This document shows positions 1-64,000 of a stretch of 64,000 bases of DNA, piece by piece. A program made the translations under genes and the position numbers. How positions within the stretch are numbered: position 1 is the stretch's first letter; every line of letters starts with the position of its first letter. Origin of the DNA: Massilibacillus massiliensis (lineage in GTDB: Bacteria; Bacillota; Negativicutes; FLKF01); contig NZ_LT575483.1 of assembly GCF_900086705.1 (NCBI RefSeq), positions 2,741,189 through 2,805,188 on the forward strand. The letters are read 5' to 3'. Under the pieces are notes generated by a model. It saw only the letters and a list, made by a program, of their open reading frames with translations, did not search any database and was not told the DNA's origin.

Positions 1-369
1 ATTGCAGAGGAGGCAGTAATTCAGACGTTCTGCTCTGGGTTTCGTAAGATTTTTACCTTTGCCACGTTTGGCGGTTTCTTGATGGAAGGTGCACCTTTTG
101 CAGAGAAAATCCCTCGACTTAAGAGTCCACATACACAGGTTCCAGGTGGGTATGTGGCGGTGGCTGGAAATCAGACCGCATTTGTTCCGGTAACAAGCCC
201 TAGTGGGTGGCGAACGATAGGTCACTGCCCGATTCAGGTTCTTGATTTAGAAGTTCTGCCTCCTGTTCCCTATAATCCGGGAGATTATATTGAATTTTTT
301 CCTATTACCGAAGAAGAGCAAAGCTTATATGCAGAAAAAACAATTCATGATATGAAGGTGATGCTGTAA
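1..369 (+). CDS. pxpB: 5-oxoprolinase subunit PxpB/KipI-like, C-terminal part
   Basis: The reading frame is open from base 1, so the gene starts upstream of the window and only the last 122 codons are seen. The residues FAEKIPRLKSPHTQVPGG and SPSGWRTIGHCPIQVLD match the cyclophilin-like C-terminal part of the PxpB/KipI/Allophanate-hydrolase-subunit-1 family, which together with PxpC and PxpA opens 5-oxoproline (pyroglutamate) to glutamate using ATP. The TAA stop overlaps the ATG of the next gene (TAATG), so the pair is translationally coupled, as is usual for pxpB-pxpC. PxpA would be expected upstream and cannot be checked. Family assignment is confident; the true substrate is inferred. Confidence 0.88.
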   Translation: MAEEAVIQTFCSGFRKIFTFATFGGFLMEGAPFAEKIPRLKSPHTQVPGGYVAVAGNQTAFVPVTSPSGWRTIGHCPIQVLDLEVLPPVPYNPGDYIEFFPITEEEQSLYAEKTIHDMKVML

Positions 370-1268
370 TGGAAAAATGTCTAATTGTTAAATCTGCAGG
401 ATTTGCATCTGTGCAGGATCTTGGTCGGACGGGGTTGATGCACTATGGTATCAGCAGTAACGGTGCGATGGATACTTATGCGTATCTTTTGGGAAATGAG
501 TTGGTGGGCAATCAGTCGCCTGAGCCGTCTATTGAAATTACTGCTTTCGATTTTTCGATGAGCAGTACAGTCGATGTCCCAATTTGTATTACAGGGGCAC
601 CGGCAGATCTTACAATAGATGCTCTGCCAATTGAGGCAGGAAAGTCTACGATTCTCCCGGCAGGAAAAGTTTTTTCTGTACAAAATATTCGGCAAGGCTT
701 ACGGGTTTATATTGCCGTTGGAGGAGGCATTGAAGTTCCGAAGGTATTGGGAAGCTGTGCGATGGATACCATCGGTATGATTGGAGATAAGCTTCGTACC
801 GGACAGCAGTTATTGCTGAGAAATCCGCCAATATCGCCAAATGTAGGTTATGGATCACCTTGGAATATTAGAGTATGTGATGGCTGTAATATAGATATTT
901 TCAAAGATTACTTGGAGCAATTTTATCAATCAACTTATACTGTCAGCCTAGATAGCAATCATGTTGGAATTCGTTTGGAAGGTTCTCCGATTGTAGGACA
1001 TCAACCAACTGAGGTAATATCACGTGGCGTTTGTGTGGGTTCTATACAGATCGTTCCGTCTGGTACTCCGATCATTACTTTCAAGGGGCGGGGAGGCACT
1101 GCAGGGTATCCGATTATTGGGGTGATTGCCTCAGTCGATATGGAACTTGCCGCTCAACTTAGACCGGGAGATAGCGTGAAATTTACCAGAATTTCAGTTG
1201 AAGAAGCAATAGAAAAATATCGTGAACGATTTAGAAAATTGAAGCTGGTTAAAGCACTTCGAGTATAA
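369..1268 (+). CDS. pxpC: 5-oxoprolinase subunit PxpC/KipA-like carboxyltransferase-type protein
   Basis: 299 residues, full length for the PxpC/KipA/Allophanate-hydrolase-subunit-2 family. The N-terminus GFASVQDLGRTGLMHYG and the later stretch GRGGTAGYPIIGVI are signature segments of this family. It forms the catalytic complex with PxpB that phosphorylates or opens cyclic amides such as 5-oxoproline. Its start overlaps the pxpB stop by one base. In this locus the complex sits at the head of an aminotransferase/aldolase/transketolase cluster, which suggests the substrate may be a substituted pyroglutamate rather than plain 5-oxoproline; that is inference. Confidence 0.88.
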   Translation: MEKCLIVKSAGFASVQDLGRTGLMHYGISSNGAMDTYAYLLGNELVGNQSPEPSIEITAFDFSMSSTVDVPICITGAPADLTIDALPIEAGKSTILPAGKVFSVQNIRQGLRVYIAVGGGIEVPKVLGSCAMDTIGMIGDKLRTGQQLLLRNPPISPNVGYGSPWNIRVCDGCNIDIFKDYLEQFYQSTYTVSLDSNHVGIRLEGSPIVGHQPTEVISRGVCVGSIQIVPSGTPIITFKGRGGTAGYPIIGVIASVDMELAAQLRPGDSVKFTRISVEEAIEKYRERFRKLKLVKALRV

Positions 1269-1321
1269 ACACCCAATCAGTTTTAAAGTGCAAAAATGAG
1301 AGAATAGGGAGAGGGAATGGG

Positions 1322-2491
1322 ATGACAAAATCATGTTCAAGTATTGTTTTTGGTGTAGAGGGGTCGCCGACGGTAGCAATTTCTGACCGCGCACGCCAAT
1401 TGCAGCAAGAAGGCGTTAATGTAATTAATTTAGGGAGTGGAGATCCTGATTTTGGGACACCGCAGCATATTCAAGATACTGCGATTGCATCTATAAAGGA
1501 TGGATTTACGCATTATGTTGATAGTAAAGGTACACCGCAACTTAGAAAAGCAATTGCTGAAAAATTTCAGAGAGAACAGGGACTGACATACGATGTTAAT
1601 AAAGAAATCATAGCGACGGCAAGTGGGAAGGTGGCATTGTATATTGCATTAAATGCAGTGGTGGAGCCAGGTGATGAAGTTCTGATATTTGAACCAGCTT
1701 GGGTTAGTTATCGTCCAATCGTTCAGTTGCTTAGCGGAATACCAGTGGGAGTTCCATTACAATTTGAAACAAATTTTACGATTACAGACGACATCATTGA
1801 AGCCCATGTCAGCAAAAAAACCAAAGCGATTATTGTAAATTCTCCTAGTAATCCAACTGGCAGGGTGTTAACCAAGACAGAGCTTGATAGTATCGCTCGG
1901 ATGGCGCAAAAGTATGACTTATGGGTGCTGACAGATGATATATATGAAAAAATCATCTATGATGGTCGCGTGCATACGTCACTGGCTGCTTTACCGAATA
2001 TGAAAGAGCGAACGATTGTGATCAATGGCATGTCAAAAGCTTATGCGATGACTGGCTGGCGTCTGGGTTATTTAGCTGGACCTGCTGAAATTGTAAAACA
2101 GATATTAAAGGTACAGCAGCATTTAGTTACCTGTGCCGCATCGTTTACAAATGTTGCAGGGGTGGCTGCACTAGAAGGTGGTAGTGCCTGTATCGATGTT
2201 ATGGTCGAGGAATATGACAAACGCCGGCGAGAAATCACAGCTGCATTAAATCGCATCCCAGGGGTGCAGTGCCCATTGCCAGAGGGTGCATTTTACTTTT
2301 TCCCGAAGGTTGATTATAAAGGGATGTGTTCCTTTGAGCTGGCAAAGTATTTACTAGATTCTGCACATGTTGCGGTAACACCGGGAAGTGCTTTTGGTGA
2401 TGCTGGAGAAGGATGCATTCGTCTTACGTATGCGATATCACTTGCAAATCTCCAAGAGGCTGTTGAACGGATTGAACAAGCATTAAAATAA
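1322..2491 (+). CDS. class I/II PLP-dependent aminotransferase
   Basis: 389 residues, fold type I aspartate-aminotransferase family (subgroup I-gamma-like length). Visible landmarks are NSPSNPTG around residue 175, the TDDIYE segment, and the PLP-binding lysine near residue 239 in SKAYAMTGWRLGY. The C-terminus carries GSAFGDAGEGCIRLTY with the substrate-carboxylate arginine. It would convert an amino acid to a 2-oxoacid in the cytosol. It lies 53 bp after pxpC and 25 bp before the RraA-like aldolase, so the three are probably one transcript: ring opening, transamination, then aldol cleavage. The amino acid is not deducible from sequence. Confidence 0.92.
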   Translation: MTKSCSSIVFGVEGSPTVAISDRARQLQQEGVNVINLGSGDPDFGTPQHIQDTAIASIKDGFTHYVDSKGTPQLRKAIAEKFQREQGLTYDVNKEIIATASGKVALYIALNAVVEPGDEVLIFEPAWVSYRPIVQLLSGIPVGVPLQFETNFTITDDIIEAHVSKKTKAIIVNSPSNPTGRVLTKTELDSIARMAQKYDLWVLTDDIYEKIIYDGRVHTSLAALPNMKERTIVINGMSKAYAMTGWRLGYLAGPAEIVKQILKVQQHLVTCAASFTNVAGVAALEGGSACIDVMVEEYDKRRREITAALNRIPGVQCPLPEGAFYFFPKVDYKGMCSFELAKYLLDSAHVAVTPGSAFGDAGEGCIRLTYAISLANLQEAVERIEQALK

Positions 2492-2516
2492 CGAAGTATA
2501 AAGGAGATTAGAAGCA

Positions 2517-3194
2517 ATGTCGAATATTGGATATCGAATTTACAACACAATTCATAGACCGCCAAGAGAGCTAGTAGAAGGGTTTGCGGAAATTCCGGTA
2601 GCAAATATTGCAGATAACATGAATCGCCTGGCATGTATTGATGCCAGAATCAGACCGATGAACAATGCACCGCTATTAGGAACAGCTTTTACGATAAAAA
2701 CCAGGCCGGGGAATAATTTGCTGTTGCATAAAGCACTTGATATGGCAAAGCCAGGCGATGTTATTGTCGTTGCCGCTCAGGGGAGGCTTGAGAATGCGAT
2801 AACCGGGGAATTAATGATTAGCTGGGCGAAAGAACGTGGCATCGCAGGTTTGATTATTGATGGTGCGATCCGTGACGCAGCTGCGGTAAGAAAAATGGAT
2901 ATACCGGTTTATGCAGCAGGCGTAACACCTAACGGTCCTTATAAAGATCCTTGTGGAGAAATTAATGCGCCTGTTTCTTGTGGCGGAATTGTAATAAATC
3001 CTGGCGATATACTTGTTGGTGATGCCGATAGTGTGGTTGTGATTGATCCAAAAGATGCCGAGGAACTTCTAGCTAAATCAAGAGAAGTACTTGCTAAGGA
3101 AACTGTTTTCCTTGAAGAAATTCACAAGGGTAAATGGGATCGAACCTGGGTAGATAAGATGCTTCGAGATACAGGTTGTGAATTTATTGATTAA
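2517..3194 (+). CDS. RraA-family 2-oxoacid aldolase (HMG/CHA aldolase-like)
   Basis: 225 residues, RraA/MenG-like fold. The segment GLIIDGAIRDAAAVR carries the conserved G-x-RD motif, preceded by GELMISWAKERG. Family members cleave 4-hydroxy-4-methyl-2-oxoglutarate or 4-carboxy-4-hydroxy-2-oxoadipate to pyruvate plus a second acid, or are decarboxylases of oxaloacetate; E. coli-type RraA proteins instead bind RNase E but are shorter (about 160 aa). The length and the catabolic neighbours favour the aldolase. An AAGGAG site precedes ATG 2517. Function as pyruvate aldolase is inferred from family and context. Confidence 0.85.
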   Translation: MSNIGYRIYNTIHRPPRELVEGFAEIPVANIADNMNRLACIDARIRPMNNAPLLGTAFTIKTRPGNNLLLHKALDMAKPGDVIVVAAQGRLENAITGELMISWAKERGIAGLIIDGAIRDAAAVRKMDIPVYAAGVTPNGPYKDPCGEINAPVSCGGIVINPGDILVGDADSVVVIDPKDAEELLAKSREVLAKETVFLEEIHKGKWDRTWVDKMLRDTGCEFID

Positions 3195-3230
3195 TTTTCT
3201 AAAATTCTGATGCATTGAGAGGAGAAAAGG

Positions 3231-4055
3231 ATGTTCAGAAAACTGGATGAAGAGCAAATGGAGGCAAAGACCAAGTTGCTTCGAAGCAATCTATTGAAAA
3301 TGTTATGTGAGGCTGGATCAGGGCATTCAGGGGGATCTCTTTCAGCGATTGATCTTTTAACGGTACTATACAATAAAATTATGAGGCATAATCCCCAAAA
3401 TCCGTCTTGGAAGGATCGGGATATGTTTGTTTTATCAAAGGGGCATGTCTGTCCGGCCTTGTATGTTGTGCTGGCAGACTGCGGGTATTTTGATGAAAAG
3501 GAACTGATGACATTGAGAAAATATAATAGCATACTACAAGGTCATCCTTATATGTTTAAGACACCAGGACTCGATGTGTCTTCAGGTTCACTGGGCCAAG
3601 GTCTGTCAGTAGCTGCTGGTATGGCGATTGCAGCGAAAATGAATGGTGAGGATACTCGAGTTTACTGTTTGATGGGCGATGGTGAATTGCAGGAAGGACA
3701 AATATGGGAAGGTGCAATGGCTGCCGGACATTATAAACTTGATAATCTTTGCGGTATCGTCGATGTGAATAAACTTCAAATTGATGGCAAAGTTGAAGAT
3801 GTAATGGATATAAATCCACTGTCTGATAAATGGAAGGCTTTTAAGTGGAATGTCATTGAGGTGGATGGACATCGGGTTAAAGATATAGAGGCAGCATTTA
3901 AGAGTGCTGAAAATATGAAGGGGAAACCAACGGTCATTCTTGCCGATACCATAAAAGGAAAGGGTGTATCGTTTATGGAGAATGTGTGTGGATGGCATGG
4001 TACAGCTCCGAATCGGGAACAACTTGAGACCGCTTTAAAAGAATTAGGATACTAA
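3231..4055 (+). CDS. transketolase, N-terminal (TPP-binding) subunit
   Basis: 274 residues, the Pyr/TPP-binding half of a split transketolase. GHSGGSLSAIDLL near residue 35 and the TPP/Mg motif GDGELQEGQIWEGAM around residues 148-162 followed by VDVNKLQIDG are diagnostic. Two-gene transketolases transfer two-carbon ketol units between sugars and are often dedicated to catabolic clusters rather than the main pentose phosphate pathway. The C-terminal half follows after 17 bp. It is translated from ATG 3231 behind a GAGAGGAG site. Confidence 0.93.
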   Translation: MFRKLDEEQMEAKTKLLRSNLLKMLCEAGSGHSGGSLSAIDLLTVLYNKIMRHNPQNPSWKDRDMFVLSKGHVCPALYVVLADCGYFDEKELMTLRKYNSILQGHPYMFKTPGLDVSSGSLGQGLSVAAGMAIAAKMNGEDTRVYCLMGDGELQEGQIWEGAMAAGHYKLDNLCGIVDVNKLQIDGKVEDVMDINPLSDKWKAFKWNVIEVDGHRVKDIEAAFKSAENMKGKPTVILADTIKGKGVSFMENVCGWHGTAPNREQLETALKELGY

Positions 4056-4072
4056 AGGAAAGGGGAACTTAC

Positions 4073-5050
4073 ATGATGTTGACGATAGAATTAGCTACGG
4101 ATTTGTTGCAGCCTAAAATGAAACCAACCAGAGATGGATATGGAGAAGGATTGGTAGAAGCTGCAGAAAAAAATCCTGATATCGTAGCGATCGGAGCGGA
4201 TATAACAGGTTCAACAAGAGGAGATTGGTTCCAAAAGAAATTCCCCGACAGATTTATTAGTGTTGGCATTGCTGAGCAAAATCAAATGTGCATCGCTGCT
4301 GGGATGAGCCTTAAAGGAAAAATTCCTTTTGTATGTAACTACGGCGTATTTTTGGCAGGAAGAGCTTGGGAGCAAATTAGAACAACAGTCTGCTATAACA
4401 ATCTCAATGTCAAACTCGCCGGTGCACATGGTGGCATATCTGTTGGACCGGATGGTGCGACACATCAGGCATTAGAGGAAATTGCACTTATGCGGTGCTT
4501 GCCGAATATGACGGTAGTCGTACCAACCGATGCAATAGAAACGAAAAAGGCAACGCTTTGCTCAACGCAAATCAATGGGCCTGTGTATATAAGATTTGGC
4601 AGAGAAAAAGTGCCGACGATTACTTCGGAGGACACGCCTTTTGAAATAGGTAAGGCATATTGTTGTCGGGATGGTTTGGATGTTGCGATCATAGCCTGCG
4701 GTGCTATGGTTTATGAAAGCCTGGTGGCGGCAGATCAGTTAAAAGCAGAAGGGATCAGCGCAGCAGTTATCAATAATCACACCATAAAGCCGATGGATCA
4801 AGAAACGATTATAGAAGTCGCAAAAAAGACGGGGGCGGTTGTAACGGTAGAAGAGCATCAAGTCATGGGGGGAATGGGGAGCGCAGTGGCAGAAGTGTTG
4901 GCACAAAACCATCCTGTTCCGGTGAAAATGCTTGGTGTCATGGATCGGTTTGGCGAATCCGGTGAACCGAATGTCTTAATGAAAGCGTTTGGTCTTACCA
5001 GTGATCATATTGTGCAATCGGTAAAAGAAGTTTTAAAGATGAAGAAATAA
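4073..5050 (+). CDS. transketolase, C-terminal (pyrimidine-binding) subunit
   Basis: 325 residues, the partner half of the split transketolase. The segment FISVGIAEQNQM contains the catalytic glutamate near residue 68 that activates TPP. The C-terminal domain (from about residue 195) with VTVEEHQVMGGMGSAVAE is the usual transketolase C fold. The start could be ATG 4073 or the adjacent ATG 4076; the GGGGAA site favours either. Forms a heteromeric enzyme with the preceding gene product. Confidence 0.93.
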   Translation: MMLTIELATDLLQPKMKPTRDGYGEGLVEAAEKNPDIVAIGADITGSTRGDWFQKKFPDRFISVGIAEQNQMCIAAGMSLKGKIPFVCNYGVFLAGRAWEQIRTTVCYNNLNVKLAGAHGGISVGPDGATHQALEEIALMRCLPNMTVVVPTDAIETKKATLCSTQINGPVYIRFGREKVPTITSEDTPFEIGKAYCCRDGLDVAIIACGAMVYESLVAADQLKAEGISAAVINNHTIKPMDQETIIEVAKKTGAVVTVEEHQVMGGMGSAVAEVLAQNHPVPVKMLGVMDRFGESGEPNVLMKAFGLTSDHIVQSVKEVLKMKK

Positions 5051-5181
5051 GATTGATTTACTAAAGATAATTGCGTAACTAAACGTACATCATTAGTTTA
5101 GTGGTCGCTGCGAGGCTAGTGTTAAATATCTTGCAATTCATCATCCATACAACCATTTTAAAATTTAAGGGGGAAAGTCTC

Positions 5182-6543
5182 GTGAGCACGCAAAGTAATA
5201 TAGGGGCAAGATTGGATCGTTTGCCGATATCAAAATGGCATTATAATGTTCTCATGTTGATGGGATTAGGTTTATTTATTGATAGTTTTGATAATTATAT
5301 GGGTGGTGTAATCCTAGCTGACTTGGTGAAATCAGGTTGGTCGAACAATTATCTGAATGCAGCTTTTGCTTCATCTACGATGGCCGGGCTTTTTATAGGG
5401 TCGCTATTCGCAGGTTTTGCAGGTGATCACTTGGGAAGGAAATTTGCCTATCAAATTAATTTGCTGATTTTTGGCTTTGCATCGATAGCAGCAGCCTTTG
5501 CCACAGATATGACGATGTTGATTATCTTTCGCGGTATTATGGGAATTGGTCTAGGGGCAGAACTTGTTATTGGGTTTGGTACATTTCCTGAATTCGTGCC
5601 GGCGAGGGTGCGAGGCAAGTGGGTGTCGTTTCTGTCACTGATTGCAAATGTTGCACCACCGATCGCGATTCTAACCGCATATTGGGTAATACCGATTTTT
5701 GGTTGGCGTGCAATGTTTGGAATTGGTGGGGTTGCGGCAATTATTGTATGGGCCTTGCGGCATGGCCTACCGGAATCCCCGCGCTGGTATGAGTCACATG
5801 GCGAAATAGCGAAAGCTGAAGAAATCCTTGCAAAAGTTGAAAAGGATATAGAGCTTGAAAAGGGAATTAAATTACCGCCGATTGAATCCGACGCTTTAGC
5901 TGTGGAGCAAGTGGTCAAAAAGGTTTCTTTCTTTCAATTATTTAAAGGTGTTTTATTAAGAAGAACCATTGTAGCTTCTGCGGTGTTGATTGCCATGAAT
6001 ACAATCGTCTATACTGTTTTGAATTGGGTTCCAACTATTTTTGTACAATCGGGCATCAGCGTGACTAAGTCTACCGGAATGATGGCATTGATCATGTTTG
6101 GGGCACCGCTGGGGGTATTTATTTCTTCACAAATTGTTGATAAATTTCCACGTAAAAAGATGGCGATCATACTTTTATTAATCATAGGATTACTAGGGTA
6201 TTTCTATTCATTACAACGTACAGAGGTGGCAATTGTCACGGTTGGATTTATTCTCACCGTAATTAACTATATTTTTACTTGCTTTGCTTGCTCGGTTTAC
6301 GTTCCCGAATTGTGGCCGACTGAAGCTCGTATGAGAGGCATGGGATTCGCGAATGCAGTTGGGCGGGTTTCCGCAGTATTTTCTCCATATGGCGTAGCTT
6401 GGCTTTTATCAAGTTATGGTTCTATCGCAGTCTTTATCGGTCTGGGTGTGGTATTGACGTTAATTGCAATTATTGTTGGTACTTTGGGAGTTGAAACCAG
6501 AAATAAATCACTGGAAGAGATCAGCAAAGAAGCAGGCGTCTAA
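5182..6543 (+). CDS. MFS transporter, organic-acid/aromatic-acid:H+ symporter type
   Basis: 453 residues from GTG 5182, which has a good AAGGGGGAA site 6 bases upstream; the longer in-frame start at 5101 lacks one. About 12 hydrophobic segments. The loop GDHLGRKFAYQ after helix 2 and the PESPRWYESHG segment after helix 6 are typical of the sugar-porter/AAHS/NiaP branch of MFS. Inner-membrane importer, last gene of the pxpBC-aminotransferase-aldolase-transketolase cluster and followed by a strong terminator; likely imports that pathway's substrate. Substrate is not deducible. Confidence 0.85.
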   Translation: MSTQSNIGARLDRLPISKWHYNVLMLMGLGLFIDSFDNYMGGVILADLVKSGWSNNYLNAAFASSTMAGLFIGSLFAGFAGDHLGRKFAYQINLLIFGFASIAAAFATDMTMLIIFRGIMGIGLGAELVIGFGTFPEFVPARVRGKWVSFLSLIANVAPPIAILTAYWVIPIFGWRAMFGIGGVAAIIVWALRHGLPESPRWYESHGEIAKAEEILAKVEKDIELEKGIKLPPIESDALAVEQVVKKVSFFQLFKGVLLRRTIVASAVLIAMNTIVYTVLNWVPTIFVQSGISVTKSTGMMALIMFGAPLGVFISSQIVDKFPRKKMAIILLLIIGLLGYFYSLQRTEVAIVTVGFILTVINYIFTCFACSVYVPELWPTEARMRGMGFANAVGRVSAVFSPYGVAWLLSSYGSIAVFIGLGVVLTLIAIIVGTLGVETRNKSLEEISKEAGV

Positions 6544-6550
6544 TTAGGAC

Positions 6551-6598
6551 CCCCCCATTAAAAAGTAGTTTGTTCTGCTTTTTAATGGGGGGTTCTTT
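6551..6598 (+). terminator. Rho-independent terminator of the catabolic cluster
   Basis: Perfect 15-bp stem CCCCCCATTAAAAAG (6551-6565) with its complement at 6578-6592, 12-base loop, then TTCTTT. It starts 8 bp after the MFS stop codon. Confidence 0.9.
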
Positions 6599-6714
6599 GC
6601 AAGCTATGTCGACCTTTCATTTATCTTTTATCTATTGTTTGGCGTGTTCATTTGATGTAAGATGAATTTATAAAAGGTTATTCTATCAAACTATGATAAA
6701 AGAGGTTTAAAAAT

Positions 6715-7080
6715 ATGAATGAAAAATATTTGTTTATATGCTATCCTAAATGCACAACTTGTCAAAAAGCGCAAAAATGGCTGGATGCGAATGGTGTAAG
6801 CTATGAAATTAGAAATATTAAGGAAGAAAATCCTACAGCAGCCGAATTAAAAGATTGGTGGCAAAAGTCGGAACTGCCGATTCGCAGATTTTTTAATACA
6901 AGTGGTCTTTTATATAAATCAATGGAACTTAAAAATAAATTGCCGGAAATGCCAGAAGATGAGCAAATTTCATTACTTGCAACGGATGGAATGTTAGTGA
7001 AAAGACCATTGTTTATTATGGAGGATAAAGTATTGGTTGGTTTTAAGGAAGCTGAATGGCAAACGCAAATGAAAAAATGA
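6715..7080 (+). CDS. ArsC/Spx-family thioredoxin-fold protein
   Basis: 121 residues, usual length for the ArsC/YffB/Spx family. The redox motif CTTC (in YPKCTTCQKA near residue 10) and the downstream RRFFNTSGLLYKS and LVKRPLFIMEDKVLVGFKEAEW segments are typical. It could be a glutaredoxin-dependent reductase or an Spx/MgsR-like RNA polymerase binding regulator; the conserved RPL site is present, but sequence alone does not separate these. Monocistronic, between two terminators. Confidence 0.88.
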   Translation: MNEKYLFICYPKCTTCQKAQKWLDANGVSYEIRNIKEENPTAAELKDWWQKSELPIRRFFNTSGLLYKSMELKNKLPEMPEDEQISLLATDGMLVKRPLFIMEDKVLVGFKEAEWQTQMKK

Positions 7081-7101
7081 GATAGCTTGTATGAAAATAA
7101 G

Positions 7102-7133
7102 AAAAGCAACGAAACGATGTTTCGTTGCTTTTT
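7102..7133 (+). terminator. Rho-independent terminator
   Basis: 14-bp stem AAAAGCAACGAAAC / GTTTCGTTGCTTTT with a 3-base loop and T-run. Serves the ArsC/Spx-like gene; the A-run on the other side could let it act for the converging minus-strand operon too. Confidence 0.88.
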
Positions 7134-7225
7134 ATGGTTTATAAATTTAAAAATTATTGGTTATGAGGCTGCTTTTTCTTAAAACTCTATGATATTAAAG
7201 CATTATATGGAAATATAATCTGAAT

Positions 7226-8494
7226 TTATATATATAAAAGCATAATCATAGTTACGATGACTGCGATAATCATTCCAGGGGCATTCCTTTTTGCTGTTTC
7301 CATTGGTGATACTCCAGCTAAAGTGGCGCAGATGATCATTCCGCCAGCGACTGGCGACATTGTACGCCCAAGTGCTCCACCGATAGATGCCATACTTCCC
7401 ATACTCATTGCTGATAAGCCAAAATCGGCAGCATGGATCGTCACTGCTTTATTGAATGCAACTGATGCCGCATCGCCAGATCCACTCATGATACCAAGAA
7501 GAAAAGGCCCGATGCCAGAGCTTAACTTTGCAATCGAGGGAACATCGATCATTAAACGAATTAAAGATTGAATTAATCCCATAGATTGTAGACCACCGAC
7601 GAATACGAGTGCACAGATGATGATACCGAAGACATGTCCGAAAGCATTTCCAGCGCCATGCCAAAATTCTTTTGATATTTCTTGTGGGTTTGTACGTGTA
7701 ACGAAAAAGGCGCAAAATACCCCGATAATCATCGCATGTGAAATAGAAAATGGCTTGAAAACTGGAATGAGATTCATGCTGCCGGTTACAAGAATGATAA
7801 TAGGAATAAGTGGGACCAGAGCATAATGGTATTTAATTTTAAAATGTTCTCTTTCGGAGTCAGAAATTGCATTCGGCATAATATATCCTGTATGCTCTTT
7901 TCTTAAATATGCTAAAACCCACAAACTGACAGCTCCGATTATACCAGAGGCAAGTAAGGCCCAAAAATGGTTTGCGACAACAGCAACTGGGGTTGCATCT
8001 GCAACACTGACAATAAGAGCAACTTGCGGATAACCAGGATTAAACATTGCACCGTACGTACCGGCATAAATACATGCACCTGCAATTGCTGGATGGATTC
8101 CCGCGGCCATCATCAATGGAATTAGTATCGCACCGACAGCCGCCGAGCAACCAGCGGAGCTTGTAATTGAAACATTAATAAATAGTGTTACCAATACAGA
8201 AGCTGGGATTAATAAAGGACCGGCTTTTCTGAGTGGTTTAATCAATAAATTAATTAAATGTTTATCACATTGTGTTAACTTCATTACCATAGCGAATCCC
8301 ATTACCGCGATAATGGATTCAAATAATTTGGTTTCAAGCATGGCGTGTGAAAAAGCTTGAAAGGGAGCAAAAAATTGACCACCGATAAAAGACATTACTA
8401 CGCCAGAACAAAATAGAACCATACGTGTTTCATAACGTTTTACTAACAGGTAGATGGTAACGAACAGGATAACAATTCCTGAAATGATCATCAT
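7226..8494 (-). CDS. DcuC-family C4-dicarboxylate (anaerobic) carrier
   Basis: 422 residues, about 12 hydrophobic segments. The sequence VSITSSAGCSAAVGAILIP and the GTYGAMFNPGYPQ segment are typical of DcuC/C4-dicarboxylate anaerobic carriers, which exchange or export succinate and related acids during fermentation. Last gene of a three-gene minus-strand unit (MFS, DUF6282-type protein, this). Gene symbol withheld because dedicated DcuC paralogues for other acids exist. Confidence 0.85.
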   Translation of the reverse strand: MMIISGIVILFVTIYLLVKRYETRMVLFCSGVVMSFIGGQFFAPFQAFSHAMLETKLFESIIAVMGFAMVMKLTQCDKHLINLLIKPLRKAGPLLIPASVLVTLFINVSITSSAGCSAAVGAILIPLMMAAGIHPAIAGACIYAGTYGAMFNPGYPQVALIVSVADATPVAVVANHFWALLASGIIGAVSLWVLAYLRKEHTGYIMPNAISDSEREHFKIKYHYALVPLIPIIILVTGSMNLIPVFKPFSISHAMIIGVFCAFFVTRTNPQEISKEFWHGAGNAFGHVFGIIICALVFVGGLQSMGLIQSLIRLMIDVPSIAKLSSGIGPFLLGIMSGSGDAASVAFNKAVTIHAADFGLSAMSMGSMASIGGALGRTMSPVAGGMIICATLAGVSPMETAKRNAPGMIIAVIVTMIMLLYI

Positions 8495-8584
8495 AAAGTA
8501 TCACTCTCCTTATACTAGCTCATAGTTTAGATCGGCCAAAATAACTGCGGCTTGTTCATGGTGAATATCAACTATTTTACTTAT

Positions 8585-9427
8585 TTATAATGATAAACCT
8601 AATAATTTTGCCGGAGATCGTTTTGTCATTGTATCTATCATTGTTTGTGATACCCCTGCATTAAGTAAAAATCCTATATATTCGCTTAATGCATCACTCC
8701 ACATGGGATTTTCTAATTGCCCGCCATCGGTAGCGATAATGGTGGATTCATATCCTACTGCTTGAATTGCCGCTAAATTTTTTGCAAAGTTCTTTTCATA
8801 GTCTTTTCCTGGGCAGCGGGTAGCATAACATCGTTCAAAATACACACCGTATGGCACTAATTTTTTTTGCATTTCTATAGGCATCGCAATGGACCACCAT
8901 TCAGGATGATTAATCACAATCTTATTGACACCAATTTTTTTTGCTTTATCCACAACAATAAAAATTTCCTCTGGGGATAAATGTCCTGTTCCTAGAATTA
9001 AATCATGTTTAGCGATTATTTCTAAGACTTTCTCAAGAGGGGGAACAATTTCGCCGTTCACGATCGATTCAACACCATCATTTTTGCCCATGATTTTCCG
9101 TTCATGTGCAGACCAGGCGGTCGGCAGCCAAACGATCTTTGCCCCCATTTTTCTCGCGGCTTCAACAGCAGATGGATTGATTCCTCCAACCTCTGGATTT
9201 AATGTAATTCCACCAAATACTTTTATCCCTGGTACAACTTTTTCAGCGATTTGCGCCCGATCCATCGTCGGCACGACATGAGACTTAATTACAATTGCTC
9301 GTGCACCAACACGTGCTGCTTCTTGCGCTAGCTCAATATCATCCAACCGCCTTTGACGAACATCTGGATTGGTATGAATATGAAGATCAATAACATTCTT
9401 TAAAATTTCTTTTCCAAAGTCATTCAT
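8585..9427 (-). CDS. DUF6282-type TIM-barrel metal-dependent hydrolase-like protein
   Basis: 280 residues. The N-terminus contains IDLHIHTNPD, an HxH metal motif as in amidohydrolase/PHP-type barrels; KSHVVPT, GTGHLSPEE and NHPEW supply further histidines at expected strand ends. I recognise it as the DUF6282 group, whose reaction is not established to my knowledge. It lies between two carriers of acid-type substrates, so it may hydrolyse or decyclise an imported compound; that is inference. Translated from ATG with a GAGAGGAT-type site upstream on the minus strand. Confidence 0.75.
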   Translation of the reverse strand: MNDFGKEILKNVIDLHIHTNPDVRQRRLDDIELAQEAARVGARAIVIKSHVVPTMDRAQIAEKVVPGIKVFGGITLNPEVGGINPSAVEAARKMGAKIVWLPTAWSAHERKIMGKNDGVESIVNGEIVPPLEKVLEIIAKHDLILGTGHLSPEEIFIVVDKAKKIGVNKIVINHPEWWSIAMPIEMQKKLVPYGVYFERCYATRCPGKDYEKNFAKNLAAIQAVGYESTIIATDGGQLENPMWSDALSEYIGFLLNAGVSQTMIDTMTKRSPAKLLGLSL

Positions 9428-9455
9428 AAATAGTCAAAATCCTCTCTCATATGAT

Positions 9456-10805
9456 TTATCCCTGTATTGCAGCCTTACTTTTTGCTTTTTTATTGCTATA
9501 TAACGTATAAATAGATCCCACGATCGCAACACCGATAGAGATCATAAGCAAAAACCAAATGCCTTGATACTCTAAATGGAAACCGCCGTCTTTAACAGCA
9601 AATTGTACCGCCATATAACCACTATACGTCAAGGAAGCTGCTCCGATTAATTGTGTGATGGTATTGATAAAGCCATTCAATGTGCCTGAGGTCTTAAGTG
9701 ACCAATTTTCGGCTATTACTGTATTTAGTATAGATAACAAATTGATGCCCACACCAAGGACAGCGGCAATTGCTCCAAGTACGATTGGTGATGTAAGCGG
9801 CGTAGTTAAAAGATAAATCAGACCGAAGGTAATTGTAAAACTAACAACGAGTAAAGATGCACGTGGAATTTCATATTTTTCTAAAAGATAATCGGAAAGT
9901 TTACCTACAAGTGGCGGGCCAACGATTCTCCCTGCAACATAGCAAGAAGCAATAACTCCACCGGCAATCATTGCTTCGGATTTATCGAGTCCGGCAACTT
10001 GGCTGTAAAAAGTAGCAGCATATAATGGCAACCAACTAGGAATTAGTCGTAACCCTACTGTAAATCCTTGCCATACAAGTATAATAATCCAAAAGGAAGG
10101 GTCCTTTATCGCAGATAGTACCATGGATTTGTAATTGCCTTTTTGGGCGGATTTATTTTCTTCTTTTGCCTGTATTGATTCAAGCCCCATTTCACTAGGA
10201 TCAGAACGAAGAAATACGTAAGATACCACAGCAACCACTAAAATGACAACTGCCATAATAAGTGTAGCTGCCCTCCATGAGCCTACACTCAAAATTGTAA
10301 AACCATCTTTCATAAATAACGCCATGACTGGTAGCAGTAAAAAAGACCAAACTTCACCCATACCGCCGCCTGGACCAGAAAATAGATTCATAGCCAAACC
10401 GCGCTGTTTCTTACTGAACCATCGACCGATAACTGCTACACAAGGAACAAATGCCACAGCACCAACAAAACCAAGTGCGCCTCGTATAATTACTGCTTGA
10501 TTAAAGCTGTCAGCAAAAGCGAACGCGGCAACAAGTAGAGCAGTGATACCTATGCCCAGAGGAATTACTTTTCTGCCGCCTAATAAATCGGTTAGTGTTC
10601 CACAGGTACCTTGTCCTAAAGCATAAGCATAGAAAAAGACGGATCCTAAAATACCAAGTTCAGGCTTACCAATATTCCATTCACCCATGATATAACTTGC
10701 AATGCCTGTATAATTCAGACGAACCAAATTACCAGAAGAATATACAAGAATACAAACCAATAGAACAATCCACTTATAATAATTTTTTCCATAAAACATT
10801 GACAT
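9456..10805 (-). CDS. MFS transporter (OPA-like/anion cation symporter)
   Basis: 449 residues with about 12 membrane segments. N-terminal MSMFYGKNYYKWIVLLVC, RLNYTGIASYIMGEW and GQGTCGTLTDLLGGRK (loop 2-3 motif) are typical of the organophosphate/ACS branch of MFS. First gene of the minus-strand unit with the DUF6282-type and DcuC-type genes. Probably imports the compound processed by its neighbour; substrate unknown. Confidence 0.85.
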   Translation of the reverse strand: MSMFYGKNYYKWIVLLVCILVYSSGNLVRLNYTGIASYIMGEWNIGKPELGILGSVFFYAYALGQGTCGTLTDLLGGRKVIPLGIGITALLVAAFAFADSFNQAVIIRGALGFVGAVAFVPCVAVIGRWFSKKQRGLAMNLFSGPGGGMGEVWSFLLLPVMALFMKDGFTILSVGSWRAATLIMAVVILVVAVVSYVFLRSDPSEMGLESIQAKEENKSAQKGNYKSMVLSAIKDPSFWIIILVWQGFTVGLRLIPSWLPLYAATFYSQVAGLDKSEAMIAGGVIASCYVAGRIVGPPLVGKLSDYLLEKYEIPRASLLVVSFTITFGLIYLLTTPLTSPIVLGAIAAVLGVGINLLSILNTVIAENWSLKTSGTLNGFINTITQLIGAASLTYSGYMAVQFAVKDGGFHLEYQGIWFLLMISIGVAIVGSIYTLYSNKKAKSKAAIQG

Positions 10806-11127
10806 TTACAATCCCCCAATTTTATTTTTTCCATCATCTTCTTAAACAAAATAAAAACAAAAATTTAACAGATAAAAGTCCAAGCGTTTTAAATAAACAT
10901 TCACAATAAATTTGATCCTTACAGCTGTAAAGAAATTACGTATGAATATTCTAAATATTTAAAGTAGTATTTAATAATTAGAAATTATGGCAAAAGACGA
11001 AAAAATATGTCATAGCATAAGTCACCACCCTAATTCAAATAAGAGGGGGGACTCTTTTGTCTCATCTATTCATTTCAATAGATGATTTATCACCTATTGA
11101 AACTTAGCCAAGTAAACGAGTAAGTTT
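10806..11127. other. intergenic region with operator-like palindromes
   Basis: No credible gene. It must hold the promoter of the minus-strand MFS operon. A perfect palindrome TTACAGCTGTAA lies at 10919-10930 about 115 bp upstream of the MFS start and looks like an operator. A second inverted repeat, TTTCAATAG (11073-11081) / CTATTGAAA (11094-11102), lies nearer the hydratase end. No assignment to a regulator is possible from sequence. Confidence 0.4.
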
Positions 11128-11168
11128 AAAAATGTCATATTTTAGACGGGCTAAAATATGACATTTTT
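11128..11168 (-). terminator. Rho-independent terminator downstream of the aconitase-like gene
   Basis: Perfect 18-bp stem AAAAATGTCATATTTTAG (11128-11145) / complement at 11151-11168, 5-base loop. A/T runs at both ends allow termination in both directions; it lies 68 bp past the hydratase stop on the minus strand. Confidence 0.85.
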
Positions 11169-11235
11169 AACTGCGTCTGGATGGCTATAAATGTTTACTT
11201 ATTTATAAAATGGAGATAGAGAAATTTACAAAGGT

Positions 11236-13563
11236 TTATTCGTTTTTATTGTAGTAATTGATGAGACAGCCATCTGCAATAATTTCTCTTTCGCCTGCGG
11301 ATAGATTTTCAAGCTTGAGTGTAATTGGAGTGCGTTTATCTGCTTGAATAAGTTCACCTGGAATTTCAGTGGTTTCAGTGGTTTCAGTGGTGATTGCTTG
11401 ACGAATGTCTGCAATATAAATTAAATCTCCGTCTTCTAATAAAAAAATATCTTTTTTATCTATAGTGAAGGGAATCATGCCCCAATTAATTAGATTACTG
11501 CGATAACGTTTAGTCGCATATTCTACGGCGATGTTGGCATCTCCACCTAAAACACGCTGACAAGAAGCGGCTTGCTCTCTTGCAGAACCATCCCCCGGTT
11601 TTATTGCTACGATGACGCTGCCAATACCAGTTGCACGTATTTGTTCACTGCTTACGTTTCCGTTAAAAGCTGCTGCGAAAATATCTAAAGATTCTTTGGC
11701 GGGCGTTTCTTGATGAAGGAATGCTTGACGTTTCGTTTCTTCGCGTTGTACAGCTTTTGCCCTGTCAACATAGGCAGGAACCTTACGTGATAATGTAAAT
11801 TCAGCCAAGCGTAGTGGGTTAGACCGGTAAGAAGAAGTCTCCCCAGATGGAATTAATTCGTCTGTTGTAGTTACGGGATCATGAATGACCGCACAAACTT
11901 TAAGCAAAAGATTTTTAGGAAGTTGTCTAATTTTTGGCCATTCTACGATATTTGGACCAGAAACTAGCTTTTCGTTTGGTTCAGGATGGTCAAAGCCAAA
12001 GTAAACACGATTTTTGTATATATCGCGATTAAATGTATAATCAGGAATCGTGATATTTTCTTCTGATGCTGCAGTAAGAATACCGTTGTTTTTTGCTGTT
12101 GCGGCGATTGAACGTGCATCCATTAAGGCAACATAAGAGAGCTGTCTATCCGATGGTTTAGAACCTTCACGATGTGGGAAATTTCTTGTTGTGTGGCGAA
12201 TACTAAATTCATTATTCGCAGGTGTATCGCCGGCACCAAAGCATGGCCCGCAAAAGGCAGAGCGGATGCTTGCACCAGAAAGTGTTAAATCAGCAATTGC
12301 ACCATGTTTCATTAATTCCAGAAAAACAGGCTGGCTGGCTGGATATGCGCTCAAAGAGAAGTTATGCAAAGGTGCTTGTCCTAAAATTTTTGCTGCAGAT
12401 ACTAAATTTTCGTAGGAACCACCTGCACAGCCGGCAATGATACCCTGATCAACTTTTAATTTTCCGTTATGGAGTTTATCCATTAGGGTTAGATTGTTTT
12501 TAGAATTTTCTAGTTGCTCCTGACCAAGTTTTTCAACGTGTCTTAAGATATCTGCTGCATTTGCATCGACTTCTGCAATTGTAAATACATTGCTTGGGTG
12601 GAATGGCATCGCAATTACCGGTTCAATTTTAGACAGATCAACTTCAACTGCACCTTGATAATACGCGATTTCTTTTGGTTGAAGTTTTTGATAATCCTCC
12701 GGGCGACCATGTACTTTATAATAAGATGCTGTTTTTTCATCGGTACACCAGATGGAACTTAAACAAGTCGTTTCTGTTGTCATGACATCGATTCCATTAC
12801 GGAAATCCATGCTCAAATTACTGATACCCGGACCGACGAACTCCATAACTTTATTTTTCACATAACCTTTGTCAAAGACGGCTTTGATAATGCTCAAGGC
12901 TACATCTTGAGGACCGACATTTGCCTTAGGTGCACCTTTCAAGTAAATGGCGATAACGTCTGGATATTTTATATCATAGGTATGGCTGAGCAGTTGTTTT
13001 ACAATTTCCCCGCCACCTTCACCGATTGCCATGGTGCCTAATGCACCGTAACGGGTATGACTGTCAGAACCGAGAATCATTTTTCCACAGCCTGCCATCG
13101 TTTCACGCATGAATTGATGAATGACTGCTTGATGTGGCGGCACGAAAATTCCGCCGAATTTTTTTGCTGCCGAGTAACCAAAAACGTGATCATCTTCATT
13201 GATTGTGCCACCGACAGCACAAAGACTATTATGGCAGTTTGTTAATACATAAGGTACAGGAAATTTTTTTAGTCCGCTGGCAATTGCGGTTTGCAAAATA
13301 CCGACAAAAGTAATATCATGTGAAGTTAAAGCATCAAATTTAATTTTTAAATTATTCATTAAGGCATTGTTATTGTGCTTTTTTAAGATTTGATAAGCTA
13401 TAGTACCTTTAATCGCTTTTTCTTTAGAAATGTTATCTGTTAAAGGTGTTATAGTATTGTGTGGCAGCTGTGAATTTAATGTTGATAAATCAAATTTAGT
13501 GTTTTCACTGGTAAGAAGCACGCCATTGATTAAATAGCAGCCGCTATCAGATAATTGAATCAT
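11236..13563 (-). CDS. aconitase-superfamily hydratase (YbhJ-like)
   Basis: 775 residues. The aconitase landmarks are present: [12 protein letters not shown], the first cluster cysteine in [11 protein letters not shown] and the paired cysteines in [13 protein letters not shown] that bind the [4Fe-4S] cluster; the swivel domain follows. The overall layout resembles the YbhJ-type hydratase rather than canonical AcnA/AcnB. It is divergent from a LysR regulator that precedes the citrate lyase operon, so it may isomerise citrate/isocitrate or hydrate a related tricarboxylate for that pathway (inference). A 9-bp tandem repeat (three units, 11364-11390) encodes TTETTETTE near the C-terminus, in a linker. 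Confidence 0.85.
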
Positions 13564-13752
13564 GAATCATTTACCTCCAATTGTTATGCGATCTTTTAAA
13601 ACTGAAAAAATTATCAGATAATTAATTAAATTCTGTCTCATATTATAAAGAGATATTTGATGTTGGACAAATAACGATATTTTATTTCTATAGATAAATT
13701 AAAACTATTATTCATTAAATTATTTTTATGGTATATATGATTTAGAGATTTT

Positions 13753-14658
13753 ATGAAAGGAATGTCGAATAGAGAACTAATCGGCAAGGTTGCTCTGATG
13801 GAAAATAAAGATTGGAATATTTTATTAACATTAAATAATGAAAAAAATATTACAAAAGCTGCGCAACTTTTGTATATGTCACAGCCAGCACTTACTTCTA
13901 AAATCAAGCATATAGAACAAGAATTAGGTGTTCAGCTCATATTAAGAAGAGCACGAGGAATTCAGTTTACACCTGAGGGAGAGTATGTGATTGGTAAAGC
14001 TGAAGAAATGGTTGAGCAACTGAAAAATATAAAAAATGAGTTGCGGAATTTTTCGAATTCACTGTCTGGTACAATTGAAATTTGTGCATCACATTATTTT
14101 ACGATGTATAGATTGCCAAGAATTTTAAAACTATTTAAACAAAAATATCCGGAGGCAGATTTTAAAGTAAAAACAAACTGGTCAAAAAATTTATTTAGTA
14201 TAGTGAATAGCAATAAGGCACATGTAGGTTTTGTAAATATAGATTATGGCGGTTGTGATAATGTTTACTTACTTTGCGAAGAGCCTATATGCATTGCATC
14301 AACCGAACCATTTCAAATGAAAGATCTTGCGACATTACCTCGGATTGAGTATCAACGTGATTATCTTTTAAAAATGCAAATTGATAAATGGTGGAGAGAG
14401 CATTTTGATCGCCCGCCGATGATTAATATGCATGTAGATAAAATTACAACTTGTCGGGAGATGGTATCCTACGGCTTGGGTTATGCAATTTTGCCGGAGT
14501 CTATTACCTTAAATATACCGAATATTCATAGAGCTTACTTAGTGAATCAGAGTGGTGAAAAAATTATGAGGCAAAACTGGATGGTTTATAATCATGGTGA
14601 TTTCGACATTCCAATCGTTAAAGTATTTATTCAATTCGTAAAAAATATGGTGTTCTAA
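13753..14658 (+). CDS. LysR-family transcriptional regulator of the citrate locus
   Basis: 301 residues from ATG 13753 or 286 from ATG 13798; the second start gives a canonical LysR N-terminus (MENKDWNILLTLNNEKNITKAAQ) but neither has a strong ribosome site. HTH residues AAQLLYMSQPALTSKIKHIEQELGV, followed by a ligand-binding domain. It is divergent from the aconitase-like gene and 259 bp upstream of citD, so it likely controls both, with a small acid such as citrate as effector (inference). Confidence 0.9.
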   Translation: MKGMSNRELIGKVALMENKDWNILLTLNNEKNITKAAQLLYMSQPALTSKIKHIEQELGVQLILRRARGIQFTPEGEYVIGKAEEMVEQLKNIKNELRNFSNSLSGTIEICASHYFTMYRLPRILKLFKQKYPEADFKVKTNWSKNLFSIVNSNKAHVGFVNIDYGGCDNVYLLCEEPICIASTEPFQMKDLATLPRIEYQRDYLLKMQIDKWWREHFDRPPMINMHVDKITTCREMVSYGLGYAILPESITLNIPNIHRAYLVNQSGEKIMRQNWMVYNHGDFDIPIVKVFIQFVKNMVF

Positions 14659-14917
14659 GAAAAAAGGAGTAATTGCAGCATAAGAACTTTAAGAGAATCA
14701 TGTATTATCTGAATTTTCTATCGCACCCAATCATAAATCTTTATTTTTTTTATTAGGATATCTTCGCTATAATTTAGATGTGGAATAAAGTTATATCAAT
14801 CTGCAAATCTAAATCAATAAAATTTATATTACGATAATACAAAACTATCGTGATGTAAATTGTAATTTAAATGTATGCAATGGATTAAGATTGCAATTAA
14901 AAAAAGAAGGTGAAGAG
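14659..14917 (+). promoter_or_regulatory. promoter region of the cit operon
   Basis: TATAAT at 14768-14773 with a T-rich, non-consensus -35. Downstream is an inverted repeat ACGATA (14831-14836) / TATCGT (14846-14851), spaced as a possible LysR-type or other operator. Transcript start not provable from sequence. Confidence 0.4.
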
Positions 14918-15208
14918 ATGGAATTAATCTCAACGGGAAGAGCTGGGACATTAGAATCCGGTGATATCAGCATTGTGGTTGAAAAAAATGCAGATGCCGG
15001 CATTGTGATTGATCTTGACAGCACGGTGGCCAGCTTGTTTGGCAGAGAAATTAAAGAAGTGATTACAAAAACATTAAGTACGTATGGTTTCACCAGCGGC
15101 ATTAAAGTTACAGCGCTAGATAAAGGCGCATTAAATTGTACGATCATTGCAAGAGTAACAGCAGCATTATATCGTGCAGCCGGAAGTACGGAATTTAACT
15201 GGAAATAA
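14918..15208 (+). CDS. citD: citrate lyase acyl carrier protein (gamma subunit)
   Basis: 96 residues from ATG 14918, chosen for the AGAAGGTGAAGAG site just upstream; a start at 14891 would lack one. STGRAGTLESGDISI near the N-terminus carries the serine that receives the phosphoribosyl-dephospho-CoA group, and DKGALNCTIIARV is the conserved C-terminal segment. First gene of citDEFXCG. The protein carries acetyl/citryl thioesters between CitF and CitE. Confidence 0.95.
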   Translation: MELISTGRAGTLESGDISIVVEKNADAGIVIDLDSTVASLFGREIKEVITKTLSTYGFTSGIKVTALDKGALNCTIIARVTAALYRAAGSTEFNWK

Positions 15209-15237
15209 AGCAAACGTAAGGAAGGAATGGTAAAGAA

Positions 15238-16143
15238 ATGGCGATCAAACAAAGATTGCGCAGAACGATGATGTTTATTCCTGGAAACAATCCTGGAATG
15301 ATGCGTGATGCACATATATATGGTTCAGATTCTATTATGTTTGACCTTGAAGATGCGGTATCTATGGCTGAAAAGGATGCGGCACGATTGCTGGTATTTC
15401 AGGCAATCAAAACGATTGATTACGGTGATACGGAAATCGTTGTTCGTATTAATCCGTTGAACACTCCTTATGGCAAAGCAGATATTGAAGCGATGGTAGT
15501 TGCTGGCGCACATGTACTTCGTATGCCAAAAACGGAAACACCGGAAGATATTACAGAATGCGAAGCTTATATTGCAGAAATGGAAAAGAAACATCATATT
15601 CCTGTCGGTACGACACTGATGATGGCAGCAATTGAAGGCGCTCTTGGCGTAATTAATGCACATAAAATCGCGACTTCTTCGGATCGTTTGATCGGAATTG
15701 CAATCGGTGCAGAGGATTATTGTGCAAATTTAAAAGCGAATAGAACGAAAAGCGGGACAGAGTTGCAATTGGCACGTGAAACCATTGTGGTTGCTGCAAG
15801 AGCGGCAGGTATTGATGCCTTAGACACAGTGTTTTCTGATGTAAACGATGAAGAACAATTGATCTATGAAGCGAATTTAGTAAAGGAAATGGGTTTTGAC
15901 GGAAAATCGGTGATTAATCCACGTCAGATTGGCCCCGTACATAAAGTCTTTGCTCCAACCGAAAAAGAAATTGAGAAAGCAAAACGAATTATTGCGGCAA
16001 TTAAGGAAGCGGAAGCAAAAGGATCGGGTGTTATCAGCCTGAATGGAAAAATGGTGGATAGACCGGTTGTCATTCGCGCAGAACGCACAATTGAGCTTGC
16101 AATTGCATCTGGAATTTTAGTCCCCGAGGAGGTAGAAGCATGA
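15238..16143 (+). CDS. citE: citrate lyase beta subunit (citryl-ACP lyase)
   Basis: 301 residues, CitE/HpcH aldolase barrel. RTMMFIPGNNPGMM at the N-terminus, MFDLEDAV (metal/CoA site) and the arginine of VRINPLNTPYG are characteristic. Cleaves citryl-ACP to oxaloacetate and acetyl-ACP. Its 3' end overlaps the citF start (ATGA), consistent with coupled synthesis of complex subunits. Confidence 0.96.
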   Translation: MAIKQRLRRTMMFIPGNNPGMMRDAHIYGSDSIMFDLEDAVSMAEKDAARLLVFQAIKTIDYGDTEIVVRINPLNTPYGKADIEAMVVAGAHVLRMPKTETPEDITECEAYIAEMEKKHHIPVGTTLMMAAIEGALGVINAHKIATSSDRLIGIAIGAEDYCANLKANRTKSGTELQLARETIVVAARAAGIDALDTVFSDVNDEEQLIYEANLVKEMGFDGKSVINPRQIGPVHKVFAPTEKEIEKAKRIIAAIKEAEAKGSGVISLNGKMVDRPVVIRAERTIELAIASGILVPEEVEA

Positions 16144-17678
16144 AAAATGCAATCAATCATGAAATCTCAGCAGAGCTTTTGCAGCATTTAGACTTGGAAT
16201 TTTATCATGCTGAAGGAGAGCATAAAGATTACGCTACGTTGAATGAACGCCTTGCGAAAAATGGTAAATTGTTGTCTTCTTTAGAAGAAGCAATTCATAA
16301 ATCAGGGCTGAAAGATGGTATGACAATTTCTTTTCACCATCATTTTCGTAATGGTGACTATATCCTAAACATGGTTATGCATAAACTTTCCGAAATGGGC
16401 TTTAAAAATTTAACGGTCGCATCTTCCAGCCTTTCTACTGCACATGCACCGCTGATCGAACACATTAAAAGTGGTGTGGTAAGAAAAATTGAAACTTCCG
16501 GCATGCGTGGGGATTTGGCAGATGCAATTTCGCACGGACTGATGAAAGAGCCTGTTATTTTCCGCAGTCATGGCGGACGTGCCTCGGCGATTGCGAATGG
16601 CAGTTTACATATTGATGTAGCTTTTCTTGGCGCACCTTCTTCTGATGTTTTCGGTAATGCCAGCGGTATTTATACCAACGAAGAAGGAAAATCAATTTGC
16701 GGTTCACTTGGCTATGCAAAAGTTGATGCACGTTACGCAGATACAACCATTATTCTTACGGATAATCTTGTTCCGTTTCCAAATGCGCCGGCATCGATTC
16801 CAGCGACGGATGTTGATTATGTAATTCAGGTGGAAGCACTTGGCGATTCCAGTAAAATTTCTTCTGGAGCGACTCGTTTTACGAAAAATCCTCGTGATTT
16901 ATTGATTGCTGAAGCGGCGGCAAAAGTAATCCAGGCATCGGGTTATTTTAAAGATGGATTTTCAATTCAAACTGGATCTGGCGGTGCTGCACTTGCCGTT
17001 ACACGGTTTATCAGCGAAGAAATGATCAAACGTGATATGAAAGCACGCTTTGCACTTGGTGGAATTACTGCGCAGATTGTAAAACTTCACGAAGAAGGTT
17101 TAATTGGAAAAATCCTTGATGTACAAGGATTTGACACAAGTGCTGCCGAATCTCTGATTCATAATTTAAATCACATTGAAGTGGATGGCAATCAATATGC
17201 AAGTCCATTTAATGAGGGATCTGCGATTCATCAGCTTGACATTGTGATCTTATCGGCTTTAGAAGTCGATGTAAATTTTAATGTCAATGTATTGACTGGT
17301 TCTGATGGTGTGATTCGCGGCGCAATTGGCGGACATCCGGATACTGCGAGCAAAGCAGCACTTACCGTGCTGGTTTCACCAGTGATTCGCGGACGGATTC
17401 CTTGTATTTTAGATAAGGTCAATACCTTGGTTACGCCGGGGGCTGTTTGTGATGTCCTTGTTACGGATCAAGGCATTGCAGTGAATCCAAATCGGCCGGA
17501 AGTAAAGGAAAGACTCATGAAAGCTGGTTTAAAAGTTACAACCATTGAAGCCTTGAAAGACAGTGCCGAAAAAGTTGTCGGTACACCGGATGCATTACAA
17601 TTTACAGATAAAGTAGTCGGGGTAGTTACGCATCCGGATGGCAGGGTTTTGGATGTGATCCATGAGGTGAAAGCATAA
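16140..17678 (+). CDS. citF: citrate lyase alpha subunit (citrate:acetyl-ACP transferase)
   Basis: 512 residues, full length for CitF. GMTISFHHHFRNGDY near residue 60 and the C-terminal LVTDQGIAVNPNRPE are conserved family segments. Exchanges acetyl for citryl on CitD. Start overlaps citE by four bases; citX starts two bases after its stop. Confidence 0.96.
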   Translation: MKNAINHEISAELLQHLDLEFYHAEGEHKDYATLNERLAKNGKLLSSLEEAIHKSGLKDGMTISFHHHFRNGDYILNMVMHKLSEMGFKNLTVASSSLSTAHAPLIEHIKSGVVRKIETSGMRGDLADAISHGLMKEPVIFRSHGGRASAIANGSLHIDVAFLGAPSSDVFGNASGIYTNEEGKSICGSLGYAKVDARYADTTIILTDNLVPFPNAPASIPATDVDYVIQVEALGDSSKISSGATRFTKNPRDLLIAEAAAKVIQASGYFKDGFSIQTGSGGAALAVTRFISEEMIKRDMKARFALGGITAQIVKLHEEGLIGKILDVQGFDTSAAESLIHNLNHIEVDGNQYASPFNEGSAIHQLDIVILSALEVDVNFNVNVLTGSDGVIRGAIGGHPDTASKAALTVLVSPVIRGRIPCILDKVNTLVTPGAVCDVLVTDQGIAVNPNRPEVKERLMKAGLKVTTIEALKDSAEKVVGTPDALQFTDKVVGVVTHPDGRVLDVIHEVKA

Positions 17679-17679
17679 A

Positions 17680-18213
17680 ATGTCTCATGCGTTTTTTGAA
17701 GGAATTACGGTAACTTTAGAAGAGGTATTGAAAAATAAAGAAGCCCGCGCTGATTTACAGCGCGAGCTTCTTGTACAATATAGGAACCCGATCATTTCTT
17801 TTACGATCAACATGCCGGGAGAGGTAAAACTAAACAATGCGGCACGGCTATTATATAAAGCCGGATTGACGCGAATTGAAAGTGCCTGCATGCAGGCGGG
17901 GGCTGCGATTTGCACGATTCGTCGTGCAGAACGTTTTACAGGCTTGGAAGCCTTTTTTTCGGTTTCTTGTGATGCAGCGTTATTAAAGAAACTTGCTTGT
18001 AAGATCGAAGATCAAGATCAGGTTGGCAGATTATTGGACATCGATGTATTGGACGTTGATGGGATACCGATTAGCCGCAGTGCACTTGGTTTGCCTAAAC
18101 GCAAATGCTTGCTGTGTGAGCAGGATGCAGTCATTTGTACGAGAATGCGGCAGCATACAGTAGAACAATTGTTGCAACAGATTGAAAAAGTTGTGAGCAA
18201 AATGCAAACCTAA
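17680..18213 (+). CDS. citX: apo-citrate lyase phosphoribosyl-dephospho-CoA transferase
   Basis: 177 residues. The N-terminal half has the CitX signature: LVQYRNPIISFTINMPGEVK and then the arginine-containing CTIRRAERFTGLEAFFSV. RKCLLCEQDAVICTRMR near the C-terminus is the conserved cysteine-rich segment. Attaches the prosthetic group made by CitG to CitD. Overlaps the end of citF region tightly (1 bp gap). Confidence 0.94.
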   Translation: MSHAFFEGITVTLEEVLKNKEARADLQRELLVQYRNPIISFTINMPGEVKLNNAARLLYKAGLTRIESACMQAGAAICTIRRAERFTGLEAFFSVSCDAALLKKLACKIEDQDQVGRLLDIDVLDVDGIPISRSALGLPKRKCLLCEQDAVICTRMRQHTVEQLLQQIEKVVSKMQT

Positions 18214-18228
18214 AGCAGGAGGCCAATG

Positions 18229-19269
18229 ATGGAAGATTTTACTGAAGATGCGTTTGAACTGCATGAATTACCACAAAGCTTTAAAGACGGCCGAAAAAAA
18301 GTGGCTGAATTTCTAGCAGGGTTTGACTTAATGTATGATACGATGGATTCTTATGTTGGTTTATTCTCCGGAGAAAAGATGATTGCTGGTGGCGGTTACC
18401 GAGGAACAACTATTAAATGTGTAGCGATAGATCCCAGTTATCAAAGCAGCGGATTATTAAATAAAATCATATCTTATTTATGCAGTGAATTGTGGGCAAA
18501 AGGGGCAGCGAATATTTTTGTGTTTACAAAACCGAGTAATCTCAATTCATTTCGTGGTGCAGGTTTTTATTTGATTGGTAGTGCGCCGGACGCGATTTTA
18601 TTGGAAAGCCAAAAAGATGGCATTGAACGCTATGTACAAGCTTTAAAACCATGTCGACAAAGTGGTGTTCAGGGTGCCATTGTGATGAATGCAAATCCAT
18701 TCACACTAGGGCATCAGTATTTAGTAGAATATGCAGCGAAACATTGCGATCATCTGCATATTTTTGTCGTAGAAGAGGATTTGTCGGATTTTCCTTTTAA
18801 AGTGCGTAAACGATTGATTGAAGAAGGAACAAGAAATTTCAAAAATGTAACGGTGCATAGCGGCGGACCCTATATAATTTCGGCAAATACATTTCCGTCC
18901 TATTTCATTAAGGAATTATCTAGGATAGCCAAAGCTTATGCACAGCTGGATTTAGATATTTTCGCAAAACATATAGCGCCTGCACTTTTCATTACAAAAC
19001 GATTTGTTGGCACTGAGCCAGCAGACGCATTGACCTCCGCCTATCATCAAATCATGCAGCAAGAATTACCTAAATCTGGTGTTGCATCCATCATGCTGGA
19101 GCGAAAAGAAAATTGCGGGCAACCGATATCGGCATCAAGCGTGCGTGCACTTCTTGCAAAAGGGGATTTGGAAGGCGCGAGGTCGCTCGTACCTGCGACT
19201 ACAGCAGATTTTTTTGCAACCCCCGAAGGTATAACTATTATAGACAAATTGCAGCAAAACACGCAGTGA
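18229..19269 (+). CDS. citC: [citrate (pro-3S)-lyase] ligase
   Basis: About 346 residues (ATG 18226 or 18229; an AGGAGG site lies just upstream). The N-terminal GNAT-like domain (to about residue 135) is followed by a nucleotidyltransferase domain with MNANPFTLGHQYLVE, where TLGH is the HxGH-type motif. Acetylates the thiol of the CitD prosthetic group with ATP and acetate, activating the lyase. Usual position in cit operons is first; here it is fifth, after citX. Confidence 0.94.
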   Translation: MEDFTEDAFELHELPQSFKDGRKKVAEFLAGFDLMYDTMDSYVGLFSGEKMIAGGGYRGTTIKCVAIDPSYQSSGLLNKIISYLCSELWAKGAANIFVFTKPSNLNSFRGAGFYLIGSAPDAILLESQKDGIERYVQALKPCRQSGVQGAIVMNANPFTLGHQYLVEYAAKHCDHLHIFVVEEDLSDFPFKVRKRLIEEGTRNFKNVTVHSGGPYIISANTFPSYFIKELSRIAKAYAQLDLDIFAKHIAPALFITKRFVGTEPADALTSAYHQIMQQELPKSGVASIMLERKENCGQPISASSVRALLAKGDLEGARSLVPATTADFFATPEGITIIDKLQQNTQ

Positions 19270-19282
19270 GAGGAGAATTTTT

Positions 19283-20179
19283 GTGCTTGTATTACCAGAA
19301 GAAATTGGTCGTCTCGCGGTGCAGGCGATTTTATATGAAGTAGCAGTTACGCCAAAGCCGGGATTGGTAGACCGATATAGTGCCGGTGCACATCAAGATA
19401 TGGATTACTTTTCTTTTTTAGCGAGTGCAACCGCCTTAATGCCGTATTTTACGCAATTTGCAAAAAAAGGAATCGAGGGGAAGGCAGATGCTCCCCAAGC
19501 TTTATTTCAAACGATTCGTGCTGTTGGTGTGGAGGCGGAGCATTGTATGTTTGACGCAACGGGCGGTGTTAATACGCACAAAGGCGCAATTTTTTCTATT
19601 GGGTTAGCGTGCGTGGCCTCGGGTGTTCTAGCTGCAAGAGGAGAACCGCTTACACCACAAAATATTGCTGGCTATGTGGCACAAATGACAGCAGGAATTT
19701 GTAGGCGTGAGTACGAAAAAATTAAAGCAAAAAAAAATCCCACCAAAGGTGAGAAAATTTATTTGCGTTATGGTCTAACGGGGGTTCGAGGTGAAGCAGA
19801 AGCGGGGTTCCCGAGTGTACTTAAGTATTCTTATCCGGTACTCGAACAATGTTTGTGCAGCGGAATTTCAGGAAATGAAAGTATGCTGCAAGCTTATCTT
19901 GTCTTAGCTAGTTCTGTAGATGATACCAATGTTTTAGGACGGCATAATCGCGAAATGTCGGCCTATTTAAAAACAAAAATGAGAGAAGTACTTGAAGCTG
20001 GCGGTGCCTTGAAAAAAGAGAATATTGCAGTATTGCAGGTGTTGGATGAGGAGTTTATTATAAAGAATATCAGTCCGGGAGGCTGTGCTGATTTGCTGGC
20101 ATTGACGATCTTTTTATTTTCCTTAGCGCATCCGTCTTGGCGATATCGCGTTATGGTGCGACATGCTGTGGACAGATAG
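19283..20179 (+). CDS. citG: triphosphoribosyl-dephospho-CoA synthase
   Basis: 298 residues from GTG 19283 behind AGGAGAA. TPKPGLVDRYSAGAHQDMD near residue 27, GGVNTHKGAIFS and SSVDDTNVLGRHN are diagnostic of CitG. Makes the precursor of the CitD prosthetic group from ATP and dephospho-CoA. The normal family C-terminus (LLALTIFLFSL) is followed here by 17 extra residues (AHPSWRYRVMVRHAVDR) whose codons are in more GC-rich DNA running into a palindromic repeat; the native stop may have been displaced by the repeat's arrival. Confidence 0.93.
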   Translation: MLVLPEEIGRLAVQAILYEVAVTPKPGLVDRYSAGAHQDMDYFSFLASATALMPYFTQFAKKGIEGKADAPQALFQTIRAVGVEAEHCMFDATGGVNTHKGAIFSIGLACVASGVLAARGEPLTPQNIAGYVAQMTAGICRREYEKIKAKKNPTKGEKIYLRYGLTGVRGEAEAGFPSVLKYSYPVLEQCLCSGISGNESMLQAYLVLASSVDDTNVLGRHNREMSAYLKTKMREVLEAGGALKKENIAVLQVLDEEFIIKNISPGGCADLLALTIFLFSLAHPSWRYRVMVRHAVDR

Positions 20180-20316
20180 GTCGCGGGTCGGCGATAAGCA
20201 TTCATCTGCGTCGTTACAGCAAGGTGCTGCTCGTCGACGTACACGAGTACGACTCCTTCACAACCCTTTGCTGCGCCTAGCATCTGAATACTTCTCGTCA
20301 ACCGGCAATCTATCTT
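20171..20316. repeat. large imperfect palindromic element after citG
   Basis: Two arms of about 70 nt (20171-20240 and 20246-20316) align as inverted repeats with scattered mismatches, e.g. GCAGATGAATGCTTATCG (reverse complement of the left arm) against GCATCTGAATACTTCTCG in the right arm; the tip is ACGAG. Base composition is clearly more GC-rich than the surroundings. It overlaps the last three codons of citG. Appears to be a member of a dispersed intergenic repeat or a non-autonomous mobile element; only a genome search can show copy number. Confidence 0.7.
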
Positions 20317-20455
20317 CGTACTAGTTTATAAGTGGAATGGGATTCGATGTAGCATATTCATCTATATGTATAGTTTTATTTTACCTATAATTTTTGCGTT
20401 GTCGCACTAAGATTTTACTTATAAATTTCTTAATGTAGCATGTATTATATAAATT

Positions 20456-20628
20456 GTCCTTTTGTCATCGACACAAAAGGACCAAAAAGTCTAGGCCTCA
20501 AACCTCCAAAATACTTGAAAAAAGATCAACTTACTAAAATCCTCAACTCGCTTCGCTCAGACAAACGGATTTTTAACGTAAGGTGATCTTTTTTCATCCT
20601 TCGGAACGTATTTTTCCGGGAAAGGCCA
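20456..20628. repeat. second composite palindromic repeat
   Basis: Begins with a perfect hairpin GTCCTTTTGT (20456-20465) / ACAAAAGGAC (20473-20482). Then arms GGCCTCAAAC...GAAAAAAGATCA (20494-20528) and TGATCTTTTTTC...AAAGGCC (20583-20627) pair around inner arms ACTTACTAAAATCC / GGATTTTTAACGTAAGGT. The loop holds CTCGCTTCGCTCAG, a motif common in intergenic repeats of low-GC anaerobes (recollection, not searched). May also act as terminator after citG. Confidence 0.65.
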
Positions 20629-20755
20629 AGTACGAAAACATTAGGGATACTGTAATTTTACTGCATCATCCCATTTTTTCGTATAAAGTATAAAAAAATT
20701 TAGAACAATGTTTTATAATAAATAAAAAGGGTTTTATGTTTCTTGGGGGGATTTT

Positions 20756-21850
20756 ATGTGCGGAAATAGATTGACTAGAATTGATGCAAATTTGGAAGTT
20801 TTTAAAATAGCCTTTGCAGCTGGAGTATCATGGATGCTGGCTTCATCTGTTACTGCGAATCCGTATCCAATTTTTGCGCCGTTGGCGGCAATTTTAACAA
20901 TGCAGGTAACAATAGCCGATTCGGTAGAAAAAGGTGTATATCGGGTATTGGGCGTCATATTTGGTGTGACGATCGGTGGATTTTCCGGCTCATATTTTGA
21001 AGTGAATGCTTGGAGTATTTTTTTTACGATTGGAATGGGCATTGCGATCGGCAGAGTGTTTCGTTTAAATTCACAAATTATATCACAAATTGGTGTAAGT
21101 ACATTGCTGGTATTAGAGTATGGCCGAAGTCAAGGCTATATGATTGGACGAATTGAAGAAACGATGATTGGTGCCGGTGTTGCAGTTGCTTTAAATATTA
21201 TCTTTAGTGCGGGTAAATCTAGTGTGAAAGTGAAAAAAACAGTGATACATGCAGTTGCGCGGTTGAAAAACCTATTAGAAATTTTGCAAACAGCAGAGAC
21301 GACGGAAAACTTGTCTTTCGGACTATATGAAGCTAGGCAATATGTACAATGCATTCGAAAAGATCATGTTAATATTATGCAAGTGATACAAAGCTATCGC
21401 TATACGCCGTTTCATCGTGAAGAACGCGAAAAGATTATAGAATATTCTTTGATGATGAATCGATTAGAACATATCAGTTTTCAAATTCGGGGTATTGCGC
21501 GAAGTTTAGTAGATTTATCCGAGGCAAAAAATGAATGGAAACAATTTAGTCCGGTAATACATGACGTACAAATCTGTTTGAATATTTTTACGCGCTCTAT
21601 TGAAGAAGAAAATAATAACCTGTTTCGTGCGGCTTTGATTATGGCAGTCCGAGAAACACGATTGAATTTTTCTCATTGTTTTCTATCCATTCAGAAGGCA
21701 TACGAAGTTCCTGTTCCAGAGGTAGGGGCAATTTTCTCTGATTTAGGGCGGATTTTAGATGAGCTGGAAGATAAATTTCCAGATTTGAATGAAAAAGATA
21801 CGCTGTTTAGAAGACAGTTATTGAAAATTGGCAGTGCTTCTGATGAATAA
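20756..21850 (+). CDS. FUSC/aromatic-acid-exporter (DUF939-like) membrane protein
   Basis: 364 residues. The N-terminal half (to about residue 155) has several membrane segments including ANPYPIFAPLAAILTMQVT and GVTIGGFSGSYF, typical of the ArAE/FUSC family; the C-terminal half is helical and cytosolic. The family is linked to efflux of aromatic acids, but function is poorly defined. Monocistronic; start is ATG? the first codon at 20756 is ATG with a GGGGGG-rich site (CTTGGGGGGATTTT) 6-12 bases upstream. Confidence 0.8.
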   Translation: MCGNRLTRIDANLEVFKIAFAAGVSWMLASSVTANPYPIFAPLAAILTMQVTIADSVEKGVYRVLGVIFGVTIGGFSGSYFEVNAWSIFFTIGMGIAIGRVFRLNSQIISQIGVSTLLVLEYGRSQGYMIGRIEETMIGAGVAVALNIIFSAGKSSVKVKKTVIHAVARLKNLLEILQTAETTENLSFGLYEARQYVQCIRKDHVNIMQVIQSYRYTPFHREEREKIIEYSLMMNRLEHISFQIRGIARSLVDLSEAKNEWKQFSPVIHDVQICLNIFTRSIEEENNNLFRAALIMAVRETRLNFSHCFLSIQKAYEVPVPEVGAIFSDLGRILDELEDKFPDLNEKDTLFRRQLLKIGSASDE

Positions 21851-21864
21851 AGCGTTCTACGCAG

Positions 21865-22164
21865 TCATTTTTGATATTTCAATCTCATTAATTCTGTAAA
21901 TTCTTCTATACGATCAAGGGCTTCCTGTGGAAGATCATAAGGGGCAGAAGTTTCTTTTAGTATATTGCTGCGAGGAATATTTGTGCGACCTAAAAGGTAA
22001 TCAATGCTGACGTCAAATAAATCGGCAAGCTTAATCAGCGTTGCCGAGTCTGGATCACGTTCACAACGTTCATATAAACTATAAGCTTGGGTTGTTTTAT
22101 TAATGTATTTTGCAACATCTTTTTGAGTTAAATTCTTACTGAGTCGTAAATCTTTTAAACGCAT
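21865..22164 (-). CDS. XRE-family HTH repressor
   Basis: 99 residues from ATG 22164, which has a GGAGG site (22171-22175); a longer frame to 22338 runs through the operator region and is not credible. HTH is MRLKDLRLSKNLTQKDVAKYINKTTQAYSLYERCERDP, followed by DYLLGRTNIP, the dimerisation-side tail typical of phage/ICE-type repressors. Divergent from the small gene at 22319 across an operator array (22196-22299), so it likely represses both itself and that gene. Confidence 0.88.
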   Translation of the reverse strand: MRLKDLRLSKNLTQKDVAKYINKTTQAYSLYERCERDPDSATLIKLADLFDVSIDYLLGRTNIPRSNILKETSAPYDLPQEALDRIEEFTELMRLKYQK

Positions 22165-22195
22165 TGCAATCCTCCTTTTTAAAATATTATATAAA

Positions 22196-22299
22196 CAAAA
22201 TGTTGATAATTGAATTGAAATCAACAATAAATTGATAAAAAGATTGACGTTCAACATTTTGTTGATTACAATTAAAGTGATAAATCCACAAAATGTTGA
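22196..22299. promoter_or_regulatory. multi-copy operator and divergent promoter
   Basis: Dyad TCAACATTTTGTTGA at 22251-22265; related sites CAAAATGTTGA at 22196-22206 and 22289-22299, and TCAACAATAAATTGA at 22221-22235. The plus-strand promoter TTGACG (22244-22249) N17 TACAAT (22267-22272) encloses the central dyad, so repressor binding would block RNA polymerase. The left copy lies just upstream of the repressor start and would give autoregulation. Confidence 0.75.
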
Positions 22300-22318
22300 A
22301 TCATAGGAGGCGTAGACG

Positions 22319-22612
22319 ATGAATGTTTTTGAAAGCATTACCGATCATTTGAGAGATATACATAATGAAACTGATTTAAAAAATTTAGAGAAAATAGCAA
22401 AACATTATGATTTGGCAAATCTAGAGAATCATACAATAGAGAGTGAATTAGAGCTAAATTTATCTAAAGAAGAGATGAAAATGGTACGTAAATTATGCGA
22501 TAACTGTTTGACAAAAGAAGTCGTAGCAGAAAGGATTTATTATAATCAGGGGTTTTCCGATGCAATGCGTTTGATTATACATGCTTTAGTTTGGAAACCT
22601 GTTCAAAAATAG
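22319..22612 (+). CDS. hypothetical small acidic protein under XRE control
   Basis: 97 residues, ATG 22319 with AGGAGG at 22305-22310. Mostly helical, rich in Glu/Asn/Leu (ESELELNLSKEEMKMVRKL), ends with GFSDAMRLIIHALVW. I do not recognise the family with certainty; proteins of this size and tail occur in mobile-element accessory genes. Transcribed from the operator-controlled promoter divergent from the XRE repressor, so it is silent unless the repressor is inactivated. Confidence 0.7.
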   Translation: MNVFESITDHLRDIHNETDLKNLEKIAKHYDLANLENHTIESELELNLSKEEMKMVRKLCDNCLTKEVVAERIYYNQGFSDAMRLIIHALVWKPVQK

Positions 22613-22644
22613 CTTAAAAAATATATGGTGCAACGATATAGTAT

Positions 22645-24120
22645 CTAGAGCCCTATTTTGTATGAATGCTTTGCATTCATTTTTTTTATGATTTTTGCAA
22701 GTTTGTATAAGCCTGTTTTTAAATCGCAAATATCTGCGTAGGCATAAGATATTCTTAAGTGATGATTTGACAAATTGTCATAGATACTTCCTGGATTGAT
22801 CAGAAGATGTTCTGCCAATGCATTTTTGAATAATTGCTGCATTGCAATCGGTTCTATGAGTGTGATCCAGATGTAAAATCCACCTTTTGGTATAATCCAA
22901 GTAGCAATATCTTTAAAATGCTGATCTAAAACTTGGACAACAGTAAGACGTCGTAAGAGAAGCTCTTGGCGAAGCTTTTGTAAATGAGTTTCATGGCAGC
23001 CGGTTGCAAACCATTCCGCAGCCGTCCATTGCGATAAGCAGCTTGACCCATAATCATTTTGCATTTTGATATCGGCTAGCTTTTCTATAATGGGTTCAGG
23101 TCCCACGATCCAGCCGATTCGAAGTCCGGGGCTAACTGCTTTGGATAGACTGTCAATATAGAGTACATTGCCGGTTGTATCCAATGCTTTTAAAGGAGGC
23201 GGAGGCGGTTTCTCTAGCCATAGATCTCGATAGACATCATCTTCCAGGATCGGCAGCTGTGCTGTCTGGCAGGCAGAGAGTAGTTTTTGACGTCGGTTTT
23301 CTCCCATTAATATTCCCGTTGGATTATGGAATGTTGGTATCGTGTAGAGGAGGGAATGATATTTATATTTCTGCTGGTGTAAAAAAGCTTCTATTTGTAT
23401 ACCGTCATCATCCATCGGAAGTTCGGAGAAGTTTAGATTCATGGACTGAAATAATTTTAATGACATCAGATACGAAGGTTTTTCTACATAAATATTGGCT
23501 TTATTAGGCAATAAACCAAAGCAAATTAATTGCAATGCTTGCAAAGCGCCGGAGACAATCATGATGGAAGCAGGGGAGGCTGTAATCCCAAATTTTTTGA
23601 GATGCTGGCTGATTTGTTGGCGGAGGTAGTATAACCCTTTTGGTTCTTCATAACCGAATGATTGTATTTTATGGGGAAGCGTTTTTAAGATTTTATTTAG
23701 CTGCGCAGTAGGCAGTAGGTTTGGAGAAATTTCGCCTGTGCCAAGACGTGTAAGTGTTTCGTCAAATTCTAATCGATTGATTTCCTGGATAAATGGCAAA
23801 TTCGGCAAATAAAATCCCGTATGAACGTAAGCATTCCAATTTACCTTTTTTGTTGCGGTGAATAATGACCAAGTATTGTTGGCAACCCATATACCACTGC
23901 CTACTCTACTTTGCAGCAAACCCTCTGCAATCAGTTCGTCAAGGGCAATACGTATCGTACTGCGGTTAACTCTTAATTTGTCGGCAAGTTCACGCTGAGG
24001 CGGCAATTTGCTGTGAACAGTCCACTGTCCGGTATGAATTTTATTTTTGATATAGAAAAAGATCTGCTTGTATACAGGAATCGGATCTTTTTTATTTGGC
24101 TGCCAATCAATGGTTAACAT
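22645..24120 (-). CDS. MocR/PdxR-type GntR-aminotransferase regulator
   Basis: 491 residues. N-terminal GntR winged helix (about residues 15-75; KLPPQRELADKLRVNRSTIR) fused to a fold-type I aminotransferase domain with the PLP lysine in DSLSKAVSPGLRIGW. Such proteins use PLP-amino acid adducts as signal. Divergent from a LysE-type exporter, its likely target, with an operator-like dyad between them (24154-24188). Its last codons are shared with the converging terminator at 22662-22687. Confidence 0.92.
   Translation of the reverse strand: MLTIDWQPNKKDPIPVYKQIFFYIKNKIHTGQWTVHSKLPPQRELADKLRVNRSTIRIALDELIAEGLLQSRVGSGIWVANNTWSLFTATKKVNWNAYVHTGFYLPNLPFIQEINRLEFDETLTRLGTGEISPNLLPTAQLNKILKTLPHKIQSFGYEEPKGLYYLRQQISQHLKKFGITASPASIMIVSGALQALQLICFGLLPNKANIYVEKPSYLMSLKLFQSMNLNFSELPMDDDGIQIEAFLHQQKYKYHSLLYTIPTFHNPTGILMGENRRQKLLSACQTAQLPILEDDVYRDLWLEKPPPPPLKALDTTGNVLYIDSLSKAVSPGLRIGWIVGPEPIIEKLADIKMQNDYGSSCLSQWTAAEWFATGCHETHLQKLRQELLLRRLTVVQVLDQHFKDIATWIIPKGGFYIWITLIEPIAMQQLFKNALAEHLLINPGSIYDNLSNHHLRISYAYADICDLKTGLYKLAKIIKKMNAKHSYKIGL
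22662..22687 (+). terminator. Rho-independent terminator
   Basis: ATGAATGC TTT GCATTCAT followed by seven T. Terminates the small gene at 22319; it lies inside the 3' coding end of the converging MocR gene. Confidence 0.75.
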
Positions 24121-24153
24121 GTTGCCACCTCCAAGTATTTCTTTATTATATCA

Positions 24154-24188
24154 AATTGGTTGGTATAAAAACAAACCAATTGGCTGGC
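24154..24188. promoter_or_regulatory. MocR operator candidate
   Basis: AATTGGTTGGT (24154-24164), inverted copy ACAAACCAATT (24171-24181) and a direct copy AATTGGCTGGC (24178-24188), all centred between the MocR and LysE starts. One direct plus one inverted half-site is the arrangement typically bound by MocR dimers. Confidence 0.6.
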
Positions 24189-24248
24189 GACAAGGTAAGC
24201 ATATATTTTTATAATTTGTTGTATAAGAAAATGACAGGTGGTATTTTT

Positions 24249-24866
24249 ATGACAGCATTTATACATGGTATATGTTTGGCAATTGGTTTAATTTTACCTT
24301 TAGGTGTGCAAAATTTATTCATTTTTCAGCAAGGTGTGGTGCAGCCGCGATTTCGCTATGTATTGCCAGCGGTGCTTACAGCAGCCCTTTGTGATACCTT
24401 ATTAATTTTATGTGCAGTTCATGGTGTATCTATGTTCTTATTTAAGTTTTCCATGTTGAAATTGATTACGATTGGTGCAGGTGTTATCGTTTTATTTTAT
24501 ATGGGATACTTGACCTGGCAAAGTAATGCAACGCGCAGTTCATTTCAGTGTATGCAGGCTTTTTCAACAAAGAAACAAATTGCATTCGCTATATCAGTAT
24601 CGTTTCTGAATCCAAATGCCATTTTTGATATTCTTGGTGTTATTGGGGCCAGTTCAGCGCAATATGAAGGTTCGGAGAAAATGATTTTTGCAACAGCGTG
24701 CGTGCTGGTATCCTGGATTTGGTTTTTCAGTTTAGCGATCATCGGCAGATTGTTAGGTGAATATAAAAATATAGATCGGCTGATGGTTTTACTCAATAAA
24801 ATATCAGCAGTTCTTATTTGGGGTATGGCACTTGTTCTTTTATATAGTCTAAAAGACTCGTTCTAA
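24249..24866 (+). CDS. LysE/ArgO-family amino acid exporter
   Basis: 205 residues from ATG 24249 (site CAGGTGG 7 bases upstream). Six hydrophobic segments; GLILPLGVQNLFIFQQGV at the N-terminus and SFLNPNAIFDILGVIG in the middle are conserved in LysE/ArgO. Exports basic or other amino acids across the inner membrane. Divergent from the MocR regulator, probably induced by it in response to an amino acid. Confidence 0.9.
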   Translation: MTAFIHGICLAIGLILPLGVQNLFIFQQGVVQPRFRYVLPAVLTAALCDTLLILCAVHGVSMFLFKFSMLKLITIGAGVIVLFYMGYLTWQSNATRSSFQCMQAFSTKKQIAFAISVSFLNPNAIFDILGVIGASSAQYEGSEKMIFATACVLVSWIWFFSLAIIGRLLGEYKNIDRLMVLLNKISAVLIWGMALVLLYSLKDSF

Positions 24867-24921
24867 GGGTATAGCTTTACACATAAAATGTATAGTCGAT
24901 AGTTTTATAGGAGGGCGGTTT

Positions 24922-25500
24922 ATGTATAAAGCGAAAGATTATAGTTATCTGATTGGTATGCAGGGGTTTAGCAATAAATTAATAAAAACACATCTTACTT
25001 TATATCAAGGGTATGTGAAAAATACAAACAAGATGATTGAGGAACTTTGCAATATGGAGGATCAAAGCAGCAATTGTTTCGCTGAACTGAAAAGAAGATT
25101 TGGTTGGGAATTTTCCGGGATGCGGCTGCATGAATATTATTTTGGAAATTTAGGTTGTCATGAGTTGGGAAAGGAACATGATCAATTTTTAAAGTGGCTG
25201 TGTAAATTTTTTGGCAGTTTTGATCGATGGTATGATGATTTTGTAAAAATGGGACAAATACGAGGAATCGGATGGGTTATTTTAACTAGAGACAATCATA
25301 CAGGCCGTTTATTCAACTGCTGGATTGGTGAGCATGATAAAGGCTTTTTAGCAGGGTGTCAGCCTTTACTGGTTATGGATGTATGGGAACATGCGTATCT
25401 ATGTGATTATGGATTAAATCGTAAAGGGTATATTGATGCATTTTTCCATAATCTCAATTGGAGTATGGTGATGGAGAGATTTGAACATATTGGAATATAG
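24922..25500 (+). CDS. superoxide dismutase (Fe/Mn family)
   Basis: 192 residues, typical SOD length. DVWEHAY near residue 153-159 supplies two metal ligands (Asp and His); earlier histidines in THLTLYQGYV and LHEYYFGN fit the other two. The N-terminal helix motif is divergent (HLTLYQ in place of HHxxY), so this is an outlying branch; metal preference cannot be told. Own AGGAGGG site; no operon partners. Detoxifies superoxide in an anaerobe meeting oxygen. Confidence 0.85.
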   Translation: MYKAKDYSYLIGMQGFSNKLIKTHLTLYQGYVKNTNKMIEELCNMEDQSSNCFAELKRRFGWEFSGMRLHEYYFGNLGCHELGKEHDQFLKWLCKFFGSFDRWYDDFVKMGQIRGIGWVILTRDNHTGRLFNCWIGEHDKGFLAGCQPLLVMDVWEHAYLCDYGLNRKGYIDAFFHNLNWSMVMERFEHIGI

Positions 25501-25563
25501 TGAATGATAGTCAATGCACATTTCGTAATCCCAGGATGAAGAAAGAAATAAAATGGCGTTGTT

Positions 25564-25592
25564 TTGACAAGCGTAAGGCGATTTGCTATAAT
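25564..25592 (+). promoter_or_regulatory. consensus sigma-A promoter of tRNA-Arg
   Basis: TTGACA (25564-25569), 17-bp spacer, TATAAT (25587-25592), 22 bp upstream of the tRNA. Both hexamers are perfect consensus. Confidence 0.9.
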
Positions 25593-25614
25593 ATCTTAGG
25601 TAATTCATACTTGT

Positions 25615-25691
25615 GCGTCTATAGCTCAGGTGGATAGAGCAGTAGTTTCCTAAACTGCGTGCCGCTGGTTCGAATCCAGCTAGGCGCACCA
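25615..25691 (+). tRNA. tRNA-Arg (anticodon CCU)
   Basis: 77 nt with encoded CCA. Acceptor GCGTCTA pairs with TAGGCGC; D stem GCTC/GAGC; anticodon stem GTAGT/ACTGC with loop TTCCTAA (CCT reads AGG); T arm GCTGG TTCGAAT CCAGC. Preceded by a perfect promoter and followed by a terminator. Confidence 0.96.
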
Positions 25692-25705
25692 TGCACATAA
25701 ACTAG

Positions 25706-25733
25706 CCTTCTGAGGATTCTCAGAGGGTTTTTT
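25706..25733 (+). terminator. terminator after tRNA-Arg
   Basis: CCTTCTGAG (25706-25714) / CTCAGAGGG (25719-25727) with loop GATT and six T. Confidence 0.85.
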
Positions 25734-25779
25734 GCTTATCAGCTTAAATTTAACGTATTGTGGTGAATGGAGGACATCA

Positions 25780-26301
25780 ATGAAAGATGTACATGATCAA
25801 CGAAGAAAGAAATTGACGCGAGGGGCATTACTTTTAGCTATTGCAATATGTTTTCAGGGGATACGTTTGATCTTTCCATTGCCGCCGCTTGTAGGTATGT
25901 TCATTATTGGCAGCTTAGTGAATATGACGCTGGCAGTAGCTGTACGATATGCAGGTGTTCTGCCGGCCGTGCTGATTGCTTGTTTACTCCCTGTTATCGG
26001 ATTTTTTCAAGGCCAATTGGCGATTCCACTGTTAATACCGCTCGTTGCAATAGGGAATGTAGTTTTTATTTTAGTCTGTTATAAATTTTGGAAAAAGCGT
26101 ATTTTGTGGTTGTCACCATTTCTTAAAATGATGACGCTTTATCTAGGTGCTTTATTCATCATAAGTTTTTTTGCCATTCCGGTTAAACTTGCAGCCTTAG
26201 TACTTATGATGATGGGGTGGCCGCAGCTGGTTACAGCGCTGATCGGTTTGGTACTTGCCCGGCAGTTAGTCGGGAAACTATTTTTGTTTGAGGAACGATG
26301 A
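25780..26301 (+). CDS. integral membrane protein, possibly an ECF transporter S component
   Basis: 173 residues from ATG 25780 (GGAGGA 6 bases upstream). About five or six hydrophobic segments; RRKKLTRGALLLAIAICFQGIRL at the N-terminus resembles the basic-residue-then-helix start of ECF substrate-binding (S) components. The vitamin or metal is not deducible and no riboswitch is visible in the short leader. Could also be an unrelated small membrane protein. Confidence 0.6.
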   Translation: MKDVHDQRRKKLTRGALLLAIAICFQGIRLIFPLPPLVGMFIIGSLVNMTLAVAVRYAGVLPAVLIACLLPVIGFFQGQLAIPLLIPLVAIGNVVFILVCYKFWKKRILWLSPFLKMMTLYLGALFIISFFAIPVKLAALVLMMMGWPQLVTALIGLVLARQLVGKLFLFEER

Positions 26302-26312
26302 GCCTATATAAG

Positions 26313-26364
26313 AAAATAGCCTATCAAAGTCAGCAAATTATGCTGCTTTTGATAGGCTATTTTT
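26313..26364. terminator. bidirectional terminator between converging genes
   Basis: AAAATAGCCTATCAAA (26313-26328) pairs with TTTGATAGGCTATTTT (26348-26363); inner TCAGCA / TGCTG(C) extends the stem. U-tracts in both orientations serve the membrane protein gene and the converging LysR gene. Confidence 0.9.
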
Positions 26365-26372
26365 ATTATGTG

Positions 26373-27296
26373 CTATTCGTGTAATTCTTTATAATTTGGT
26401 GCGAGTGATAAAGTATCATTATTTTTAAAAACATCTATGACAAATTGCTGAAATTTTTTGGCGGCAGGAGAAAGAAATTTATTTGTATTCCATGCCATTC
26501 CGAGGGGTCTGGCACAGGTTGGGTAAGCAACAGGAATAAAAACGATATTTAAATGTTCTAGTCCAGGAATGTGAGGAATCAATGCTACCCCTAAATTTGC
26601 ATCTACCAGCCCGGCCACCGTCATAATTTCATCGCCTTCAAATGTAATTTTTGGACGAATTGAAGCAGTCTCAAAAAATTGATCGGCAAGCAGGCGAAGT
26701 CCGTACATTGGTTTGAACGTAATAAATGGCTCATGCGCGATTTCTGAGAGATGAATGCTTTTACGTTTTGCTAAATGATGTTTTTCTGGGACAACGACGA
26801 ACAATTCTTCCGCGCATAAAGAAAACCAACCTAACGTTTCTGTTGTCATCAAAGTAGAACATAAACAAAGATCAATATCGCCGTCGATTAATTGTGATGT
26901 AAGTAACGCAGAGTTGTTTTGGTTGAGGCTGAATTGTATTTTAGGATATTGTTTTCTGAATTTGCTTAGTAGTACCGGAATAAGATAGTTACCAAGAGAA
27001 TGGAGAAAGGATAAATTTACAACACCTTGATCCGGCTCAGAAAGGTTAGCAAGTGCCTGTTTTCCATTGGCGATTTCTTGTAAGGCACGTTCTACATGTA
27101 TGAGAAAAGTTTGCCCATATTGTGTTAATTTAATTGTTTTTCCTACTCTATCAAATAGCGGGACGCCTAGCTCATTTTCCAATTTGGCAATTGAACGGCT
27201 AAGAGCAGGCTGCGAGACAGAGATACTTTGTGCTGCTTGTGTAAAATGATTAATATGAGCAAGTGTCTTAAAATACTCTAGCTGATTTAATTCCAT
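26373..27296 (-). CDS. LysR-family regulator divergent from an MFS gene
   Basis: 307 residues from ATG 27296 (AAGGAG at 27306-27311); a GTG at 27305 sits too close to that site. HTH FTQAAQSISVSQPALSRSIAKLENELGV and the usual periplasmic-binding-like effector domain. Paired divergently with the MFS exporter gene at 27869, an arrangement as in YybE/YybF-type pairs, so it probably activates that transporter. Confidence 0.9.
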   Translation of the reverse strand: MELNQLEYFKTLAHINHFTQAAQSISVSQPALSRSIAKLENELGVPLFDRVGKTIKLTQYGQTFLIHVERALQEIANGKQALANLSEPDQGVVNLSFLHSLGNYLIPVLLSKFRKQYPKIQFSLNQNNSALLTSQLIDGDIDLCLCSTLMTTETLGWFSLCAEELFVVVPEKHHLAKRKSIHLSEIAHEPFITFKPMYGLRLLADQFFETASIRPKITFEGDEIMTVAGLVDANLGVALIPHIPGLEHLNIVFIPVAYPTCARPLGMAWNTNKFLSPAAKKFQQFVIDVFKNNDTLSLAPNYKELHE

Positions 27297-27868
27297 GTGT
27301 ATCACTCCTTAGGTAGTGTATATCATAACACACTTAAAAATAAATATCGTTAATTAAGAGTATAAAATATATGCAAATTAATTATTGAAATGATAATCAA
27401 TGTGAATATACACTGTTTACATAATCATACTATAATTTGACACGTAAAGGGTTGAGAGATTATTCCTATTTTAGATATAAACGAAATGCATATCTATTAT
27501 AACAATAATACATGATTCTTCTTATATAATAAATAGAAAATTCGAAAATTTAGGACATACCAGGATAAATTTCTTTAAATAAAATATTTTGATAGGTATT
27601 CTTAATTGATGAATGAAGTTTGTATTAAAAATAATAATAACATGAGACTTGTATATGAGGATGGATAGCCTAAGGGTTTATTGTTATGTGCTTTATGGGG
27701 AAGTTATTCACAGCTTAAAATGTTTTAAGAAAATGCTTTAGAGACGAGACTTTGTAGTGCATGTAGCATAAGATGCAGTTACGACATTAAAATGATTATG
27801 ATAATGCATTTGACGTATAAATCTTCTAGATTTATGATATAGTTTAGGTAATATAGGAGATGAAATAA
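27297..27868. other. 572-bp divergent regulatory interval
   Basis: No convincing gene. It contains the MFS promoter TTGACG (27810-27815) N17 TATGAT (27833-27838) and the AGGAGA ribosome site before 27869. An AATGATAATCAAT core near 27389-27402 has a weak likeness to a Fur-box half. The LysR promoter must lie near 27306-27450. Very AT-rich and otherwise featureless. Confidence 0.5.
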
Positions 27869-29095
27869 ATGCGTACGTATATAACAAGGAATTCCCCCAA
27901 TTACTGGCGAGCGATTATTACTCTTTTTCTAGGAAGTGTTGCTGCTTTTGGTGCAGAGTATTGTTTGCAGCCAATTATACCAGTATTGGCAGAAACATTC
28001 AATTTGATGCCAGCCACGGCGAGTTTAGCAATGAGTTTTGGAACAGGCGGGATGGCGTTTTCAATGATTGGAATTGCCAGCGTTGCAAAACGTTTAGAAC
28101 GAAAAAAGGTGATGACCATTGCCGTTATGATTGCTGCATTGTTAGCAATTGGTATGGCGATTAGCACAAGCTTTCATTTGATTTTGGGGTTGAGATTGGT
28201 ACAAGGAATTTTGTTAGCAGGTTTTCCTGCTCTGGCAATTGCTTATATTAATGAAGAATTTGATCCTAAAATTATTGGTTCCGTAATAGGAATCTATGTC
28301 AGTGCAAATGCTTTAGGCGGTCTTTCGGGCAGGCTTTTAATCAGTATAATCACGGATTATTTTTCATGGCGGGGCGGACTTGCGATTGCTGGTATGCTTT
28401 ATTTATGCATTGGTATCGCCTTTTGGTTCATACTGCCAAATTCGACTAAGCAAATTGAAAAAGGTACACTTCGCTTAAATATTAAGGAAGATTTTTTGAA
28501 AATTCTACAAAATAAAAAGTTAGTAGCACTCTATATTGTTGCTTTCTCAGTTATGGGCTCTTTTGTATGCGTTTATAATTTTATAAGCTACATCTTTATA
28601 GCACCGCCGTACAACTTAAGTCAAACTGAAATAGGCTTTGTTTTTGTGATGTATTTAGTAGGATCGGTAAGTTCGGCAATTATGGGACGGTTGTCTGATC
28701 AATATGGGCATGGTAAAGTTCTGTGCTTATCTTGCTTGATTATGCTGATCGGAATTCTGATGACTCTGATGGCAAGTTTAGTATTTAAAATCATTGGGTT
28801 AGGTATATTGACATATGGTTTTTTTGGCGCACATTGCAATGCTTGCGGTTGGGCAGGTAAGGTTACAGAAGGCGATAAAGCGCAGGCATCTTCGATGTAT
28901 ATGTTTTTTTATTATAGTGGAGCTAGTATCATTGGCACTTTAGGTGGAACCTTTCTATCTTCCTATGGGTGGCTTGGCGTAGTTAGTTTAACCGGGTTAG
29001 TTGTATTCGCATCTTTCATCCTATCAGTGAAATTAACGATAGGAGAGTTTCAAAAGTTTAGTACAGTTCTACCTAAATGGATCTATCATAGATAA
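27869..29095 (+). CDS. MFS efflux transporter (YnfM/YybF-like)
   Basis: 408 residues, 12 predicted membrane segments. EYCLQPIIPVLAETFNLMPATASLAMS and the loop motif GRLSDQYGHGKV in the C-terminal half are typical of the YnfM-like drug:H+ antiporter subgroup. Divergent LysR regulator upstream, terminator downstream. Substrate unknown; export is the usual direction for this branch. Confidence 0.85.
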   Translation: MRTYITRNSPNYWRAIITLFLGSVAAFGAEYCLQPIIPVLAETFNLMPATASLAMSFGTGGMAFSMIGIASVAKRLERKKVMTIAVMIAALLAIGMAISTSFHLILGLRLVQGILLAGFPALAIAYINEEFDPKIIGSVIGIYVSANALGGLSGRLLISIITDYFSWRGGLAIAGMLYLCIGIAFWFILPNSTKQIEKGTLRLNIKEDFLKILQNKKLVALYIVAFSVMGSFVCVYNFISYIFIAPPYNLSQTEIGFVFVMYLVGSVSSAIMGRLSDQYGHGKVLCLSCLIMLIGILMTLMASLVFKIIGLGILTYGFFGAHCNACGWAGKVTEGDKAQASSMYMFFYYSGASIIGTLGGTFLSSYGWLGVVSLTGLVVFASFILSVKLTIGEFQKFSTVLPKWIYHR

Positions 29096-29155
29096 AATGA
29101 TGGATAAACCTAAATTGACGGGTGGGAATAAAACTTAAATACTTCTAAAATAAAG

Positions 29156-29201
29156 AGAAATCTTGCAGAGCATGCACGCTTTTACAAGATTTCTTTTTTT
29201 T
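29156..29201 (+). terminator. Rho-independent terminator
   Basis: AGAAATCTTG (29156-29165) / CAAGATTTCT (29185-29194) followed by eight T; loop of 19 bases with an inner GCATGC. Confidence 0.85.
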
Positions 29202-29323
29202 AGACATTTTGTGTCAATAGGTAATTTTATTTATTTTTTTACTGAAAACTATTAAGTTCTAAAATCAAAGTGACGATAATATATATAACAAGGAGGTTAA
29301 TTTTATCTAGGATGGTGAGTGAC

Positions 29324-29524
29324 ATGATAGAAAGAGTATCAAGTGTAGCAAGAGTACCTAAAGTTGGTGCCTATGCAAAAGAAAATCAATCGTTTAATGA
29401 AAACAGCAAGAAGAAACAAGAGCTTACTTTTAGCACGATTTTAGAAAATAAAATGAAAGAATCACCAAAAACGAATGCGTCTAGTGCGTATAAAGTTGAT
29501 TTAACGAATTTAACTTATCTATAA
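29324..29524 (+). CDS. hypothetical small basic protein upstream of tadA
   Basis: 66 residues from ATG 29324 (GGTGAG 5 bases upstream); longer in-frame starts at 29312 or 29270 are possible, and an AGGAGG at 29291-29296 suggests an alternative start that I cannot place. Lys/Ser/Asn-rich, no membrane segment, looks disordered (ENQSFNENSKKKQELTF). No family recognised. tadA has its own promoter just after, so co-function is not implied. Confidence 0.55.
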   Translation: MIERVSSVARVPKVGAYAKENQSFNENSKKKQELTFSTILENKMKESPKTNASSAYKVDLTNLTYL

Positions 29525-29539
29525 TACGTCGTCGAAGTA

Positions 29540-29568
29540 TTGTTTTGGTAGTTTATTTAGTGTATAAT
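29540..29568 (+). promoter_or_regulatory. promoter of tadA
   Basis: TTGTTT (29540-29545), 17-bp spacer, TATAAT (29563-29568), 46 bp upstream of the tadA start. Confidence 0.7.
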
Positions 29569-29613
29569 ACGGCTGGTTGTAATAATCGAATTTTATTTAC
29601 GTGTGGTGATAGA

Positions 29614-30090
29614 ATGATAGATGATGAGAAATATATGAAATTAGCCCTGATTGAAGCACAGAAGGCCTTTGAGCTAGGTGAAGTGCCAATTGGGGCTATT
29701 TTAATTTTTGAGGATGAAGTCATTGCCGCCGGGCATAATATGCGTGAAACTTGGAATGATGCAACTGCTCATGCGGAAATGGTCGTAATAAAAAAGGCTT
29801 GTGAAAAGCTAAAGCGTTGGCGGCTCAGTGGAACTACACTTTATGTAACAGTCGAACCGTGTCCAATGTGTGCCGGAGCGTTGGTAATGAGTCGCGTTGA
29901 CCGCGTAGTGTATGGCACAACCGACTATAAAGCTGGTGCAGTTGAATCGGTATTTAATATCGTAGACCATCAAGCGCTGAATCATCAAGTAGCAGTAACG
30001 GCGGGAGTTTTGGCTGATGACTGCCGCATGCTCATGAAAAAGTTTTTCCGCGAACGTCGGAACATAAAAAAGCAATTAAAAAATGAATAG
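29614..30090 (+). CDS. tadA: tRNA-specific adenosine deaminase
   Basis: 158 residues from ATG 29614; the longer frame from 29545 includes the -10 box and is rejected. Zinc ligands and catalytic base in THAE (AHAEM) and the PCPMCAGALV motif are exact for TadA. Makes inosine at the wobble position of tRNA-Arg(ACG). Own promoter; stop lies 7 bp from the end of the converging glycosylase gene. Confidence 0.93.
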   Translation: MIDDEKYMKLALIEAQKAFELGEVPIGAILIFEDEVIAAGHNMRETWNDATAHAEMVVIKKACEKLKRWRLSGTTLYVTVEPCPMCAGALVMSRVDRVVYGTTDYKAGAVESVFNIVDHQALNHQVAVTAGVLADDCRMLMKKFFRERRNIKKQLKNE

Positions 30091-30097
30091 TGACCAA

Positions 30098-30592
30098 TCA
30101 AGAATAAATGGTATGCTGCCAATGCGATATAAGTTTTGGTAATGTCCATCGAGCATTTGCCGGGCTGGTGGATGGCAACGTAATGTAATTGATACGGTCG
30201 GATTGCATCATTTTAAAATGTTTTTTATAGGAAGAAAATGCTTTCCCGCCATTAAAACAGATGGTTTTAATTTGTGGATAAGCCTCCAATAAGGAAGTAA
30301 AATCATTGGGTATTTCCTGTAGAATCGCAGAATCAAGGCTGCCTTCACGTTCACAGGACTGAATGACATCCCAAAGTGCAAACTGATGTTGAAGCAGCAT
30401 TGTAAGTTTATCCTCATAATTTTCAGGAACAGCATCTTCTTGACACACTGCTGTGATTACCCGCCAAAAGCGATTTTGCGGATGCGCATAATATTGCTGT
30501 TGGTTTAAGGATTGAATTCCGGGCATGGAACCTAAAATTAGGATTTTTGATTTTGTATCAATCGCAGGGGCAAAAGATTCACAAAAACTCAT
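30098..30592 (-). CDS. DNA-deoxyinosine/uracil glycosylase (UDG family 6, HDG-like)
   Basis: 164 residues. ILGSMPGIQSL and QQYYAHPQNRFWRV form the GSxPG/N-containing active-site motif of hypoxanthine-DNA glycosylases, with the C-terminal LPSTSPANARW substrate-binding segment. Removes deaminated purine (hypoxanthine) from DNA. Converges on tadA with 7 bp between stop codons; no terminator is seen between them. Confidence 0.88.
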   Translation of the reverse strand: MSFCESFAPAIDTKSKILILGSMPGIQSLNQQQYYAHPQNRFWRVITAVCQEDAVPENYEDKLTMLLQHQFALWDVIQSCEREGSLDSAILQEIPNDFTSLLEAYPQIKTICFNGGKAFSSYKKHFKMMQSDRINYITLPSTSPANARWTLPKLISHWQHTIYS

Positions 30593-30654
30593 GTTGGAGC
30601 ACCCATTTCTATAGTTTTTTATTATAGTATAGCATTTTTACAGAATTTTTCATG

Positions 30655-30682
30655 TTTACTTTAGAGGAAAGTATGATATAAT
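30655..30682 (+). promoter_or_regulatory. promoter of tRNA-Ser
   Basis: TTTACT (30655-30660), 16-bp spacer, extended -10 TGATATAAT with TATAAT at 30677-30682, 18 bp before the tRNA. Confidence 0.75.
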
Positions 30683-30700
30683 ATTTATTGTTCTTAATAT

Positions 30701-30788
30701 GGAGAGGTGTCCGAGTGGTCGAAGGTGATTGACTCGAAATCAATTGTACCGCAAGGTACCGAGGGTTCGAATCCCTCCCTCTCTGCCA
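30701..30788 (+). tRNA. tRNA-Ser (anticodon CGA)
   Basis: 88 nt with long variable arm and encoded CCA. Acceptor GGAGAGG/CCTCTCT (G-U at the end), anticodon stem ATTGA/TCAAT with loop CTCGAAA (CGA reads UCG), variable stem GTACC/GGTAC, T arm GAGGG TTCGAAT CCCTC. A tyrosine integrase gene ends 140 bp downstream, so its 3' half is the probable phage attachment site. Confidence 0.95.
30761..30788. other. probable attL (3' end of tRNA-Ser)
   Basis: The T arm to CCA segment of tRNA-Ser next to the integrase. Integration at tRNA 3' ends leaves the tRNA intact and duplicates part of its 3' end at the other junction, which is outside this window, so the exact core cannot be defined. Confidence 0.6.
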
Positions 30789-30799
30789 TTAGTAAATTC

Positions 30800-30833
30800 A
30801 AGGCTTCGCGTGGCTTGACGCGGAGCCTTTTTT
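30800..30833 (+). terminator. terminator after tRNA-Ser
   Basis: AAGGCTTCGCGT (30800-30811) / ACGCGGAGCCTT (30818-30829) with loop GGCTTG and T-run. Lies just inside the prophage, so it may be phage-supplied. Confidence 0.85.
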
Positions 30834-30927
30834 GTTGCCCGAAAATAAGTCAATTGTATTTCTGACAGCCTATTTGACAGCCTGCTAAATTTTGGGATGT
30901 TCTGATATAGTGTAATAGACAAGAAAA

Positions 30928-32013
30928 CTAACGATTTTTTTGCATGATCTCTGCAATACCATTTTGCATTTTTTCAGTAGAATGCGTGTAACGATCAAGA
31001 GTGAATGCTGCCGATGAATGTCCTAGTCGAATTTGGATTTTTTTAGTTTGAACATCGTTTTCGACTAACATAGTAGCGTGGGAGTGTCTAAGGGAATGGA
31101 ATGTTGTCCCTTTAGGCAGTCCCATTTTTTTTACGATTTTTGCAAAAGTATTTGTGATTGTAGCAAGTGGAATCGGCTGACTCATATCATCCGAAGCACG
31201 GAACACATAGCCATGTATGTCCCACGGGATATTTCTTTCTGCAAGCATACCGCGAAGAAGCATTTTCCAGACTTTCATTTCATGCATATACTCTTTTGTT
31301 ACAGGTAAGCGACGTTTGCCGGCAGATGTTTTGGTATTACCTTCAATGGTAGCTTTTTTAGTTTTCTTTCGTGATTTAGTGATTGCTATGACGTTATTGT
31401 TAAATTCAAGATCAGTCCAACGTAGTGCAGCCAGTTCGCCGCGCCTGGATCCACATTCCCACGCGGTCTTAGCAATATATTTAAACTGTACAGACGGCAT
31501 GTGCATCAGGATATCTTTAAATTCTACAACATCGATAACTTTTGTTTCACGTGTTTCTACCTGTGGCTTATCGATTGAATCACAAGGATTAAATGGTATC
31601 ATCCTGTCTCTAAAAGCTTGGCTAAAAATACTTTTAACAATTGTATAAACATACTGCTTCATACGTGGTGCTTTTACCTCTTTAAAAACCTTACGAAGCA
31701 TGAAGGGGGTAATTTGATCAACGTATGCACTTCCGAGTGTTGGGTATATATGATTTTCCAATACGGAATCATAGGATTCGTAAGTTCCAAGAGAGATTTT
31801 TTTCTCGCTAAGTTTGTAACTGAGTACATCAGTAGCCCAAGATTTAAATGTGATTTTTACGATATTTAGCACAGAGTTTTTTACGAGATCTCTTTCTGTC
31901 TCCAGTTCTTCTTCGGTATAACCGTAGACGTATTTCTTTTTCTTTTCTCCCGTAATTGGATTTGTGACAGTTACGCTAGATTGTAAGCGACCATCTTCTC
32001 TTATTGTTGCCAT
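30928..32013 (-). CDS. int: tyrosine-family phage integrase
   Basis: 361 residues. N-terminal AP2-like arm-binding region, SAM-like core-binding domain (about residues 55-155), catalytic domain with the first arginine in CGSRRGELAALRW, HSLRHSHATML (HxxR), LGHSSAAFTLDRYTHS (H and the Tyr nucleophile). Recombines attP with the tRNA-Ser attB. Transcribed toward the tRNA; followed upstream by minus-strand lysogeny genes. Confidence 0.95.
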   Translation of the reverse strand: MATIREDGRLQSSVTVTNPITGEKKKKYVYGYTEEELETERDLVKNSVLNIVKITFKSWATDVLSYKLSEKKISLGTYESYDSVLENHIYPTLGSAYVDQITPFMLRKVFKEVKAPRMKQYVYTIVKSIFSQAFRDRMIPFNPCDSIDKPQVETRETKVIDVVEFKDILMHMPSVQFKYIAKTAWECGSRRGELAALRWTDLEFNNNVIAITKSRKKTKKATIEGNTKTSAGKRRLPVTKEYMHEMKVWKMLLRGMLAERNIPWDIHGYVFRASDDMSQPIPLATITNTFAKIVKKMGLPKGTTFHSLRHSHATMLVENDVQTKKIQIRLGHSSAAFTLDRYTHSTEKMQNGIAEIMQKNR

Positions 32014-32068
32014 GATATTCTCCTTTCTACAGGAGTCAGTTAGTTGTTTGATTGGTTAGTTTTAAATT

Positions 32069-32230
32069 TTATTTATAGTCGAGAGCATATTTTTCATTAA
32101 TGAACTTTTTAAAATCCTCTATTGACTGTAATGCTTCATCTGATAATTTATTTTCATTGCCAGTGTCAGAAAGAATACAGTACATGTCGTCTCTAATGAT
32201 TCTTTTATATGTAAATTGGTCTTTATCCAT
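32069..32230 (-). CDS. small hypothetical lysogeny-module protein
   Basis: 53 residues from ATG 32230 with GGAGGAAC directly upstream. Acidic, two helices likely (SDEALQSIEDFKKFINEKYALDYK resembles C-terminal tails seen on short XRE proteins). Not recognised. Lies between int and the ImmA-like gene on the same strand, so likely co-transcribed with the repressor. Confidence 0.65.
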   Translation of the reverse strand: MDKDQFTYKRIIRDDMYCILSDTGNENKLSDEALQSIEDFKKFINEKYALDYK

Positions 32231-32292
32231 TAATAGTTCCTCCTTTTTGTCAAGAACATATGTTCTGTGAAATGGGTAAAAAATTTTATGTT

Positions 32293-32748
32293 TTAGCAAA
32301 AATCATCATAAGTTGCCAGTTCGCTCAACATTTTATGTACAAGTTTGGGCGCGGTTTTAAGATTATCCAGCATGACCTTTGCTAAATTGTAATCTACATT
32401 ATGCGAATACATAAGTAAATTCAAAGCGTATTCATTTGCTTCATGCTCACGGCTACTGGATACGTAATACGTCATATCCGGATGCAGATAGTAGCCATAT
32501 CCGCTATGTAACCGAGCATGTCCTAACTCGTGACAAAGTACGATGAGCTGCTGCACTTCGGCTAGATTATTATTGATAAAAATAATTTTTCGCCTTAGAA
32601 CTTTTAATAAGAATCCTCGAATAGATACAGGCAGGTCATAGGTTATTACATCGATATTTAAATCTGCTGCGATCATTAAAGGGTTAGATGTGCCGTGCTT
32701 ATTTACTAAATTCCTTACTCGTAAGGGTATGTTCATCCATGACACCAC
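32293..32748 (-). CDS. ImmA/IrrE-type metallopeptidase
   Basis: 151 residues (or 147 from the internal ATG). Zinc motif HELGH near residue 73 and the third-ligand helix SREHEANEYALNLLM near residue 100 define the ImmA/IrrE family. Such proteases cleave the adjacent phage or ICE repressor on DNA damage. The gene directly follows the repressor on the same strand (6 bp gap), which strongly supports that role. Confidence 0.92.
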   Translation of the reverse strand: MVSWMNIPLRVRNLVNKHGTSNPLMIAADLNIDVITYDLPVSIRGFLLKVLRRKIIFINNNLAEVQQLIVLCHELGHARLHSGYGYYLHPDMTYYVSSSREHEANEYALNLLMYSHNVDYNLAKVMLDNLKTAPKLVHKMLSELATYDDFC

Positions 32749-32754
32749 CTGAAA

Positions 32755-33162
32755 CTATTTTTTCTTTCTTTTATTCTTCTCTTTTGCAGTCCAAAATCCG
32801 AATTCTAAGGCTGCCCTTAGTTTTGCTTTATCTTCATTGTCAAGTTTATATGTTTCGCCATCGAACATAACTTCTGTTTGCTCAAGGAATTTAGCTAAAT
32901 CCTTGGGTGTTTTTTTATTTTCGGATGCTGGTTCGTCAGATAAAGGCTGATTGCCCAAAATCTCGTCGGCAGTAACGCCAAATATTTTTGTGAGTTGGTT
33001 AAGGTGATCTATATTTAAACGTTTATTTTCTTTTCCTGTTTCTAATTTGTAATAGTATTGAGGGGTTACCCCCAGTAAGGCAGCGATTTTATTTCCTGAT
33101 CTCAACGATTTGTCAGGATGTGACACTCTTATCTGCCGTAAATTATTAGGAAATTCATCCAT
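32755..33162 (-). CDS. CI-like XRE prophage repressor
   Basis: 135 residues. HTH in RSGNKIAALLGVTPQYYYKLETGKENKRLNIDHLNQLTKIFGVTADEIL; the C-terminal part is short and charged, ending in KKNKRKKK, with no LexA-type peptidase domain, consistent with inactivation by the neighbouring ImmA instead of self-cleavage. Divergent from the Cro-like gene across the operator array at 33196-33348. Confidence 0.92.
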   Translation of the reverse strand: MDEFPNNLRQIRVSHPDKSLRSGNKIAALLGVTPQYYYKLETGKENKRLNIDHLNQLTKIFGVTADEILGNQPLSDEPASENKKTPKDLAKFLEQTEVMFDGETYKLDNEDKAKLRAALEFGFWTAKEKNKRKKK

Positions 33163-33195
33163 ATTAGTGCTACCCGCTTTCTTTTGTTTGATCTA

Positions 33196-33348
33196 ATTCT
33201 ATCCTATTAGGATAATTAATTCAATATCCTCATAGGGTGAAAATAGGCGATAATAGCACCTATTAGGAGAAAAATGAAGGCTTAGGGTTATAATTATCCT
33301 TATTGGGCTAATTTGCTCGTTGAATTAATATCCTTATAGGGTTAATAT
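33196..33348. promoter_or_regulatory. lysis-lysogeny switch: five operators and two facing promoters
   Basis: Perfect dyad TATCCTATTAGGATA at 33200-33214, and variants at 33225-33239, 33256-33270, 33295-33309 and 33329-33343. Repressor promoter (minus): TTGAAT (33224-33219) N17 TAGAAT (33201-33196), its spacer filled by the perfect dyad. Early promoter (plus): TTGAAT (33320-33325) N17 TAATAT (33343-33348), spacer filled by the last operator. A partial sixth site (CCAATAGGAG) lies at 33367-33376. The two promoters share an identical -35 hexamer. Confidence 0.85.
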
Positions 33349-33389
33349 ATAGCCATAACAACGAAACCAATAGGAGAGAGGTGGTTATA

Positions 33390-33593
33390 GTGAATTTTTC
33401 ATTAACAATTAAAAATGAGCTTAATAGACAGAAAAAAAGTGTTTCGTGGTTTGCGGGAAAACTTGGGTTGTCAGTTCCGTATGTCTATAAGTTATTGGAT
33501 CAAAGAGCCGATAAACGCTGGAACGAAGACTCCATTAACAAAGCCTGTAAAATCTTGGGTATCAAAATAAATTTCCAGAGTGAGAGGGGGTGA
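33390..33593 (+). CDS. Cro-like HTH protein
   Basis: 67 residues from GTG 33390 (GGAGAGAGGTGG upstream). Short HTH (SVSWFAGKLGLSVPYVYKLLDQRADKRWNEDSINKACKILG). First gene of the rightward early transcript directly after the operator array, so it is the Cro/anti-repressor-position protein. Overlap or near contact with the next gene's ribosome site. Confidence 0.8.
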   Translation: MNFSLTIKNELNRQKKSVSWFAGKLGLSVPYVYKLLDQRADKRWNEDSINKACKILGIKINFQSERG

Positions 33594-33597
33594 GAAC

Positions 33598-33849
33598 GTG
33601 AATAATTCGAGTTACAAAATCTTCATTACGCGTTCGGCTGGAGTGGCGCATTTAATTAGCCGGGGACTTCAAGAAGCAACACCTTGGTCAAAGGAAGGCG
33701 GACAAACTTTAAGTACAGGCAGTGGGTGTGTGCATCAAGATTGCAGGATACCAAAGCTATATCACGGCGACGATAAATTCTATGCGATGATTGAATATCG
33801 TAACGGTGAAGATTTTAACTGTCCTGAGTATGAAGTAATTATTTGTTAG
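33598..33849 (+). CDS. hypothetical early phage protein
   Basis: 83 residues from GTG 33598 (GGGGTGAG upstream). Contains a glycine/serine-rich middle and GSGCVHQDCRIPKLYHGDDKFYAMI, with two cysteines; no domain recognised. Second gene of the early operon. Confidence 0.6.
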   Translation: MNNSSYKIFITRSAGVAHLISRGLQEATPWSKEGGQTLSTGSGCVHQDCRIPKLYHGDDKFYAMIEYRNGEDFNCPEYEVIIC

Positions 33850-33866
33850 AAAGTGAGGTGAAAAAT

Positions 33867-34001
33867 ATGGAACTAACAGTTGTAATAAGTCCGCCGAATG
33901 GATCTTGGGAGGAGGCGGAAAAAATTATAAAAAAGATATGCGAAGCGCACATTGATGTTATATATACGCTTCGCATAGAGGTTAATGATGTTTCGAATTA
34001 G
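33867..34001 (+). CDS. 44-aa early microprotein
   Basis: ATG 33867 with GTGAGGTGAAAAAT upstream; MELTVVISPPNGSW then a helix EEAEKIIKKIC. The stop TAG overlaps by 4 bases the stop of a convergent minus-strand gene. No family recognised. Confidence 0.5.
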   Translation: MELTVVISPPNGSWEEAEKIIKKICEAHIDVIYTLRIEVNDVSN

Positions 34002-34219
34002 GCATTGATAAATTCAACATAATGAATCTCTATACCTGAAAGAGAAATATTCTTATTCTCACCTATGAACGCATAAGGAAGCTGTTCTTTAAAGGGGACA
34101 AGAGTAAAGTCAGTATCTTCGTAGGTTTTGGTTCCATTGCCGTAAAAAACATTGATGGCAGTCAAGTTTTTTATCTCAATAACGGAACCGGATTTCAAGT
34201 GGATATGAGCTGAAGTCAT
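33998..34219 (-). CDS. minus-strand hypothetical protein inside the early region
   Basis: 73 residues from ATG 34219 with AGGAGGTG upstream (34226-34233 on the plus strand as CACCTCCT). Predicted small beta-rich protein (HIHLKSGSVIEIKNLTAINV). It runs opposite to the early operon and its stop overlaps that of the 44-aa gene. Small minus-strand genes of this kind are unusual within a rightward early operon. Could be an antisense or lysogenic-state gene. Real coding supported mainly by the strong ribosome site. Confidence 0.55.
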   Translation of the reverse strand: MTSAHIHLKSGSVIEIKNLTAINVFYGNGTKTYEDTDFTLVPFKEQLPYAFIGENKNISLSGIEIHYVEFINA

Positions 34220-34293
34220 AAATAACACCTCCTTCCTCAATATACCAATATTCGACAGGGGGCAATAAATTCCTACAAAGTGAGGTGAGAACA

Positions 34294-34602
34294 ATGTCAT
34301 ACGATGAACCAATACCGATTTGGCGCAAAGCTGTTTTAACGGCACAGGAGGCGGCAAAGTATAGTGACTTAAACGTAAGTATTATTCGAGCGCATGCTGT
34401 TTTAGCTACTTTAGGTAAAAGTGACTTCCCATCATTCTTTGTCGGAACTCATTTAAAAGTACATCGTGAATTATTTGATGAATGGCTTGCAGATATGGCA
34501 CGTGGTCATCATAGGTTCGAAATAAAACTTGTAAATCAAATTATTAAAGAGGCTACTAAACCAGCACTCCGTGGCAGACCACGAAAGAATCGGCTTGCGT
34601 AG
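34294..34602 (+). CDS. Xis/MerR-like DNA-binding protein
   Basis: 102 residues from ATG 34294 (TGAGGTGAGA upstream). LTAQEAAKYSDLNVSIIRA is a winged-helix excisionase-type start and the following PSFFVGTHLKVHRELFDEWL is the wing and second helix. Likely phage excisionase or early regulator. C-terminal tail GRPRKNRLA resembles an AT-hook. Confidence 0.75.
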   Translation: MSYDEPIPIWRKAVLTAQEAAKYSDLNVSIIRAHAVLATLGKSDFPSFFVGTHLKVHRELFDEWLADMARGHHRFEIKLVNQIIKEATKPALRGRPRKNRLA

Positions 34603-34620
34603 AAAGCGAGGTGAAACTCG

Positions 34621-34719
34621 ATGTACATTTGTAAAATTTTAAAAATCAAGCATCTTCGTATACTCTGTGAAAATCAAAAAATATCAGTGTGTTTAGTAAG
34701 GAGGAAAATACATGATTAA
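34621..34719 (+). CDS. 32-aa microprotein
   Basis: ATG 34621 behind GCGAGGTGAAACTCG. Basic, 32 residues; its last codons overlap the next start (34712). Coding assignment rests only on the ribosome site and on tight overlap in a chain of tiny genes. Confidence 0.4.
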   Translation: MYICKILKIKHLRILCENQKISVCLVRRKIHD

Positions 34720-34804
34720 CAGATACTTAACGCAACGCGGGCAAGATGCTCTGCTTGTATTATCGATATGTATTGCTGCTGCAGTTATATGGATGATTGA
34801 GTAA
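34712..34804 (+). CDS. 30-aa single-span membrane microprotein
   Basis: ATG 34712 with AAGGAGG at 34698-34704. The C-terminal half is one hydrophobic helix (ALLVLSICIAAAVIWMI). The stop TAA overlaps the next ATG at 34804 (TAATG). Short and phage-specific; function unknown. Confidence 0.5.
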   Translation: MINRYLTQRGQDALLVLSICIAAAVIWMIE

Positions 34805-34962
34805 TGTACTGTGCTAGATGTGGTAAAACCACAACGCGCCTGCTATGGGCAATATTACCTTACAGTCAAACATTAGTGCCAGTTTGTGCAGACGACAGAA
34901 CCTGCTATGAAGATTTTAGACAAGCAGGTAAGAAACGTAAGCGAAGGAGGCGAAAACGGTGA
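34804..34962 (+). CDS. 52-aa zinc-ribbon-like microprotein
   Basis: ATG 34804 overlaps the preceding stop. MYCARCGK gives CxxC and later VCADDRTC another Cys pair, followed by a poly-basic tail (KKRKRRRRKR), as in small nucleic-acid-binding proteins. Its stop overlaps the next start (GTG 34959). Confidence 0.55.
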   Translation: MYCARCGKTTTRLLWAILPYSQTLVPVCADDRTCYEDFRQAGKKRKRRRRKR

Positions 34963-35195
34963 CAGAGCAGTACCCAATTGACTGCGATAAAATGCTTAGG
35001 TTTGATCATAATGGTCTCAATGGTTATCGGCTTTGGTGCAGCAAAACAGGTCGTCTATATGAATGCTGGTACAGTAAAAATGGTGGTCTTGTAAAACAGC
35101 GTAAAATTGTAGGCCCAACTAAAACGATCATTTTAGAGCAATATGGGATAAAAAAGATCACGTCAGCGCCAACTAACGTGATCAAACGTAAATAA
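34959..35195 (+). CDS. hypothetical early phage protein
   Basis: 78 residues from GTG 34959, four-base overlap with the previous gene. Contains RLWCSKTGRLYECWYSKNG with two cysteines; looks like a small beta protein. Not recognised. Confidence 0.6.
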   Translation: MTEQYPIDCDKMLRFDHNGLNGYRLWCSKTGRLYECWYSKNGGLVKQRKIVGPTKTIILEQYGIKKITSAPTNVIKRK

Positions 35196-35253
35196 TTTTC
35201 GGAATCAGTGTAACACGGAATGATTAAAAAATCAAATGAGGAGTGTTTTATGA

Positions 35254-35523
35254 ATGAAAGCAACTGGAATTGTTCGTAAAGTAGATGAATTAGGCAGAGT
35301 AGTAATTCCAATTGAATTACGTCGCACGCTTGAAATTGAAGAAAAGGACAGCTTAGAAATCTACGTAGATCAAGACAAAGTGATTTTTCGTAAGTATATA
35401 CCTTCCGGGGCTTGTGTGATCTGTGGGAGCTTAGATAAAACGGTCAGCTTTAAAAATAAATGTGTTTGTGAAAAATGTGTAGCTGGGCTGAAAGGAGTGA
35501 TTCAAGTTGATAAAGATAAATAA
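35254..35523 (+). CDS. AbrB/MazE-type regulator with zinc-knuckle tail
   Basis: 89 residues from ATG 35254. The N-terminal swapped-hairpin domain GIVRKVDELGRVVIPIELRRTL is AbrB/SpoVT-like. The tail GACVICGSLDK...CVCEKCVAG adds two CxxC pairs, a putative zinc knuckle not part of basic AbrB. The next gene starts inside its last codons. Probably a phage transition regulator. Confidence 0.85.
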   Translation: MKATGIVRKVDELGRVVIPIELRRTLEIEEKDSLEIYVDQDKVIFRKYIPSGACVICGSLDKTVSFKNKCVCEKCVAGLKGVIQVDKDK

Positions 35524-36814
35524 CCTTGAAATTGAAAACGTAAAACGTGTCAAAGCAATAAAAATGGAACCAACAAAAAGCGGATTAACGGTAATTGGCG
35601 GTAAGAATCAACAAGGTAAAACTTCTGTGATAGATGCAATTGCTTGGGCTTTAGGTGGTGACAGGTTTAAGCCATCAGAGCCAAATCGAGAAGGCTCAGT
35701 AAATCCACCCCACCTAAAGATTCAACTTTCGAATGGGTTGGTTGTAGAACGTAAAGGGAAAAATAGTTCCTTAAAAGTTTTGGATCCGGATGGTAACAAG
35801 GGCGGACAACAACTGCTAGATTCATTCATTGATCAAATGGCACTTAACTTACCTAAATTCATGTCGGCCAACAATAAGGAAAAAGCAAATATCTTATTGC
35901 AGATTATTGGTGTAGGGGACAAGCTCTACAAGTTGGAAACCGAAGAAACGCAGCTCTATAATCGTAGGCTTGAATTTGGTCGCATTGCTGATCAAAAGAA
36001 AAAATTTGCTGCCGAAATGACTAGTTATCCGGAAGCACCGAAAGAGCCAGTTAGTGCTGCTGATCTTATCAAAAAACAGCAGGATATATTAGCTCGTAAT
36101 GGTGAAAATGCCCGCAAGCGTCAAAATGTTCAATATTTACGAGATCAACATAAAACTTTAGGGGAAACGATCAAGGATTTAAAAACCAAACTAAATGAAT
36201 TAATCAATGAACAAAATAGCGTATATTCTGATCTTGAAATTGCCAGCAAGTCTGCAAAGGACCTTAAAGATGAAAGCACGGCAGAACTTGAAAAAAATAT
36301 TACAAACATTGATGAAATCAATATTAAAGTTCGTGCCAATTATGATAAAGAAAAAGCAGAAATGGATGCTGCTGAATATACAAAGCAATATGATGATTTA
36401 ACAACTCAAATAGATAAAGTCAGACAGGCAAAAATAGATTTACTTAAAAATGCGGATCTGCCACTAGCAGAGTTATCTGTAAAAGATGGTGAGTTGATTT
36501 ATAAAGGATATAAGTGGGACAACATGAGCGGTGCTGAACAACTAAAAGTAGCAACCGCGATTGTCCGAAAATTAAATCCGAATTGTGGTTTCGTATTAAT
36601 GGACAAGCTCGAACAAATGGACGTCGAATCTATGCAAGAATTTGGAGTATGGCTTGAGCAGGAAGGCTTGCAGGTTATTGCAACTCGTGTCAGCACTTCA
36701 CAAGACGAATGCAGCATCATTATTGAAGATGGCTACGTAAAAGGTGAAGACATAGCAACGATCATTCAGCCTGAAGCACCTAAACAAAATACTTGGGAAA
36801 GAGGGAAATTTTAA
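35507..36814 (+). CDS. RecF/SbcC-like AAA ATPase
   Basis: 435 residues from TTG 35507 (AAAGGAG spaced 9). Walker A in IGGKNQQGKTSVIDAI near residue 30, a long coiled coil (about residues 150-320), and a C-terminal signature/Walker B-like region MSGAEQLKVATAIVRKLNPNCGFVLMDKLEQMD. The fold is that of SMC-type DNA-repair ATPases. Early phage recombination gene; overlaps the preceding gene by 17 bp. Confidence 0.85.
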   Translation: MIKINNLEIENVKRVKAIKMEPTKSGLTVIGGKNQQGKTSVIDAIAWALGGDRFKPSEPNREGSVNPPHLKIQLSNGLVVERKGKNSSLKVLDPDGNKGGQQLLDSFIDQMALNLPKFMSANNKEKANILLQIIGVGDKLYKLETEETQLYNRRLEFGRIADQKKKFAAEMTSYPEAPKEPVSAADLIKKQQDILARNGENARKRQNVQYLRDQHKTLGETIKDLKTKLNELINEQNSVYSDLEIASKSAKDLKDESTAELEKNITNIDEINIKVRANYDKEKAEMDAAEYTKQYDDLTTQIDKVRQAKIDLLKNADLPLAELSVKDGELIYKGYKWDNMSGAEQLKVATAIVRKLNPNCGFVLMDKLEQMDVESMQEFGVWLEQEGLQVIATRVSTSQDECSIIIEDGYVKGEDIATIIQPEAPKQNTWERGKF

Positions 36815-37003
36815 ATGCAAGATGACATTTTAATTATTAAAAAAGATCCGTTTACCACTGAAATCTATCCTAAACCTCTAAAAGTAACAACAGAACTTCA
36901 TTCACAAGTTACAGCGATTGCAACGGAAACAAATCAACCAATTCACAAAGTTGCATGCATGCTTATAAAATTCGCATTAGATCACGTAGAAATAAAGGAC
37001 TAA
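36815..37003 (+). CDS. small ribbon-helix-helix-like protein
   Basis: 62 residues, ATG directly after the previous stop. LKVTTELHSQVTAIATETNQPIHKVACMLIKFALD has a beta strand followed by two helices as in RHH proteins. Probably a DNA-binding accessory factor; family uncertain. Confidence 0.6.
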   Translation: MQDDILIIKKDPFTTEIYPKPLKVTTELHSQVTAIATETNQPIHKVACMLIKFALDHVEIKD

Positions 37004-37018
37004 GAAAGGAGAGTTTTT

Positions 37019-38149
37019 ATGGCATTAAATATTACGCGAGGCATGGTCTTTAAACCTCAAAAAGTTATTGTATATGGACCAGAAGGTATTGGTAAATCGA
37101 CTTTTGCAGCAAAGTTTCCGGATCCTCTATTTATTGATACAGAAGGAAGTACCAACCTTTTAGATGTTGCAAGACTGCCAAAGCCATCAAGTTGGACCAT
37201 GATGATCCAAATGATCAGTGAAGTAAAAAATACACCGGGGTGCTGCAAAACTTTAATCATTGATACGATCGACTGGGCCGAGCAGCTATGTGTTAAGCAT
37301 GTATGCGCTACCTATGACAAAAAAGGTATTGAAGATTTTGGCTACGGCAAGGGATACATCTACGTTAAAGAAGAATTCGGCAGGCTGTTAAATCTCTTGA
37401 GTGATGTAACAGAAGCCGGTATCAATGTAGTTTTAACCGCACATTCACTAATTCGTAAATTTGAATTGCCGGATGAATGTGGTAGCTTTGATCGATACGA
37501 ATTAAAACTCGGCAATAAAACTGGTTCGCAAACCTCAGCACTTGTAAAAGAGTGGGCAGATATGGTCCTCTTTGCAAATTATCGGCAGCGGGTAGTTGAA
37601 GTTGATAAAAAGAAAAAGGCACAGGGTGGCATGCGTATCATGTATACGCAGCACCACCCCTGCTGGGACGCAAAAAATCGTCATGATCTCAAAGAAGAAT
37701 TACCCTTTGAATATGAGCAGATTGGTTATTGCATTCCCAATGATTCTTCTCAGGAACCTGAGCCTATAAAAGATGTTCTAATGACACAGAGCCATGCTGT
37801 TCCATCACCAGAACCGGCTACAGAGCAGAAAACAAAGAATGAAGTTAAAAATAATGCCGCTGCACAAACAGAAGAAAAAAATACTACTACTAAGCTACAA
37901 AATAAAGCAGTGGATCAAAAGAAAGATATCAAACCATTGCCCGAGAACATACCGAAATCTTTAGCTGATTTAATGATCAAAAACAATGTTACGGTCGAAG
38001 AAATTCAAGAAATCGTTAGTGATAAAGGGTATTATCCTAAGGATACATTGATTTCAAATTATGATCCTGGATTCATTGAAGGCTGCTTAGTTGGAGCATG
38101 GGATCAAGTATTTGCAGCAATCAAAGAATTGCGCGAAGTACCATTCTAA
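37019..38149 (+). CDS. Sak4-type RecA-like phage NTPase (AAA_24)
   Basis: 376 residues. Walker A GPEGIGKSTFAAKFPDPLF near residue 20, Walker B LIIDTIDW, then a low-complexity acidic/Thr/Gln linker (about residues 245-310) and a C-terminal helical domain. This is the phage nucleotide-binding protein of the RecA-superfamily Sak4 type that assists single-strand annealing recombination. Followed by a DUF669 gene, its usual neighbour. Confidence 0.88.
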   Translation: MALNITRGMVFKPQKVIVYGPEGIGKSTFAAKFPDPLFIDTEGSTNLLDVARLPKPSSWTMMIQMISEVKNTPGCCKTLIIDTIDWAEQLCVKHVCATYDKKGIEDFGYGKGYIYVKEEFGRLLNLLSDVTEAGINVVLTAHSLIRKFELPDECGSFDRYELKLGNKTGSQTSALVKEWADMVLFANYRQRVVEVDKKKKAQGGMRIMYTQHHPCWDAKNRHDLKEELPFEYEQIGYCIPNDSSQEPEPIKDVLMTQSHAVPSPEPATEQKTKNEVKNNAAAQTEEKNTTTKLQNKAVDQKKDIKPLPENIPKSLADLMIKNNVTVEEIQEIVSDKGYYPKDTLISNYDPGFIEGCLVGAWDQVFAAIKELREVPF

Positions 38150-38178
38150 TTTAATGAAAATATTGGAGGAGAAAGTTT

Positions 38179-38667
38179 ATGAGTATTTTTGATAGCATGG
38201 GAACACCAGAAGGAATGGAATTAGGTTGGGAGGATGAGATTCAGCAGGATTCGCAAGAATTCATATTATTACCGGAAGGTGATTATGTTTTTGAAGTAAC
38301 TGCATTTGAACGTGCAAAATACAATGGTAGCGAAAAAGTTCCACCTTGCAACCAAGCAAAATTAAAATTGCAGGTTACTACGGACGAGGGCACTACAACA
38401 ATTAATCATAATTTATTTTTATATAGCAAATTTGAAGGTATGTTAAGTGCATTTTTCTGTGCAATTGGACAAAAGAAGCATGGCGAACGCATTAAAATGA
38501 ATTGGAATAATGTCATTGGTGCCAAAGGAAAAGCGAAGATCGGTATTCATGAATATACGAATGATAAAGGTGAATTAAAAAAATTCAATCAGGTAAGGAA
38601 ATTTTATGATGCATCTGATAATGCTCCCACTCAACCACAAGCTACATTTAAAGCCGGTTCTTTCTAA
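38179..38667 (+). CDS. DUF669 family protein (SSB-like)
   Basis: 162 residues. LLPEGDYVFEVTAFERAKY is the DUF669 signature. These are single-stranded-DNA-binding-like proteins encoded next to Sak4. Genomic order here is exact. Acts in phage recombination/replication. Confidence 0.88.
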   Translation: MSIFDSMGTPEGMELGWEDEIQQDSQEFILLPEGDYVFEVTAFERAKYNGSEKVPPCNQAKLKLQVTTDEGTTTINHNLFLYSKFEGMLSAFFCAIGQKKHGERIKMNWNNVIGAKGKAKIGIHEYTNDKGELKKFNQVRKFYDASDNAPTQPQATFKAGSF

Positions 38668-38673
38668 ATAATA

Positions 38674-40278
38674 ATGGAACTTAGAAAATATCAGCAGGAA
38701 GCTAAAGCAGCGATTTTCGAAGAGTGGGAGAAGGGAAACAAGAAAACGCTGCTTGTCCTCCCAACTGGCACGGGTAAGACGATTGTTTTTGCTAAAGTCA
38801 CAGAAGAATGTGTACGCAAAGGAAATCGCGTCCTAATTATGGCGCATAGGGCTGAACTCTTAGAACAAGCCAGCGATAAAATAGAAAAAGCCACTGGATT
38901 GAAATGTGCGGTGGAAAAAGCAGAGGAAAGCTGTTTAGGAAGTTGGTACCGAGTCGTTGTTGGCTCGGTACAATCTTTAACAAGAGAAAAAAGATTACAA
39001 CAATTTACAGTTGATTATTTTGACACAATTATTATTGATGAAGCTCATCACTCGATATCAGATAGTTACCAAAAAGTATTGCAGTACTTTGAAGACGCTG
39101 AGATTTTAGGTGTTACTGCAACGCCAGATCGTACTGACATGCGGAATTTGGGACAGTATTTTAACAGTCTGGCTTATGAATATAGTTTAGTCAAGGCGAT
39201 TAAAGAAGGGTATCTGTGCAAAATTAAAGCGCAAACGATACCTCTAAAACTGGATATCACAGGCGTAGGTATGCAAAGCGGAGATTTTAAAGCCAGCGAT
39301 TTAGGAACGGCTTTAGATCCATATCTTTATCAAATAGCACAAGAAATGATGAAATATTGTCAAGGACGCAAAATTGTAGTGTTTTTGCCTTTAGTAAAAA
39401 CTAGCCAAAAGTTTAAAGATATTTTAAATCAGGTCGGTTTTAGAGCTACTGAAGTAAACGGTAACAGCGACGATCGCGCAGAAGTACTGCAAGATTTTGA
39501 GCAAGATAAATATAACGTACTTTGTAATTCAATGCTCTTAACGGAAGGATGGGACTGTCCCAGTGTGAATTGTGTCATCGTTTTAAGACCAACAAAATCA
39601 AGAAGTCTGTATTGTCAGATGGTAGGGCGCGGAACCCGTTTATTTGAAGGTAAAGAAGATCTGTTGTTACTGGATTTTCTCTGGAATACAGAAAAACATG
39701 AATTATGTAGGCCGGCACATCTGATTGCACAAACCGAAGAAATCGCACAAGCTATGACAAAAAGAATTGAAGAAAATGCATGCCCTTTAGATATTGAAGA
39801 AGTTGAAAAACAAGCAAATGAAAATGTTATTGCAGAGCGAGAAGAAGCATTAGCTAAAAAACTTGAAGAAATGAAAAAGCGTAAAAGAAAGCTTGTCGAT
39901 CCGCTCCAATTTGAAATGTCAATTCAAGCGGAAGATTTAGCAAGTTACGTACCAGCGTTTGGATGGGAGTCAGGACCACCAAGTGAAAAACAGATAAAAA
40001 CCCTTGAAAAACTAGGAATCTTTCCTGATGAGGTTGATAACGCTGGTAAAGCAACCAAGTTGTTGGAACGTTTAGATAAACGCAGAGAAGAAGGACTAAC
40101 AACACCGAAGCAGATTCGTTTCTTGGAAAGCCGCGGTTTTCAGCATGTAGGTACTTGGCAGTTTGAACATGCAAAAAAATTAATTGATCGGATAGCAGGC
40201 AATGGCTGGCATATACCACAAGGTATAACGCCTAATGAATATAAACCGGCGCATATAGAGCAATCGGGGAATTGGTAG
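38674..40278 (+). CDS. DEAD/DEAH-box helicase (UvsW-like)
   Basis: 534 residues from ATG 38674. Motif I LPTGTGKTIVF near residue 30, motif II DEAHH near 125, motif III VTATPDRTD, and helicase motif VI MVGRGTRL. The C-terminal 150 residues hold extra helices. Phage replication/recombination helicase. Immediately follows DUF669 and precedes the ParB gene. Confidence 0.92.
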   Translation: MELRKYQQEAKAAIFEEWEKGNKKTLLVLPTGTGKTIVFAKVTEECVRKGNRVLIMAHRAELLEQASDKIEKATGLKCAVEKAEESCLGSWYRVVVGSVQSLTREKRLQQFTVDYFDTIIIDEAHHSISDSYQKVLQYFEDAEILGVTATPDRTDMRNLGQYFNSLAYEYSLVKAIKEGYLCKIKAQTIPLKLDITGVGMQSGDFKASDLGTALDPYLYQIAQEMMKYCQGRKIVVFLPLVKTSQKFKDILNQVGFRATEVNGNSDDRAEVLQDFEQDKYNVLCNSMLLTEGWDCPSVNCVIVLRPTKSRSLYCQMVGRGTRLFEGKEDLLLLDFLWNTEKHELCRPAHLIAQTEEIAQAMTKRIEENACPLDIEEVEKQANENVIAEREEALAKKLEEMKKRKRKLVDPLQFEMSIQAEDLASYVPAFGWESGPPSEKQIKTLEKLGIFPDEVDNAGKATKLLERLDKRREEGLTTPKQIRFLESRGFQHVGTWQFEHAKKLIDRIAGNGWHIPQGITPNEYKPAHIEQSGNW

Positions 40279-40305
40279 ATATCAATTTTGAAAGGAATGT
40301 GAATT

Positions 40306-41640
40306 ATGATCAAAGATATAGAAATTTCAAGAATTCATCCTCACTATGACAATCCTCGCAAAGACCTTGGAGACCTTACCGAACTTGCAGAGAGTATAAA
40401 AATTAACGGAATTCTTCAGAACCTCACAGTTGTACCTTGGTTTTCAAAAATCACTGGTGTTGGTGCTGATGATCCTAAACAACAAGAAGAACTTGGATAT
40501 ATTGCTGTTATCGGTCACCGTCGTCTTGCAGCAGCGGAACTTGCCGGATTAACAAAAGTGCCATGCAATATATCAGATATGAGTTATCGTAAACAAATTT
40601 CTACTATGCTGCTTGAAAATATGCAACGAAGCGACTTAACAATATATGAACAAGCACAAGGATTTCAGATGATGCTTGACCTCGGAGAATCCGTTAATGA
40701 CATATCTAAAAACACTGGTTTTTCGGAATCTACCGTTCGTCGCAGAGTGAAACTCCTAGAGTTTGATAAAGAAAAATTCAAGGAATCAGTTGAGCGTGGC
40801 GGTACCTTAATGGACTATGCAGAGCTGGATAAGATTCAAGACATCAAAACTCGTAATAAGGTTCTTGAGAAAATCGGAACACCAAATTTTAAATGGGAGC
40901 TGAAAGATGCCATAGATAAAGAGACAAGTAAGAAAAATAAGGCATTGATAATTGCTGAACTCGAAAAATTCGCAACGAAAGTGGAAAAAATTAATGGCTT
41001 AAGCTATGTACAATCATTTTACTTATTTCAACAACCTGAAATTGTTATACCAAACGATATTGATACTGTCGAATATTTTTACTGCATTAATGGATCAAGC
41101 TATATATATTTATACAAAAAAAGTGAAGACGAAAAACCGCAAGCTGATCAAGCTTTGCTTGACGAACGAAGAAAACATGACGAACACCGCGCAGCCCTAA
41201 TTAAAGTTTCAAAACAAGCATATCAACTTCGAAGCGATTTTATTAAAACTGTTTCTAACACCACAGCAAAGAAAAATCTACATGTCATAATTGAGTATTT
41301 ATTATTGGCTACATTAAATGATAATTACTATGTTGCTGAATTTGAAGACCTTGCTAATTTTCTTGGTCTTGAAATAAATGAAGATGATGAACAAAATCTT
41401 ATTAATAACATCAAATCTCTTATTATTGCCCAACCTGAACGACACCTGTTAATATCGACTTATTTAACACTTGATTCAGAACAAGCAAATTATTATAACT
41501 GGAGCAATCAGTATGTTGAAAATGAAATACTCAACACAGTATACGATTTCCTTGCGAAGCTTGGTTATGAAATATCTGAAGAAGAAAGTTCACTGCGCAA
41601 CGGTACGCATGGACTATTCGTAAATATAGAGGACAAATAA
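40306..41640 (+). CDS. ParB/Spo0J-family protein
   Basis: 444 residues. The N-terminal ParB domain has IHPHYDNPRKDLGDLTELAESI and GHRRLAAAELAG, followed by a HTH (DISKNTGFSESTVRRRVKLLE) around residue 140. Phages often carry ParB-like CTPase/nuclease-like proteins in the early region with no ParA. The C-terminal half is long and specific. Stop is followed at once by the next ATG. Confidence 0.85.
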   Translation: MIKDIEISRIHPHYDNPRKDLGDLTELAESIKINGILQNLTVVPWFSKITGVGADDPKQQEELGYIAVIGHRRLAAAELAGLTKVPCNISDMSYRKQISTMLLENMQRSDLTIYEQAQGFQMMLDLGESVNDISKNTGFSESTVRRRVKLLEFDKEKFKESVERGGTLMDYAELDKIQDIKTRNKVLEKIGTPNFKWELKDAIDKETSKKNKALIIAELEKFATKVEKINGLSYVQSFYLFQQPEIVIPNDIDTVEYFYCINGSSYIYLYKKSEDEKPQADQALLDERRKHDEHRAALIKVSKQAYQLRSDFIKTVSNTTAKKNLHVIIEYLLLATLNDNYYVAEFEDLANFLGLEINEDDEQNLINNIKSLIIAQPERHLLISTYLTLDSEQANYYNWSNQYVENEILNTVYDFLAKLGYEISEEESSLRNGTHGLFVNIEDK

Positions 41641-43884
41641 ATGGACAACCATAAACATGATTTACTCCCATTACTCGAATATATTGATCCTTCAAACCTT
41701 TCATATCAAGAATGGGTGAATGTTGGCATGGCACTCAAAGAAGAAGGTTTTACGGCAGCTGATTGGGATAATTGGAGTAAAAGAGATTTTTCTCGTTATC
41801 GTGCCGGTGAATGTTTCAAAAAATGGACAACTTTCCAAGGTACGACAAAGCCCGTGACAGCTGGAACTATAGTGGATATGGCGAAAACCGGAGGTTGGAA
41901 ACCAACTGGCGGCGGTACAGAGCTTGCCTGGGATGATATTATCGGTGGCAGTAAAGATGATATGGTCCTGGTTGATAAAAACTGGATTGAAGGCAGGGAA
42001 GTAACAGAACCACAAAAATGGGATCCAATTAAAGATCTGGTTACCTATCTTGAAACTCTGTTTGATAGTACTGAAAATGTTGGCTATGTAACAACCTCTT
42101 GGGAGAAAGAAGGTAAGTATTTACCGACAAAGGGAAACTGGGCGCGTACAGCCGGTGAACTCATTGAAGAATTAAATATTTGTGATGGTGATATCGGTGC
42201 TGTTCTTGGAGATTATAAGCCAGAATGTGGCGCATGGATCCGGTTCAATCCACTTGATGGACAGGGCTGTAAAAATGATAATGTAACAGATTTTCGTTAT
42301 GCACTCGTAGAATCTGACTGTATGGAAATTGATAAGCAAAATGAGATCATCCGCACATTAGAACTACCGGTAGCATGCCTCGTACATAGTGGCGGTAAAA
42401 GCCTGCATGCAATAGTTCGCGTCGATGCTGCAGATAAAAATGAATACCGTAAAAGAGTCGATTACCTATATGCAGTCTGTCAAAAGAATGGTCTTGAAAT
42501 CGACAGTCAAAACCGTAATCCCTCGAGACTATCCAGGATGCCAGGCGTCATTCGCAAAGGGCATAAACAGTGGTTGGTAGATAGCAATATAGGGAAAGCA
42601 AACTTCGTTGAGTGGCAGGAATGGATAGAAGCTATCAATGATGATTTACCAGAGCCTGAAAGCATGGCCGATGCCTGGGACAACCTTCCTGAGCTTGCAC
42701 CATCACTAATTCATGGAATCCTTCGTCAAGGACACAAATTATTGATTGCTGGTCCATCTAAAGCAGGTAAATCCTTTGCATTGATAGAGCTATGTTGCGC
42801 GATTGCCGAAGGTATGAAATGGCTGTCTTGGAATTGCGCCCAGGGCAAAGTATTATATGTGAATCTTGAGCTTGATAGAGCAAGCTGTCTGCATCGTTTC
42901 AAAGATGTATATCAGTCGCTTAAATGGGAACCGAAAAATGTTGGTAATATTGATATTTGGAATTTGCGCGGTAAATCTATACCAATGGACAAGCTGGCAC
43001 CAAAACTCATACGTAGAGCTGCAAAGAAAAATTATATGGCCATTATCATTGATCCAATTTACAAAGTCATTACTGGTGATGAAAACAGCGCTGATCAGAT
43101 GGCAAACTTCTGCAATCAATTCGATAAAGTGTGTACAGAACTTGGCTGCGCGGTAATTTATTGTCATCATCATTCAAAAGGAGCCCAAGGTGGTAAAAGG
43201 TCAATGGACAGGGCTAGCGGCAGCGGTGTATTCGCTCGTGATCCAGATGCCCTGCTTGATTTAATTGAACTCGATATTACCGATGCATTACTTAAACAGG
43301 AAGAAAATAAAGCTGTTTGTGCGGCTTGTATGGATTACCTTGAGCAGAAATATCCAACATGGGAAGACGATGTTTCACAAGATGATCAGTGCAGTGAAAA
43401 AGCGATGCTTGATTATTGTAAAAAAGTTTTACCAATAGAATCTTATACAACACTCACAAATAATTTCGTATACAGAGCAAGGCAGAAAGTACAACAGCGC
43501 ACCGCATGGCGCATTGAAGGAACATTAAGAGAGTTCCCTAAGTTCTCACCAGTCAATCTGTGGTTTGATTATCCGGTGCACCATGTAGATAGGATTGGTG
43601 TTTTAAAAGATGTGGAAGCCGATAGTGAGCAGCCTTCATGGAAAAAGAATTTTAAGAAGAAAAAAACACCGGAAGATAGTAAAAAAGATCGTAAAATTGC
43701 GATAGAAAATGCAATCGAAGCAACTAAATTTGGTGGTACTCCAACGCTTAAAAGTATGGCGGAATATATGGGCGTAACGGAAAAGACTGTAAAAAATCAT
43801 CTGAAAGAGCATGGGGGATATACCGTAGCACATAATGGTGAAGTCTTTAAATTAACTAAAAATGGGAATATGGAAACCGCATAG
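41641..43884 (+). CDS. phage primase-helicase (PriCT-2, primase-like, RepA-type AAA)
   Basis: 747 residues, the largest early protein. Residues about 12-90 match the PriCT-2 primase C-terminal domain; about 130-300 contain SGGKSLHAIVRVDA and VESDCMEID as in primase-type domains; about 355-560 form a RepA-like ATPase with Walker A AGPSKAGKSFA near residue 370 and Walker B IIIDPIYK; the C-terminus has a HTH (MAEYMGVTEKTVKNHL). It would load at the phage origin. The gene is immediately followed by the tandem hairpin array. Confidence 0.87.
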   Translation: MDNHKHDLLPLLEYIDPSNLSYQEWVNVGMALKEEGFTAADWDNWSKRDFSRYRAGECFKKWTTFQGTTKPVTAGTIVDMAKTGGWKPTGGGTELAWDDIIGGSKDDMVLVDKNWIEGREVTEPQKWDPIKDLVTYLETLFDSTENVGYVTTSWEKEGKYLPTKGNWARTAGELIEELNICDGDIGAVLGDYKPECGAWIRFNPLDGQGCKNDNVTDFRYALVESDCMEIDKQNEIIRTLELPVACLVHSGGKSLHAIVRVDAADKNEYRKRVDYLYAVCQKNGLEIDSQNRNPSRLSRMPGVIRKGHKQWLVDSNIGKANFVEWQEWIEAINDDLPEPESMADAWDNLPELAPSLIHGILRQGHKLLIAGPSKAGKSFALIELCCAIAEGMKWLSWNCAQGKVLYVNLELDRASCLHRFKDVYQSLKWEPKNVGNIDIWNLRGKSIPMDKLAPKLIRRAAKKNYMAIIIDPIYKVITGDENSADQMANFCNQFDKVCTELGCAVIYCHHHSKGAQGGKRSMDRASGSGVFARDPDALLDLIELDITDALLKQEENKAVCAACMDYLEQKYPTWEDDVSQDDQCSEKAMLDYCKKVLPIESYTTLTNNFVYRARQKVQQRTAWRIEGTLREFPKFSPVNLWFDYPVHHVDRIGVLKDVEADSEQPSWKKNFKKKKTPEDSKKDRKIAIENAIEATKFGGTPTLKSMAEYMGVTEKTVKNHLKEHGGYTVAHNGEVFKLTKNGNMETA

Positions 43885-44154
43885 AAACGGAAAAACTCGA
43901 TGATTTTCCGTTTCTTCCAAAATGGAAAAAGTCGAACAGTGCTTCGAGATTTTCCATTTTGGAAGGAAGAAAAACGTCGAGTTTTTCCACTTTCCAAATC
44001 GGAAGAAAAAGTCGGTGAATTTTCGAGTTTTTCCGAATCGGAAGAAAACCCATATATATAAATATATGTTTGGTGATTTTCCGCCCTACGGTCAAGGGGA
44101 AAAAATAGTCGTGCGTTAGCTTTCGCACGACGACTACTTTTCCCTTTCCTTGAC
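43884..44154. repeat. array of five or six tandem stem-loops after the primase-helicase
   Basis: Successive hairpins: GAAACGGAAAA/TTTTCCGTTTC (43884-43894, 43904-43914); a perfect 15-bp stem TTCCAAAATGGAAAA / TTTTCCATTTTGGAA (43915-43929, 43950-43964) whose loop has an inner TCGAA/TTCGA stem; a 12-of-15 stem at 43961-43975 / 43981-43995; TTCCAAATCGG...GTCG / CGAG...CGAATCGGAA (43992-44013, 44024-44043); an AT-rich unit with ATATATAAATATA (44053-44065); and a long stem GTCAAGG...GTCGTGCG / CGCACGA...CTTGAC (44091-44115, 44124-44154). Units share GGAARAAAAnGTCGA. Candidate origin with an AT-rich unwinding element, or a structured RNA/attenuator. Confidence 0.85.
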
Positions 44155-44186
44155 TAAAAATTTTTTCTTGAAGGGAATGGATTAAA

Positions 44187-44414
44187 TTGTCAAAAAGAAA
44201 CAGAAGCAAAATAATGGAAGTTGCAAAATTTATGCCACCACTCAGACATTCGATTCCTGATCAGGAGTTTGATGTTCGAAATAGTGAAGTTTTAAATTGG
44301 CTGGTCAAACAACCAGAAATTTTGAATTATGTTTGGAACAATATAAAAAGCTCTGGTGCGATTATCTATGATCAAAGAGCAGGAAGATGGATGGGGATAA
44401 ATCATGATGATTGA
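44187..44414 (+). CDS. hypothetical phage protein
   Basis: 75 residues from TTG 44187 (AAGGGA upstream, spacing about 10) or a shorter form from ATG 44214. RNSEVLNWLVKQPEILNYVWNNIKSSG then a short tail. Not recognised. Its 3' end overlaps the RusA gene by 11 bases. Confidence 0.6.
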   Translation: MSKRNRSKIMEVAKFMPPLRHSIPDQEFDVRNSEVLNWLVKQPEILNYVWNNIKSSGAIIYDQRAGRWMGINHDD

Positions 44415-44796
44415 ATTCTTTCTGCCAATGGTCCCTCCAACCGTAACTCATCAGGAAAAGAAAGTAACGGTGGTGAATGGTAAACCTGTATTTTATGAGC
44501 CGCCAGAGCTTAAGGACGCCCGCCAAAAGCTTACTGCATACTTAGCAAAGTATATCCCTAAGAAGAAGCACTGTGGAGCTGTCAGGCTGGTAACGAAGTG
44601 GTGTTACCCAAAGGGATCACATAATAACGGTGAGTATAAGACAACTAAGCCTGATACGGATAATATGATTAAGCTGCTAAAGGACGTAATGACGGAGCTA
44701 AAGTTTTGGAAAGATGATGCTTTGGTGGCAAGTGAGATAACTGAAAAGTTTTGGGCTGATGTCCCTGGGATATATGTTCGGATTGAGAAGTTGTAG
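44404..44796 (+). CDS. rusA: RusA-like Holliday-junction endonuclease
   Basis: 130 residues. EFFLPMVPPTVTHQEKKV at the start, then TKPDTDNMIKLLKDVM and WKDDALV carrying the Asp triad of RusA. Resolves recombination intermediates during phage replication. Also ATG 44407 possible. Confidence 0.88.
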   Translation: MMIEFFLPMVPPTVTHQEKKVTVVNGKPVFYEPPELKDARQKLTAYLAKYIPKKKHCGAVRLVTKWCYPKGSHNNGEYKTTKPDTDNMIKLLKDVMTELKFWKDDALVASEITEKFWADVPGIYVRIEKL

Positions 44797-44808
44797 GGAG
44801 GACTCACA

Positions 44809-45039
44809 ATGATAAAAACGATAACAGCAGAAGTTGATATTGATCTTGAAGATTACCTTGAGGAATTTGACGACCTTGAACTTATTACAGAGCTGCGTGA
44901 TCGTGGCTATACAGTACTAGAAAATGAAGAGCATGTTAGTAAAACAATCGAAGCTGATATTCGTGGCTGTAAGATCAAGGCCAATGGCGAAACGTTTGAG
45001 TTTGATGGTCTGACGACGATTGTTGTGTATGATAAATAA
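44809..45039 (+). CDS. hypothetical acidic phage protein
   Basis: 76 residues; GAGGACTCACAATG start context has GGAGGACT. Acidic, EVDIDLEDYLEEFDDLELITELRDRGY then a beta-rich C-terminal half. Common small-gene position downstream of rusA. No assignment. Confidence 0.6.
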   Translation: MIKTITAEVDIDLEDYLEEFDDLELITELRDRGYTVLENEEHVSKTIEADIRGCKIKANGETFEFDGLTTIVVYDK

Positions 45040-45081
45040 AAATAAGACCGCTACACGAGCGGCCTTTGGGAGAGGATAAAA

Positions 45082-45297
45082 ATGAAATATTGTGAAGAAT
45101 CGATAGAGAAGTTGATTGAGTATATATCATCCGATAATGAGAGAGGTTTTTGTCCATCAAGAATAGGGTTAAAAGAGCCTAATTAAAAAATTAGTTGGAC
45201 TACAAGTAGTTGTATCTCACTTAGTTGTAAAGACTGCTGGAAACAAGCATTGGCAGGTAATACCCATAAAACAACTCAAACAATCGAGGAGGACTAA
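45082..45297 (+). pseudogene. small cysteine-containing phage gene interrupted by an in-frame TAA
   Basis: ATG 45082 opens 34 codons (MKYCEESIEK... ERGFCPSRIGLKEPN) ending at TAA 45184-45186. The same frame continues without interruption for 36 more codons to TAA 45295-45297, encoding SWTTSSCISLSCKDCWKQAL. The two halves look like one protein of the type FCPSxIGL...CKDCWKxAL seen in phage early genes (from memory), so a single nonsense change is the likely cause. Sequencing error or readthrough are alternatives. Confidence 0.6.
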
Positions 45298-45299
45298 CC

Positions 45300-45551
45300 A
45301 TGATACCCAATGAACGTTTAGACGAAATGATAAAAACAGCAAAATTATTTGCTGACATCTCATGCGGCTTGGAGCTGAATGGGTTGAAAGCTAAAGATAT
45401 TTATGCAGCGTTTGTAGAGCTTAAAGAGTTGCGGGAGATCGCGAAAACTAACGTATTTCAATTAAGGTCAGTATCAGAAGAACAGATAAAGAGTATTGCG
45501 AATTTAATTAATCAATCGCCTTCGCAATTACGAGTATTACAGGAGGAATGA
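45300..45551 (+). CDS. hypothetical phage protein
   Basis: 83 residues, GAGGAGGACTAACC upstream of ATG 45300; all-helical (ERLDEMIKTAKLFADI, EEQIKSIANLINQSPSQLRVLQ). The stop overlaps the upstream ATG of the next gene. No family recognised. Confidence 0.6.
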   Translation: MIPNERLDEMIKTAKLFADISCGLELNGLKAKDIYAAFVELKELREIAKTNVFQLRSVSEEQIKSIANLINQSPSQLRVLQEE

Positions 45552-45553
45552 TT

Positions 45554-45877
45554 ATGGCACCAATGACATGCTCAGATTGTATGAGACGTGGTAAAGTAGT
45601 ATTTATGGTTTATAGTCGCAAGAGCAAGCATTACATATGTCCTGATTGTACAGGCGTTTTTACGCCAATACCGAAAGATGACGACTATGCTGCTAATGCA
45701 ACGAAAAATGAAGTAATGGAACTGATGTATGGCATGTATAAAGCAAATCTCCCGCCCAAGGAGCCCATCCCCGCTGGCGGACCATTAAAAGGTGGCGGCG
45801 GTAGTAAATCTAAAGGACAAAGTAAAAAAGGGCTTATGAAAAAGAAATCGTTAAGTCAACTCTACAGAGAATTATAA
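45554..45877 (+). CDS. small zinc-ribbon protein with glycine-rich tail
   Basis: 107 residues from ATG 45554 (AGGAGGAATG immediately upstream; the ATG at 45548 overlaps that site). CSDCMRRGKVVF and YICPDCTG form two CxxC pairs; the C-terminal region is GGPLKGGGGSKSKGQSKKG then a basic tail. Could bind nucleic acid. Last gene of the early-middle block; followed by AT-rich spacer. Confidence 0.65.
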   Translation: MAPMTCSDCMRRGKVVFMVYSRKSKHYICPDCTGVFTPIPKDDDYAANATKNEVMELMYGMYKANLPPKEPIPAGGPLKGGGGSKSKGQSKKGLMKKKSLSQLYREL

Positions 45878-45924
45878 AAAAATTTAGTAGAAGTTGAAAA
45901 AGTAACACACATTGAAAAATTTAT

Positions 45925-45932
45925 GATATAAT
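45925..45932 (+). promoter_or_regulatory. extended -10 promoter of the cargo gene
   Basis: TGATATAAT-type extended -10 (TATAAT 45927-45932); no good -35. Identical core to the promoters at 30677 and 58989. Confidence 0.5.
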
Positions 45933-45969
45933 GAGAATTGTAGGTGTACCTACTCAATAGTTAAATTTT

Positions 45970-45999
45970 AGTCGCCGGCAAGTTTGTCGGCGACTTTTT
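45970..45999 (+). terminator. hairpin upstream of the cargo membrane gene (terminator/attenuator-like)
   Basis: AGTCGCCGGCA / TGTCGGCGACT with 4-base loop and T-run, lying between the -10 box (45927) and ATG 46016. Its place in the leader suggests it ends upstream transcription or attenuates the cargo gene. GTAGGTGTACCTAC (45940-45953) just upstream is a further palindrome. Confidence 0.65.
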
Positions 46000-46015
46000 A
46001 ATTAGGGGTGTATTT

Positions 46016-46360
46016 ATGAAGTTGTTGGAAGATAAAGATATAAATTTAGAAAAGCTTTATGATTGGTGTGATACTGTACCCCAAAAAGAACGAATTATAC
46101 AATGTGCGCAATTAAAATCTGAGGTAGAAATCTCGTCTGATGTATTAAAAACTATTAATGCGAGATTGGGGATAGCACTTGGTATTATAAATATTATCAT
46201 AGGATATGTTCTTAGTGAATATAAATGGGTAGTTGCATGTGCCATAATATTATCTTCAATATACTTTTTTTACAAACTTAATGAAATGGAAAATAAACTT
46301 CATATTTTACGAAAAAAAGGACTGGAGTGTATAATGATTATGGAATCATTTAACAAATAA
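46016..46360 (+). CDS. small membrane protein of the cargo patch
   Basis: 114 residues. N-terminal soluble helix (to about residue 50), then two membrane spans (LGIALGIINIIIGYVL and WVVACAIILSSIYFFY) and a C-terminal coiled tail. Not recognised. Own promoter and terminator: a moron-type unit, possibly superinfection-related (inference from position only). Confidence 0.65.
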   Translation: MKLLEDKDINLEKLYDWCDTVPQKERIIQCAQLKSEVEISSDVLKTINARLGIALGIINIIIGYVLSEYKWVVACAIILSSIYFFYKLNEMENKLHILRKKGLECIMIMESFNK

Positions 46361-46372
46361 TAATAAACATTT

Positions 46373-46399
46373 AAGCCGTTCTTAACTGGACGGCTTTTT
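46373..46399 (+). terminator. terminator of the cargo membrane gene
   Basis: AAGCCGTTC / GGACGGCTT (46373-46381, 46388-46396) with loop TTAACT (one G-U pair) and T-run. The last codons of the converging minus-strand gene overlap it. Confidence 0.7.
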
Positions 46400-46684
46400 C
46401 TTATGTGAAGGTTTAGAAAATCTGTAGATAATGAATGCAAGAAAAGCGAAGGCATGCGTGATAAATATGCTTTGACCATGTAGCCTGCTAAAATACCAAA
46501 TAAAAGCATACGTTTCTTTTACTTTCCCATGATCTTTTAAATAATAATGACCGTCAGATGCGAAGCCTTGTAGGGCATCTCCACCAAGAAGGAGAGATAT
46601 TATGACAAACGATGCAAAATTTATAAGTGCAACTTTAAATATCTTTTTGCAGATACGTTGTGTTTTAGTTAATTCTTCTTCCAT
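46382..46684 (-). CDS. small membrane protein (minus strand) of the cargo patch
   Basis: 100 residues from ATG 46684 (AAGGTGG 6 bases upstream); the longer ORF to 46738 has no better start. Two hydrophobic segments (KIFKVALINFASFVIISLLLG and SIFITHAFAFLAFIIYRF). Lies opposite to the surrounding operon, so is probably expressed in the lysogen. Function unknown. Confidence 0.65.
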   Translation of the reverse strand: MEEELTKTQRICKKIFKVALINFASFVIISLLLGGDALQGFASDGHYYLKDHGKVKETYAFIWYFSRLHGQSIFITHAFAFLAFIIYRFSKPSHKKKPSS

Positions 46685-46823
46685 AGTTACCACCTTGGAA
46701 ATAAATGTAAATATTATATATTTGACATGCTTTTTCAAAACTCCTTTTTCTTATAATATTTGGCAGGAATATGTTTCCTTTTATCGAAGTGTGTAGTAAT
46801 TTGGTAAAAGGAGATGGCGCGTA

Positions 46824-47543
46824 GTGGAATATGGCTATCCTAAGTTCCCAACAGACGAGGCTTTTAGTGAAATTGCTGTAAAAATATTTCCTTTACAAAG
46901 CTTTAAACAAGTCATAAGTGAAATTAGGAGTAATAAAAAGGTTGATATTTGGGGGTGCTTTTTAAATGGAAAGGATGCTGTAGATTGGACTATTATTCTG
47001 AGTAATAAAATATCTCAAATTCAGTTAAGTTATCCATGTGCATACCATTATGCCGAGAAATTTAATGATGATGTTTGGCATAGAAATAATGAAGAAGAAG
47101 GATGCATTGAATATTTCCCGTATACTCAAAAAGAAGCACTAAATAAAGCAATGTTCGATTTTTTTGCTTATACGTGTTTTTCTGTTGTTTTTTCAGCATT
47201 CGATATTATAGGCCAAGTGGTAAATGGTGAATATAAATTAGGATTCGCTATTACAGATGTTAGCTTTAATAAAATTGTTTGCCCAAAGTTGGAAAATATA
47301 AATAAAAATTTATTTGATACACTTAACAAAATTAAAAAAGGCGATAAATTTGAAAGTGTTAAGTTAAGACATAGTTTTATACATCGTATTCCACCAACAG
47401 AGTTAATCGCTTTTGCTGTTAAGGATAAAGGAAATGTAAAAAGCTTAACTGTAGGTAAATATGTGACTTCAAAAGAAATTATGGAATGCATGAAAGAAGC
47501 AATTGATTGCTTACTTGAAACACTAAATGCAATTAAAAATTAA
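46824..47543 (+). CDS. HEPN-like protein of the cargo patch
   Basis: 239 residues from GTG 46824 (AAAGGAGAT upstream). I recognise a Cthe_2314-type HEPN outline: a helical body and the R-x4-H motif LRHSFIHRIPP at residues 182-187, the catalytic motif of HEPN RNases. The N-terminal half has no clear domain. HEPN proteins act as RNases in toxin-antitoxin and anti-phage systems; no partner gene (e.g. MNT) is adjacent. Between own-strand terminators, unlike the late genes in style. The family call is moderate, since only the motif and helical context support it. Confidence 0.5.
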   Translation: MEYGYPKFPTDEAFSEIAVKIFPLQSFKQVISEIRSNKKVDIWGCFLNGKDAVDWTIILSNKISQIQLSYPCAYHYAEKFNDDVWHRNNEEEGCIEYFPYTQKEALNKAMFDFFAYTCFSVVFSAFDIIGQVVNGEYKLGFAITDVSFNKIVCPKLENINKNLFDTLNKIKKGDKFESVKLRHSFIHRIPPTELIAFAVKDKGNVKSLTVGKYVTSKEIMECMKEAIDCLLETLNAIKN

Positions 47544-47551
47544 AGTTTTCC

Positions 47552-47577
47552 AAAACGCCTCTCCCCGAGGCGTTTTT
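47552..47577 (+). terminator. terminator of the HEPN-like gene
   Basis: Perfect AAAACGCCTC / GAGGCGTTTT stem (47552-47561, 47567-47576) with loop TCCCC and T-run. Confidence 0.9.
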
Positions 47578-47606
47578 CTTATGCCCAAAATCAAGGAGGT
47601 GACACA

Positions 47607-47795
47607 ATGCTCTTACACTGTAATAACCAAAATTGCAAATACAATGACAATCAAACATGTACTGCTGATAAGGTGTTTTACGTTGACAGGCTTTGTGTCA
47701 CGTTCCGAAAACGACCCAGGCATACAAACTATCGTGACATGATGAAAACGCCGTTTAGTCCACGTTGTAGGTGCGAGCGAGAACGGCAAATATAA
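47607..47795 (+). CDS. small DUF1540-like cysteine-rich protein
   Basis: 62 residues from ATG 47607 behind AAGGAGGTGACACA. HCNNQNCKYNDNQTCTADKVFYVDRLC is a Cys-spaced core similar to the DUF1540 group (conserved short metal-binding peptides in low-GC bacteria). Phage-associated; function unknown. Confidence 0.65.
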   Translation: MLLHCNNQNCKYNDNQTCTADKVFYVDRLCVTFRKRPRHTNYRDMMKTPFSPRCRCERERQI

Positions 47796-47914
47796 ATCGA
47801 ATAACGGTACTGTTTTGAAGTGAAATAACAAGCTAATAAATATACAAGCAGATTAATCTGTAAAATCTTGATGCTTTATTCACGATATGCAATTTAAATC
47901 GTATAAATCTATCA

Positions 47915-47990
47915 AAAATCAAGCTAAAATGCTTGTTTTTGTGTATAAAATTGATTTCAACTATCGATAGCCATAATTTATCAATAGTTG
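47915..47990. other. spacer hairpins before the terminase genes
   Basis: CAAGC TAAAAT GCTTG (47921-47936) flanked by A and T runs, terminator-like; then an inverted repeat CAACTATCGATA (47958-47969) / TATCAATAGTTG (47979-47990) with one mismatch, 30 bp before the small terminase. The latter could be a packaging recognition site or a late-gene regulator site. No gene in 47796-48020. Confidence 0.45.
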
Positions 47991-48020
47991 ATGATATTTA
48001 GGGAGTTGGTGATCATGTAG

Positions 48021-48848
48021 ATGACAGTAATAAATGAGCAAGCAGAAAAAGCAAGAGCCGATTACATAGCAGGGATGAAATATAAAGATATCGCTGAAAA
48101 ATACGGTGTCAGTATCAATACCGTGAAGTCCTGGCAAAAACGTCATAAGTGGACCAGAGAGGGTGCACCCAAAACAGAAAAAGGGTGCACCCCAGATAAA
48201 AAAGCAGGTGCACCAAAAGGCAATCGCAATGCTGCTGGTCATGGCGCCCCTGTTGGTAACAAGAATGCTGTCGGTAATAACGGTGGCCCGCCCAAACGAA
48301 ATAAAAATGCTGTGACTACTGGTGAGTTTGAAACAATATGGCTAGATTGCCTTGACGATGACGAACAGGTAATGTATGAAAAAATTGATACAGATGAGCT
48401 TGTCCAAACCGAAGAGGCTATCAGGTTATTAACACTTCGTGAAAGACGAATGCTTAAAAGAATTCAAGATCTTATGAACGGTTTATCCGAAAAAGCTCGC
48501 TCAGTATTTATGGTTAGTAAAGATAAAAAAGAAATCATTCAAGTGTATGATGAAAAAACAGGTAAAATGAGAGAGATAAGTGTAAACAAACCTGTGATGG
48601 ACATAGAGTCAATTAGTGAAACTGAGTGTCGTAAGATTGATGATATTTTAAAACTTGAAGAAGCATTGACCAGGATACAGGATAAGAAGACGAAGCAATT
48701 ACAATTAAAACATGATTTAGAAATTGATAAACAGAAACTTCTGATTGAGCAACAAAAATTAGAAATCTATAAAACAAAAAACAGTGGTGCAAGTAAGGAT
48801 GAGCCAATCAATATTACGATCAAGCGCAAGGTGAAAACCGATGATTGA
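48021..48848 (+). CDS. terS: terminase small subunit
   Basis: 275 residues. N-terminal HTH ([39 protein letters not shown]), followed by the repeated [32 protein letters not shown] segment typical of PBSX/YqaS-type small terminases, then a coiled-coil end. Recognises phage DNA for packaging. Its 3' end overlaps the large subunit start by 8 bases. Confidence 0.9.
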
Positions 48849-50124
48849 AGTAGAAAAAGAAGTAAATCCACATTTTGAAGATTTTCTTTTCGATTGGTTA
48901 TACAAATTTTACTTTCTAGTTGGAGGATACGGTTCATCAAAAAGTTATCATGTTGCTTTAAAAATTATCCTAAAATTGCTTGAGGAAAAACGCACTGCGC
49001 TGGTCGTTCGTGAAGTCTATGACACTATACGTGACAGTTGCTTTGCTCTATTTGAAGAAATCATTGTAGATTTAGAATTTGAAGATGAGATTAAAATTGT
49101 AACATCACCGATGCAGATCCGTTTCCCCAATGGCAGCAAGATTATTTTCAAGGGAATGGATAAACCAGCGAAACTAAAATCAATCCATAACGTCAGCATT
49201 GTGTGGATTGAGGAGTGCAGTGAACTGAAATATGCCGGTTTTAAAGAGCTGATCGGGCGGCTACGGCATCCAACATTATCTTTACATATGATTCTTTCTA
49301 CTAATCCTGTTGGCAAATCAAATTGGACTTATAAGCATTTCTTCAAGAATGTAAAAGTAAAAGATGAAGTTCTTTATAAAAAAAGAATTATGGTTATTGG
49401 CAATACGTATTATCATCACTCATTAGCTGATGATAATCTTTTTTTGCCTTACAGCTACATCGAGCAGCTTGAAGAGCTAAAAACATATGACATTGATTTG
49501 TACCGAATTGCTCGTAAGGGGCGGTTTGGTGTAAATGGCACATTAGTATTGCCACAATTTGAAGTGCAGTCAGATAAACGTGTTGAAAATGCGATCAATG
49601 GATTACCAAGCCGCTTTTTTAAAGCCGGCATGGACTTTGGTTTTGAAGAATCTTATAATGCAGTATTACGTATCGCAATCGATGATAAACGTAAATATTT
49701 GTACATCTATTGGGAGTATTATAAAAATAAATGTACAGATGATGTGACTGCATTAGATCTACAGGAATTTGTTGAAACAAAAGAACTGATCAAAGCCGAT
49801 TCAGCAGAGCCTAAAACGATTAAATATTTTAATCAACAGGGTTTTAGGATGTCCGGTGCTAAAAAAGGACCTGCCAGTCGGTTGCAGAACACGAAAAAAG
49901 TTAAGCGCTTTAAGAAAATTATCTGTTCGGCTTGCTGTGAGCACACAATAGAAGAGTTGCAGGATCTAACCTATAAACTGAATAAAGACGGTGAAATTAT
50001 TGAAGATGAATTCAGTATTGATCCGCATACGTTTAGTGCAATATGGTATGCGTTAGATGGTTATGAGGTAGCGAATATTAAAGGATCATATAAAGATTAT
50101 GGCATTCAAACAGGAAAATTCTAA
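48841..50124 (+). CDS. terL: terminase large subunit (PBSX type)
   Basis: 427 residues. Walker A-like [13 protein letters not shown] near residue 23; the nuclease half carries [11 protein letters not shown] and [11 protein letters not shown]. Packages DNA into procapsids and cuts concatemers. Overlaps terS by 8 bases. Confidence 0.93.
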
Positions 50125-50139
50125 GAAAGGAGGATGCTG

Positions 50140-51561
50140 ATGGCTGTAAGAAGAAAACAGGTTAAAAAAGTAAAAAAGCAGATGAGTGAGTATCAAATTG
50201 TTAAACATGCAGCGCCTTTCTTGGGTGATATCTCGGATAAGTATCTGCTGCTCAAAGATGCATATTCCGGGACCGGCGGGTTTGAAGATGGGACATATCT
50301 TGTACCGCATCCGCGTGAACCTCTTGATAAATATGTGCGGCGATGTTTTATGGCTTACTACTGCAATTACACAAAACCCTGCATAGATGCACATGTGAAT
50401 CCGATTTTCAAGGAATATCCTGTACGCAAATATAATGCGAATCCTTTTTTTGATGAATTTTTGAAAAATGTTGATGGGAAAGGAACTAAAATTGACAGGT
50501 ACATGAAACGCACTGCAATTAAGGCTAAATTGTTTGGTTGTGTATTTGGAATTGTAGATAATTACATAGAGCAAGCAAGTGATTTTGAAGAAGCAATTAG
50601 AAATCGTACATTTCCGTATATGTACATTGTTAGGCCGAATCAAATCGAAGACTGGGCAACCGATCAATTTGGGAATATCATGATGTTTAAATATAAGTTA
50701 AGATATACTGAGCTTGTAAATGAAAACAAAATTTCTAAATCGGTTATCTGGACATGGACAAATGATAAATGGATCAAGGTTGATGAACACGGCAGGCAGG
50801 AGGGGGATAATCCAATTGGTATAATTCCTGTAGTTCCTCTGTTTGGGGCATTAAATGATGAGGACGATGATATTACCCCTCAATCAGAATTTTATCCAAT
50901 TGCAAAAACAAACCTCGCTATATTCAATGCTTGTAGTGAGCTTCGGGAACGTAATCGTAACCAGGCCTTTAGTTTACTGACCTATCCGATCGGAGAAGGC
51001 GACGATTATGAAACTGCTAATGAAATCGCTATAGGCACAACAGATATGCTTGTTTACAAAGCCGGTTCTAGTAGAGGTCCAGAGTACATTTCGCCGGATT
51101 CGGCACCAAGTCAGATGCTTTTAGACGAAATCAAAAACATGGTGCAGGAAATATACCGTATGGCTGAACGTGCGAATGTTACCGGCGTACAAGAACAAAC
51201 ATCCGGAATAGCAAAAGAGTGGGACAACCAATCTACCAATCAAACAATTGCAGAGTTCGCGAAAAGTCTTGAAGAATTTGAAGAAAAAATTGCAATCCTT
51301 TTTGGGCGATATATTAATAAAGATCTTGATTATGCTTCGACTTATAATAGTGAATTTGGTGTTGTTGATACCTCAGCGGAGCTTGATAAGGTAACAAAAG
51401 CGCTGATGCTGAACATCGGGGGTAAATTTAATAAAGAAGTTAAGAAACAAGCCGCCCGCGTTGTATTAAATGAGCTTGATGATGATGAGCTTAATGCAAT
51501 TTTGGATGAAATCGATCAGCAGTCCGATGATATAGATTACAGCAAATCTGAGGATGATTAA
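50140..51561 (+). CDS. portal protein (SPP1 gp6-like)
   Basis: 473 residues from ATG 50140 (AAGGAGG six bases upstream; ATG 50134 overlaps the site). DKYVRRCFMAYYCNYTKPCIDAHVNPIF and the C-terminal DELDKVTKALML fit the phage portal family. Forms the dodecameric portal at one capsid vertex. Follows terL by 15 bp. Confidence 0.9.
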   Translation: MAVRRKQVKKVKKQMSEYQIVKHAAPFLGDISDKYLLLKDAYSGTGGFEDGTYLVPHPREPLDKYVRRCFMAYYCNYTKPCIDAHVNPIFKEYPVRKYNANPFFDEFLKNVDGKGTKIDRYMKRTAIKAKLFGCVFGIVDNYIEQASDFEEAIRNRTFPYMYIVRPNQIEDWATDQFGNIMMFKYKLRYTELVNENKISKSVIWTWTNDKWIKVDEHGRQEGDNPIGIIPVVPLFGALNDEDDDITPQSEFYPIAKTNLAIFNACSELRERNRNQAFSLLTYPIGEGDDYETANEIAIGTTDMLVYKAGSSRGPEYISPDSAPSQMLLDEIKNMVQEIYRMAERANVTGVQEQTSGIAKEWDNQSTNQTIAEFAKSLEEFEEKIAILFGRYINKDLDYASTYNSEFGVVDTSAELDKVTKALMLNIGGKFNKEVKKQAARVVLNELDDDELNAILDEIDQQSDDIDYSKSEDD

Positions 51562-51563
51562 AT

Positions 51564-53150
51564 ATGGCTGACTTCAATAAAGATGATTTTCGCGAAGCGG
51601 TCAGAAATATTGTGAAAGGGTACGGATCCAAATACAATACAATAGCAGAAGAGCTTATCAATGTTATTATAAGTAGAATCGAAAAGGGAGAGTTTGTTTC
51701 CGAAGCTGTAGCTGGTGCTTTATCAGATACGGCTTTTTTTAGTGCCAATAAAGCCGAAATTACAAATGCGATGTATCTGGCCGCCTGCTCCGGGTATGGC
51801 GTTCTGCCTTCGATTGTCACAAAAGCCAGTCAGGTAAATATAAAAGATAAGCTTTTATCCGACAGCTGGACTGGCGATAAAATGAACTTGTCCACGCGAT
51901 TGCACGGTACGAATAGCAAAATGAGAGAAACCATAGTTGATACAATTAATTCTAGTATGCTAAACATGCAAAGTGCGCGAGAGATGGCGATGAAGCTTTA
52001 CGACGGCTATAATAGCGGAAACCAAGTAATTCGTGAGGCTAAACTGCCGCAATACCTCGATAATATTCTTCAAAGAATTGACCTTGCGGGTGGCAGTGGT
52101 AAAGTATCTGAAAAATTACGCGGTGAAGCGGAAGCTTTGAAGGCTGCGGTAAAAAATTTAAAAATGCCTGAGCTGCGTACTACGTATAAGAATTTTCTGG
52201 ACGCAGTAACAGCACCAGAATTGAATGCTGCAGTTCTCAATAAAGCAGCCTGGGCAGCAGTGCAGGAAAAAGCACGATATCATGCGATGCGCATTGCTCG
52301 AACCGAATCTGCCAGAGCCTGGTTTGATGGCTTTATAGCTGAAAATCAAGACGACGAAGATGTATGGGGGTACCGGTGGAGATTAAGCAGCCGACATAAA
52401 TTTGTTCCGTTTGATCAATGTGATGTTTGCGCTAATATGAATGTTGGTTATGGCAAAGGCATCTATCCAAAAGGGAAAGTGCCATTTATACCGCGCCATC
52501 CGCATTGCATGTGTATGCTTGAAGTTGTATTTGTTTGGGAGATTGATAAACAAATAAAGTTCAATCCCAATAAAGCTAAAGAATATCTTGATAGTTTGGA
52601 TGTTGGCCAGCAAGCAATGCTATTTGGCTATGACGGTGTAAAGGCATATAAAAGTGGCGCTGACTGGCAAACTATACTTCGTGGTTGGGATGGGTTTAAT
52701 GAACCCGTAAGTAGATTAAGTAAAGCCGATTTTCAGTTGATACTTAATAATGATAATGGTAATATAAAAGAAATAAGAGAATTTATTCGTTCAGAGGCAC
52801 AGCCTAAAAATATTGATAAGGGTAATCAAGATAAACATATTGAAGGAACGAATAATTACAAACAGAAAGTTGCTGGTCTTAGATCTAAAGGTCAATATGG
52901 GCCTAGTAGAGTTGATTTAAATCTTATTGAAATACAGCAGTTAATCGATACGTTTGCCGGAACTGGGGAAATTAGAACACGGAGATCTGGTGAATGGAAT
53001 CACAAAGAAACAATTTATAATAATGATAAAATTGTTGGTTCTGTTGTAAATAATTTAAACGGTAAAGAAGTTACTACTAGTGTTTTTAAAATTCACTATA
53101 GTAAACGAGGAACTCATATAGTTCCGCATTATCCGAAAAAGGAGGAGTAA
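51564..53150 (+). CDS. MuF-type minor head protein with C-terminal toxin-like domain
   Basis: 528 residues. The MuF/SPP1 gp7-type domain (about residues 200-330) ends with CDVCANMNVG and FIPRHPHCMCMLEV, the usual Cys/His zinc core. After about residue 425 the sequence changes to a separate domain: EGTNNYKQKV, LIDTFAGTGEI and IHYSKRGTHIVPHYPK, matching the layout of the Ntox50/BECR-type polymorphic toxins found at the C-termini of MuF proteins. The next gene is a small candidate immunity protein. Head-assembly role is confident; toxin function is inferred. Confidence 0.85.
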   Translation: MADFNKDDFREAVRNIVKGYGSKYNTIAEELINVIISRIEKGEFVSEAVAGALSDTAFFSANKAEITNAMYLAACSGYGVLPSIVTKASQVNIKDKLLSDSWTGDKMNLSTRLHGTNSKMRETIVDTINSSMLNMQSAREMAMKLYDGYNSGNQVIREAKLPQYLDNILQRIDLAGGSGKVSEKLRGEAEALKAAVKNLKMPELRTTYKNFLDAVTAPELNAAVLNKAAWAAVQEKARYHAMRIARTESARAWFDGFIAENQDDEDVWGYRWRLSSRHKFVPFDQCDVCANMNVGYGKGIYPKGKVPFIPRHPHCMCMLEVVFVWEIDKQIKFNPNKAKEYLDSLDVGQQAMLFGYDGVKAYKSGADWQTILRGWDGFNEPVSRLSKADFQLILNNDNGNIKEIREFIRSEAQPKNIDKGNQDKHIEGTNNYKQKVAGLRSKGQYGPSRVDLNLIEIQQLIDTFAGTGEIRTRRSGEWNHKETIYNNDKIVGSVVNNLNGKEVTTSVFKIHYSKRGTHIVPHYPKKEE

Positions 53151-53152
53151 TT

Positions 53153-53377
53153 GTGAAGCATCTTTTAGAGTATTTACATAAAACATTAAAAGTTACATGT
53201 ATTGATGATCAAATCATTGTAGGAGAAGTAACAGATTATACGTGTGCTGATGATAATAAAGATTATCAAGATATTGATTCTGATAGTTTCTCAATATCTC
53301 AAACTACATCGGATGGAGAGCAGTATGGAGTTGAGCTTTATCAGAATGAAATTAAATCAATTGAAATATTAATATAA
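53153..53377 (+). CDS. putative immunity protein of the MuF toxin domain
   Basis: 74 residues from GTG 53153 (GGAGGAG seven bases upstream), 2 bp after the MuF gene. KTLKVTCIDDQIIVGEVTDYT and the acidic loop DDNKDYQDIDSDSFS suggest a small SH3/LSm-like beta barrel. Acidity matches the basic toxin domain, and the position directly downstream followed by a terminator fits an immunity gene. No sequence family is recognised. Confidence 0.55.
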   Translation: MKHLLEYLHKTLKVTCIDDQIIVGEVTDYTCADDNKDYQDIDSDSFSISQTTSDGEQYGVELYQNEIKSIEILI

Positions 53378-53411
53378 AACCACTCACATTTTTTTGCTGA
53401 GTGGTTTTATT
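53376..53411 (+). terminator. terminator after the putative immunity gene
   Basis: AAAACCACTCA (53376-53386) / TGAGTGGTTTT (53398-53408), loop CATTTTTTTGC. It separates the toxin/immunity pair from the scaffold genes. Confidence 0.85.
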
Positions 53412-53520
53412 ATGTCCAAAATTAAATGAGGTGGTGGTGCCATTGATTGCCACAGTTACCGCGAGACATTATTCTTAGCGGTATTTTTTGTATCTATTTT
53501 TAAAAAAGGAGTAGATTTAT

Positions 53521-54237
53521 TTGACAATAGAAGAATTGATCAAGGCATTAGGCCTGGATGAGGCAAATGCAACCGTTTTGAGAAACTTTGTTGCCGCAAA
53601 GGATAAAGCTGTTACAGATAAAGCGGCAGATATCAAAGTTCTAAAAGCCCAAACAAAGGGGGATGCGAGTAAAATTAAAACCCTGCAAGAGAGAGTTGAA
53701 AAATTTCAAGATGCACTTGGTATTGATGATGATACTGAAGATCTTGAAGAAGCAATTAAGGGGATTATGAAAGAAAAAACTGCCGATCCCGCCCTGCAAA
53801 AACAAATTACCAATTTAAAAGAAAAGCTGAGAGTTAAAGACGAAGAGCATAATTCTACTCTATCTGAAGAACGTGGCAAGCGTTTTGATGGCATGAAACG
53901 TACAGCATTACTTGAAGCTTTAGGCAAAAACAATGCGGATGATCCCAATCTTTTGGTTGATATGTTGATTGGGAAGATCGTTGTTAATGAAGATGATGAG
54001 TCACTTGCCTTTAACGATGATAAAAATTCTAAGATTGATGATTATGTAAAAGAATTTTTAACAGCGCATCCGAAATTAATTGCAAATATTCAAAAGCCTG
54101 GCGCAGGAAGTTTACTTGGTGCAAATGGTGGAGCTAGCAATGATAACGAAAGTACAGAATATGCAAAAAAACTGGCCGAAAGTGGTAATTCAAATTCTAC
54201 CGAAAATCAAAAGGCTTTAGAAGGCTATTTTAAATAA
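53521..54237 (+). CDS. phage scaffold protein (gp20-like)
   Basis: 238 residues from TTG 53521 (AAAAGGAG upstream). Long helical, coiled middle (IKTLQERVEKFQDALG, LQKQITNLKEKLRVK) and flexible C-terminal tail, typical of head scaffolding proteins preceding decoration and capsid genes. The 110-base leader (53412-53520) has RBS-like GAGGTGGTGGTG with a TTG-started 11-codon frame and a TACCGC/GCGGTA hairpin with T-run that may attenuate or control entry to the capsid genes. Confidence 0.85.
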   Translation: MTIEELIKALGLDEANATVLRNFVAAKDKAVTDKAADIKVLKAQTKGDASKIKTLQERVEKFQDALGIDDDTEDLEEAIKGIMKEKTADPALQKQITNLKEKLRVKDEEHNSTLSEERGKRFDGMKRTALLEALGKNNADDPNLLVDMLIGKIVVNEDDESLAFNDDKNSKIDDYVKEFLTAHPKLIANIQKPGAGSLLGANGGASNDNESTEYAKKLAESGNSNSTENQKALEGYFK

Positions 54238-54255
54238 TTACGGAGGATATACATA

Positions 54256-54969
54256 ATGAAATTTAAACAAACCAATTATCTTGGGACAAAACAAATTTTA
54301 AAGTTTCCTGATCACAAGGTTGCAATGACTGTAACTGTTAGTGATGAGGGGGTAACTGTGAATGAGGATGGAGAAAAAATTGTAGAAGCAGGTACGATTG
54401 TTAGTGGCGGAGGCGTGCTGCTTGATCCAAGCAAAGCTGTCTCTGATGTAAACTTAGGCGCAAAGGCAGCCAGTTTTACAACAACTTTTACTACAGAAAA
54501 CAGTAATCTTACTTTTGTAGCGAAAGAAAAAGGGGTAGATGGAAATTCCATTAAAGTCGCTTTCGTTGCACCAACTACAGCTAGTCAGGAATTGAGTGTT
54601 TCTGTAGCAAGTAATGTTATTACTGTAAATCTTGCGACTGATGAAACAAAAACGGTAACGACAGTTGCTGATGATGTTATTGCGATTATCTTAGAAAATA
54701 CTGAAGCACAAGACTTAGTTGATGTAATGACAGCGGACGGTAATAGTGGAAGTGGCACAGTGTCCGCTTTGGTCGCCACTGCTTTAGCTGGCGGTACTGC
54801 AGGTGCTGGCGGAGTCGCAGAAGGTGTTCTTGAAAACGATGTTGACGTAACTTATGGTCCAGCTCTTGGTGCAATGCTTGTACATGGTTTTATTGATATA
54901 AAGAAAATGCCGATTGAGCCAACAACGGCGGATATCGAGGCATTAAAACAAATTACATTTTTAGGTTAA
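54256..54969 (+). CDS. capsid decoration protein with inserted Ig/adhesin-like domain
   Basis: 237 residues. N-terminal (to about residue 65) and C-terminal (from about residue 190, PALGAMLVHGFIDIKKMPIEPT) parts resemble head decoration proteins; the middle is Thr/Ser/Val-rich beta-sandwich sequence (FTTTFTTENSNLTFVAKEKGVDGNSI), a likely inserted Ig-like surface domain. Lies between scaffold and capsid. Confidence 0.65.
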   Translation: MKFKQTNYLGTKQILKFPDHKVAMTVTVSDEGVTVNEDGEKIVEAGTIVSGGGVLLDPSKAVSDVNLGAKAASFTTTFTTENSNLTFVAKEKGVDGNSIKVAFVAPTTASQELSVSVASNVITVNLATDETKTVTTVADDVIAIILENTEAQDLVDVMTADGNSGSGTVSALVATALAGGTAGAGGVAEGVLENDVDVTYGPALGAMLVHGFIDIKKMPIEPTTADIEALKQITFLG

Positions 54970-54984
54970 TGGGAGGAATAGAAT

Positions 54985-56037
54985 ATGAAATCAATTTTTG
55001 ATCTGGTGCAAGCGCCAGTTATTTCTACGTATTATACAACTGCAGCAAGCAATAACATTCCATATTTAGGTAGCTTGTTGTTTCCAGCTGAAAAGCAGCA
55101 GGGATTAGATTTATCGTGGATTAGAGGGCATAATGGTTTGCCAGTATCTTTAGCGCCAAGTGCGTTTGATGCGAAAGCTCCAGTAAGGGATCGTATTGGA
55201 ATTGCAAAAATCGAAACGGAAATGCCGTTTTTCCGTGAATCTTTCAGGATTGGTGAAAAAGAACGTCAAGAACTTTTAAAAGTAATGTCAGGCATGAACT
55301 CTGCAATTGCGGATCCGATTATTAAAAAGGTTTATCAAGACGCGAAAACTCTTGTTGATGGCGCGGGCGTAATTCCTGAACGCATGATTATGCAGCTGCT
55401 TTCGACAGGCAAAATTAAAATTGCGTCGAAAGATGGACAAGCCTACGAGTATGATTATAAACATCCAACAAAACATAAAACCACATTAGCAGGTAGTGCT
55501 AAATGGTCAAATACAGAAAGTGCGGATGTCGTTTCAGATATTTTAGATTGGATGGATCAAGTTGAAACAGATACAGGTAATCGTCCAACTCGCGCTATCT
55601 GCACACGGAAGACGTGGAAAAATATTGTAAACAACAAGAAAATTCGATTAGATATAAATCCGATCGGCGGGGAAAACATTATTGTTACAGATAAAATGAT
55701 GAAAGAATACTTCGAAACCAAATTACAGTTACAGATATCTGTTTATACTAAGAAATTTGCAACTGAAGTTGGTGGAGCTGGTGAAAACTTTTATCCAGAT
55801 GATCATTTTACCTTACTACCAGATGGCGATCTTGGTAAAACGTATTATGGTACAACCCCAGAAGAGGCTGATTTAGTCAGTGGGCAATCTCAGGCGCAGG
55901 TAAGTATCGTAAATACGGGTGTAGCAATTACTACAATTATGGAGCCTCATCCAGTGAATTCTATAACGATTGTTTCTGAAATTGTATTACCATCTTTCGA
56001 GGCTATTGATTCCGTGTTTATTGCTAAAGTGGGTTAA
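54985..56037 (+). CDS. major capsid protein
   Basis: 350 residues; SIFDLVQAPVISTYYTT and LLFPAEKQQGLDLSWIRG are typical of the HK97-fold E-type major capsid proteins of SPP1-like phages. ATG 54985 has GGGAGGAATAGA upstream. Forms the capsid lattice; no prohead protease gene is seen upstream, as in scaffold-dependent phages. Confidence 0.9.
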   Translation: MKSIFDLVQAPVISTYYTTAASNNIPYLGSLLFPAEKQQGLDLSWIRGHNGLPVSLAPSAFDAKAPVRDRIGIAKIETEMPFFRESFRIGEKERQELLKVMSGMNSAIADPIIKKVYQDAKTLVDGAGVIPERMIMQLLSTGKIKIASKDGQAYEYDYKHPTKHKTTLAGSAKWSNTESADVVSDILDWMDQVETDTGNRPTRAICTRKTWKNIVNNKKIRLDINPIGGENIIVTDKMMKEYFETKLQLQISVYTKKFATEVGGAGENFYPDDHFTLLPDGDLGKTYYGTTPEEADLVSGQSQAQVSIVNTGVAITTIMEPHPVNSITIVSEIVLPSFEAIDSVFIAKVG

Positions 56038-56042
56038 GCATT

Positions 56043-56570
56043 ATGGACATAAAGGTTCAGATGGATGCCCAGGCGACATTACAGGCTATGGAGAAGTCGC
56101 CAGAAACTACACTGAATTATATGAGAAGAGCATTGCAGGAATCATGTCGTTTGGTGCAACGCGGAGCAAGGGAACAACATAAATTTAAAAGCCGTGGAGG
56201 ATCTTTGGAACGCGCAATACGGTTTCGCACAAATTTAAAAAAATGTGAAGGTGTTATTGATATTAATCCAGCAATCGCCTCGTATGGTGTGTTTGTGCAT
56301 GAGCCGACAGGTACCTTTGCTCCGGCCGATAAACGATTGCCAAGTAAATTTTATCGCTGGGCAGATGGTTCGTATGCAATAAAACCAGTAAATAAAAAAA
56401 TGTTAAGGTTTTTAGACAAGCGCGGAGGTTTTGTTTTTGCTAGAAAAGTAAGGCACCCTGGTACACCTGCAGATCGATTTTTGTATGAGTCGGCGGATCG
56501 CAATCGGGCGGAGATAAATGAAATTTTTGCACGTAACAATAGGCTGGCGATTAAGGAGGCAGGGCTATGA
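56043..56570 (+). CDS. HK97 gp10-like head-tail protein
   Basis: 175 residues, 5 bp after the capsid stop. ALQESCRLVQRGAREQHKF and the C-terminal GTPADRFLYESADRNRAEINEIF are typical of gp10-like tail-component proteins. Overlaps the next gene by four bases. Order gp10-like then adaptor is slightly unusual but within family variation. Confidence 0.7.
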   Translation: MDIKVQMDAQATLQAMEKSPETTLNYMRRALQESCRLVQRGAREQHKFKSRGGSLERAIRFRTNLKKCEGVIDINPAIASYGVFVHEPTGTFAPADKRLPSKFYRWADGSYAIKPVNKKMLRFLDKRGGFVFARKVRHPGTPADRFLYESADRNRAEINEIFARNNRLAIKEAGL

Positions 56571-56950
56571 GGATATATTTTGATAAAAATTTAATTGATG
56601 ATGAATTACTTAAGGAGTGCGTAACACCTACGCATATTGCAAAATCAACCGCTTATGTCGAAGATTTGGCAAACAGTCTTGGGGTGGGAGCGGGTTCTAT
56701 TGTAGAGCCTGCTCCTTTTAAAATTCAGCAGTTGGCTGAAGCTTATGCGCTCATGGAAGCTGCCAAAAAGCAATCTATGATGAATACTTCGGGGACTGTG
56801 GAAGGCGCAGATGCCTATGAGCTAAAGCGTCGTGTGTATGCTGCCGAAGTAGATGATCTCACGGATCAAATTACAGCCGACACCTTTACTGGTGGAAAGT
56901 CAGCGAAAAAACGGGCATTCCCGATGTCTGTTTCCGTGTATCGGAGGTAG
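56567..56950 (+). CDS. head-tail connector/adaptor protein
   Basis: 127 residues, starting inside the previous stop. All-helical adaptor-like sequence (FKIQQLAEAYALMEAAKKQ). Position between gp10-like and tail terminator supports a connector. Identity by position rather than motif. Confidence 0.6.
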   Translation: MRIYFDKNLIDDELLKECVTPTHIAKSTAYVEDLANSLGVGAGSIVEPAPFKIQQLAEAYALMEAAKKQSMMNTSGTVEGADAYELKRRVYAAEVDDLTDQITADTFTGGKSAKKRAFPMSVSVYRR

Positions 56951-56952
56951 GT

Positions 56953-57390
56953 ATGAATAAATTAAACTGGTGGCCGCTGGCAAATAGCCTGGTGGAATTT
57001 TTGAAGAAACAGAATGATATCCTGGACGCCCCCGTTTTTGATGGAGTAAATATCTATGCCGGCACAAGGGCAACAGGAAAAAGTTATCCCTGTATTGAGG
57101 TTACTTTCGATAGTGAAAACGACGCTGCGGGGGATCGGGCGCTGACTACGTTATGGGTGGATATTTTGCTTAAAAGTAACAGCCCAATACCGTCAGACGC
57201 TTATGAACTGCTGTTTAAATATCAGACAGAATTCATGAATTTATTGCCGCTATGGATTAAATGGGCAAAAAAAGAAATCGGCATTGCCGCAATCGTAAAA
57301 GTGCCAAGTGTGATGTCTGACGGGGATGTACAGCGACCTGTATGTCAGAGCCGTATAGTTTTAGAAATTGAATGGAGGAATAGTATATGA
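56953..57390 (+). CDS. tail terminator/completion protein
   Basis: 145 residues, 2 bp after the connector and overlapping the tail tube start by four bases. Alpha/beta small protein (YPCIEVTFDSENDAAGDRALTTLWVDIL). Position and size fit the phage tail terminator/gpU-like proteins. Confidence 0.65.
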   Translation: MNKLNWWPLANSLVEFLKKQNDILDAPVFDGVNIYAGTRATGKSYPCIEVTFDSENDAAGDRALTTLWVDILLKSNSPIPSDAYELLFKYQTEFMNLLPLWIKWAKKEIGIAAIVKVPSVMSDGDVQRPVCQSRIVLEIEWRNSI

Positions 57391-58553
57391 GTAAAACAAA
57401 AGCGCTGGAAAGAGATGTTAACAACCATCTTTCTAGTTTTAATTTTGATATGCAGTTATTCGGTACGCCAACACCAAACGATTTGATTGTTGGTAAAGGT
57501 AAAGTTTATTTTAGACGATGGAATTATGATGGAACAAAACAAGCTTTACGCCACATGGGAAACTGCCCTGATTTTAAAATGACGCCGAACATTGAAAAGA
57601 TACAAAAAATGAGTTCTATGGATGCAGCCGCTGAGCTTTATGCTGAAGCTGTGAAATCTATGTCGTACAAGCCTACATTAACACTTGACGAATTTAACCC
57701 ATTTAATTTGGCGCTGGCGCTGTATGGAACCGAAGGTATTGAAATACAAGCTGAGAAAACAATCGAAAAAGAAATTCATGATGTGACATTGGGTGCAGTT
57801 TTACAAGTGCCTTATAAAAATATTAAAGATGTTTCTATTCTACCCGCCGTAGCTACTCCGGCAGTTGTTAATCCAGCAACTTCATATGTCGAAGTTGGCA
57901 CCCCTGGAACAGGAAAAGTTATTTCTGGAGGAATTTATACAGGTTCTGAGTCGGGAGCTTATTACATTGAAATTACAAAAGAAAATTCTGTTGAGGGTAC
58001 AATTACAGATGCAGAATTTACGTGGAGAAAAGAACTAAATGGAGATCAAAGTGCTCCGGTTATCATGACAGGATTAGTACAAGAGCTAGATGAAGGTGTG
58101 ACTGTTAAATTTGAACCAGGTGCGAGCGGACAAGATTTCGTTGTTGGTGAAATTTACGAAATTAAAGTAACTGCAAAACAAGGTGCTTATATCTCAGGTG
58201 TCGATTACATTATTGACGATACGCAGCTTAGAGGTGGCGTTATTCCAATTCCAGATACTTCGAATATCCTTGATGGATCACAGGTATTTGTTTCGTACAC
58301 AGTACCGGAAAAGAAATATCCAAAGATCATGGGTGGTACCGCAAAGAAAATAGAGGGTGATTTACTTTTCATTGGAGATCCATCTACTGGTCGTCCATAT
58401 ACATTGGAAATTTGGCATGTGTCAGTAACTCCAAACGGAGACGTTGGTTTAATCACCGAAGAATGGGGATCCTTTACGCTTGAATTGTCAGTAATGCCTG
58501 ATCGTGTAAATCATCCGAAAGAGCCGTTCTTTAAAATGGTTAATACTGATTAA
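57387..58553 (+). CDS. major tail (tube) protein with Ig-like insertion
   Basis: 388 residues. The outer parts (to about 150 and from about 265) look like tail tube protein (YDGTKQALRHMGNCPDFKM, NVGLITEEWGSFTLELSVMPD); the middle about 155-265 contains TSYVEVGTPGTGKV and YTGSESGAYYIEITKEN, a putative Ig-like domain. Overlaps the previous gene (ATGA). Confidence 0.8.
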   Translation: MSKTKALERDVNNHLSSFNFDMQLFGTPTPNDLIVGKGKVYFRRWNYDGTKQALRHMGNCPDFKMTPNIEKIQKMSSMDAAAELYAEAVKSMSYKPTLTLDEFNPFNLALALYGTEGIEIQAEKTIEKEIHDVTLGAVLQVPYKNIKDVSILPAVATPAVVNPATSYVEVGTPGTGKVISGGIYTGSESGAYYIEITKENSVEGTITDAEFTWRKELNGDQSAPVIMTGLVQELDEGVTVKFEPGASGQDFVVGEIYEIKVTAKQGAYISGVDYIIDDTQLRGGVIPIPDTSNILDGSQVFVSYTVPEKKYPKIMGGTAKKIEGDLLFIGDPSTGRPYTLEIWHVSVTPNGDVGLITEEWGSFTLELSVMPDRVNHPKEPFFKMVNTD

Positions 58554-58580
58554 GATAATACCTTTAGGAGATGATGTTTT

Positions 58581-58964
58581 ATGAATTACTCTGGATACAG
58601 TGGGTCAGAAAAAGAACTTAATCAAAAACTTACACAAGCAAAGACAGACGATACGATTAGTCAATACAAGCAGCACATTCAGGAAATGGCAGAAGAAATA
58701 GAATTCCTTCGTGACAGGCTTGAAAATAATGCGGTAATGATTCATGTTAATGCGCAAAAGACGCGTCTTGATTCGGCAGAAAATATTAAAGCTTATCCAA
58801 TGAATGAACACCCGACACATCTTCACATTCCTATATCGGCAATTCGTATTAAGGGAATGCCTTTGAATTTTATAAAAGAATTTTCGCCACAATGTATGAA
58901 CAGTATGGTTGCTCAGATTGAGTCTGACTTAAGGGACAGACTGGTTATACTGGTTAAATATTAA
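58581..58964 (+). CDS. hypothetical tail-module protein
   Basis: 127 residues behind a GGAGATG site. N-terminal coiled coil (QYKQHIQEMAEEIEFLRDRLENN) then a beta-rich domain (LHIPISAIRIKGMPLNFI). Between tail tube and the moron unit. Not recognised. Confidence 0.6.
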   Translation: MNYSGYSGSEKELNQKLTQAKTDDTISQYKQHIQEMAEEIEFLRDRLENNAVMIHVNAQKTRLDSAENIKAYPMNEHPTHLHIPISAIRIKGMPLNFIKEFSPQCMNSMVAQIESDLRDRLVILVKY

Positions 58965-58994
58965 TTGTTGATTCAAGTGAGTCCATGATATAAT
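58965..58994 (+). promoter_or_regulatory. promoter of the moron gene
   Basis: TTGTTG (58965-58970), 18-bp spacer, extended -10 TGATATAAT (TATAAT 58989-58994), inside the late operon. Same extended -10 core as at 30677 and 45927. Confidence 0.65.
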
Positions 58995-59031
58995 GTAAAA
59001 TATTGCATTATTTTAGAAGGATGTGCTTGAA

Positions 59032-60033
59032 ATGAACGAAGAATGTTTAATTTGCGGACATAAAGCTGATTTAGTGTCGTCTAATGATTTGACCGGTGTA
59101 TGGTATTGTGAATTATGCGGTAATTATATACTAGCTGATTATATAACTGGTACTTTAAACGGTAGTTACAATGTAGGTAAGTATGATTTATTAAAATTAA
59201 AATCTGCATTATTTTACTACCTGAGAGTTGTGAAAAAGAATCATTTAAATACAGATTCTACGCCAATTACTATATCAATTAATAAATATGATAGTGATTT
59301 GTATATAGATTTAGACACAGTTTATAATTTATATCCGGATAACTTTAATGATAGGTTAGATATGGTAATTGAATTACTTGCATCTAAAATAAATGACGTT
59401 GGGCAATGGTTTTATACTCCCACTGAAAATTTTAAAAACGGCATTAATAAAATGCAATTTGATATATTTTTCATGCCGTCTAACGTAACAAGTGCATATT
59501 ATCAGCGTGGTGAATTTATTCGATTACTTAAAGAACTACAGTATATAACTTCGGATGAAGATGGTAAATTTTCGTTTACAGCTAAAGGCTGGGAAAAAGT
59601 ATATTTTTTACGTAAAAAGAATAATAGTAAAACCGCATTTATTGCAATGTCCTTTTCTTTTGATAATCCTGTTATTAATTCTGCAAAGTCATGTATTGAA
59701 ACTGCTATTTCTAGTGCTGGATATATTCCTAGTATTATTAGTGATAAACAACACAATAATTTTATTATGGATGAAATCTTATATGAAATTCAGCATTCGG
59801 CTTTCGTTGTAGCTGATTTGACAGAGCAGAAAACAGGTGTGTATTACGAAGCTGGATTTGCTAAGGCTTTAGGAAAAGAAGTAATATTTACTTGTCATGA
59901 AACTGATTTCAATAATAGACATTTTGATATCGCACAAGTCAATACAATTAAATGGGAGAATCCCGATGAGTTTGTAAAAGATTTGATTAGGAGAATCGAA
60001 ATTACTGTGGGTTTGAATAAAAAAAATAAATAA
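59032..60033 (+). CDS. zinc-ribbon/deoxyribosyltransferase-like (TIR-like) moron protein
   Basis: 333 residues from ATG 59032 (AGAAGG 11 bases upstream; GTG 59023 is too close to that site). N-terminal zinc ribbon CLICG...CELCG (Cys 5, 8, 26, 29), a middle winged-helix-like region to about residue 195, and a C-terminal domain (about 200-330) with TAFIAMSF, VVADLTEQKTGVYYEAGFAKALGK, whose D262 and E273 match the nucleoside 2-deoxyribosyltransferase/TIR-like fold (Glu as nucleophile). Such domains hydrolyse nucleotides or NAD in anti-phage effectors. It has its own promoter and terminator inside the tail operon, so it is an accessory gene. Activity is inferred. Confidence 0.65.
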   Translation: MNEECLICGHKADLVSSNDLTGVWYCELCGNYILADYITGTLNGSYNVGKYDLLKLKSALFYYLRVVKKNHLNTDSTPITISINKYDSDLYIDLDTVYNLYPDNFNDRLDMVIELLASKINDVGQWFYTPTENFKNGINKMQFDIFFMPSNVTSAYYQRGEFIRLLKELQYITSDEDGKFSFTAKGWEKVYFLRKKNNSKTAFIAMSFSFDNPVINSAKSCIETAISSAGYIPSIISDKQHNNFIMDEILYEIQHSAFVVADLTEQKTGVYYEAGFAKALGKEVIFTCHETDFNNRHFDIAQVNTIKWENPDEFVKDLIRRIEITVGLNKKNK

Positions 60034-60038
60034 TTTAG

Positions 60039-60062
60039 GGCAGCTTTCGAGCTGTCTTTTTT
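60039..60062 (+). terminator. terminator of the moron gene
   Basis: GGCAGCT TTCG AGCTGTC with six T (60039-60062). A second hairpin GCCGTCCG AAT CCGGGCGGC follows at about 60081-60100 before the tail chaperone gene. Confidence 0.85.
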
Positions 60063-60123
60063 AGTACAACAAAACTTATGGCCGTCCGAATCCGGGCGGC
60101 TTATTTATATGGGAGGAATTATA

Positions 60124-60576
60124 ATGTCAGAACAATTGAATGAAGCAGATATTTTGTTTGCTGAAAAAGAGATCAAAATTGGCGATGAAACAATCACCAT
60201 CAAACCTTACTCCTGGGCACAGAGCATGAAATTAGTTAAGCCTTTAGGAGTGATTATGCATTTGTTGCTTAAGCATGCAGATGAATTACAAATGGCATTA
60301 AAAGAATATGAAGGTGCTAAATCAATCATAAATCAAGCTATGCCAATTATCGATCTTCTAGGAGACATAGAGAGCGAAGAGCTGGTAAAGGCATTAACTG
60401 ATTTCATGGTCACAGCAACCGGGAAAAATGAAGTATATATTCAAGGGCTTATGCTCGATGATGTATTTGAGCTAGGAACTGCTGTTTATGATGTGAATAA
60501 AGGTTTTTTCACGAAACGCTTGGCGAAAGTGCAGACAGTTCAGCCAAGCAAGAAAGCGGAGAAAAAGTCTCAGTAA
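60124..60576 (+). CDS. tail assembly chaperone (gpG-like)
   Basis: 150 residues from ATG 60124 (GGGAGGAATTATA upstream). Small helical domain DETITIKPYSWAQSMKLVKPLGVI with the typical tail-chaperone layout before the tape measure gene. The long form is made by a -1 ribosomal frameshift near its end (see next entry). Confidence 0.8.
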   Translation: MSEQLNEADILFAEKEIKIGDETITIKPYSWAQSMKLVKPLGVIMHLLLKHADELQMALKEYEGAKSIINQAMPIIDLLGDIESEELVKALTDFMVTATGKNEVYIQGLMLDDVFELGTAVYDVNKGFFTKRLAKVQTVQPSKKAEKKSQ

Positions 60577-60797
60577 CACCTTATGAAGTTGTCCAAAAGT
60601 TAATCACGTATGGTCATACAAAAAATGAAATAGTAAATTCATACAGCTTGCCGGAAGTCAAATTATTCTACGAGAAAATTCTCAAAGAAGAAATGCGCCG
60701 GCAAGCTGATTTTATTGAAGCTGTAACGGGTGGAATTGGTATGGCGTTCGGTGGAGCGAAGGAAATTACACCGCTACTAAAAAAGCTTAGGGAGTAA
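60561..60797 (+). CDS. frameshifted C-terminal part of the tail chaperone (gpGT-like)
   Basis: The -1 frame is open from just after 60500 to TAA 60795-60797 and has no start codon of its own in good context; it encodes TPYEVVQKLITYGHTKNEIVNSYSLPEV and ends ITPLLKKLRE. Two slippery candidates are G AAA AAG (60561-60567) and T TTT TTC (60504-60510). This matches the conserved G/GT arrangement of siphovirus tail chaperones. Confidence 0.75.
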   Translation, partial: EKVSVTPYEVVQKLITYGHTKNEIVNSYSLPEVKLFYEKILKEEMRRQADFIEAVTGGIGMAFGGAKEITPLLKKLRE

Positions 60798-60807
60798 GTG
60801 AAGATAA

Positions 60808-63800
60808 TTGGCAAATAACAATGAAATAAAAGTACATATTACTGCGGAAAATGAGCAGTTTGTTTCGAAGTTGCAAGAAGTTGTAAGTGCCATAAAGGGA
60901 GCAAAGAAGTCATCCACGGAAGGTACGCAAGCTGTTGGTGGTTTCCTTTCTAAAATCGCTAACTTTGGTATGATCCTAACAGGCGTATATGCTGGTTTAT
61001 CTATGCTAAAAACTGGGCTTGATAGTACAGTTGGATCAATTGGCAAATATAGTATGAGTATGGAAAACAACGAAGCCTCATTCGAAGTGTTTCTTGGCAA
61101 CAGCCAATTGGCGACTCAATATCTTAACGATTTAAAAAAGATTGCAGCTGACACTCCTTTTGATATGCCTGGTGTTACTGATGCAGGTAAGAAGCTTTTA
61201 GCATTTGGCTTTGATGCGGAAACGTCATTAAAAATGTTACGTTCCATTGGGGATGCCTCTGCAGGGCTTGGTCTTGGTACAGAGGGCATTCAACGTATAA
61301 CACTCGCTCTTGGGCAGATTAAAGCCAAAGGTCGTGTCATGGGCGATGAACTTTTGCAGCTTACTGAAGCAGGGATCCCTGCATACACAATTTTAGCTGA
61401 CAAATTGGGGCTTACTGCAGATCAGGTGAAAAATATAGGGGATGCCGGTATAGATGCAGATACAGCAATAAACGCCTTGCTAACCGGTATGGATGAGAAA
61501 TTTGGTGGTTTGTCAACAAAACTTGCAGATAAAATGATGGGGCTTTTATCAACCATACAAGACAACGCAATGAATACAGGCAGCTTTGTTTTAAGTCCGC
61601 TTTTTGAATCATTGGAAAAAGGGCTTGTAAAGGTTCGTGATTTTTCTGATCAGCTCAGCGCTGCAATTAATGGACAAGGAAATATTGATGAAAATGTAGG
61701 CGTTCTTCGAGTTATTGTTAAAATCCAAACCGGATTAGAAGAAGCGAAAGATTCATTTATATCTTTTACCGAGCTATTTGGGGCATATGACGATGATGGA
61801 AGTTTTTATTTTTCAGAAGAAGCGCTGTCAGCAATTGAAAATGCTGGTGATCTTTTAGAACGAGCTTGGAATTTAGCGCTTGATATCGGAGATGCACTGG
61901 TCAATACAAGCCCAGTTGTTGGCGAAATTATCAGTAGGGTTGGAGAATGGCTAGAAACATTAATCAATATTGTCGATATCATTGTAAACGCAATAAATCC
62001 TGGGGTCGGTGATGTTAACGAGTCATTTGCAGGTACAAATACTATTATTGATATCGTTGTTGATACATTAATGGGCTTTTTTATTCTTGAAAAAATTATT
62101 ACTATGATTCAAGGAATGCAAACTGCATTTAATTTAGTTAAAACAGCGGTTATAGGTGTGCGCGAAGCGGTCAAAGCAACATCTATTGCACAAGCGGCAT
62201 TAAACGTCTTAACCGGTGCAATGGGGGGGCCTGCGGGAATTGCAATGGCTTTAGGAGCAAGTGCAGCAGCTGTTGGCGCTGGTTATGCTTTAGAAAAATC
62301 GGGTATTTTTGACTTCGGAAGCTTAAAGGGAAGTTCTCCGGATGATGAAAAATCAGAAAATAAGCTTCAGCAATTATTGGATAAACTGAGAGAACAGCAA
62401 AGTAACCGGCAGCAGTATCAGCCGGGGACTAGGCAACAGACGCAAAATAGCCAATCAGAAGAAGCGACAAAGGAATCACAAAAAGAACTAAAAAGTATTA
62501 TCCGAAGTATTTCTGATTGGGTCAAGGCAGCAAATAAAGATATAGATGATCAAATAGAGACTTTAAAACTTAAAAATGAGCAAAGCCCGATGAACCCGCA
62601 AGATTTTTATAATCAGCTTTATAGTTTAGAACAGCAAAAATCTATCAATACTGAAATGGCCATTCAGGAGAAAATAAATGCTACAAACAATGCTCTGTTT
62701 AAAGATGAAGCAGATAGATCTGCGAGCATAAAAAAATACCAGGCAGATGCCGAAGAAGCGGCTAAAGCTACTGGTAAATTGAGTGATGCTCTAAACGAAA
62801 TAACCGGGACAATGCAAACAGCACAAACCGCATTTAATAAAGAAGGTACAACCTGGCGGCGAGAAGTCGATGACGTTAATATTGAAGGACTCAACGAAGT
62901 CGCTCTAAATGCAATTTCTGCAGTTAGTCAAAAGTTTTTTGAGTTAACAGGTCGGCAGATGGTGGTATCTTCTGGACTGCGTAATTGGGGTGGCCATGTC
63001 AACGGCAATAAATTCGATGTTGTTGATGATTATTCGTCTATTCTTTTAGAAAGTAATTCAAACGGTATTCGTGATGCGATCATTGATTACGCACGAAGTA
63101 TTGGACTAGATGTATTGGATGAATACTCTGATCCGTCAGCAAGGGCGACGGCCGGTCATCTTGATTTTGATGCATCGAGTTTTACAGGACAACTTAATCA
63201 ATATATGACGTGGCAGGCAGGCGATATGCTCACTAAAGGTGGGGCAGAGTATAGAAAATCTTTACAAGCATTGTTCGATGAAGGCAATAAATTATTGATA
63301 CAATCTGTAGGATTAGTTGATGAACAAAGCCAGTTGGATAAAGCGGAGATCAATAGTAAATATAATAAATTAGCAGAAAAATTTAGAGCGGCTAATTTAA
63401 ATCATGTTGTTGAAGCTATTGAAAAAATACGTTTTTCAGAATTACTTGATATTGATTTTAAAGAAACACAGAAAAAACTCGAATATGCAAACAACGATCT
63501 GACTGAAAGCCAGGAAGTATTACTATCTCAGCTGGCAAGCGGTGCAATTTCAGCAACGGAAGTAACTGAATCTTATATAGAAAAATTCCATACCTTAATG
63601 GATAAAAATCTAGCTGAATTGAAAACCGAACTAGAGCAGGCAATTTCGATAGGCGATAAAGAAACAATTGCATCGATCAAAGCAAAAATCAAAGAAGTTA
63701 CTGAAACTCTAAAAAATGGGATCAATGAAATTTTAGATAAAATTCAGGATAATATGGATTGGCAAACTAAAATGATCGATGTCAATTCGACCATGACTTC

Positions 63801-64000
63801 AAGGCAGAAAGAAAATGCTAAGAAGAATGTAGATGCTGATGGGGCTAGGCAAAATGTAGCTGCATTGGATGCCAGATTAAATGGATTATGGTCAGAATAT
63901 GACAAGCTGAAAATTTGGGAAAAGGGCGATTTTTTCAATAAAAATATAATGCCGATAGAGCAGCAGAGACGTTATAATCAAGAGCTTGCCAAAGTCCCAT
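60808..64000 (+). CDS. tape measure protein with M15-peptidase-like insert (partial)
   Basis: TTG 60808 to the window end, more than 1,060 codons, incomplete. The N-terminal tape-measure domain (about residues 95-260) has DTPFDMPGVTDAGKKLLAFG and MGDELLQLTEAGIPAYTIL. Hydrophobic stretches near 450-500 fit the membrane-spanning part. Around residues 712-790 a domain with SSGLRNWGGHVNGNKFDV and TAGHLDF has H730, D737, H784 in the H-x6-D ... H pattern of M15-type peptidases. Then helical repeats. Sets tail length; the insert may cut peptidoglycan on DNA entry. Confidence 0.85.
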   Translation, partial: MANNNEIKVHITAENEQFVSKLQEVVSAIKGAKKSSTEGTQAVGGFLSKIANFGMILTGVYAGLSMLKTGLDSTVGSIGKYSMSMENNEASFEVFLGNSQLATQYLNDLKKIAADTPFDMPGVTDAGKKLLAFGFDAETSLKMLRSIGDASAGLGLGTEGIQRITLALGQIKAKGRVMGDELLQLTEAGIPAYTILADKLGLTADQVKNIGDAGIDADTAINALLTGMDEKFGGLSTKLADKMMGLLSTIQDNAMNTGSFVLSPLFESLEKGLVKVRDFSDQLSAAINGQGNIDENVGVLRVIVKIQTGLEEAKDSFISFTELFGAYDDDGSFYFSEEALSAIENAGDLLERAWNLALDIGDALVNTSPVVGEIISRVGEWLETLINIVDIIVNAINPGVGDVNESFAGTNTIIDIVVDTLMGFFILEKIITMIQGMQTAFNLVKTAVIGVREAVKATSIAQAALNVLTGAMGGPAGIAMALGASAAAVGAGYALEKSGIFDFGSLKGSSPDDEKSENKLQQLLDKLREQQSNRQQYQPGTRQQTQNSQSEEATKESQKELKSIIRSISDWVKAANKDIDDQIETLKLKNEQSPMNPQDFYNQLYSLEQQKSINTEMAIQEKINATNNALFKDEADRSASIKKYQADAEEAAKATGKLSDALNEITGTMQTAQTAFNKEGTTWRREVDDVNIEGLNEVALNAISAVSQKFFELTGRQMVVSSGLRNWGGHVNGNKFDVVDDYSSILLESNSNGIRDAIIDYARSIGLDVLDEYSDPSARATAGHLDFDASSFTGQLNQYMTWQAGDMLTKGGAEYRKSLQALFDEGNKLLIQSVGLVDEQSQLDKAEINSKYNKLAEKFRAANLNHVVEAIEKIRFSELLDIDFKETQKKLEYANNDLTESQEVLLSQLASGAISATEVTESYIEKFHTLMDKNLAELKTELEQAISIGDKETIASIKAKIKEVTETLKNGINEILDKIQDNMDWQTKMIDVNSTMTSRQKENAKKNVDADGARQNVAALDARLNGLWSEYDKLKIWEKGDFFNKNIMPIEQQRRYNQELAKVP

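Follow-up and report, generated by a model that had tools for sequence, protein, structure and literature searches.

The non-coding repeat array at 43884-44154 is likely a prophage replication origin, predicted to be bound by the PrimPol-helicase encoded by the gene just upstream. Its repeated word behaves as an iteron, and we consider it very likely that the iterons are binding sites for the C-terminal winged helix of that protein. The sequence-only reading had proposed either an origin or a tandem regulatory RNA. The origin reading is strongly supported by two features compared across related loci, the constant position of the array and a repeat word that co-varies with the predicted recognition helix of the protein. 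Such co-variation is expected of iterons read by an initiator and unexpected of a tandem regulatory RNA. Given that the word follows the protein, a regulatory RNA is not needed to account for the array, although the terminal hairpin may still be a structured RNA.

The non-coding stretch begins at the stop codon of the 747-aa gene, contains short open reading frames only and is separated from the next one by about 30 nt, in line with the original description of scant coding potential right after a replication gene. The core described earlier, GGAARAAAAnGTCGA, is present in nine good copies, five on the + strand (starting at 43889, 43924, 43965, 44001 and 44098) and four on the - strand (43897-43909, 43944-43955, 43977-43988 and 44023-44034), plus two partial copies. 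The iteron array itself spans 43885-44035 with copies on both strands, where inverted pairs form hairpins; the stem-loops exist because adjacent + and - iterons pair. Perfect stems of 11 and 15 bp had been reported, and both were recovered. The stem 43884-43894/43904-43914 comprises 11 bp (12 bp if 43883/43915 is counted), and the second has arms of 26 nt each (43911-43936/43943-43968) that are 88% complementary and include about 16 bp of perfect pairing without a break. The earlier view of the hairpin as the repeated unit did not hold: the unit is the iteron, and only 44091-44154 is conserved as a hairpin in its own right.

An AT-only patch, ATATATATAAATATAT, initially placed at about 44053-44065, extends exactly from 44052 to 44067 (16 nt) and is a putative unwinding element. 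It is flanked by the two partial iterons, GGAAGAAAACC on the left (44040-44050, + strand) and an inverted copy on the right (44072-44082, - strand). The stretch ends in a compound hairpin, GTCAAGG...CCTTGAC with the inner stem GTCGTGCG/CGCACGAC (44091-44154), which is recognized by a covariance model (R1), contains the further iteron-like copy at 44098 and represents a putative ssi-like priming site.

Self-folding of either strand was far stronger than that of shuffled sequences. The + strand RNA folds at -122.4 kcal/mol, compared with -74.9 +/- 5.0 in shuffles (z -9.5), and the - strand gives a z of -8.8. Folding energies as low as the array's were also obtained at 5491-5850 and 20071-20430 of the window (the whole 64-kb stretch of DNA analysed), without comparable repeats. 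The array has the highest repeat score of 709 segments of 270 nt each across the 64 kb, and 0 of 100 shuffles showed an equally high iteron excess; the length of the AT-only run is marginal by the same comparison (p 0.08). A degenerate iteron pattern allowing up to three mismatches occurs 17 times across the window versus 19 expected, with no excess outside the array. No second array was found in the same genome, the sole other match being an inverted copy within the array itself, and a DNA-level search of phage records with the array gave one weak match only. GC skew does not change sign at the array; within this window, skew is governed mainly by gene orientation.

The upstream gene (41641-43884, + strand) encodes a predicted initiator of 747 aa that combines PriCT-2, an AEP primase, a RepA-type helicase and a C-terminal winged helix. 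Pfam assigns PriCT_2 to residues 11-81 and AAA_25 to residues 347-515, the DNA primase family phrog_2597 matches the protein over its full length, and residues 368-530 match the RSF1010 RepA helicase (1g8y, E 1.4e-8). The AEP domain was placed at residues 126-330 (codons 42016-42630, + strand) using an AlphaFold model and VIA-align. As modelled, it resembles RSF1010 RepB' with initiator DNA (3h25_A; Z 13.9, 174 residues aligned, rmsd 3.5) and the PrimPol of cyanophage S-2L (6zp9_A; Z 13.8, 178 aligned, rmsd 3.5). The winged helix (residues 677-738, codons 43669-43854, + strand) is modelled as H-H-H-wing with a mean pLDDT of 87-92 across most of the domain. Foldseek returned DtxR/IdeR-type matches for it with a probability of about 0.97 but E values >0.03, which makes them individually weak. 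The predicted recognition helix spans residues 714-724 (codons 43780-43812, + strand), and K715, K718 and N719 are the best trackers of the iteron word.

The InversePrim family of the PrimPol-PV1 supergroup is known from prophages, mostly of Firmicutes, and is recognized by a PriCT domain before the AEP domain, fusion to a RepA-family helicase and a histidine in motif II (PMC5862659, available in part). In the protein analysed here, PriCT_2 precedes the AEP domain, the helicase is of RepA type, and the motif II histidine is H256 in SGGKSLH, which is invariant in 45 aligned relatives. By domain order and motif, we classify the protein as an InversePrim-family AEP primase, with primase activity predicted. 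The available part of PMC5862659 names no DNA-binding domain or origin for this family, and we found no earlier location of origins for this widespread prophage primase in the literature. Within the replication module, a ParB-like gene (40306-41640; ParB_N, HTH; phrog_6218) lies between a DEAD-box helicase gene and the PrimPol-helicase gene. The slot is filled by different genes in named Streptococcus phages, in phiKSM96 for instance by one for a cytosine methyltransferase.

Relatives were collected with one query protein, the upstream PrimPol-helicase, which matched 80 viral contigs, 79 GTDB genome loci (almost exclusively from Firmicutes) and 441 phage records; loci that are related do not count as independent observations. 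One match lies in an unannotated part of a Paenibacillus megaplasmid and does not independently prove a plasmid replicon. In nearly every readable relative a non-coding repeat array is kept 3' of the same gene and the repeat word differs. Removal of near-duplicates (90% identity) left a comparison set of 103 loci, in which the top G/C-containing 6-mer has a mean of 7.96 copies, compared with 3.0 in shuffles. The iteron excess is individually significant in 83 of these loci, and 20 do not reach p <= 0.02. An AT patch is visible by eye in most relatives, its run length giving p <= 0.05 in 34 of the 103. The fold z of the array is below -3 in 34 of 35 sampled relatives and in none of the coding control stretches.

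The repeat word tracks the winged helix specifically. Array similarity correlates with protein identity at 0.07-0.16 for segments of residues 1-640 and at 0.56-0.58 for residues 690-725. In a partial Mantel analysis, the winged helix and the array word gave 0.54-0.57, compared with a permutation null maximum of 0.15. Among 607 variable residues scanned column by column, the top three were 715, 719 and 718, all in the predicted recognition helix; this ranking holds for two of the three region lengths used, and in the third, 673 ranks third and 718 fourth. Since the winged helix and the array adjoin on the DNA, tests for linkage were needed. Residues 725-747 are nearer to the array than residues 690-725, but their correlation with it is lower (0.47-0.49), and this speaks against linkage alone. 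With the terminal hairpin as a linkage control, the winged helix correlates with the iterons at 0.578 given the hairpin, and with the hairpin at 0.197 given the iterons.

From the 103 loci we read a code in residues 715, 718 and 719: K-R followed by N, S or T corresponds to AGGGAAA, K-R-R to AGGGACA, N-K-x to TGTCAAA, R-R-D to GGGGAA and K-W-N to ATTCCC. At least three copies of AGGGAAA were found in 22 of 26 loci with K-R-N, K-R-S or K-R-T, none of which carries AGGGACA; conversely, seven of eight K-R-R loci contain AGGGACA and none contains AGGGAAA. The code was applied to left-out Streptococcus phages, some of whose arrays had been inspected before the full code table was drawn up, the K-R-N and K-R-R groups having been listed earlier still. 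All nine left-out K-R-R phages contain AGGGACA, in 2-16 copies each, with AGGGAAA at most once, and the sole left-out K-R-N phage has AGGGAAA and lacks AGGGACA. The helix residues of L162, L167, L170 and L178 were taken by eye from the sequence (SEKTVRRW in the last three). An exception is the K-R-S phage L179, which carries mainly ACGGAAA, and outside the common classes the code gives no prediction (R-R-N in L162; K-E-N in L165, L173 and L174). Predicting the word by nearest neighbour over the entire C-terminal domain did not succeed for several Streptococcus phages, whereas the three-residue code did.

Phages with exchanged winged helices provide further support for the link between helix and word. 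In phage pairs that are 92-98% identical over residues 1-640 and have different winged helices, the words differ and each matches its own helix. For example, L010 and L012 are 98% identical over this region and 50% identical in the winged helix, and their different words each fit the respective helix. In 117 pairs whose bodies are similar but whose winged helices are not, mean array similarity was 0.19, compared with 0.87 where the winged helix is kept. Because the winged helix and the array adjoin, part of the correlation between word and helix reflects their common descent as a single short segment. Permutation values remove phylogeny incompletely, and most weight is therefore given to the exchanged pairs and to the left-out phages.

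Matching of word and helix indicates DNA binding, not its purpose. The repeats could instead be operators, through which the PrimPol-helicase or a regulator with the same winged helix controls downstream early genes, with the origin elsewhere in the prophage; genes for a 75-aa protein and RusA do lie directly downstream of the array. However, the candidate reader is a primase-helicase, whose domains point to replication rather than to control of transcription. The array combines at least nine sites with an AT patch and a conserved hairpin, and promoter-like sites are not in significant excess (3 versus 2.0 expected). In PICIs, moreover, it is the region 3' of the initiator gene that serves as the origin (PMC6092414, available in part). 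We therefore consider operators quite unlikely and retain the origin as the preferred reading of the iterons.

The terminal hairpin is a conserved part of the array separate from the iterons, with covariation of its own. It is the most sequence-conserved part, has a constant orientation and occurs once per locus. Model R1 was built from 29 loci, which match by construction; it scores 76.7 bits at 44091-44154 and matches the + strand in 62 of 100 loci, 72-417 nt past the stop codon. In left-out phages R1 recognizes the hairpin in only some cases, though inspection by eye shows a large hairpin in them. Several pairs change on both sides, such as one of the outer positions (C-G, A-T and T-A) and some inner positions (T-A and G-C), with counts that are rough as the outer pairs are partly misaligned. 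Covariance among the stems had been suggested as a check; in the iteron part, stem sequences change with the DNA-reading residues of the protein.

These paired changes, together with the strong folding of both strands here and in the sampled relatives, would suit a tandem structured RNA transcribed in the early operon as a regulator, decoy or processing signal. Such a role does not, however, predict that the iteron-part stems change with DNA-reading residues. When folded freely, the hairpin prefers the - strand (52 of 63 loci), which runs against the operon transcript, and pair counts in the fitted alignment (76 G-U and 83 A-C cells) do not decide the strand. A search of Rfam 15 found no family at the gathering score; sub-threshold matches were mostly eukaryotic microRNA look-alikes, which long hairpins can yield. 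On this evidence a structured RNA is a very unlikely explanation of the array. Even less probable is a cluster of intrinsic terminators or attenuators at the end of the primase gene. Two terminator-like sites occur at 44108-44131 (0.4 expected) in a promoter and terminator scan that gave nothing convincing; against this, no T-run follows the hairpin in relatives, and the flanking genes are on the same strand, apparently in one operon.

The conservation, fixed orientation and single occurrence of the hairpin also raise the alternative, along the lines proposed for pRN1, that the hairpin by itself forms the origin or the priming site and that the iterons serve copy control or incompatibility. 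Indeed, pRN1 needs the stem-loop behind its prim-pol gene, and the available part of PMC4234260 reports no iterons there. In the prophage family, however, the iterons are equally constant in place and are significant in 83 of 103 loci, compared with 62 matches to the hairpin model. In several TGTCAAA phages, iterons flanking the AT palindrome make up the best large hairpin, and a separate one was not found. We regard this division of roles as unlikely and favour an origin composed of iterons, AT patch and hairpin, giving about even weight to the proposal, made by analogy, that the terminal hairpin is the priming site.

A plausible sequence of events at such an origin is as follows. The C-terminal winged helix would bind the iterons in both orientations, and many bound copies may load the RepA-type helicase domain and melt the AT-only patch between the inverted partial iterons. 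Unwinding would leave the terminal hairpin single-stranded, where the AEP domain could prime and a host polymerase extend. We infer melting, helicase loading and hairpin priming from RSF1010, P4, PICIs and pRN1 (PMC4434180; PMC4234260 and PMC6092414, both available in part). The overall scheme would be a one-protein version of RSF1010 initiation.

The oriV of RSF1010 (IncQ) consists of iterons, an AT-rich melting region and hairpin priming sites, one on each strand; the prophage array has iterons, a putative melting region and a putative priming site. Both systems also pair a RepA-type hexameric helicase with an AEP primase of the RepB' fold. RepB' recognizes the ssiA/ssiB hairpins (PMC4434180), and the order of initiation events in RSF1010 has been described (PMC4234260, in the part available). 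In RSF1010, RepC, RepA and RepB' are separate, whereas the prophage has primase, helicase and DNA-binding domain in one protein. The prophage iterons are short, lie in both orientations and vary between phages, and the two short ssi hairpins have as their counterpart one compound hairpin of about 64 nt.

The initiators of PICIs and P4 have a helicase of a class other than the RepA type of the prophage, the P4 primase is of Toprim type, and InversePrim elements, unlike these satellites, are whole temperate phages. In PICIs, including SaPIs, as in the prophage, the origin lies directly 3' of the initiator gene and two iteron sets flank an AT-rich region (PMC6092414, available in part). P4 alpha likewise joins helicase, primase and C-terminal winged helix (PMC4234260, available in part). 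No large conserved hairpin is described for either in the available text of these two sources. The PICI layout has been stated to be common to no other known replicon (PMC6092414, in the same part); judged from sequence, the InversePrim prophage family has a similar one.

Large stem-loops conserved in structure and not in sequence lie directly behind PrimPol-helicases with a C-terminal winged helix in pRN1 (behind orf904) and in Bordetella phage BIP-1 (PMC4234260, available in part). For pRN1, the same text reports no iterons and no specific binding at the stem-loop, and its helicase belongs to SF3 rather than to the RepA type. The helical PriCT-like domain of pRN1 follows the primase, whereas PriCT precedes it in the prophage. 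Streptococcus thermophilus phage Sfi21 has a primase of another family. Its 302-bp PER is comparable in being short and non-coding, in belonging to the replication module and in having origin features; PER blocks replication of incoming phages in a copy-number-dependent manner, and the available part of the report describes no link between a repeat word and a protein (PMC6356513). In the PLE satellites of Vibrio cholerae, the RepA_N DNA-binding domain of the initiator varies together with the origin, and the two are exchanged as one piece (PMC8263062). PLEs differ in having another initiator family, two origin groups only and no residue-level code.

Iteron origins behind initiator genes are thus already known on their own, as are PrimPol stem-loops and the swapping of an initiator domain together with its origin. 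As far as the openly readable literature shows, an InversePrim prophage origin, the combined layout, the residue-level code and reader-repeat exchange across many phages appear to be new. We lean, with some reservation, toward the view that InversePrim prophages of Firmicutes carry an exchangeable specificity cassette, made up of the last 60-70 residues and the iteron array, that is read through the 715/718/719 code and used in RSF1010-like initiation by one protein. If so, cassettes would sort phages into replication-compatibility groups, which suggests that competing prophages, satellites or origin-targeting defences select for diversification. The analysis would place the origins of a widespread prophage primase family, name a candidate reading domain and its residues, and indicate that origins laid out like those of PICIs also occur outside satellites. 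Reader-repeat exchange could allow sequence-based typing of which prophages might compete for or titrate each other's replication, and the table of residues and words may serve as a natural dataset on changes of winged-helix DNA specificity.

Several smaller features of the arrays were also observed. In the TGTCAAA/GGTCAAA phages L051, L125, L131, L141, L150 and L152, the AT palindrome or a long palindrome lies within a near-perfect large inverted repeat of iterons in the first 200 nt after the gene, and AT patch and hairpin appear fused as one cruciform-capable element. After the iteron words, both at 43889-44015 and in relatives, there is often an A-run with another element behind it (TCGA, ACAT, ACGG, CCGA or ACCAT) that seemingly varies independently of the first word. 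Finally, short hypothetical open reading frames are annotated in or across the array in L163, L169 and L174 (Vegas 40416-40538, Castelnaud 24045-24302 and Javan253 14554-14673) and probably represent over-annotation of a non-coding origin.

Follow-up and report, generated by a model that had tools for sequence, protein, structure and literature searches.

An exchangeable cargo slot with a HEPN_Cthe2314 protein, a probable antiviral RNase, before the terminase genes of a Massilibacillus massiliensis prophage

The DNA analysed here (the window) is a stretch of 64,000 nucleotides from Massilibacillus massiliensis contig NZ_LT575483.1 and contains the left part of a prophage. A length of about 54.8 kb was obtained for this prophage from 64-bp exact repeats, located at both of its ends by a script run on flanking genome stretches. 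An IMG/VR viral contig is 100% identical to the window in two overlapping compared stretches within 40824-54845. The segment of interest, 45878-47606, carries a HEPN gene located at the junction of the early and late genes; the repressor-operator region, where CI-operator-like sites cluster at 33201-33340, is about 13 kb away. The metagenomic relative IMGVR_UViG_3300033481_000147 (hereafter L138) was used for close comparison. The relevant features are listed below in window coordinates.

30732..30795, + strand: left attachment repeat in tRNA-Ser (exact-repeat script; tRNA-Ser from ARAGORN)
30928-32013: integrase at the left end of the prophage (phrog_1, E 3.6e-58)
45548..45877, + strand: left anchor gene, the last early gene, encoding a Zn-ribbon CxxC...CxxC protein with a Lys-rich tail
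45904..45953, + strand: extended -10 promoter TGATATAAT (45924-45932) with the 14-bp palindrome GTAGGTGTACCTAC (45940-45953), conserved in L138
45970..45995, + strand: intrinsic terminator before the start codon of membrane protein 1 (terminator scan; fold analysis)
46016-46360, + strand: small membrane protein 1, 114 aa (ORF and hydropathy scan)
46365..46411, + strand: terminator island (fold z -5.6), also in L138 at 8411-8459 and 8882-8924
46382-46684, - strand: small membrane protein 2, 100 aa (ORF and hydropathy scan)
46762..46817, + strand: HEPN 5' leader with a 16-bp hairpin (arms 46773-46788 and 46800-46815) pairing the Shine-Dalgarno AAGGAG at 46808-46813
46771..46824, + strand: possible 17-codon leader ORF MFPFIEVCSNLVKGDGA across the hairpin, its stop overlapping the HEPN GTG by one base
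46824..47543, + strand: HEPN protein, 239 aa, HEPN_Cthe2314 family (PF18730), motif R182-HSFI-H187
about 47552-47573, + strand: intrinsic terminator 3' of HEPN (fold z -5.2), its 3' side retained in L138
47607..47795, + strand: right anchor gene, 62 aa, weakly DUF1540-like (L138 homolog at 10506-10718)
48021..50124, + strand: terminase small (phrog_1889) and large subunits, start of the late module (Pfam and PHROGs matches)
85438-85501 (window-equivalent, beyond the window end): second exact copy of the attachment repeat

The sequence-only reading had described the segment as a cargo patch of three units in mixed orientation, each with its own promoters and terminators, within a single-direction operon. 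The layout was recovered as described: a membrane protein on the plus strand is followed by another on the minus strand and by the HEPN protein on the plus strand, while the neighbouring early and late genes are on the plus strand. The terminators also hold, as 8 terminator-like sites were counted in 45000-48600 vs 1.5 +/- 1.2 in shuffles. The promoter part of the claim does not: promoter-like sites are at chance level (15 vs 15.7 +/- 3.8 expected) and the notion of a promoter for each unit was dropped. By reading, the only convincing promoter of the slot is the extended -10 element at 45924-45932. Hairpins followed by T-runs were detected by the terminator scan at 45970-45995 and 46373-46396. 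The former lies between this promoter and the first membrane gene, which is therefore placed behind an attenuator rather than simply under its own promoter. The latter is a common terminator region for the two convergent membrane genes and extends over the stop codon of the one on the minus strand. The terminator following HEPN originates from the fold analysis and is missing from the list produced by the terminator-like-site scan. Upstream of HEPN, TTGACA and TATAAT both occur in perfect form, but with a spacing of 24 nt; neither the promoter-site scan nor reading revealed a convincing HEPN promoter, and for the HEPN gene and the minus-strand gene promoter-like sites do not exceed chance. The slot contains no CI-operator-like site (search for ATCCTNATWGG with up to 1 mismatch), so that expression of its genes in the lysogen is allowed and plausible. 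Repression of the slot by CI was considered and rejected, the operator-like sites clustering in the region mentioned above.

In each membrane protein, one helix comes from the hydropathy scan and a second was recognised by reading. No Pfam match over cut-off and no PADLOC match was obtained for membrane protein 1, and no family match in Pfam, PHROGs or PADLOC for membrane protein 2. Their own copy is the sole viral match of both proteins, which are best read as separate orphan cargo. The G+C content of the slot (31% vs 38% in the flanking prophage) would fit recent acquisition, and the slot DNA has no match in named phages or plasmids. Outside the slot, a small Cys-containing early ORF of 34 codons (45082-45297) ends at an in-frame TAA (45184-45186), past which the frame stays open for 36 further codons with more Cys residues; it is probably a broken gene.

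The boundaries of the slot are defined by L138, which aligns to the window at 45300-45436 (79.6%), 45472-45966 (78.3%) and 47569-47877 (80.3%), and in terS at 48198-48734 (83.2%). Its anchors lie at 7992-8318 on the left, encoding a protein 77% identical to the left anchor protein, and at 10506-10718 on the right, where the DUF1540 match of the window protein stays below the Pfam cut-off. Between them, L138 carries three unrelated proteins of 122, 290 and 181 aa, for which no Pfam match and just one weak PADLOC match were found. Because the content is exchanged between both anchors, the limits first drawn around the patch turn out to be almost exactly those of the slot. Elements between the anchors are nevertheless shared: the terminator island is 84% and 80% identical to its two copies in L138. 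Eight further anchored loci (L149-L156) also differ in content, one of them (L153) having almost no cargo. As a separate observation, the 290-aa protein of L138 and the multi-helix 181-aa membrane protein form a pair (8999-10422) with a Kiwa-like layout; the pair has no family matches and may be regarded as a candidate new defence pair.

A wider comparison was anchored on terS. Loci were read in 70 of 80 cases, the own copy and 9 loci with little upstream DNA being excluded, and removal of near-duplicates left 59 distinct relatives in addition to the window. The region upstream of terS in this set encodes 258 proteins falling into 189 clusters, 152 of which are singletons, and none of the window genes upstream of terS has a relative among the 59. 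These relatives are distant, and the early region is therefore mosaic as a whole; the exact exchange observed in L138 is stronger evidence for a slot than the wider set. From the upstream proteins of the relatives, 42 slot proteins were hand-picked by length and position, leaving out a conserved regulator-like cluster. Pfam identified AbiH, Abi_alpha, CAP12-type TIR, KwaB, SIR2_2, SocA/Panacea, PIN and DUF4062 (two) among them, and PADLOC found AbiH and several candidate systems. Abi_alpha is encoded on the opposite strand 258 nt before terS in L014; SIR2_2 (L070), SocA (L052) and AbiH (L065) each lie in the slot region, and KwaB has a KwaA-like neighbour in L054. A control, 42 proteins drawn at random from 68 that lie further upstream, was dominated by families of replication, recombination and regulation; among the 25 families displayed out of 33, the exceptions were single matches to a HicB-like family, Cas6 and a methylase. 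The proposal that this is a cargo patch suited to morons or defence genes is thus strongly supported by the same flanks with different content in L138 and by the known defence families in the slots of relatives. The contrary expectation, that all relatives carry the same genes, is not borne out by the gene content of related prophages.

The HEPN-like call made from the sequence was confirmed by Pfam: the protein matches PF18730 with an E of 5.3e-20 and 72.6 bits, against a curated cut-off of 27.1 bits, and the match covers positions 1-167 of the 174 in the model. The RX4-6H catalytic motif of the HEPN superfamily is intact, in the form RX4H, and R182 and H187 are invariant in 10/10 and 11/11 family members in two alignments. 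The motif reads RH in the slot protein and RN in all 10 aligned relatives. An AlphaFold2 model built from 11 sequences is mainly helical, with a pLDDT of 71.8 that is low around the motif. The five best VIA fold matches (4nqf, two MntA-HepT entries, the sacsin HEPN and SO_3166-SO_3165) are all HEPN proteins with Z from 8.4 to 7.8, barely above unrelated helical bundles, whose range also includes a Z of about 8. Foldseek returned no PDB match for the model at E <= 0.001, and with the protein sequence no match was found in the PDB or PADLOC and nothing useful in PHROGs. The protein was also considered as a homolog of the phage defence protein Tha and rejected, as there is no similarity: the best local match is 25% over 53 aa, the E of 0.16 against Tha-1 applies to one comparison only, and Tha-1 itself reaches no Pfam cut-off.

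Members of the family are sparse: PF18730 exceeds its cut-off in 2/300 genomes of the class and in 10/398 of the phylum, the own genome being included in both counts. The only match in a named phage is in Bacillus phage Goe11, a Spbetavirus. Members precede the terminase in two other phage types, lying antisense in Paenibacillus ottowii (L123), about 2.7 kb ahead of a terS from another family, and directly 5' of an HNH nuclease, terS and terL in L131, where the terminases belong to yet other families. These two HEPN proteins are 58.6% identical over 249 aa despite the different terminase families, and alignments of their terminases with those of the window are short or absent. The Paenibacillus ottowii contig NZ_VIJZ01000002.1 carries a second HEPN-bearing prophage region (L129) about 60 kb from the first; the regions are identical over the compared 2.8 kb and represent either a duplicated prophage or an assembly artefact.

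Elsewhere, a HEPN_Cthe2314 gene adjoins Cas4, Cas2, Cas1 and a two-repeat CRISPR-like array (L108, G414:C6, 3614-6728), or lies within about 1.2 kb of AbiH (L110). A few kb from other members are type I methylase or specificity (RM) genes (L112, L126), a KAP NTPase (L127) and a resolvase (L125). All five PF18730-matching genomes of family f57 (L102-L106) share a syntenic chromosomal copy adjoining a transporter operon and heme/thioredoxin-type genes. Because of these copies, some members of the family may have a housekeeping role, and the f57 branch is perhaps domesticated and non-defensive. The available text of a 2013 survey (PMC3710099) gives 'Yes' for the active site and 'None detected' for associations in its Cthe_2314 table row, and the other mention of a Cthe_2314 HEPN in the literature sections surveyed concerns a genomic island of Staphylococcus chromogenes. 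Those sections report no member of the family as a tested defence gene.

The 56 nt located 5' of the HEPN gene are 91% identical in L138, above the identity of the flanking genes, yet precede an unrelated gene there. The hairpin folds at -15.9 kcal/mol in the window and -16.3 kcal/mol in L138 (z -6.2 and -5.8, respectively) and is absent elsewhere in the host, in the other 379 of the 380 class genomes and in other viral contigs. The leader ORF MFPFIEVCSNLVKGDGA is 81% identical in L138 over 16 residues, which is no more than suggestive of an alternative or additional reading of the hairpin leader; with two sequences compared, either an RNA or a peptide function may apply. In L138 the frame continues upstream, to a length of 47 codons, and this single frame (8374-8514) runs through the palindrome, the terminator and the hairpin leader without a stop. 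A protein family for the 47-codon ORF was sought and discarded, as no relative was found in phages or plasmids beyond one match with an E of 7.

A second conserved element precedes the slot. A script rule calling a promoter and then a terminator around and at most 160 nt after the anchor stop was applied to ten anchored loci (the window, L138 and L149-L156). Both elements follow the Zn-ribbon gene in 7/10, vs 0-1 of 500 shuffles for each locus. The implied leader RNAs measure 52-61 nt in six of these loci; that of the seventh has 87 nt. L150 is missed by the strict rule, its promoter being present and its terminator seen by eye, and L154 and L155 have the terminator only, followed by opposite-strand genes. 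The 14-bp palindrome stands at about +1 in both the window and L138. The leader looks conditional. The consensus RNA structure of eight leaders consists of the terminator stem only, with negligible covariation. Two candidate explanations were set aside: a known RNA family, since three sub-threshold Rfam matches were far below gathering scores, and a host-wide regulatory motif, the palindrome occurring in the genome once exactly and once with 1 mismatch. Just after the leader terminator and ahead of the cargo, L149-L152 and L156 show a short GCAGGA or GGAGGA motif, followed in some by TTTCC. The longer form of this motif displays no clear enrichment in the host genome, where GGCAGGA..TCGAA occurs 6 times vs 4 for the reversed control. 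Homologs of the Zn-ribbon protein are present in 7/380 class genomes, own included, and in none of 50,697 phage records; its Pfam and PHROGs searches gave no match to an antiterminator model.

Taken together, 45878-47606 is interpreted, with a probability of about two thirds, as an exchangeable temperate-phage cargo slot in which a single-gene antiviral RNase, the HEPN_Cthe2314 protein, is the principal cargo, accompanied by the separate orphan membrane proteins. The comparisons show the limits of the slot, the exchange of its content, the family of the HEPN protein and the conservation of the leader elements; we infer the RNase activity of the HEPN protein, its trigger and the timing of its expression. 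An antiviral RNase is the likeliest role because of the exchangeable content, the defence genes in the slots of relatives, the neighbourhoods of the family and the precedents of Tha and Tab. Counting against it are the lack of a family member tested for defence in the literature sections surveyed, the missing PADLOC match, the syntenic f57 copies, the RH in place of RN in the motif, the Foldseek and VIA outcomes and the lack of a convincing HEPN promoter. By analogy with Tha, the HEPN dimer would stay inactive until infection by another phage and, once activated, would cut RNA via its RX4H site, stopping both phage and host. As the HEPN ribosome-binding site is sequestered in a hairpin and the slot lies behind the leader, read-through from upstream should yield little HEPN protein, which would limit self-harm once the prophage goes lytic.

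Three other roles were weighed. The slot genes could be lytic accessories, expressed by read-through from the late-type promoter after antitermination, with the HEPN protein trimming host or early phage RNA late in infection. This would account for the recurrence of the leader directly ahead of the slot in most anchored loci, for the position before terS and for the strand that HEPN shares with the late genes, but the wholesale swap in L138 and the known defence genes of relatives argue against it, the Shine-Dalgarno hairpin would block translation from the read-through RNA and one slot gene opposes the direction of the late operon; we consider this role unlikely. It is quite unlikely that HEPN and one or both membrane proteins constitute one HEPN-TM-like system, in which a membrane protein senses or executes and HEPN cuts RNA. 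Terminators separate the transcription units, a small membrane gene is missing next to most of the other family members examined and the membrane proteins lack viral relatives besides their own copy, even though the genes are adjacent within a single 1.7-kb slot and genes with 2 and 3 predicted helices lie directly upstream of HEPN in L110 and L112, respectively. Finally, HEPN could be an addiction toxin stabilising the prophage, the antidote being either one of the small membrane proteins or the leader RNA. HEPN toxins with antitoxins are known, HepT-MntA being among the fold matches; the strong hairpin holds translation down and a small minus-strand gene is divergent to HEPN. Such a role is nevertheless highly improbable, as no antitoxin-like neighbour recurs at the members examined and an integrated prophage scarcely needs an addiction module.

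The antiviral reading can be extended to a broader model, which we regard as speculative and rather doubtful. The slot would be an expression platform, with the Zn-ribbon protein as a Q-like antiterminator acting, in a family of phages of this bacterial class, on the terminated leader of about 55 nt behind its own gene. Swappable cargo would be inserted just downstream, behind the conserved hairpin or leader-ORF gate, and remain silent on read-through RNA; any defence gene could thereby be swapped in without poisoning the lytic cycle of the phage, and the Cthe_2314 HEPN proteins would form a new family of phage-borne, single-gene antiviral RNases that use slots of this type. With cargo slots of phages and defence neighbourhoods as its context, the HEPN family becomes directly testable for function, and a slot defined precisely on two sides is a place to search related prophages for new defence genes. 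Should the leader and the hairpin act as gates, they would illustrate one way for a prophage to carry a dangerous RNase and yet replicate.

Several known systems share elements with this locus. In lambda late antitermination, the promoter pR' is followed by the terminator tR', and Q is encoded just upstream. A promoter closely followed by an intrinsic terminator is likewise found at the early/late junction here, whereas no known Q or antiterminator family is encoded upstream. In the HEPN-TM systems of phage satellites, the HEPN gene forms an operon with a membrane-protein gene; the membrane genes neighbouring the slot HEPN are antisense or separated by a terminator.

In T4-like phages, hairpins silence inserted genes on read-through RNA, and those gating homing endonuclease genes hide the ribosome-binding site of the cargo on long transcripts, as the HEPN hairpin would (relevant passages of PMC2988022). 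A late promoter beside the endonuclease gene yields hairpin-free RNA in T4, unlike the present locus, where reading revealed no T4-style promoter inside the hairpin recognisable in both phages. According to the available sections of PMC11087260, the HEPN protein Tha is a defence that S. aureus phage 80alpha encodes as a prophage; like the slot HEPN, it is a prophage-borne single protein with an RX4H motif and an antisense gene nearby; in both cases the phage must avoid self-harm at induction. Tha lies in the cI operon next to the integrase, with ith antisense, whereas the slot HEPN precedes the terminase. The Tab/anti-Tab moron of P. aeruginosa phage JBD26, as presented in the accessible portion of PMC10884400, has its own promoter on the opposite strand of the late module and is likewise a defence moron beside terminase genes; the 83-residue Tab, encoded between terS and terL, blocks tail assembly, whereas the candidate here is a HEPN RNase upstream of terS. 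In relation to the survey cited above (PMC3710099, available text), the slot protein is a full-length HEPN_Cthe2314 member with both R and H conserved, and the family, given without associations there, is found here repeatedly in the slots of phages and next to CRISPR, AbiH and RM genes. Searches for a defence slot before terS gave, in the literature sections covered, no description of this one. A general counterpart is provided by the P2/P4 defence hotspots (sections of PMC9122126), with their fixed flanks and exchangeable antiviral cargo. Conserved flanks around exchanged content are found in L138, the other anchored loci differ in content and known defence families occur in the slots of relatives, while the phages and the position differ, the present slot being located at the early/late junction before terS, behind a promoter-terminator leader.
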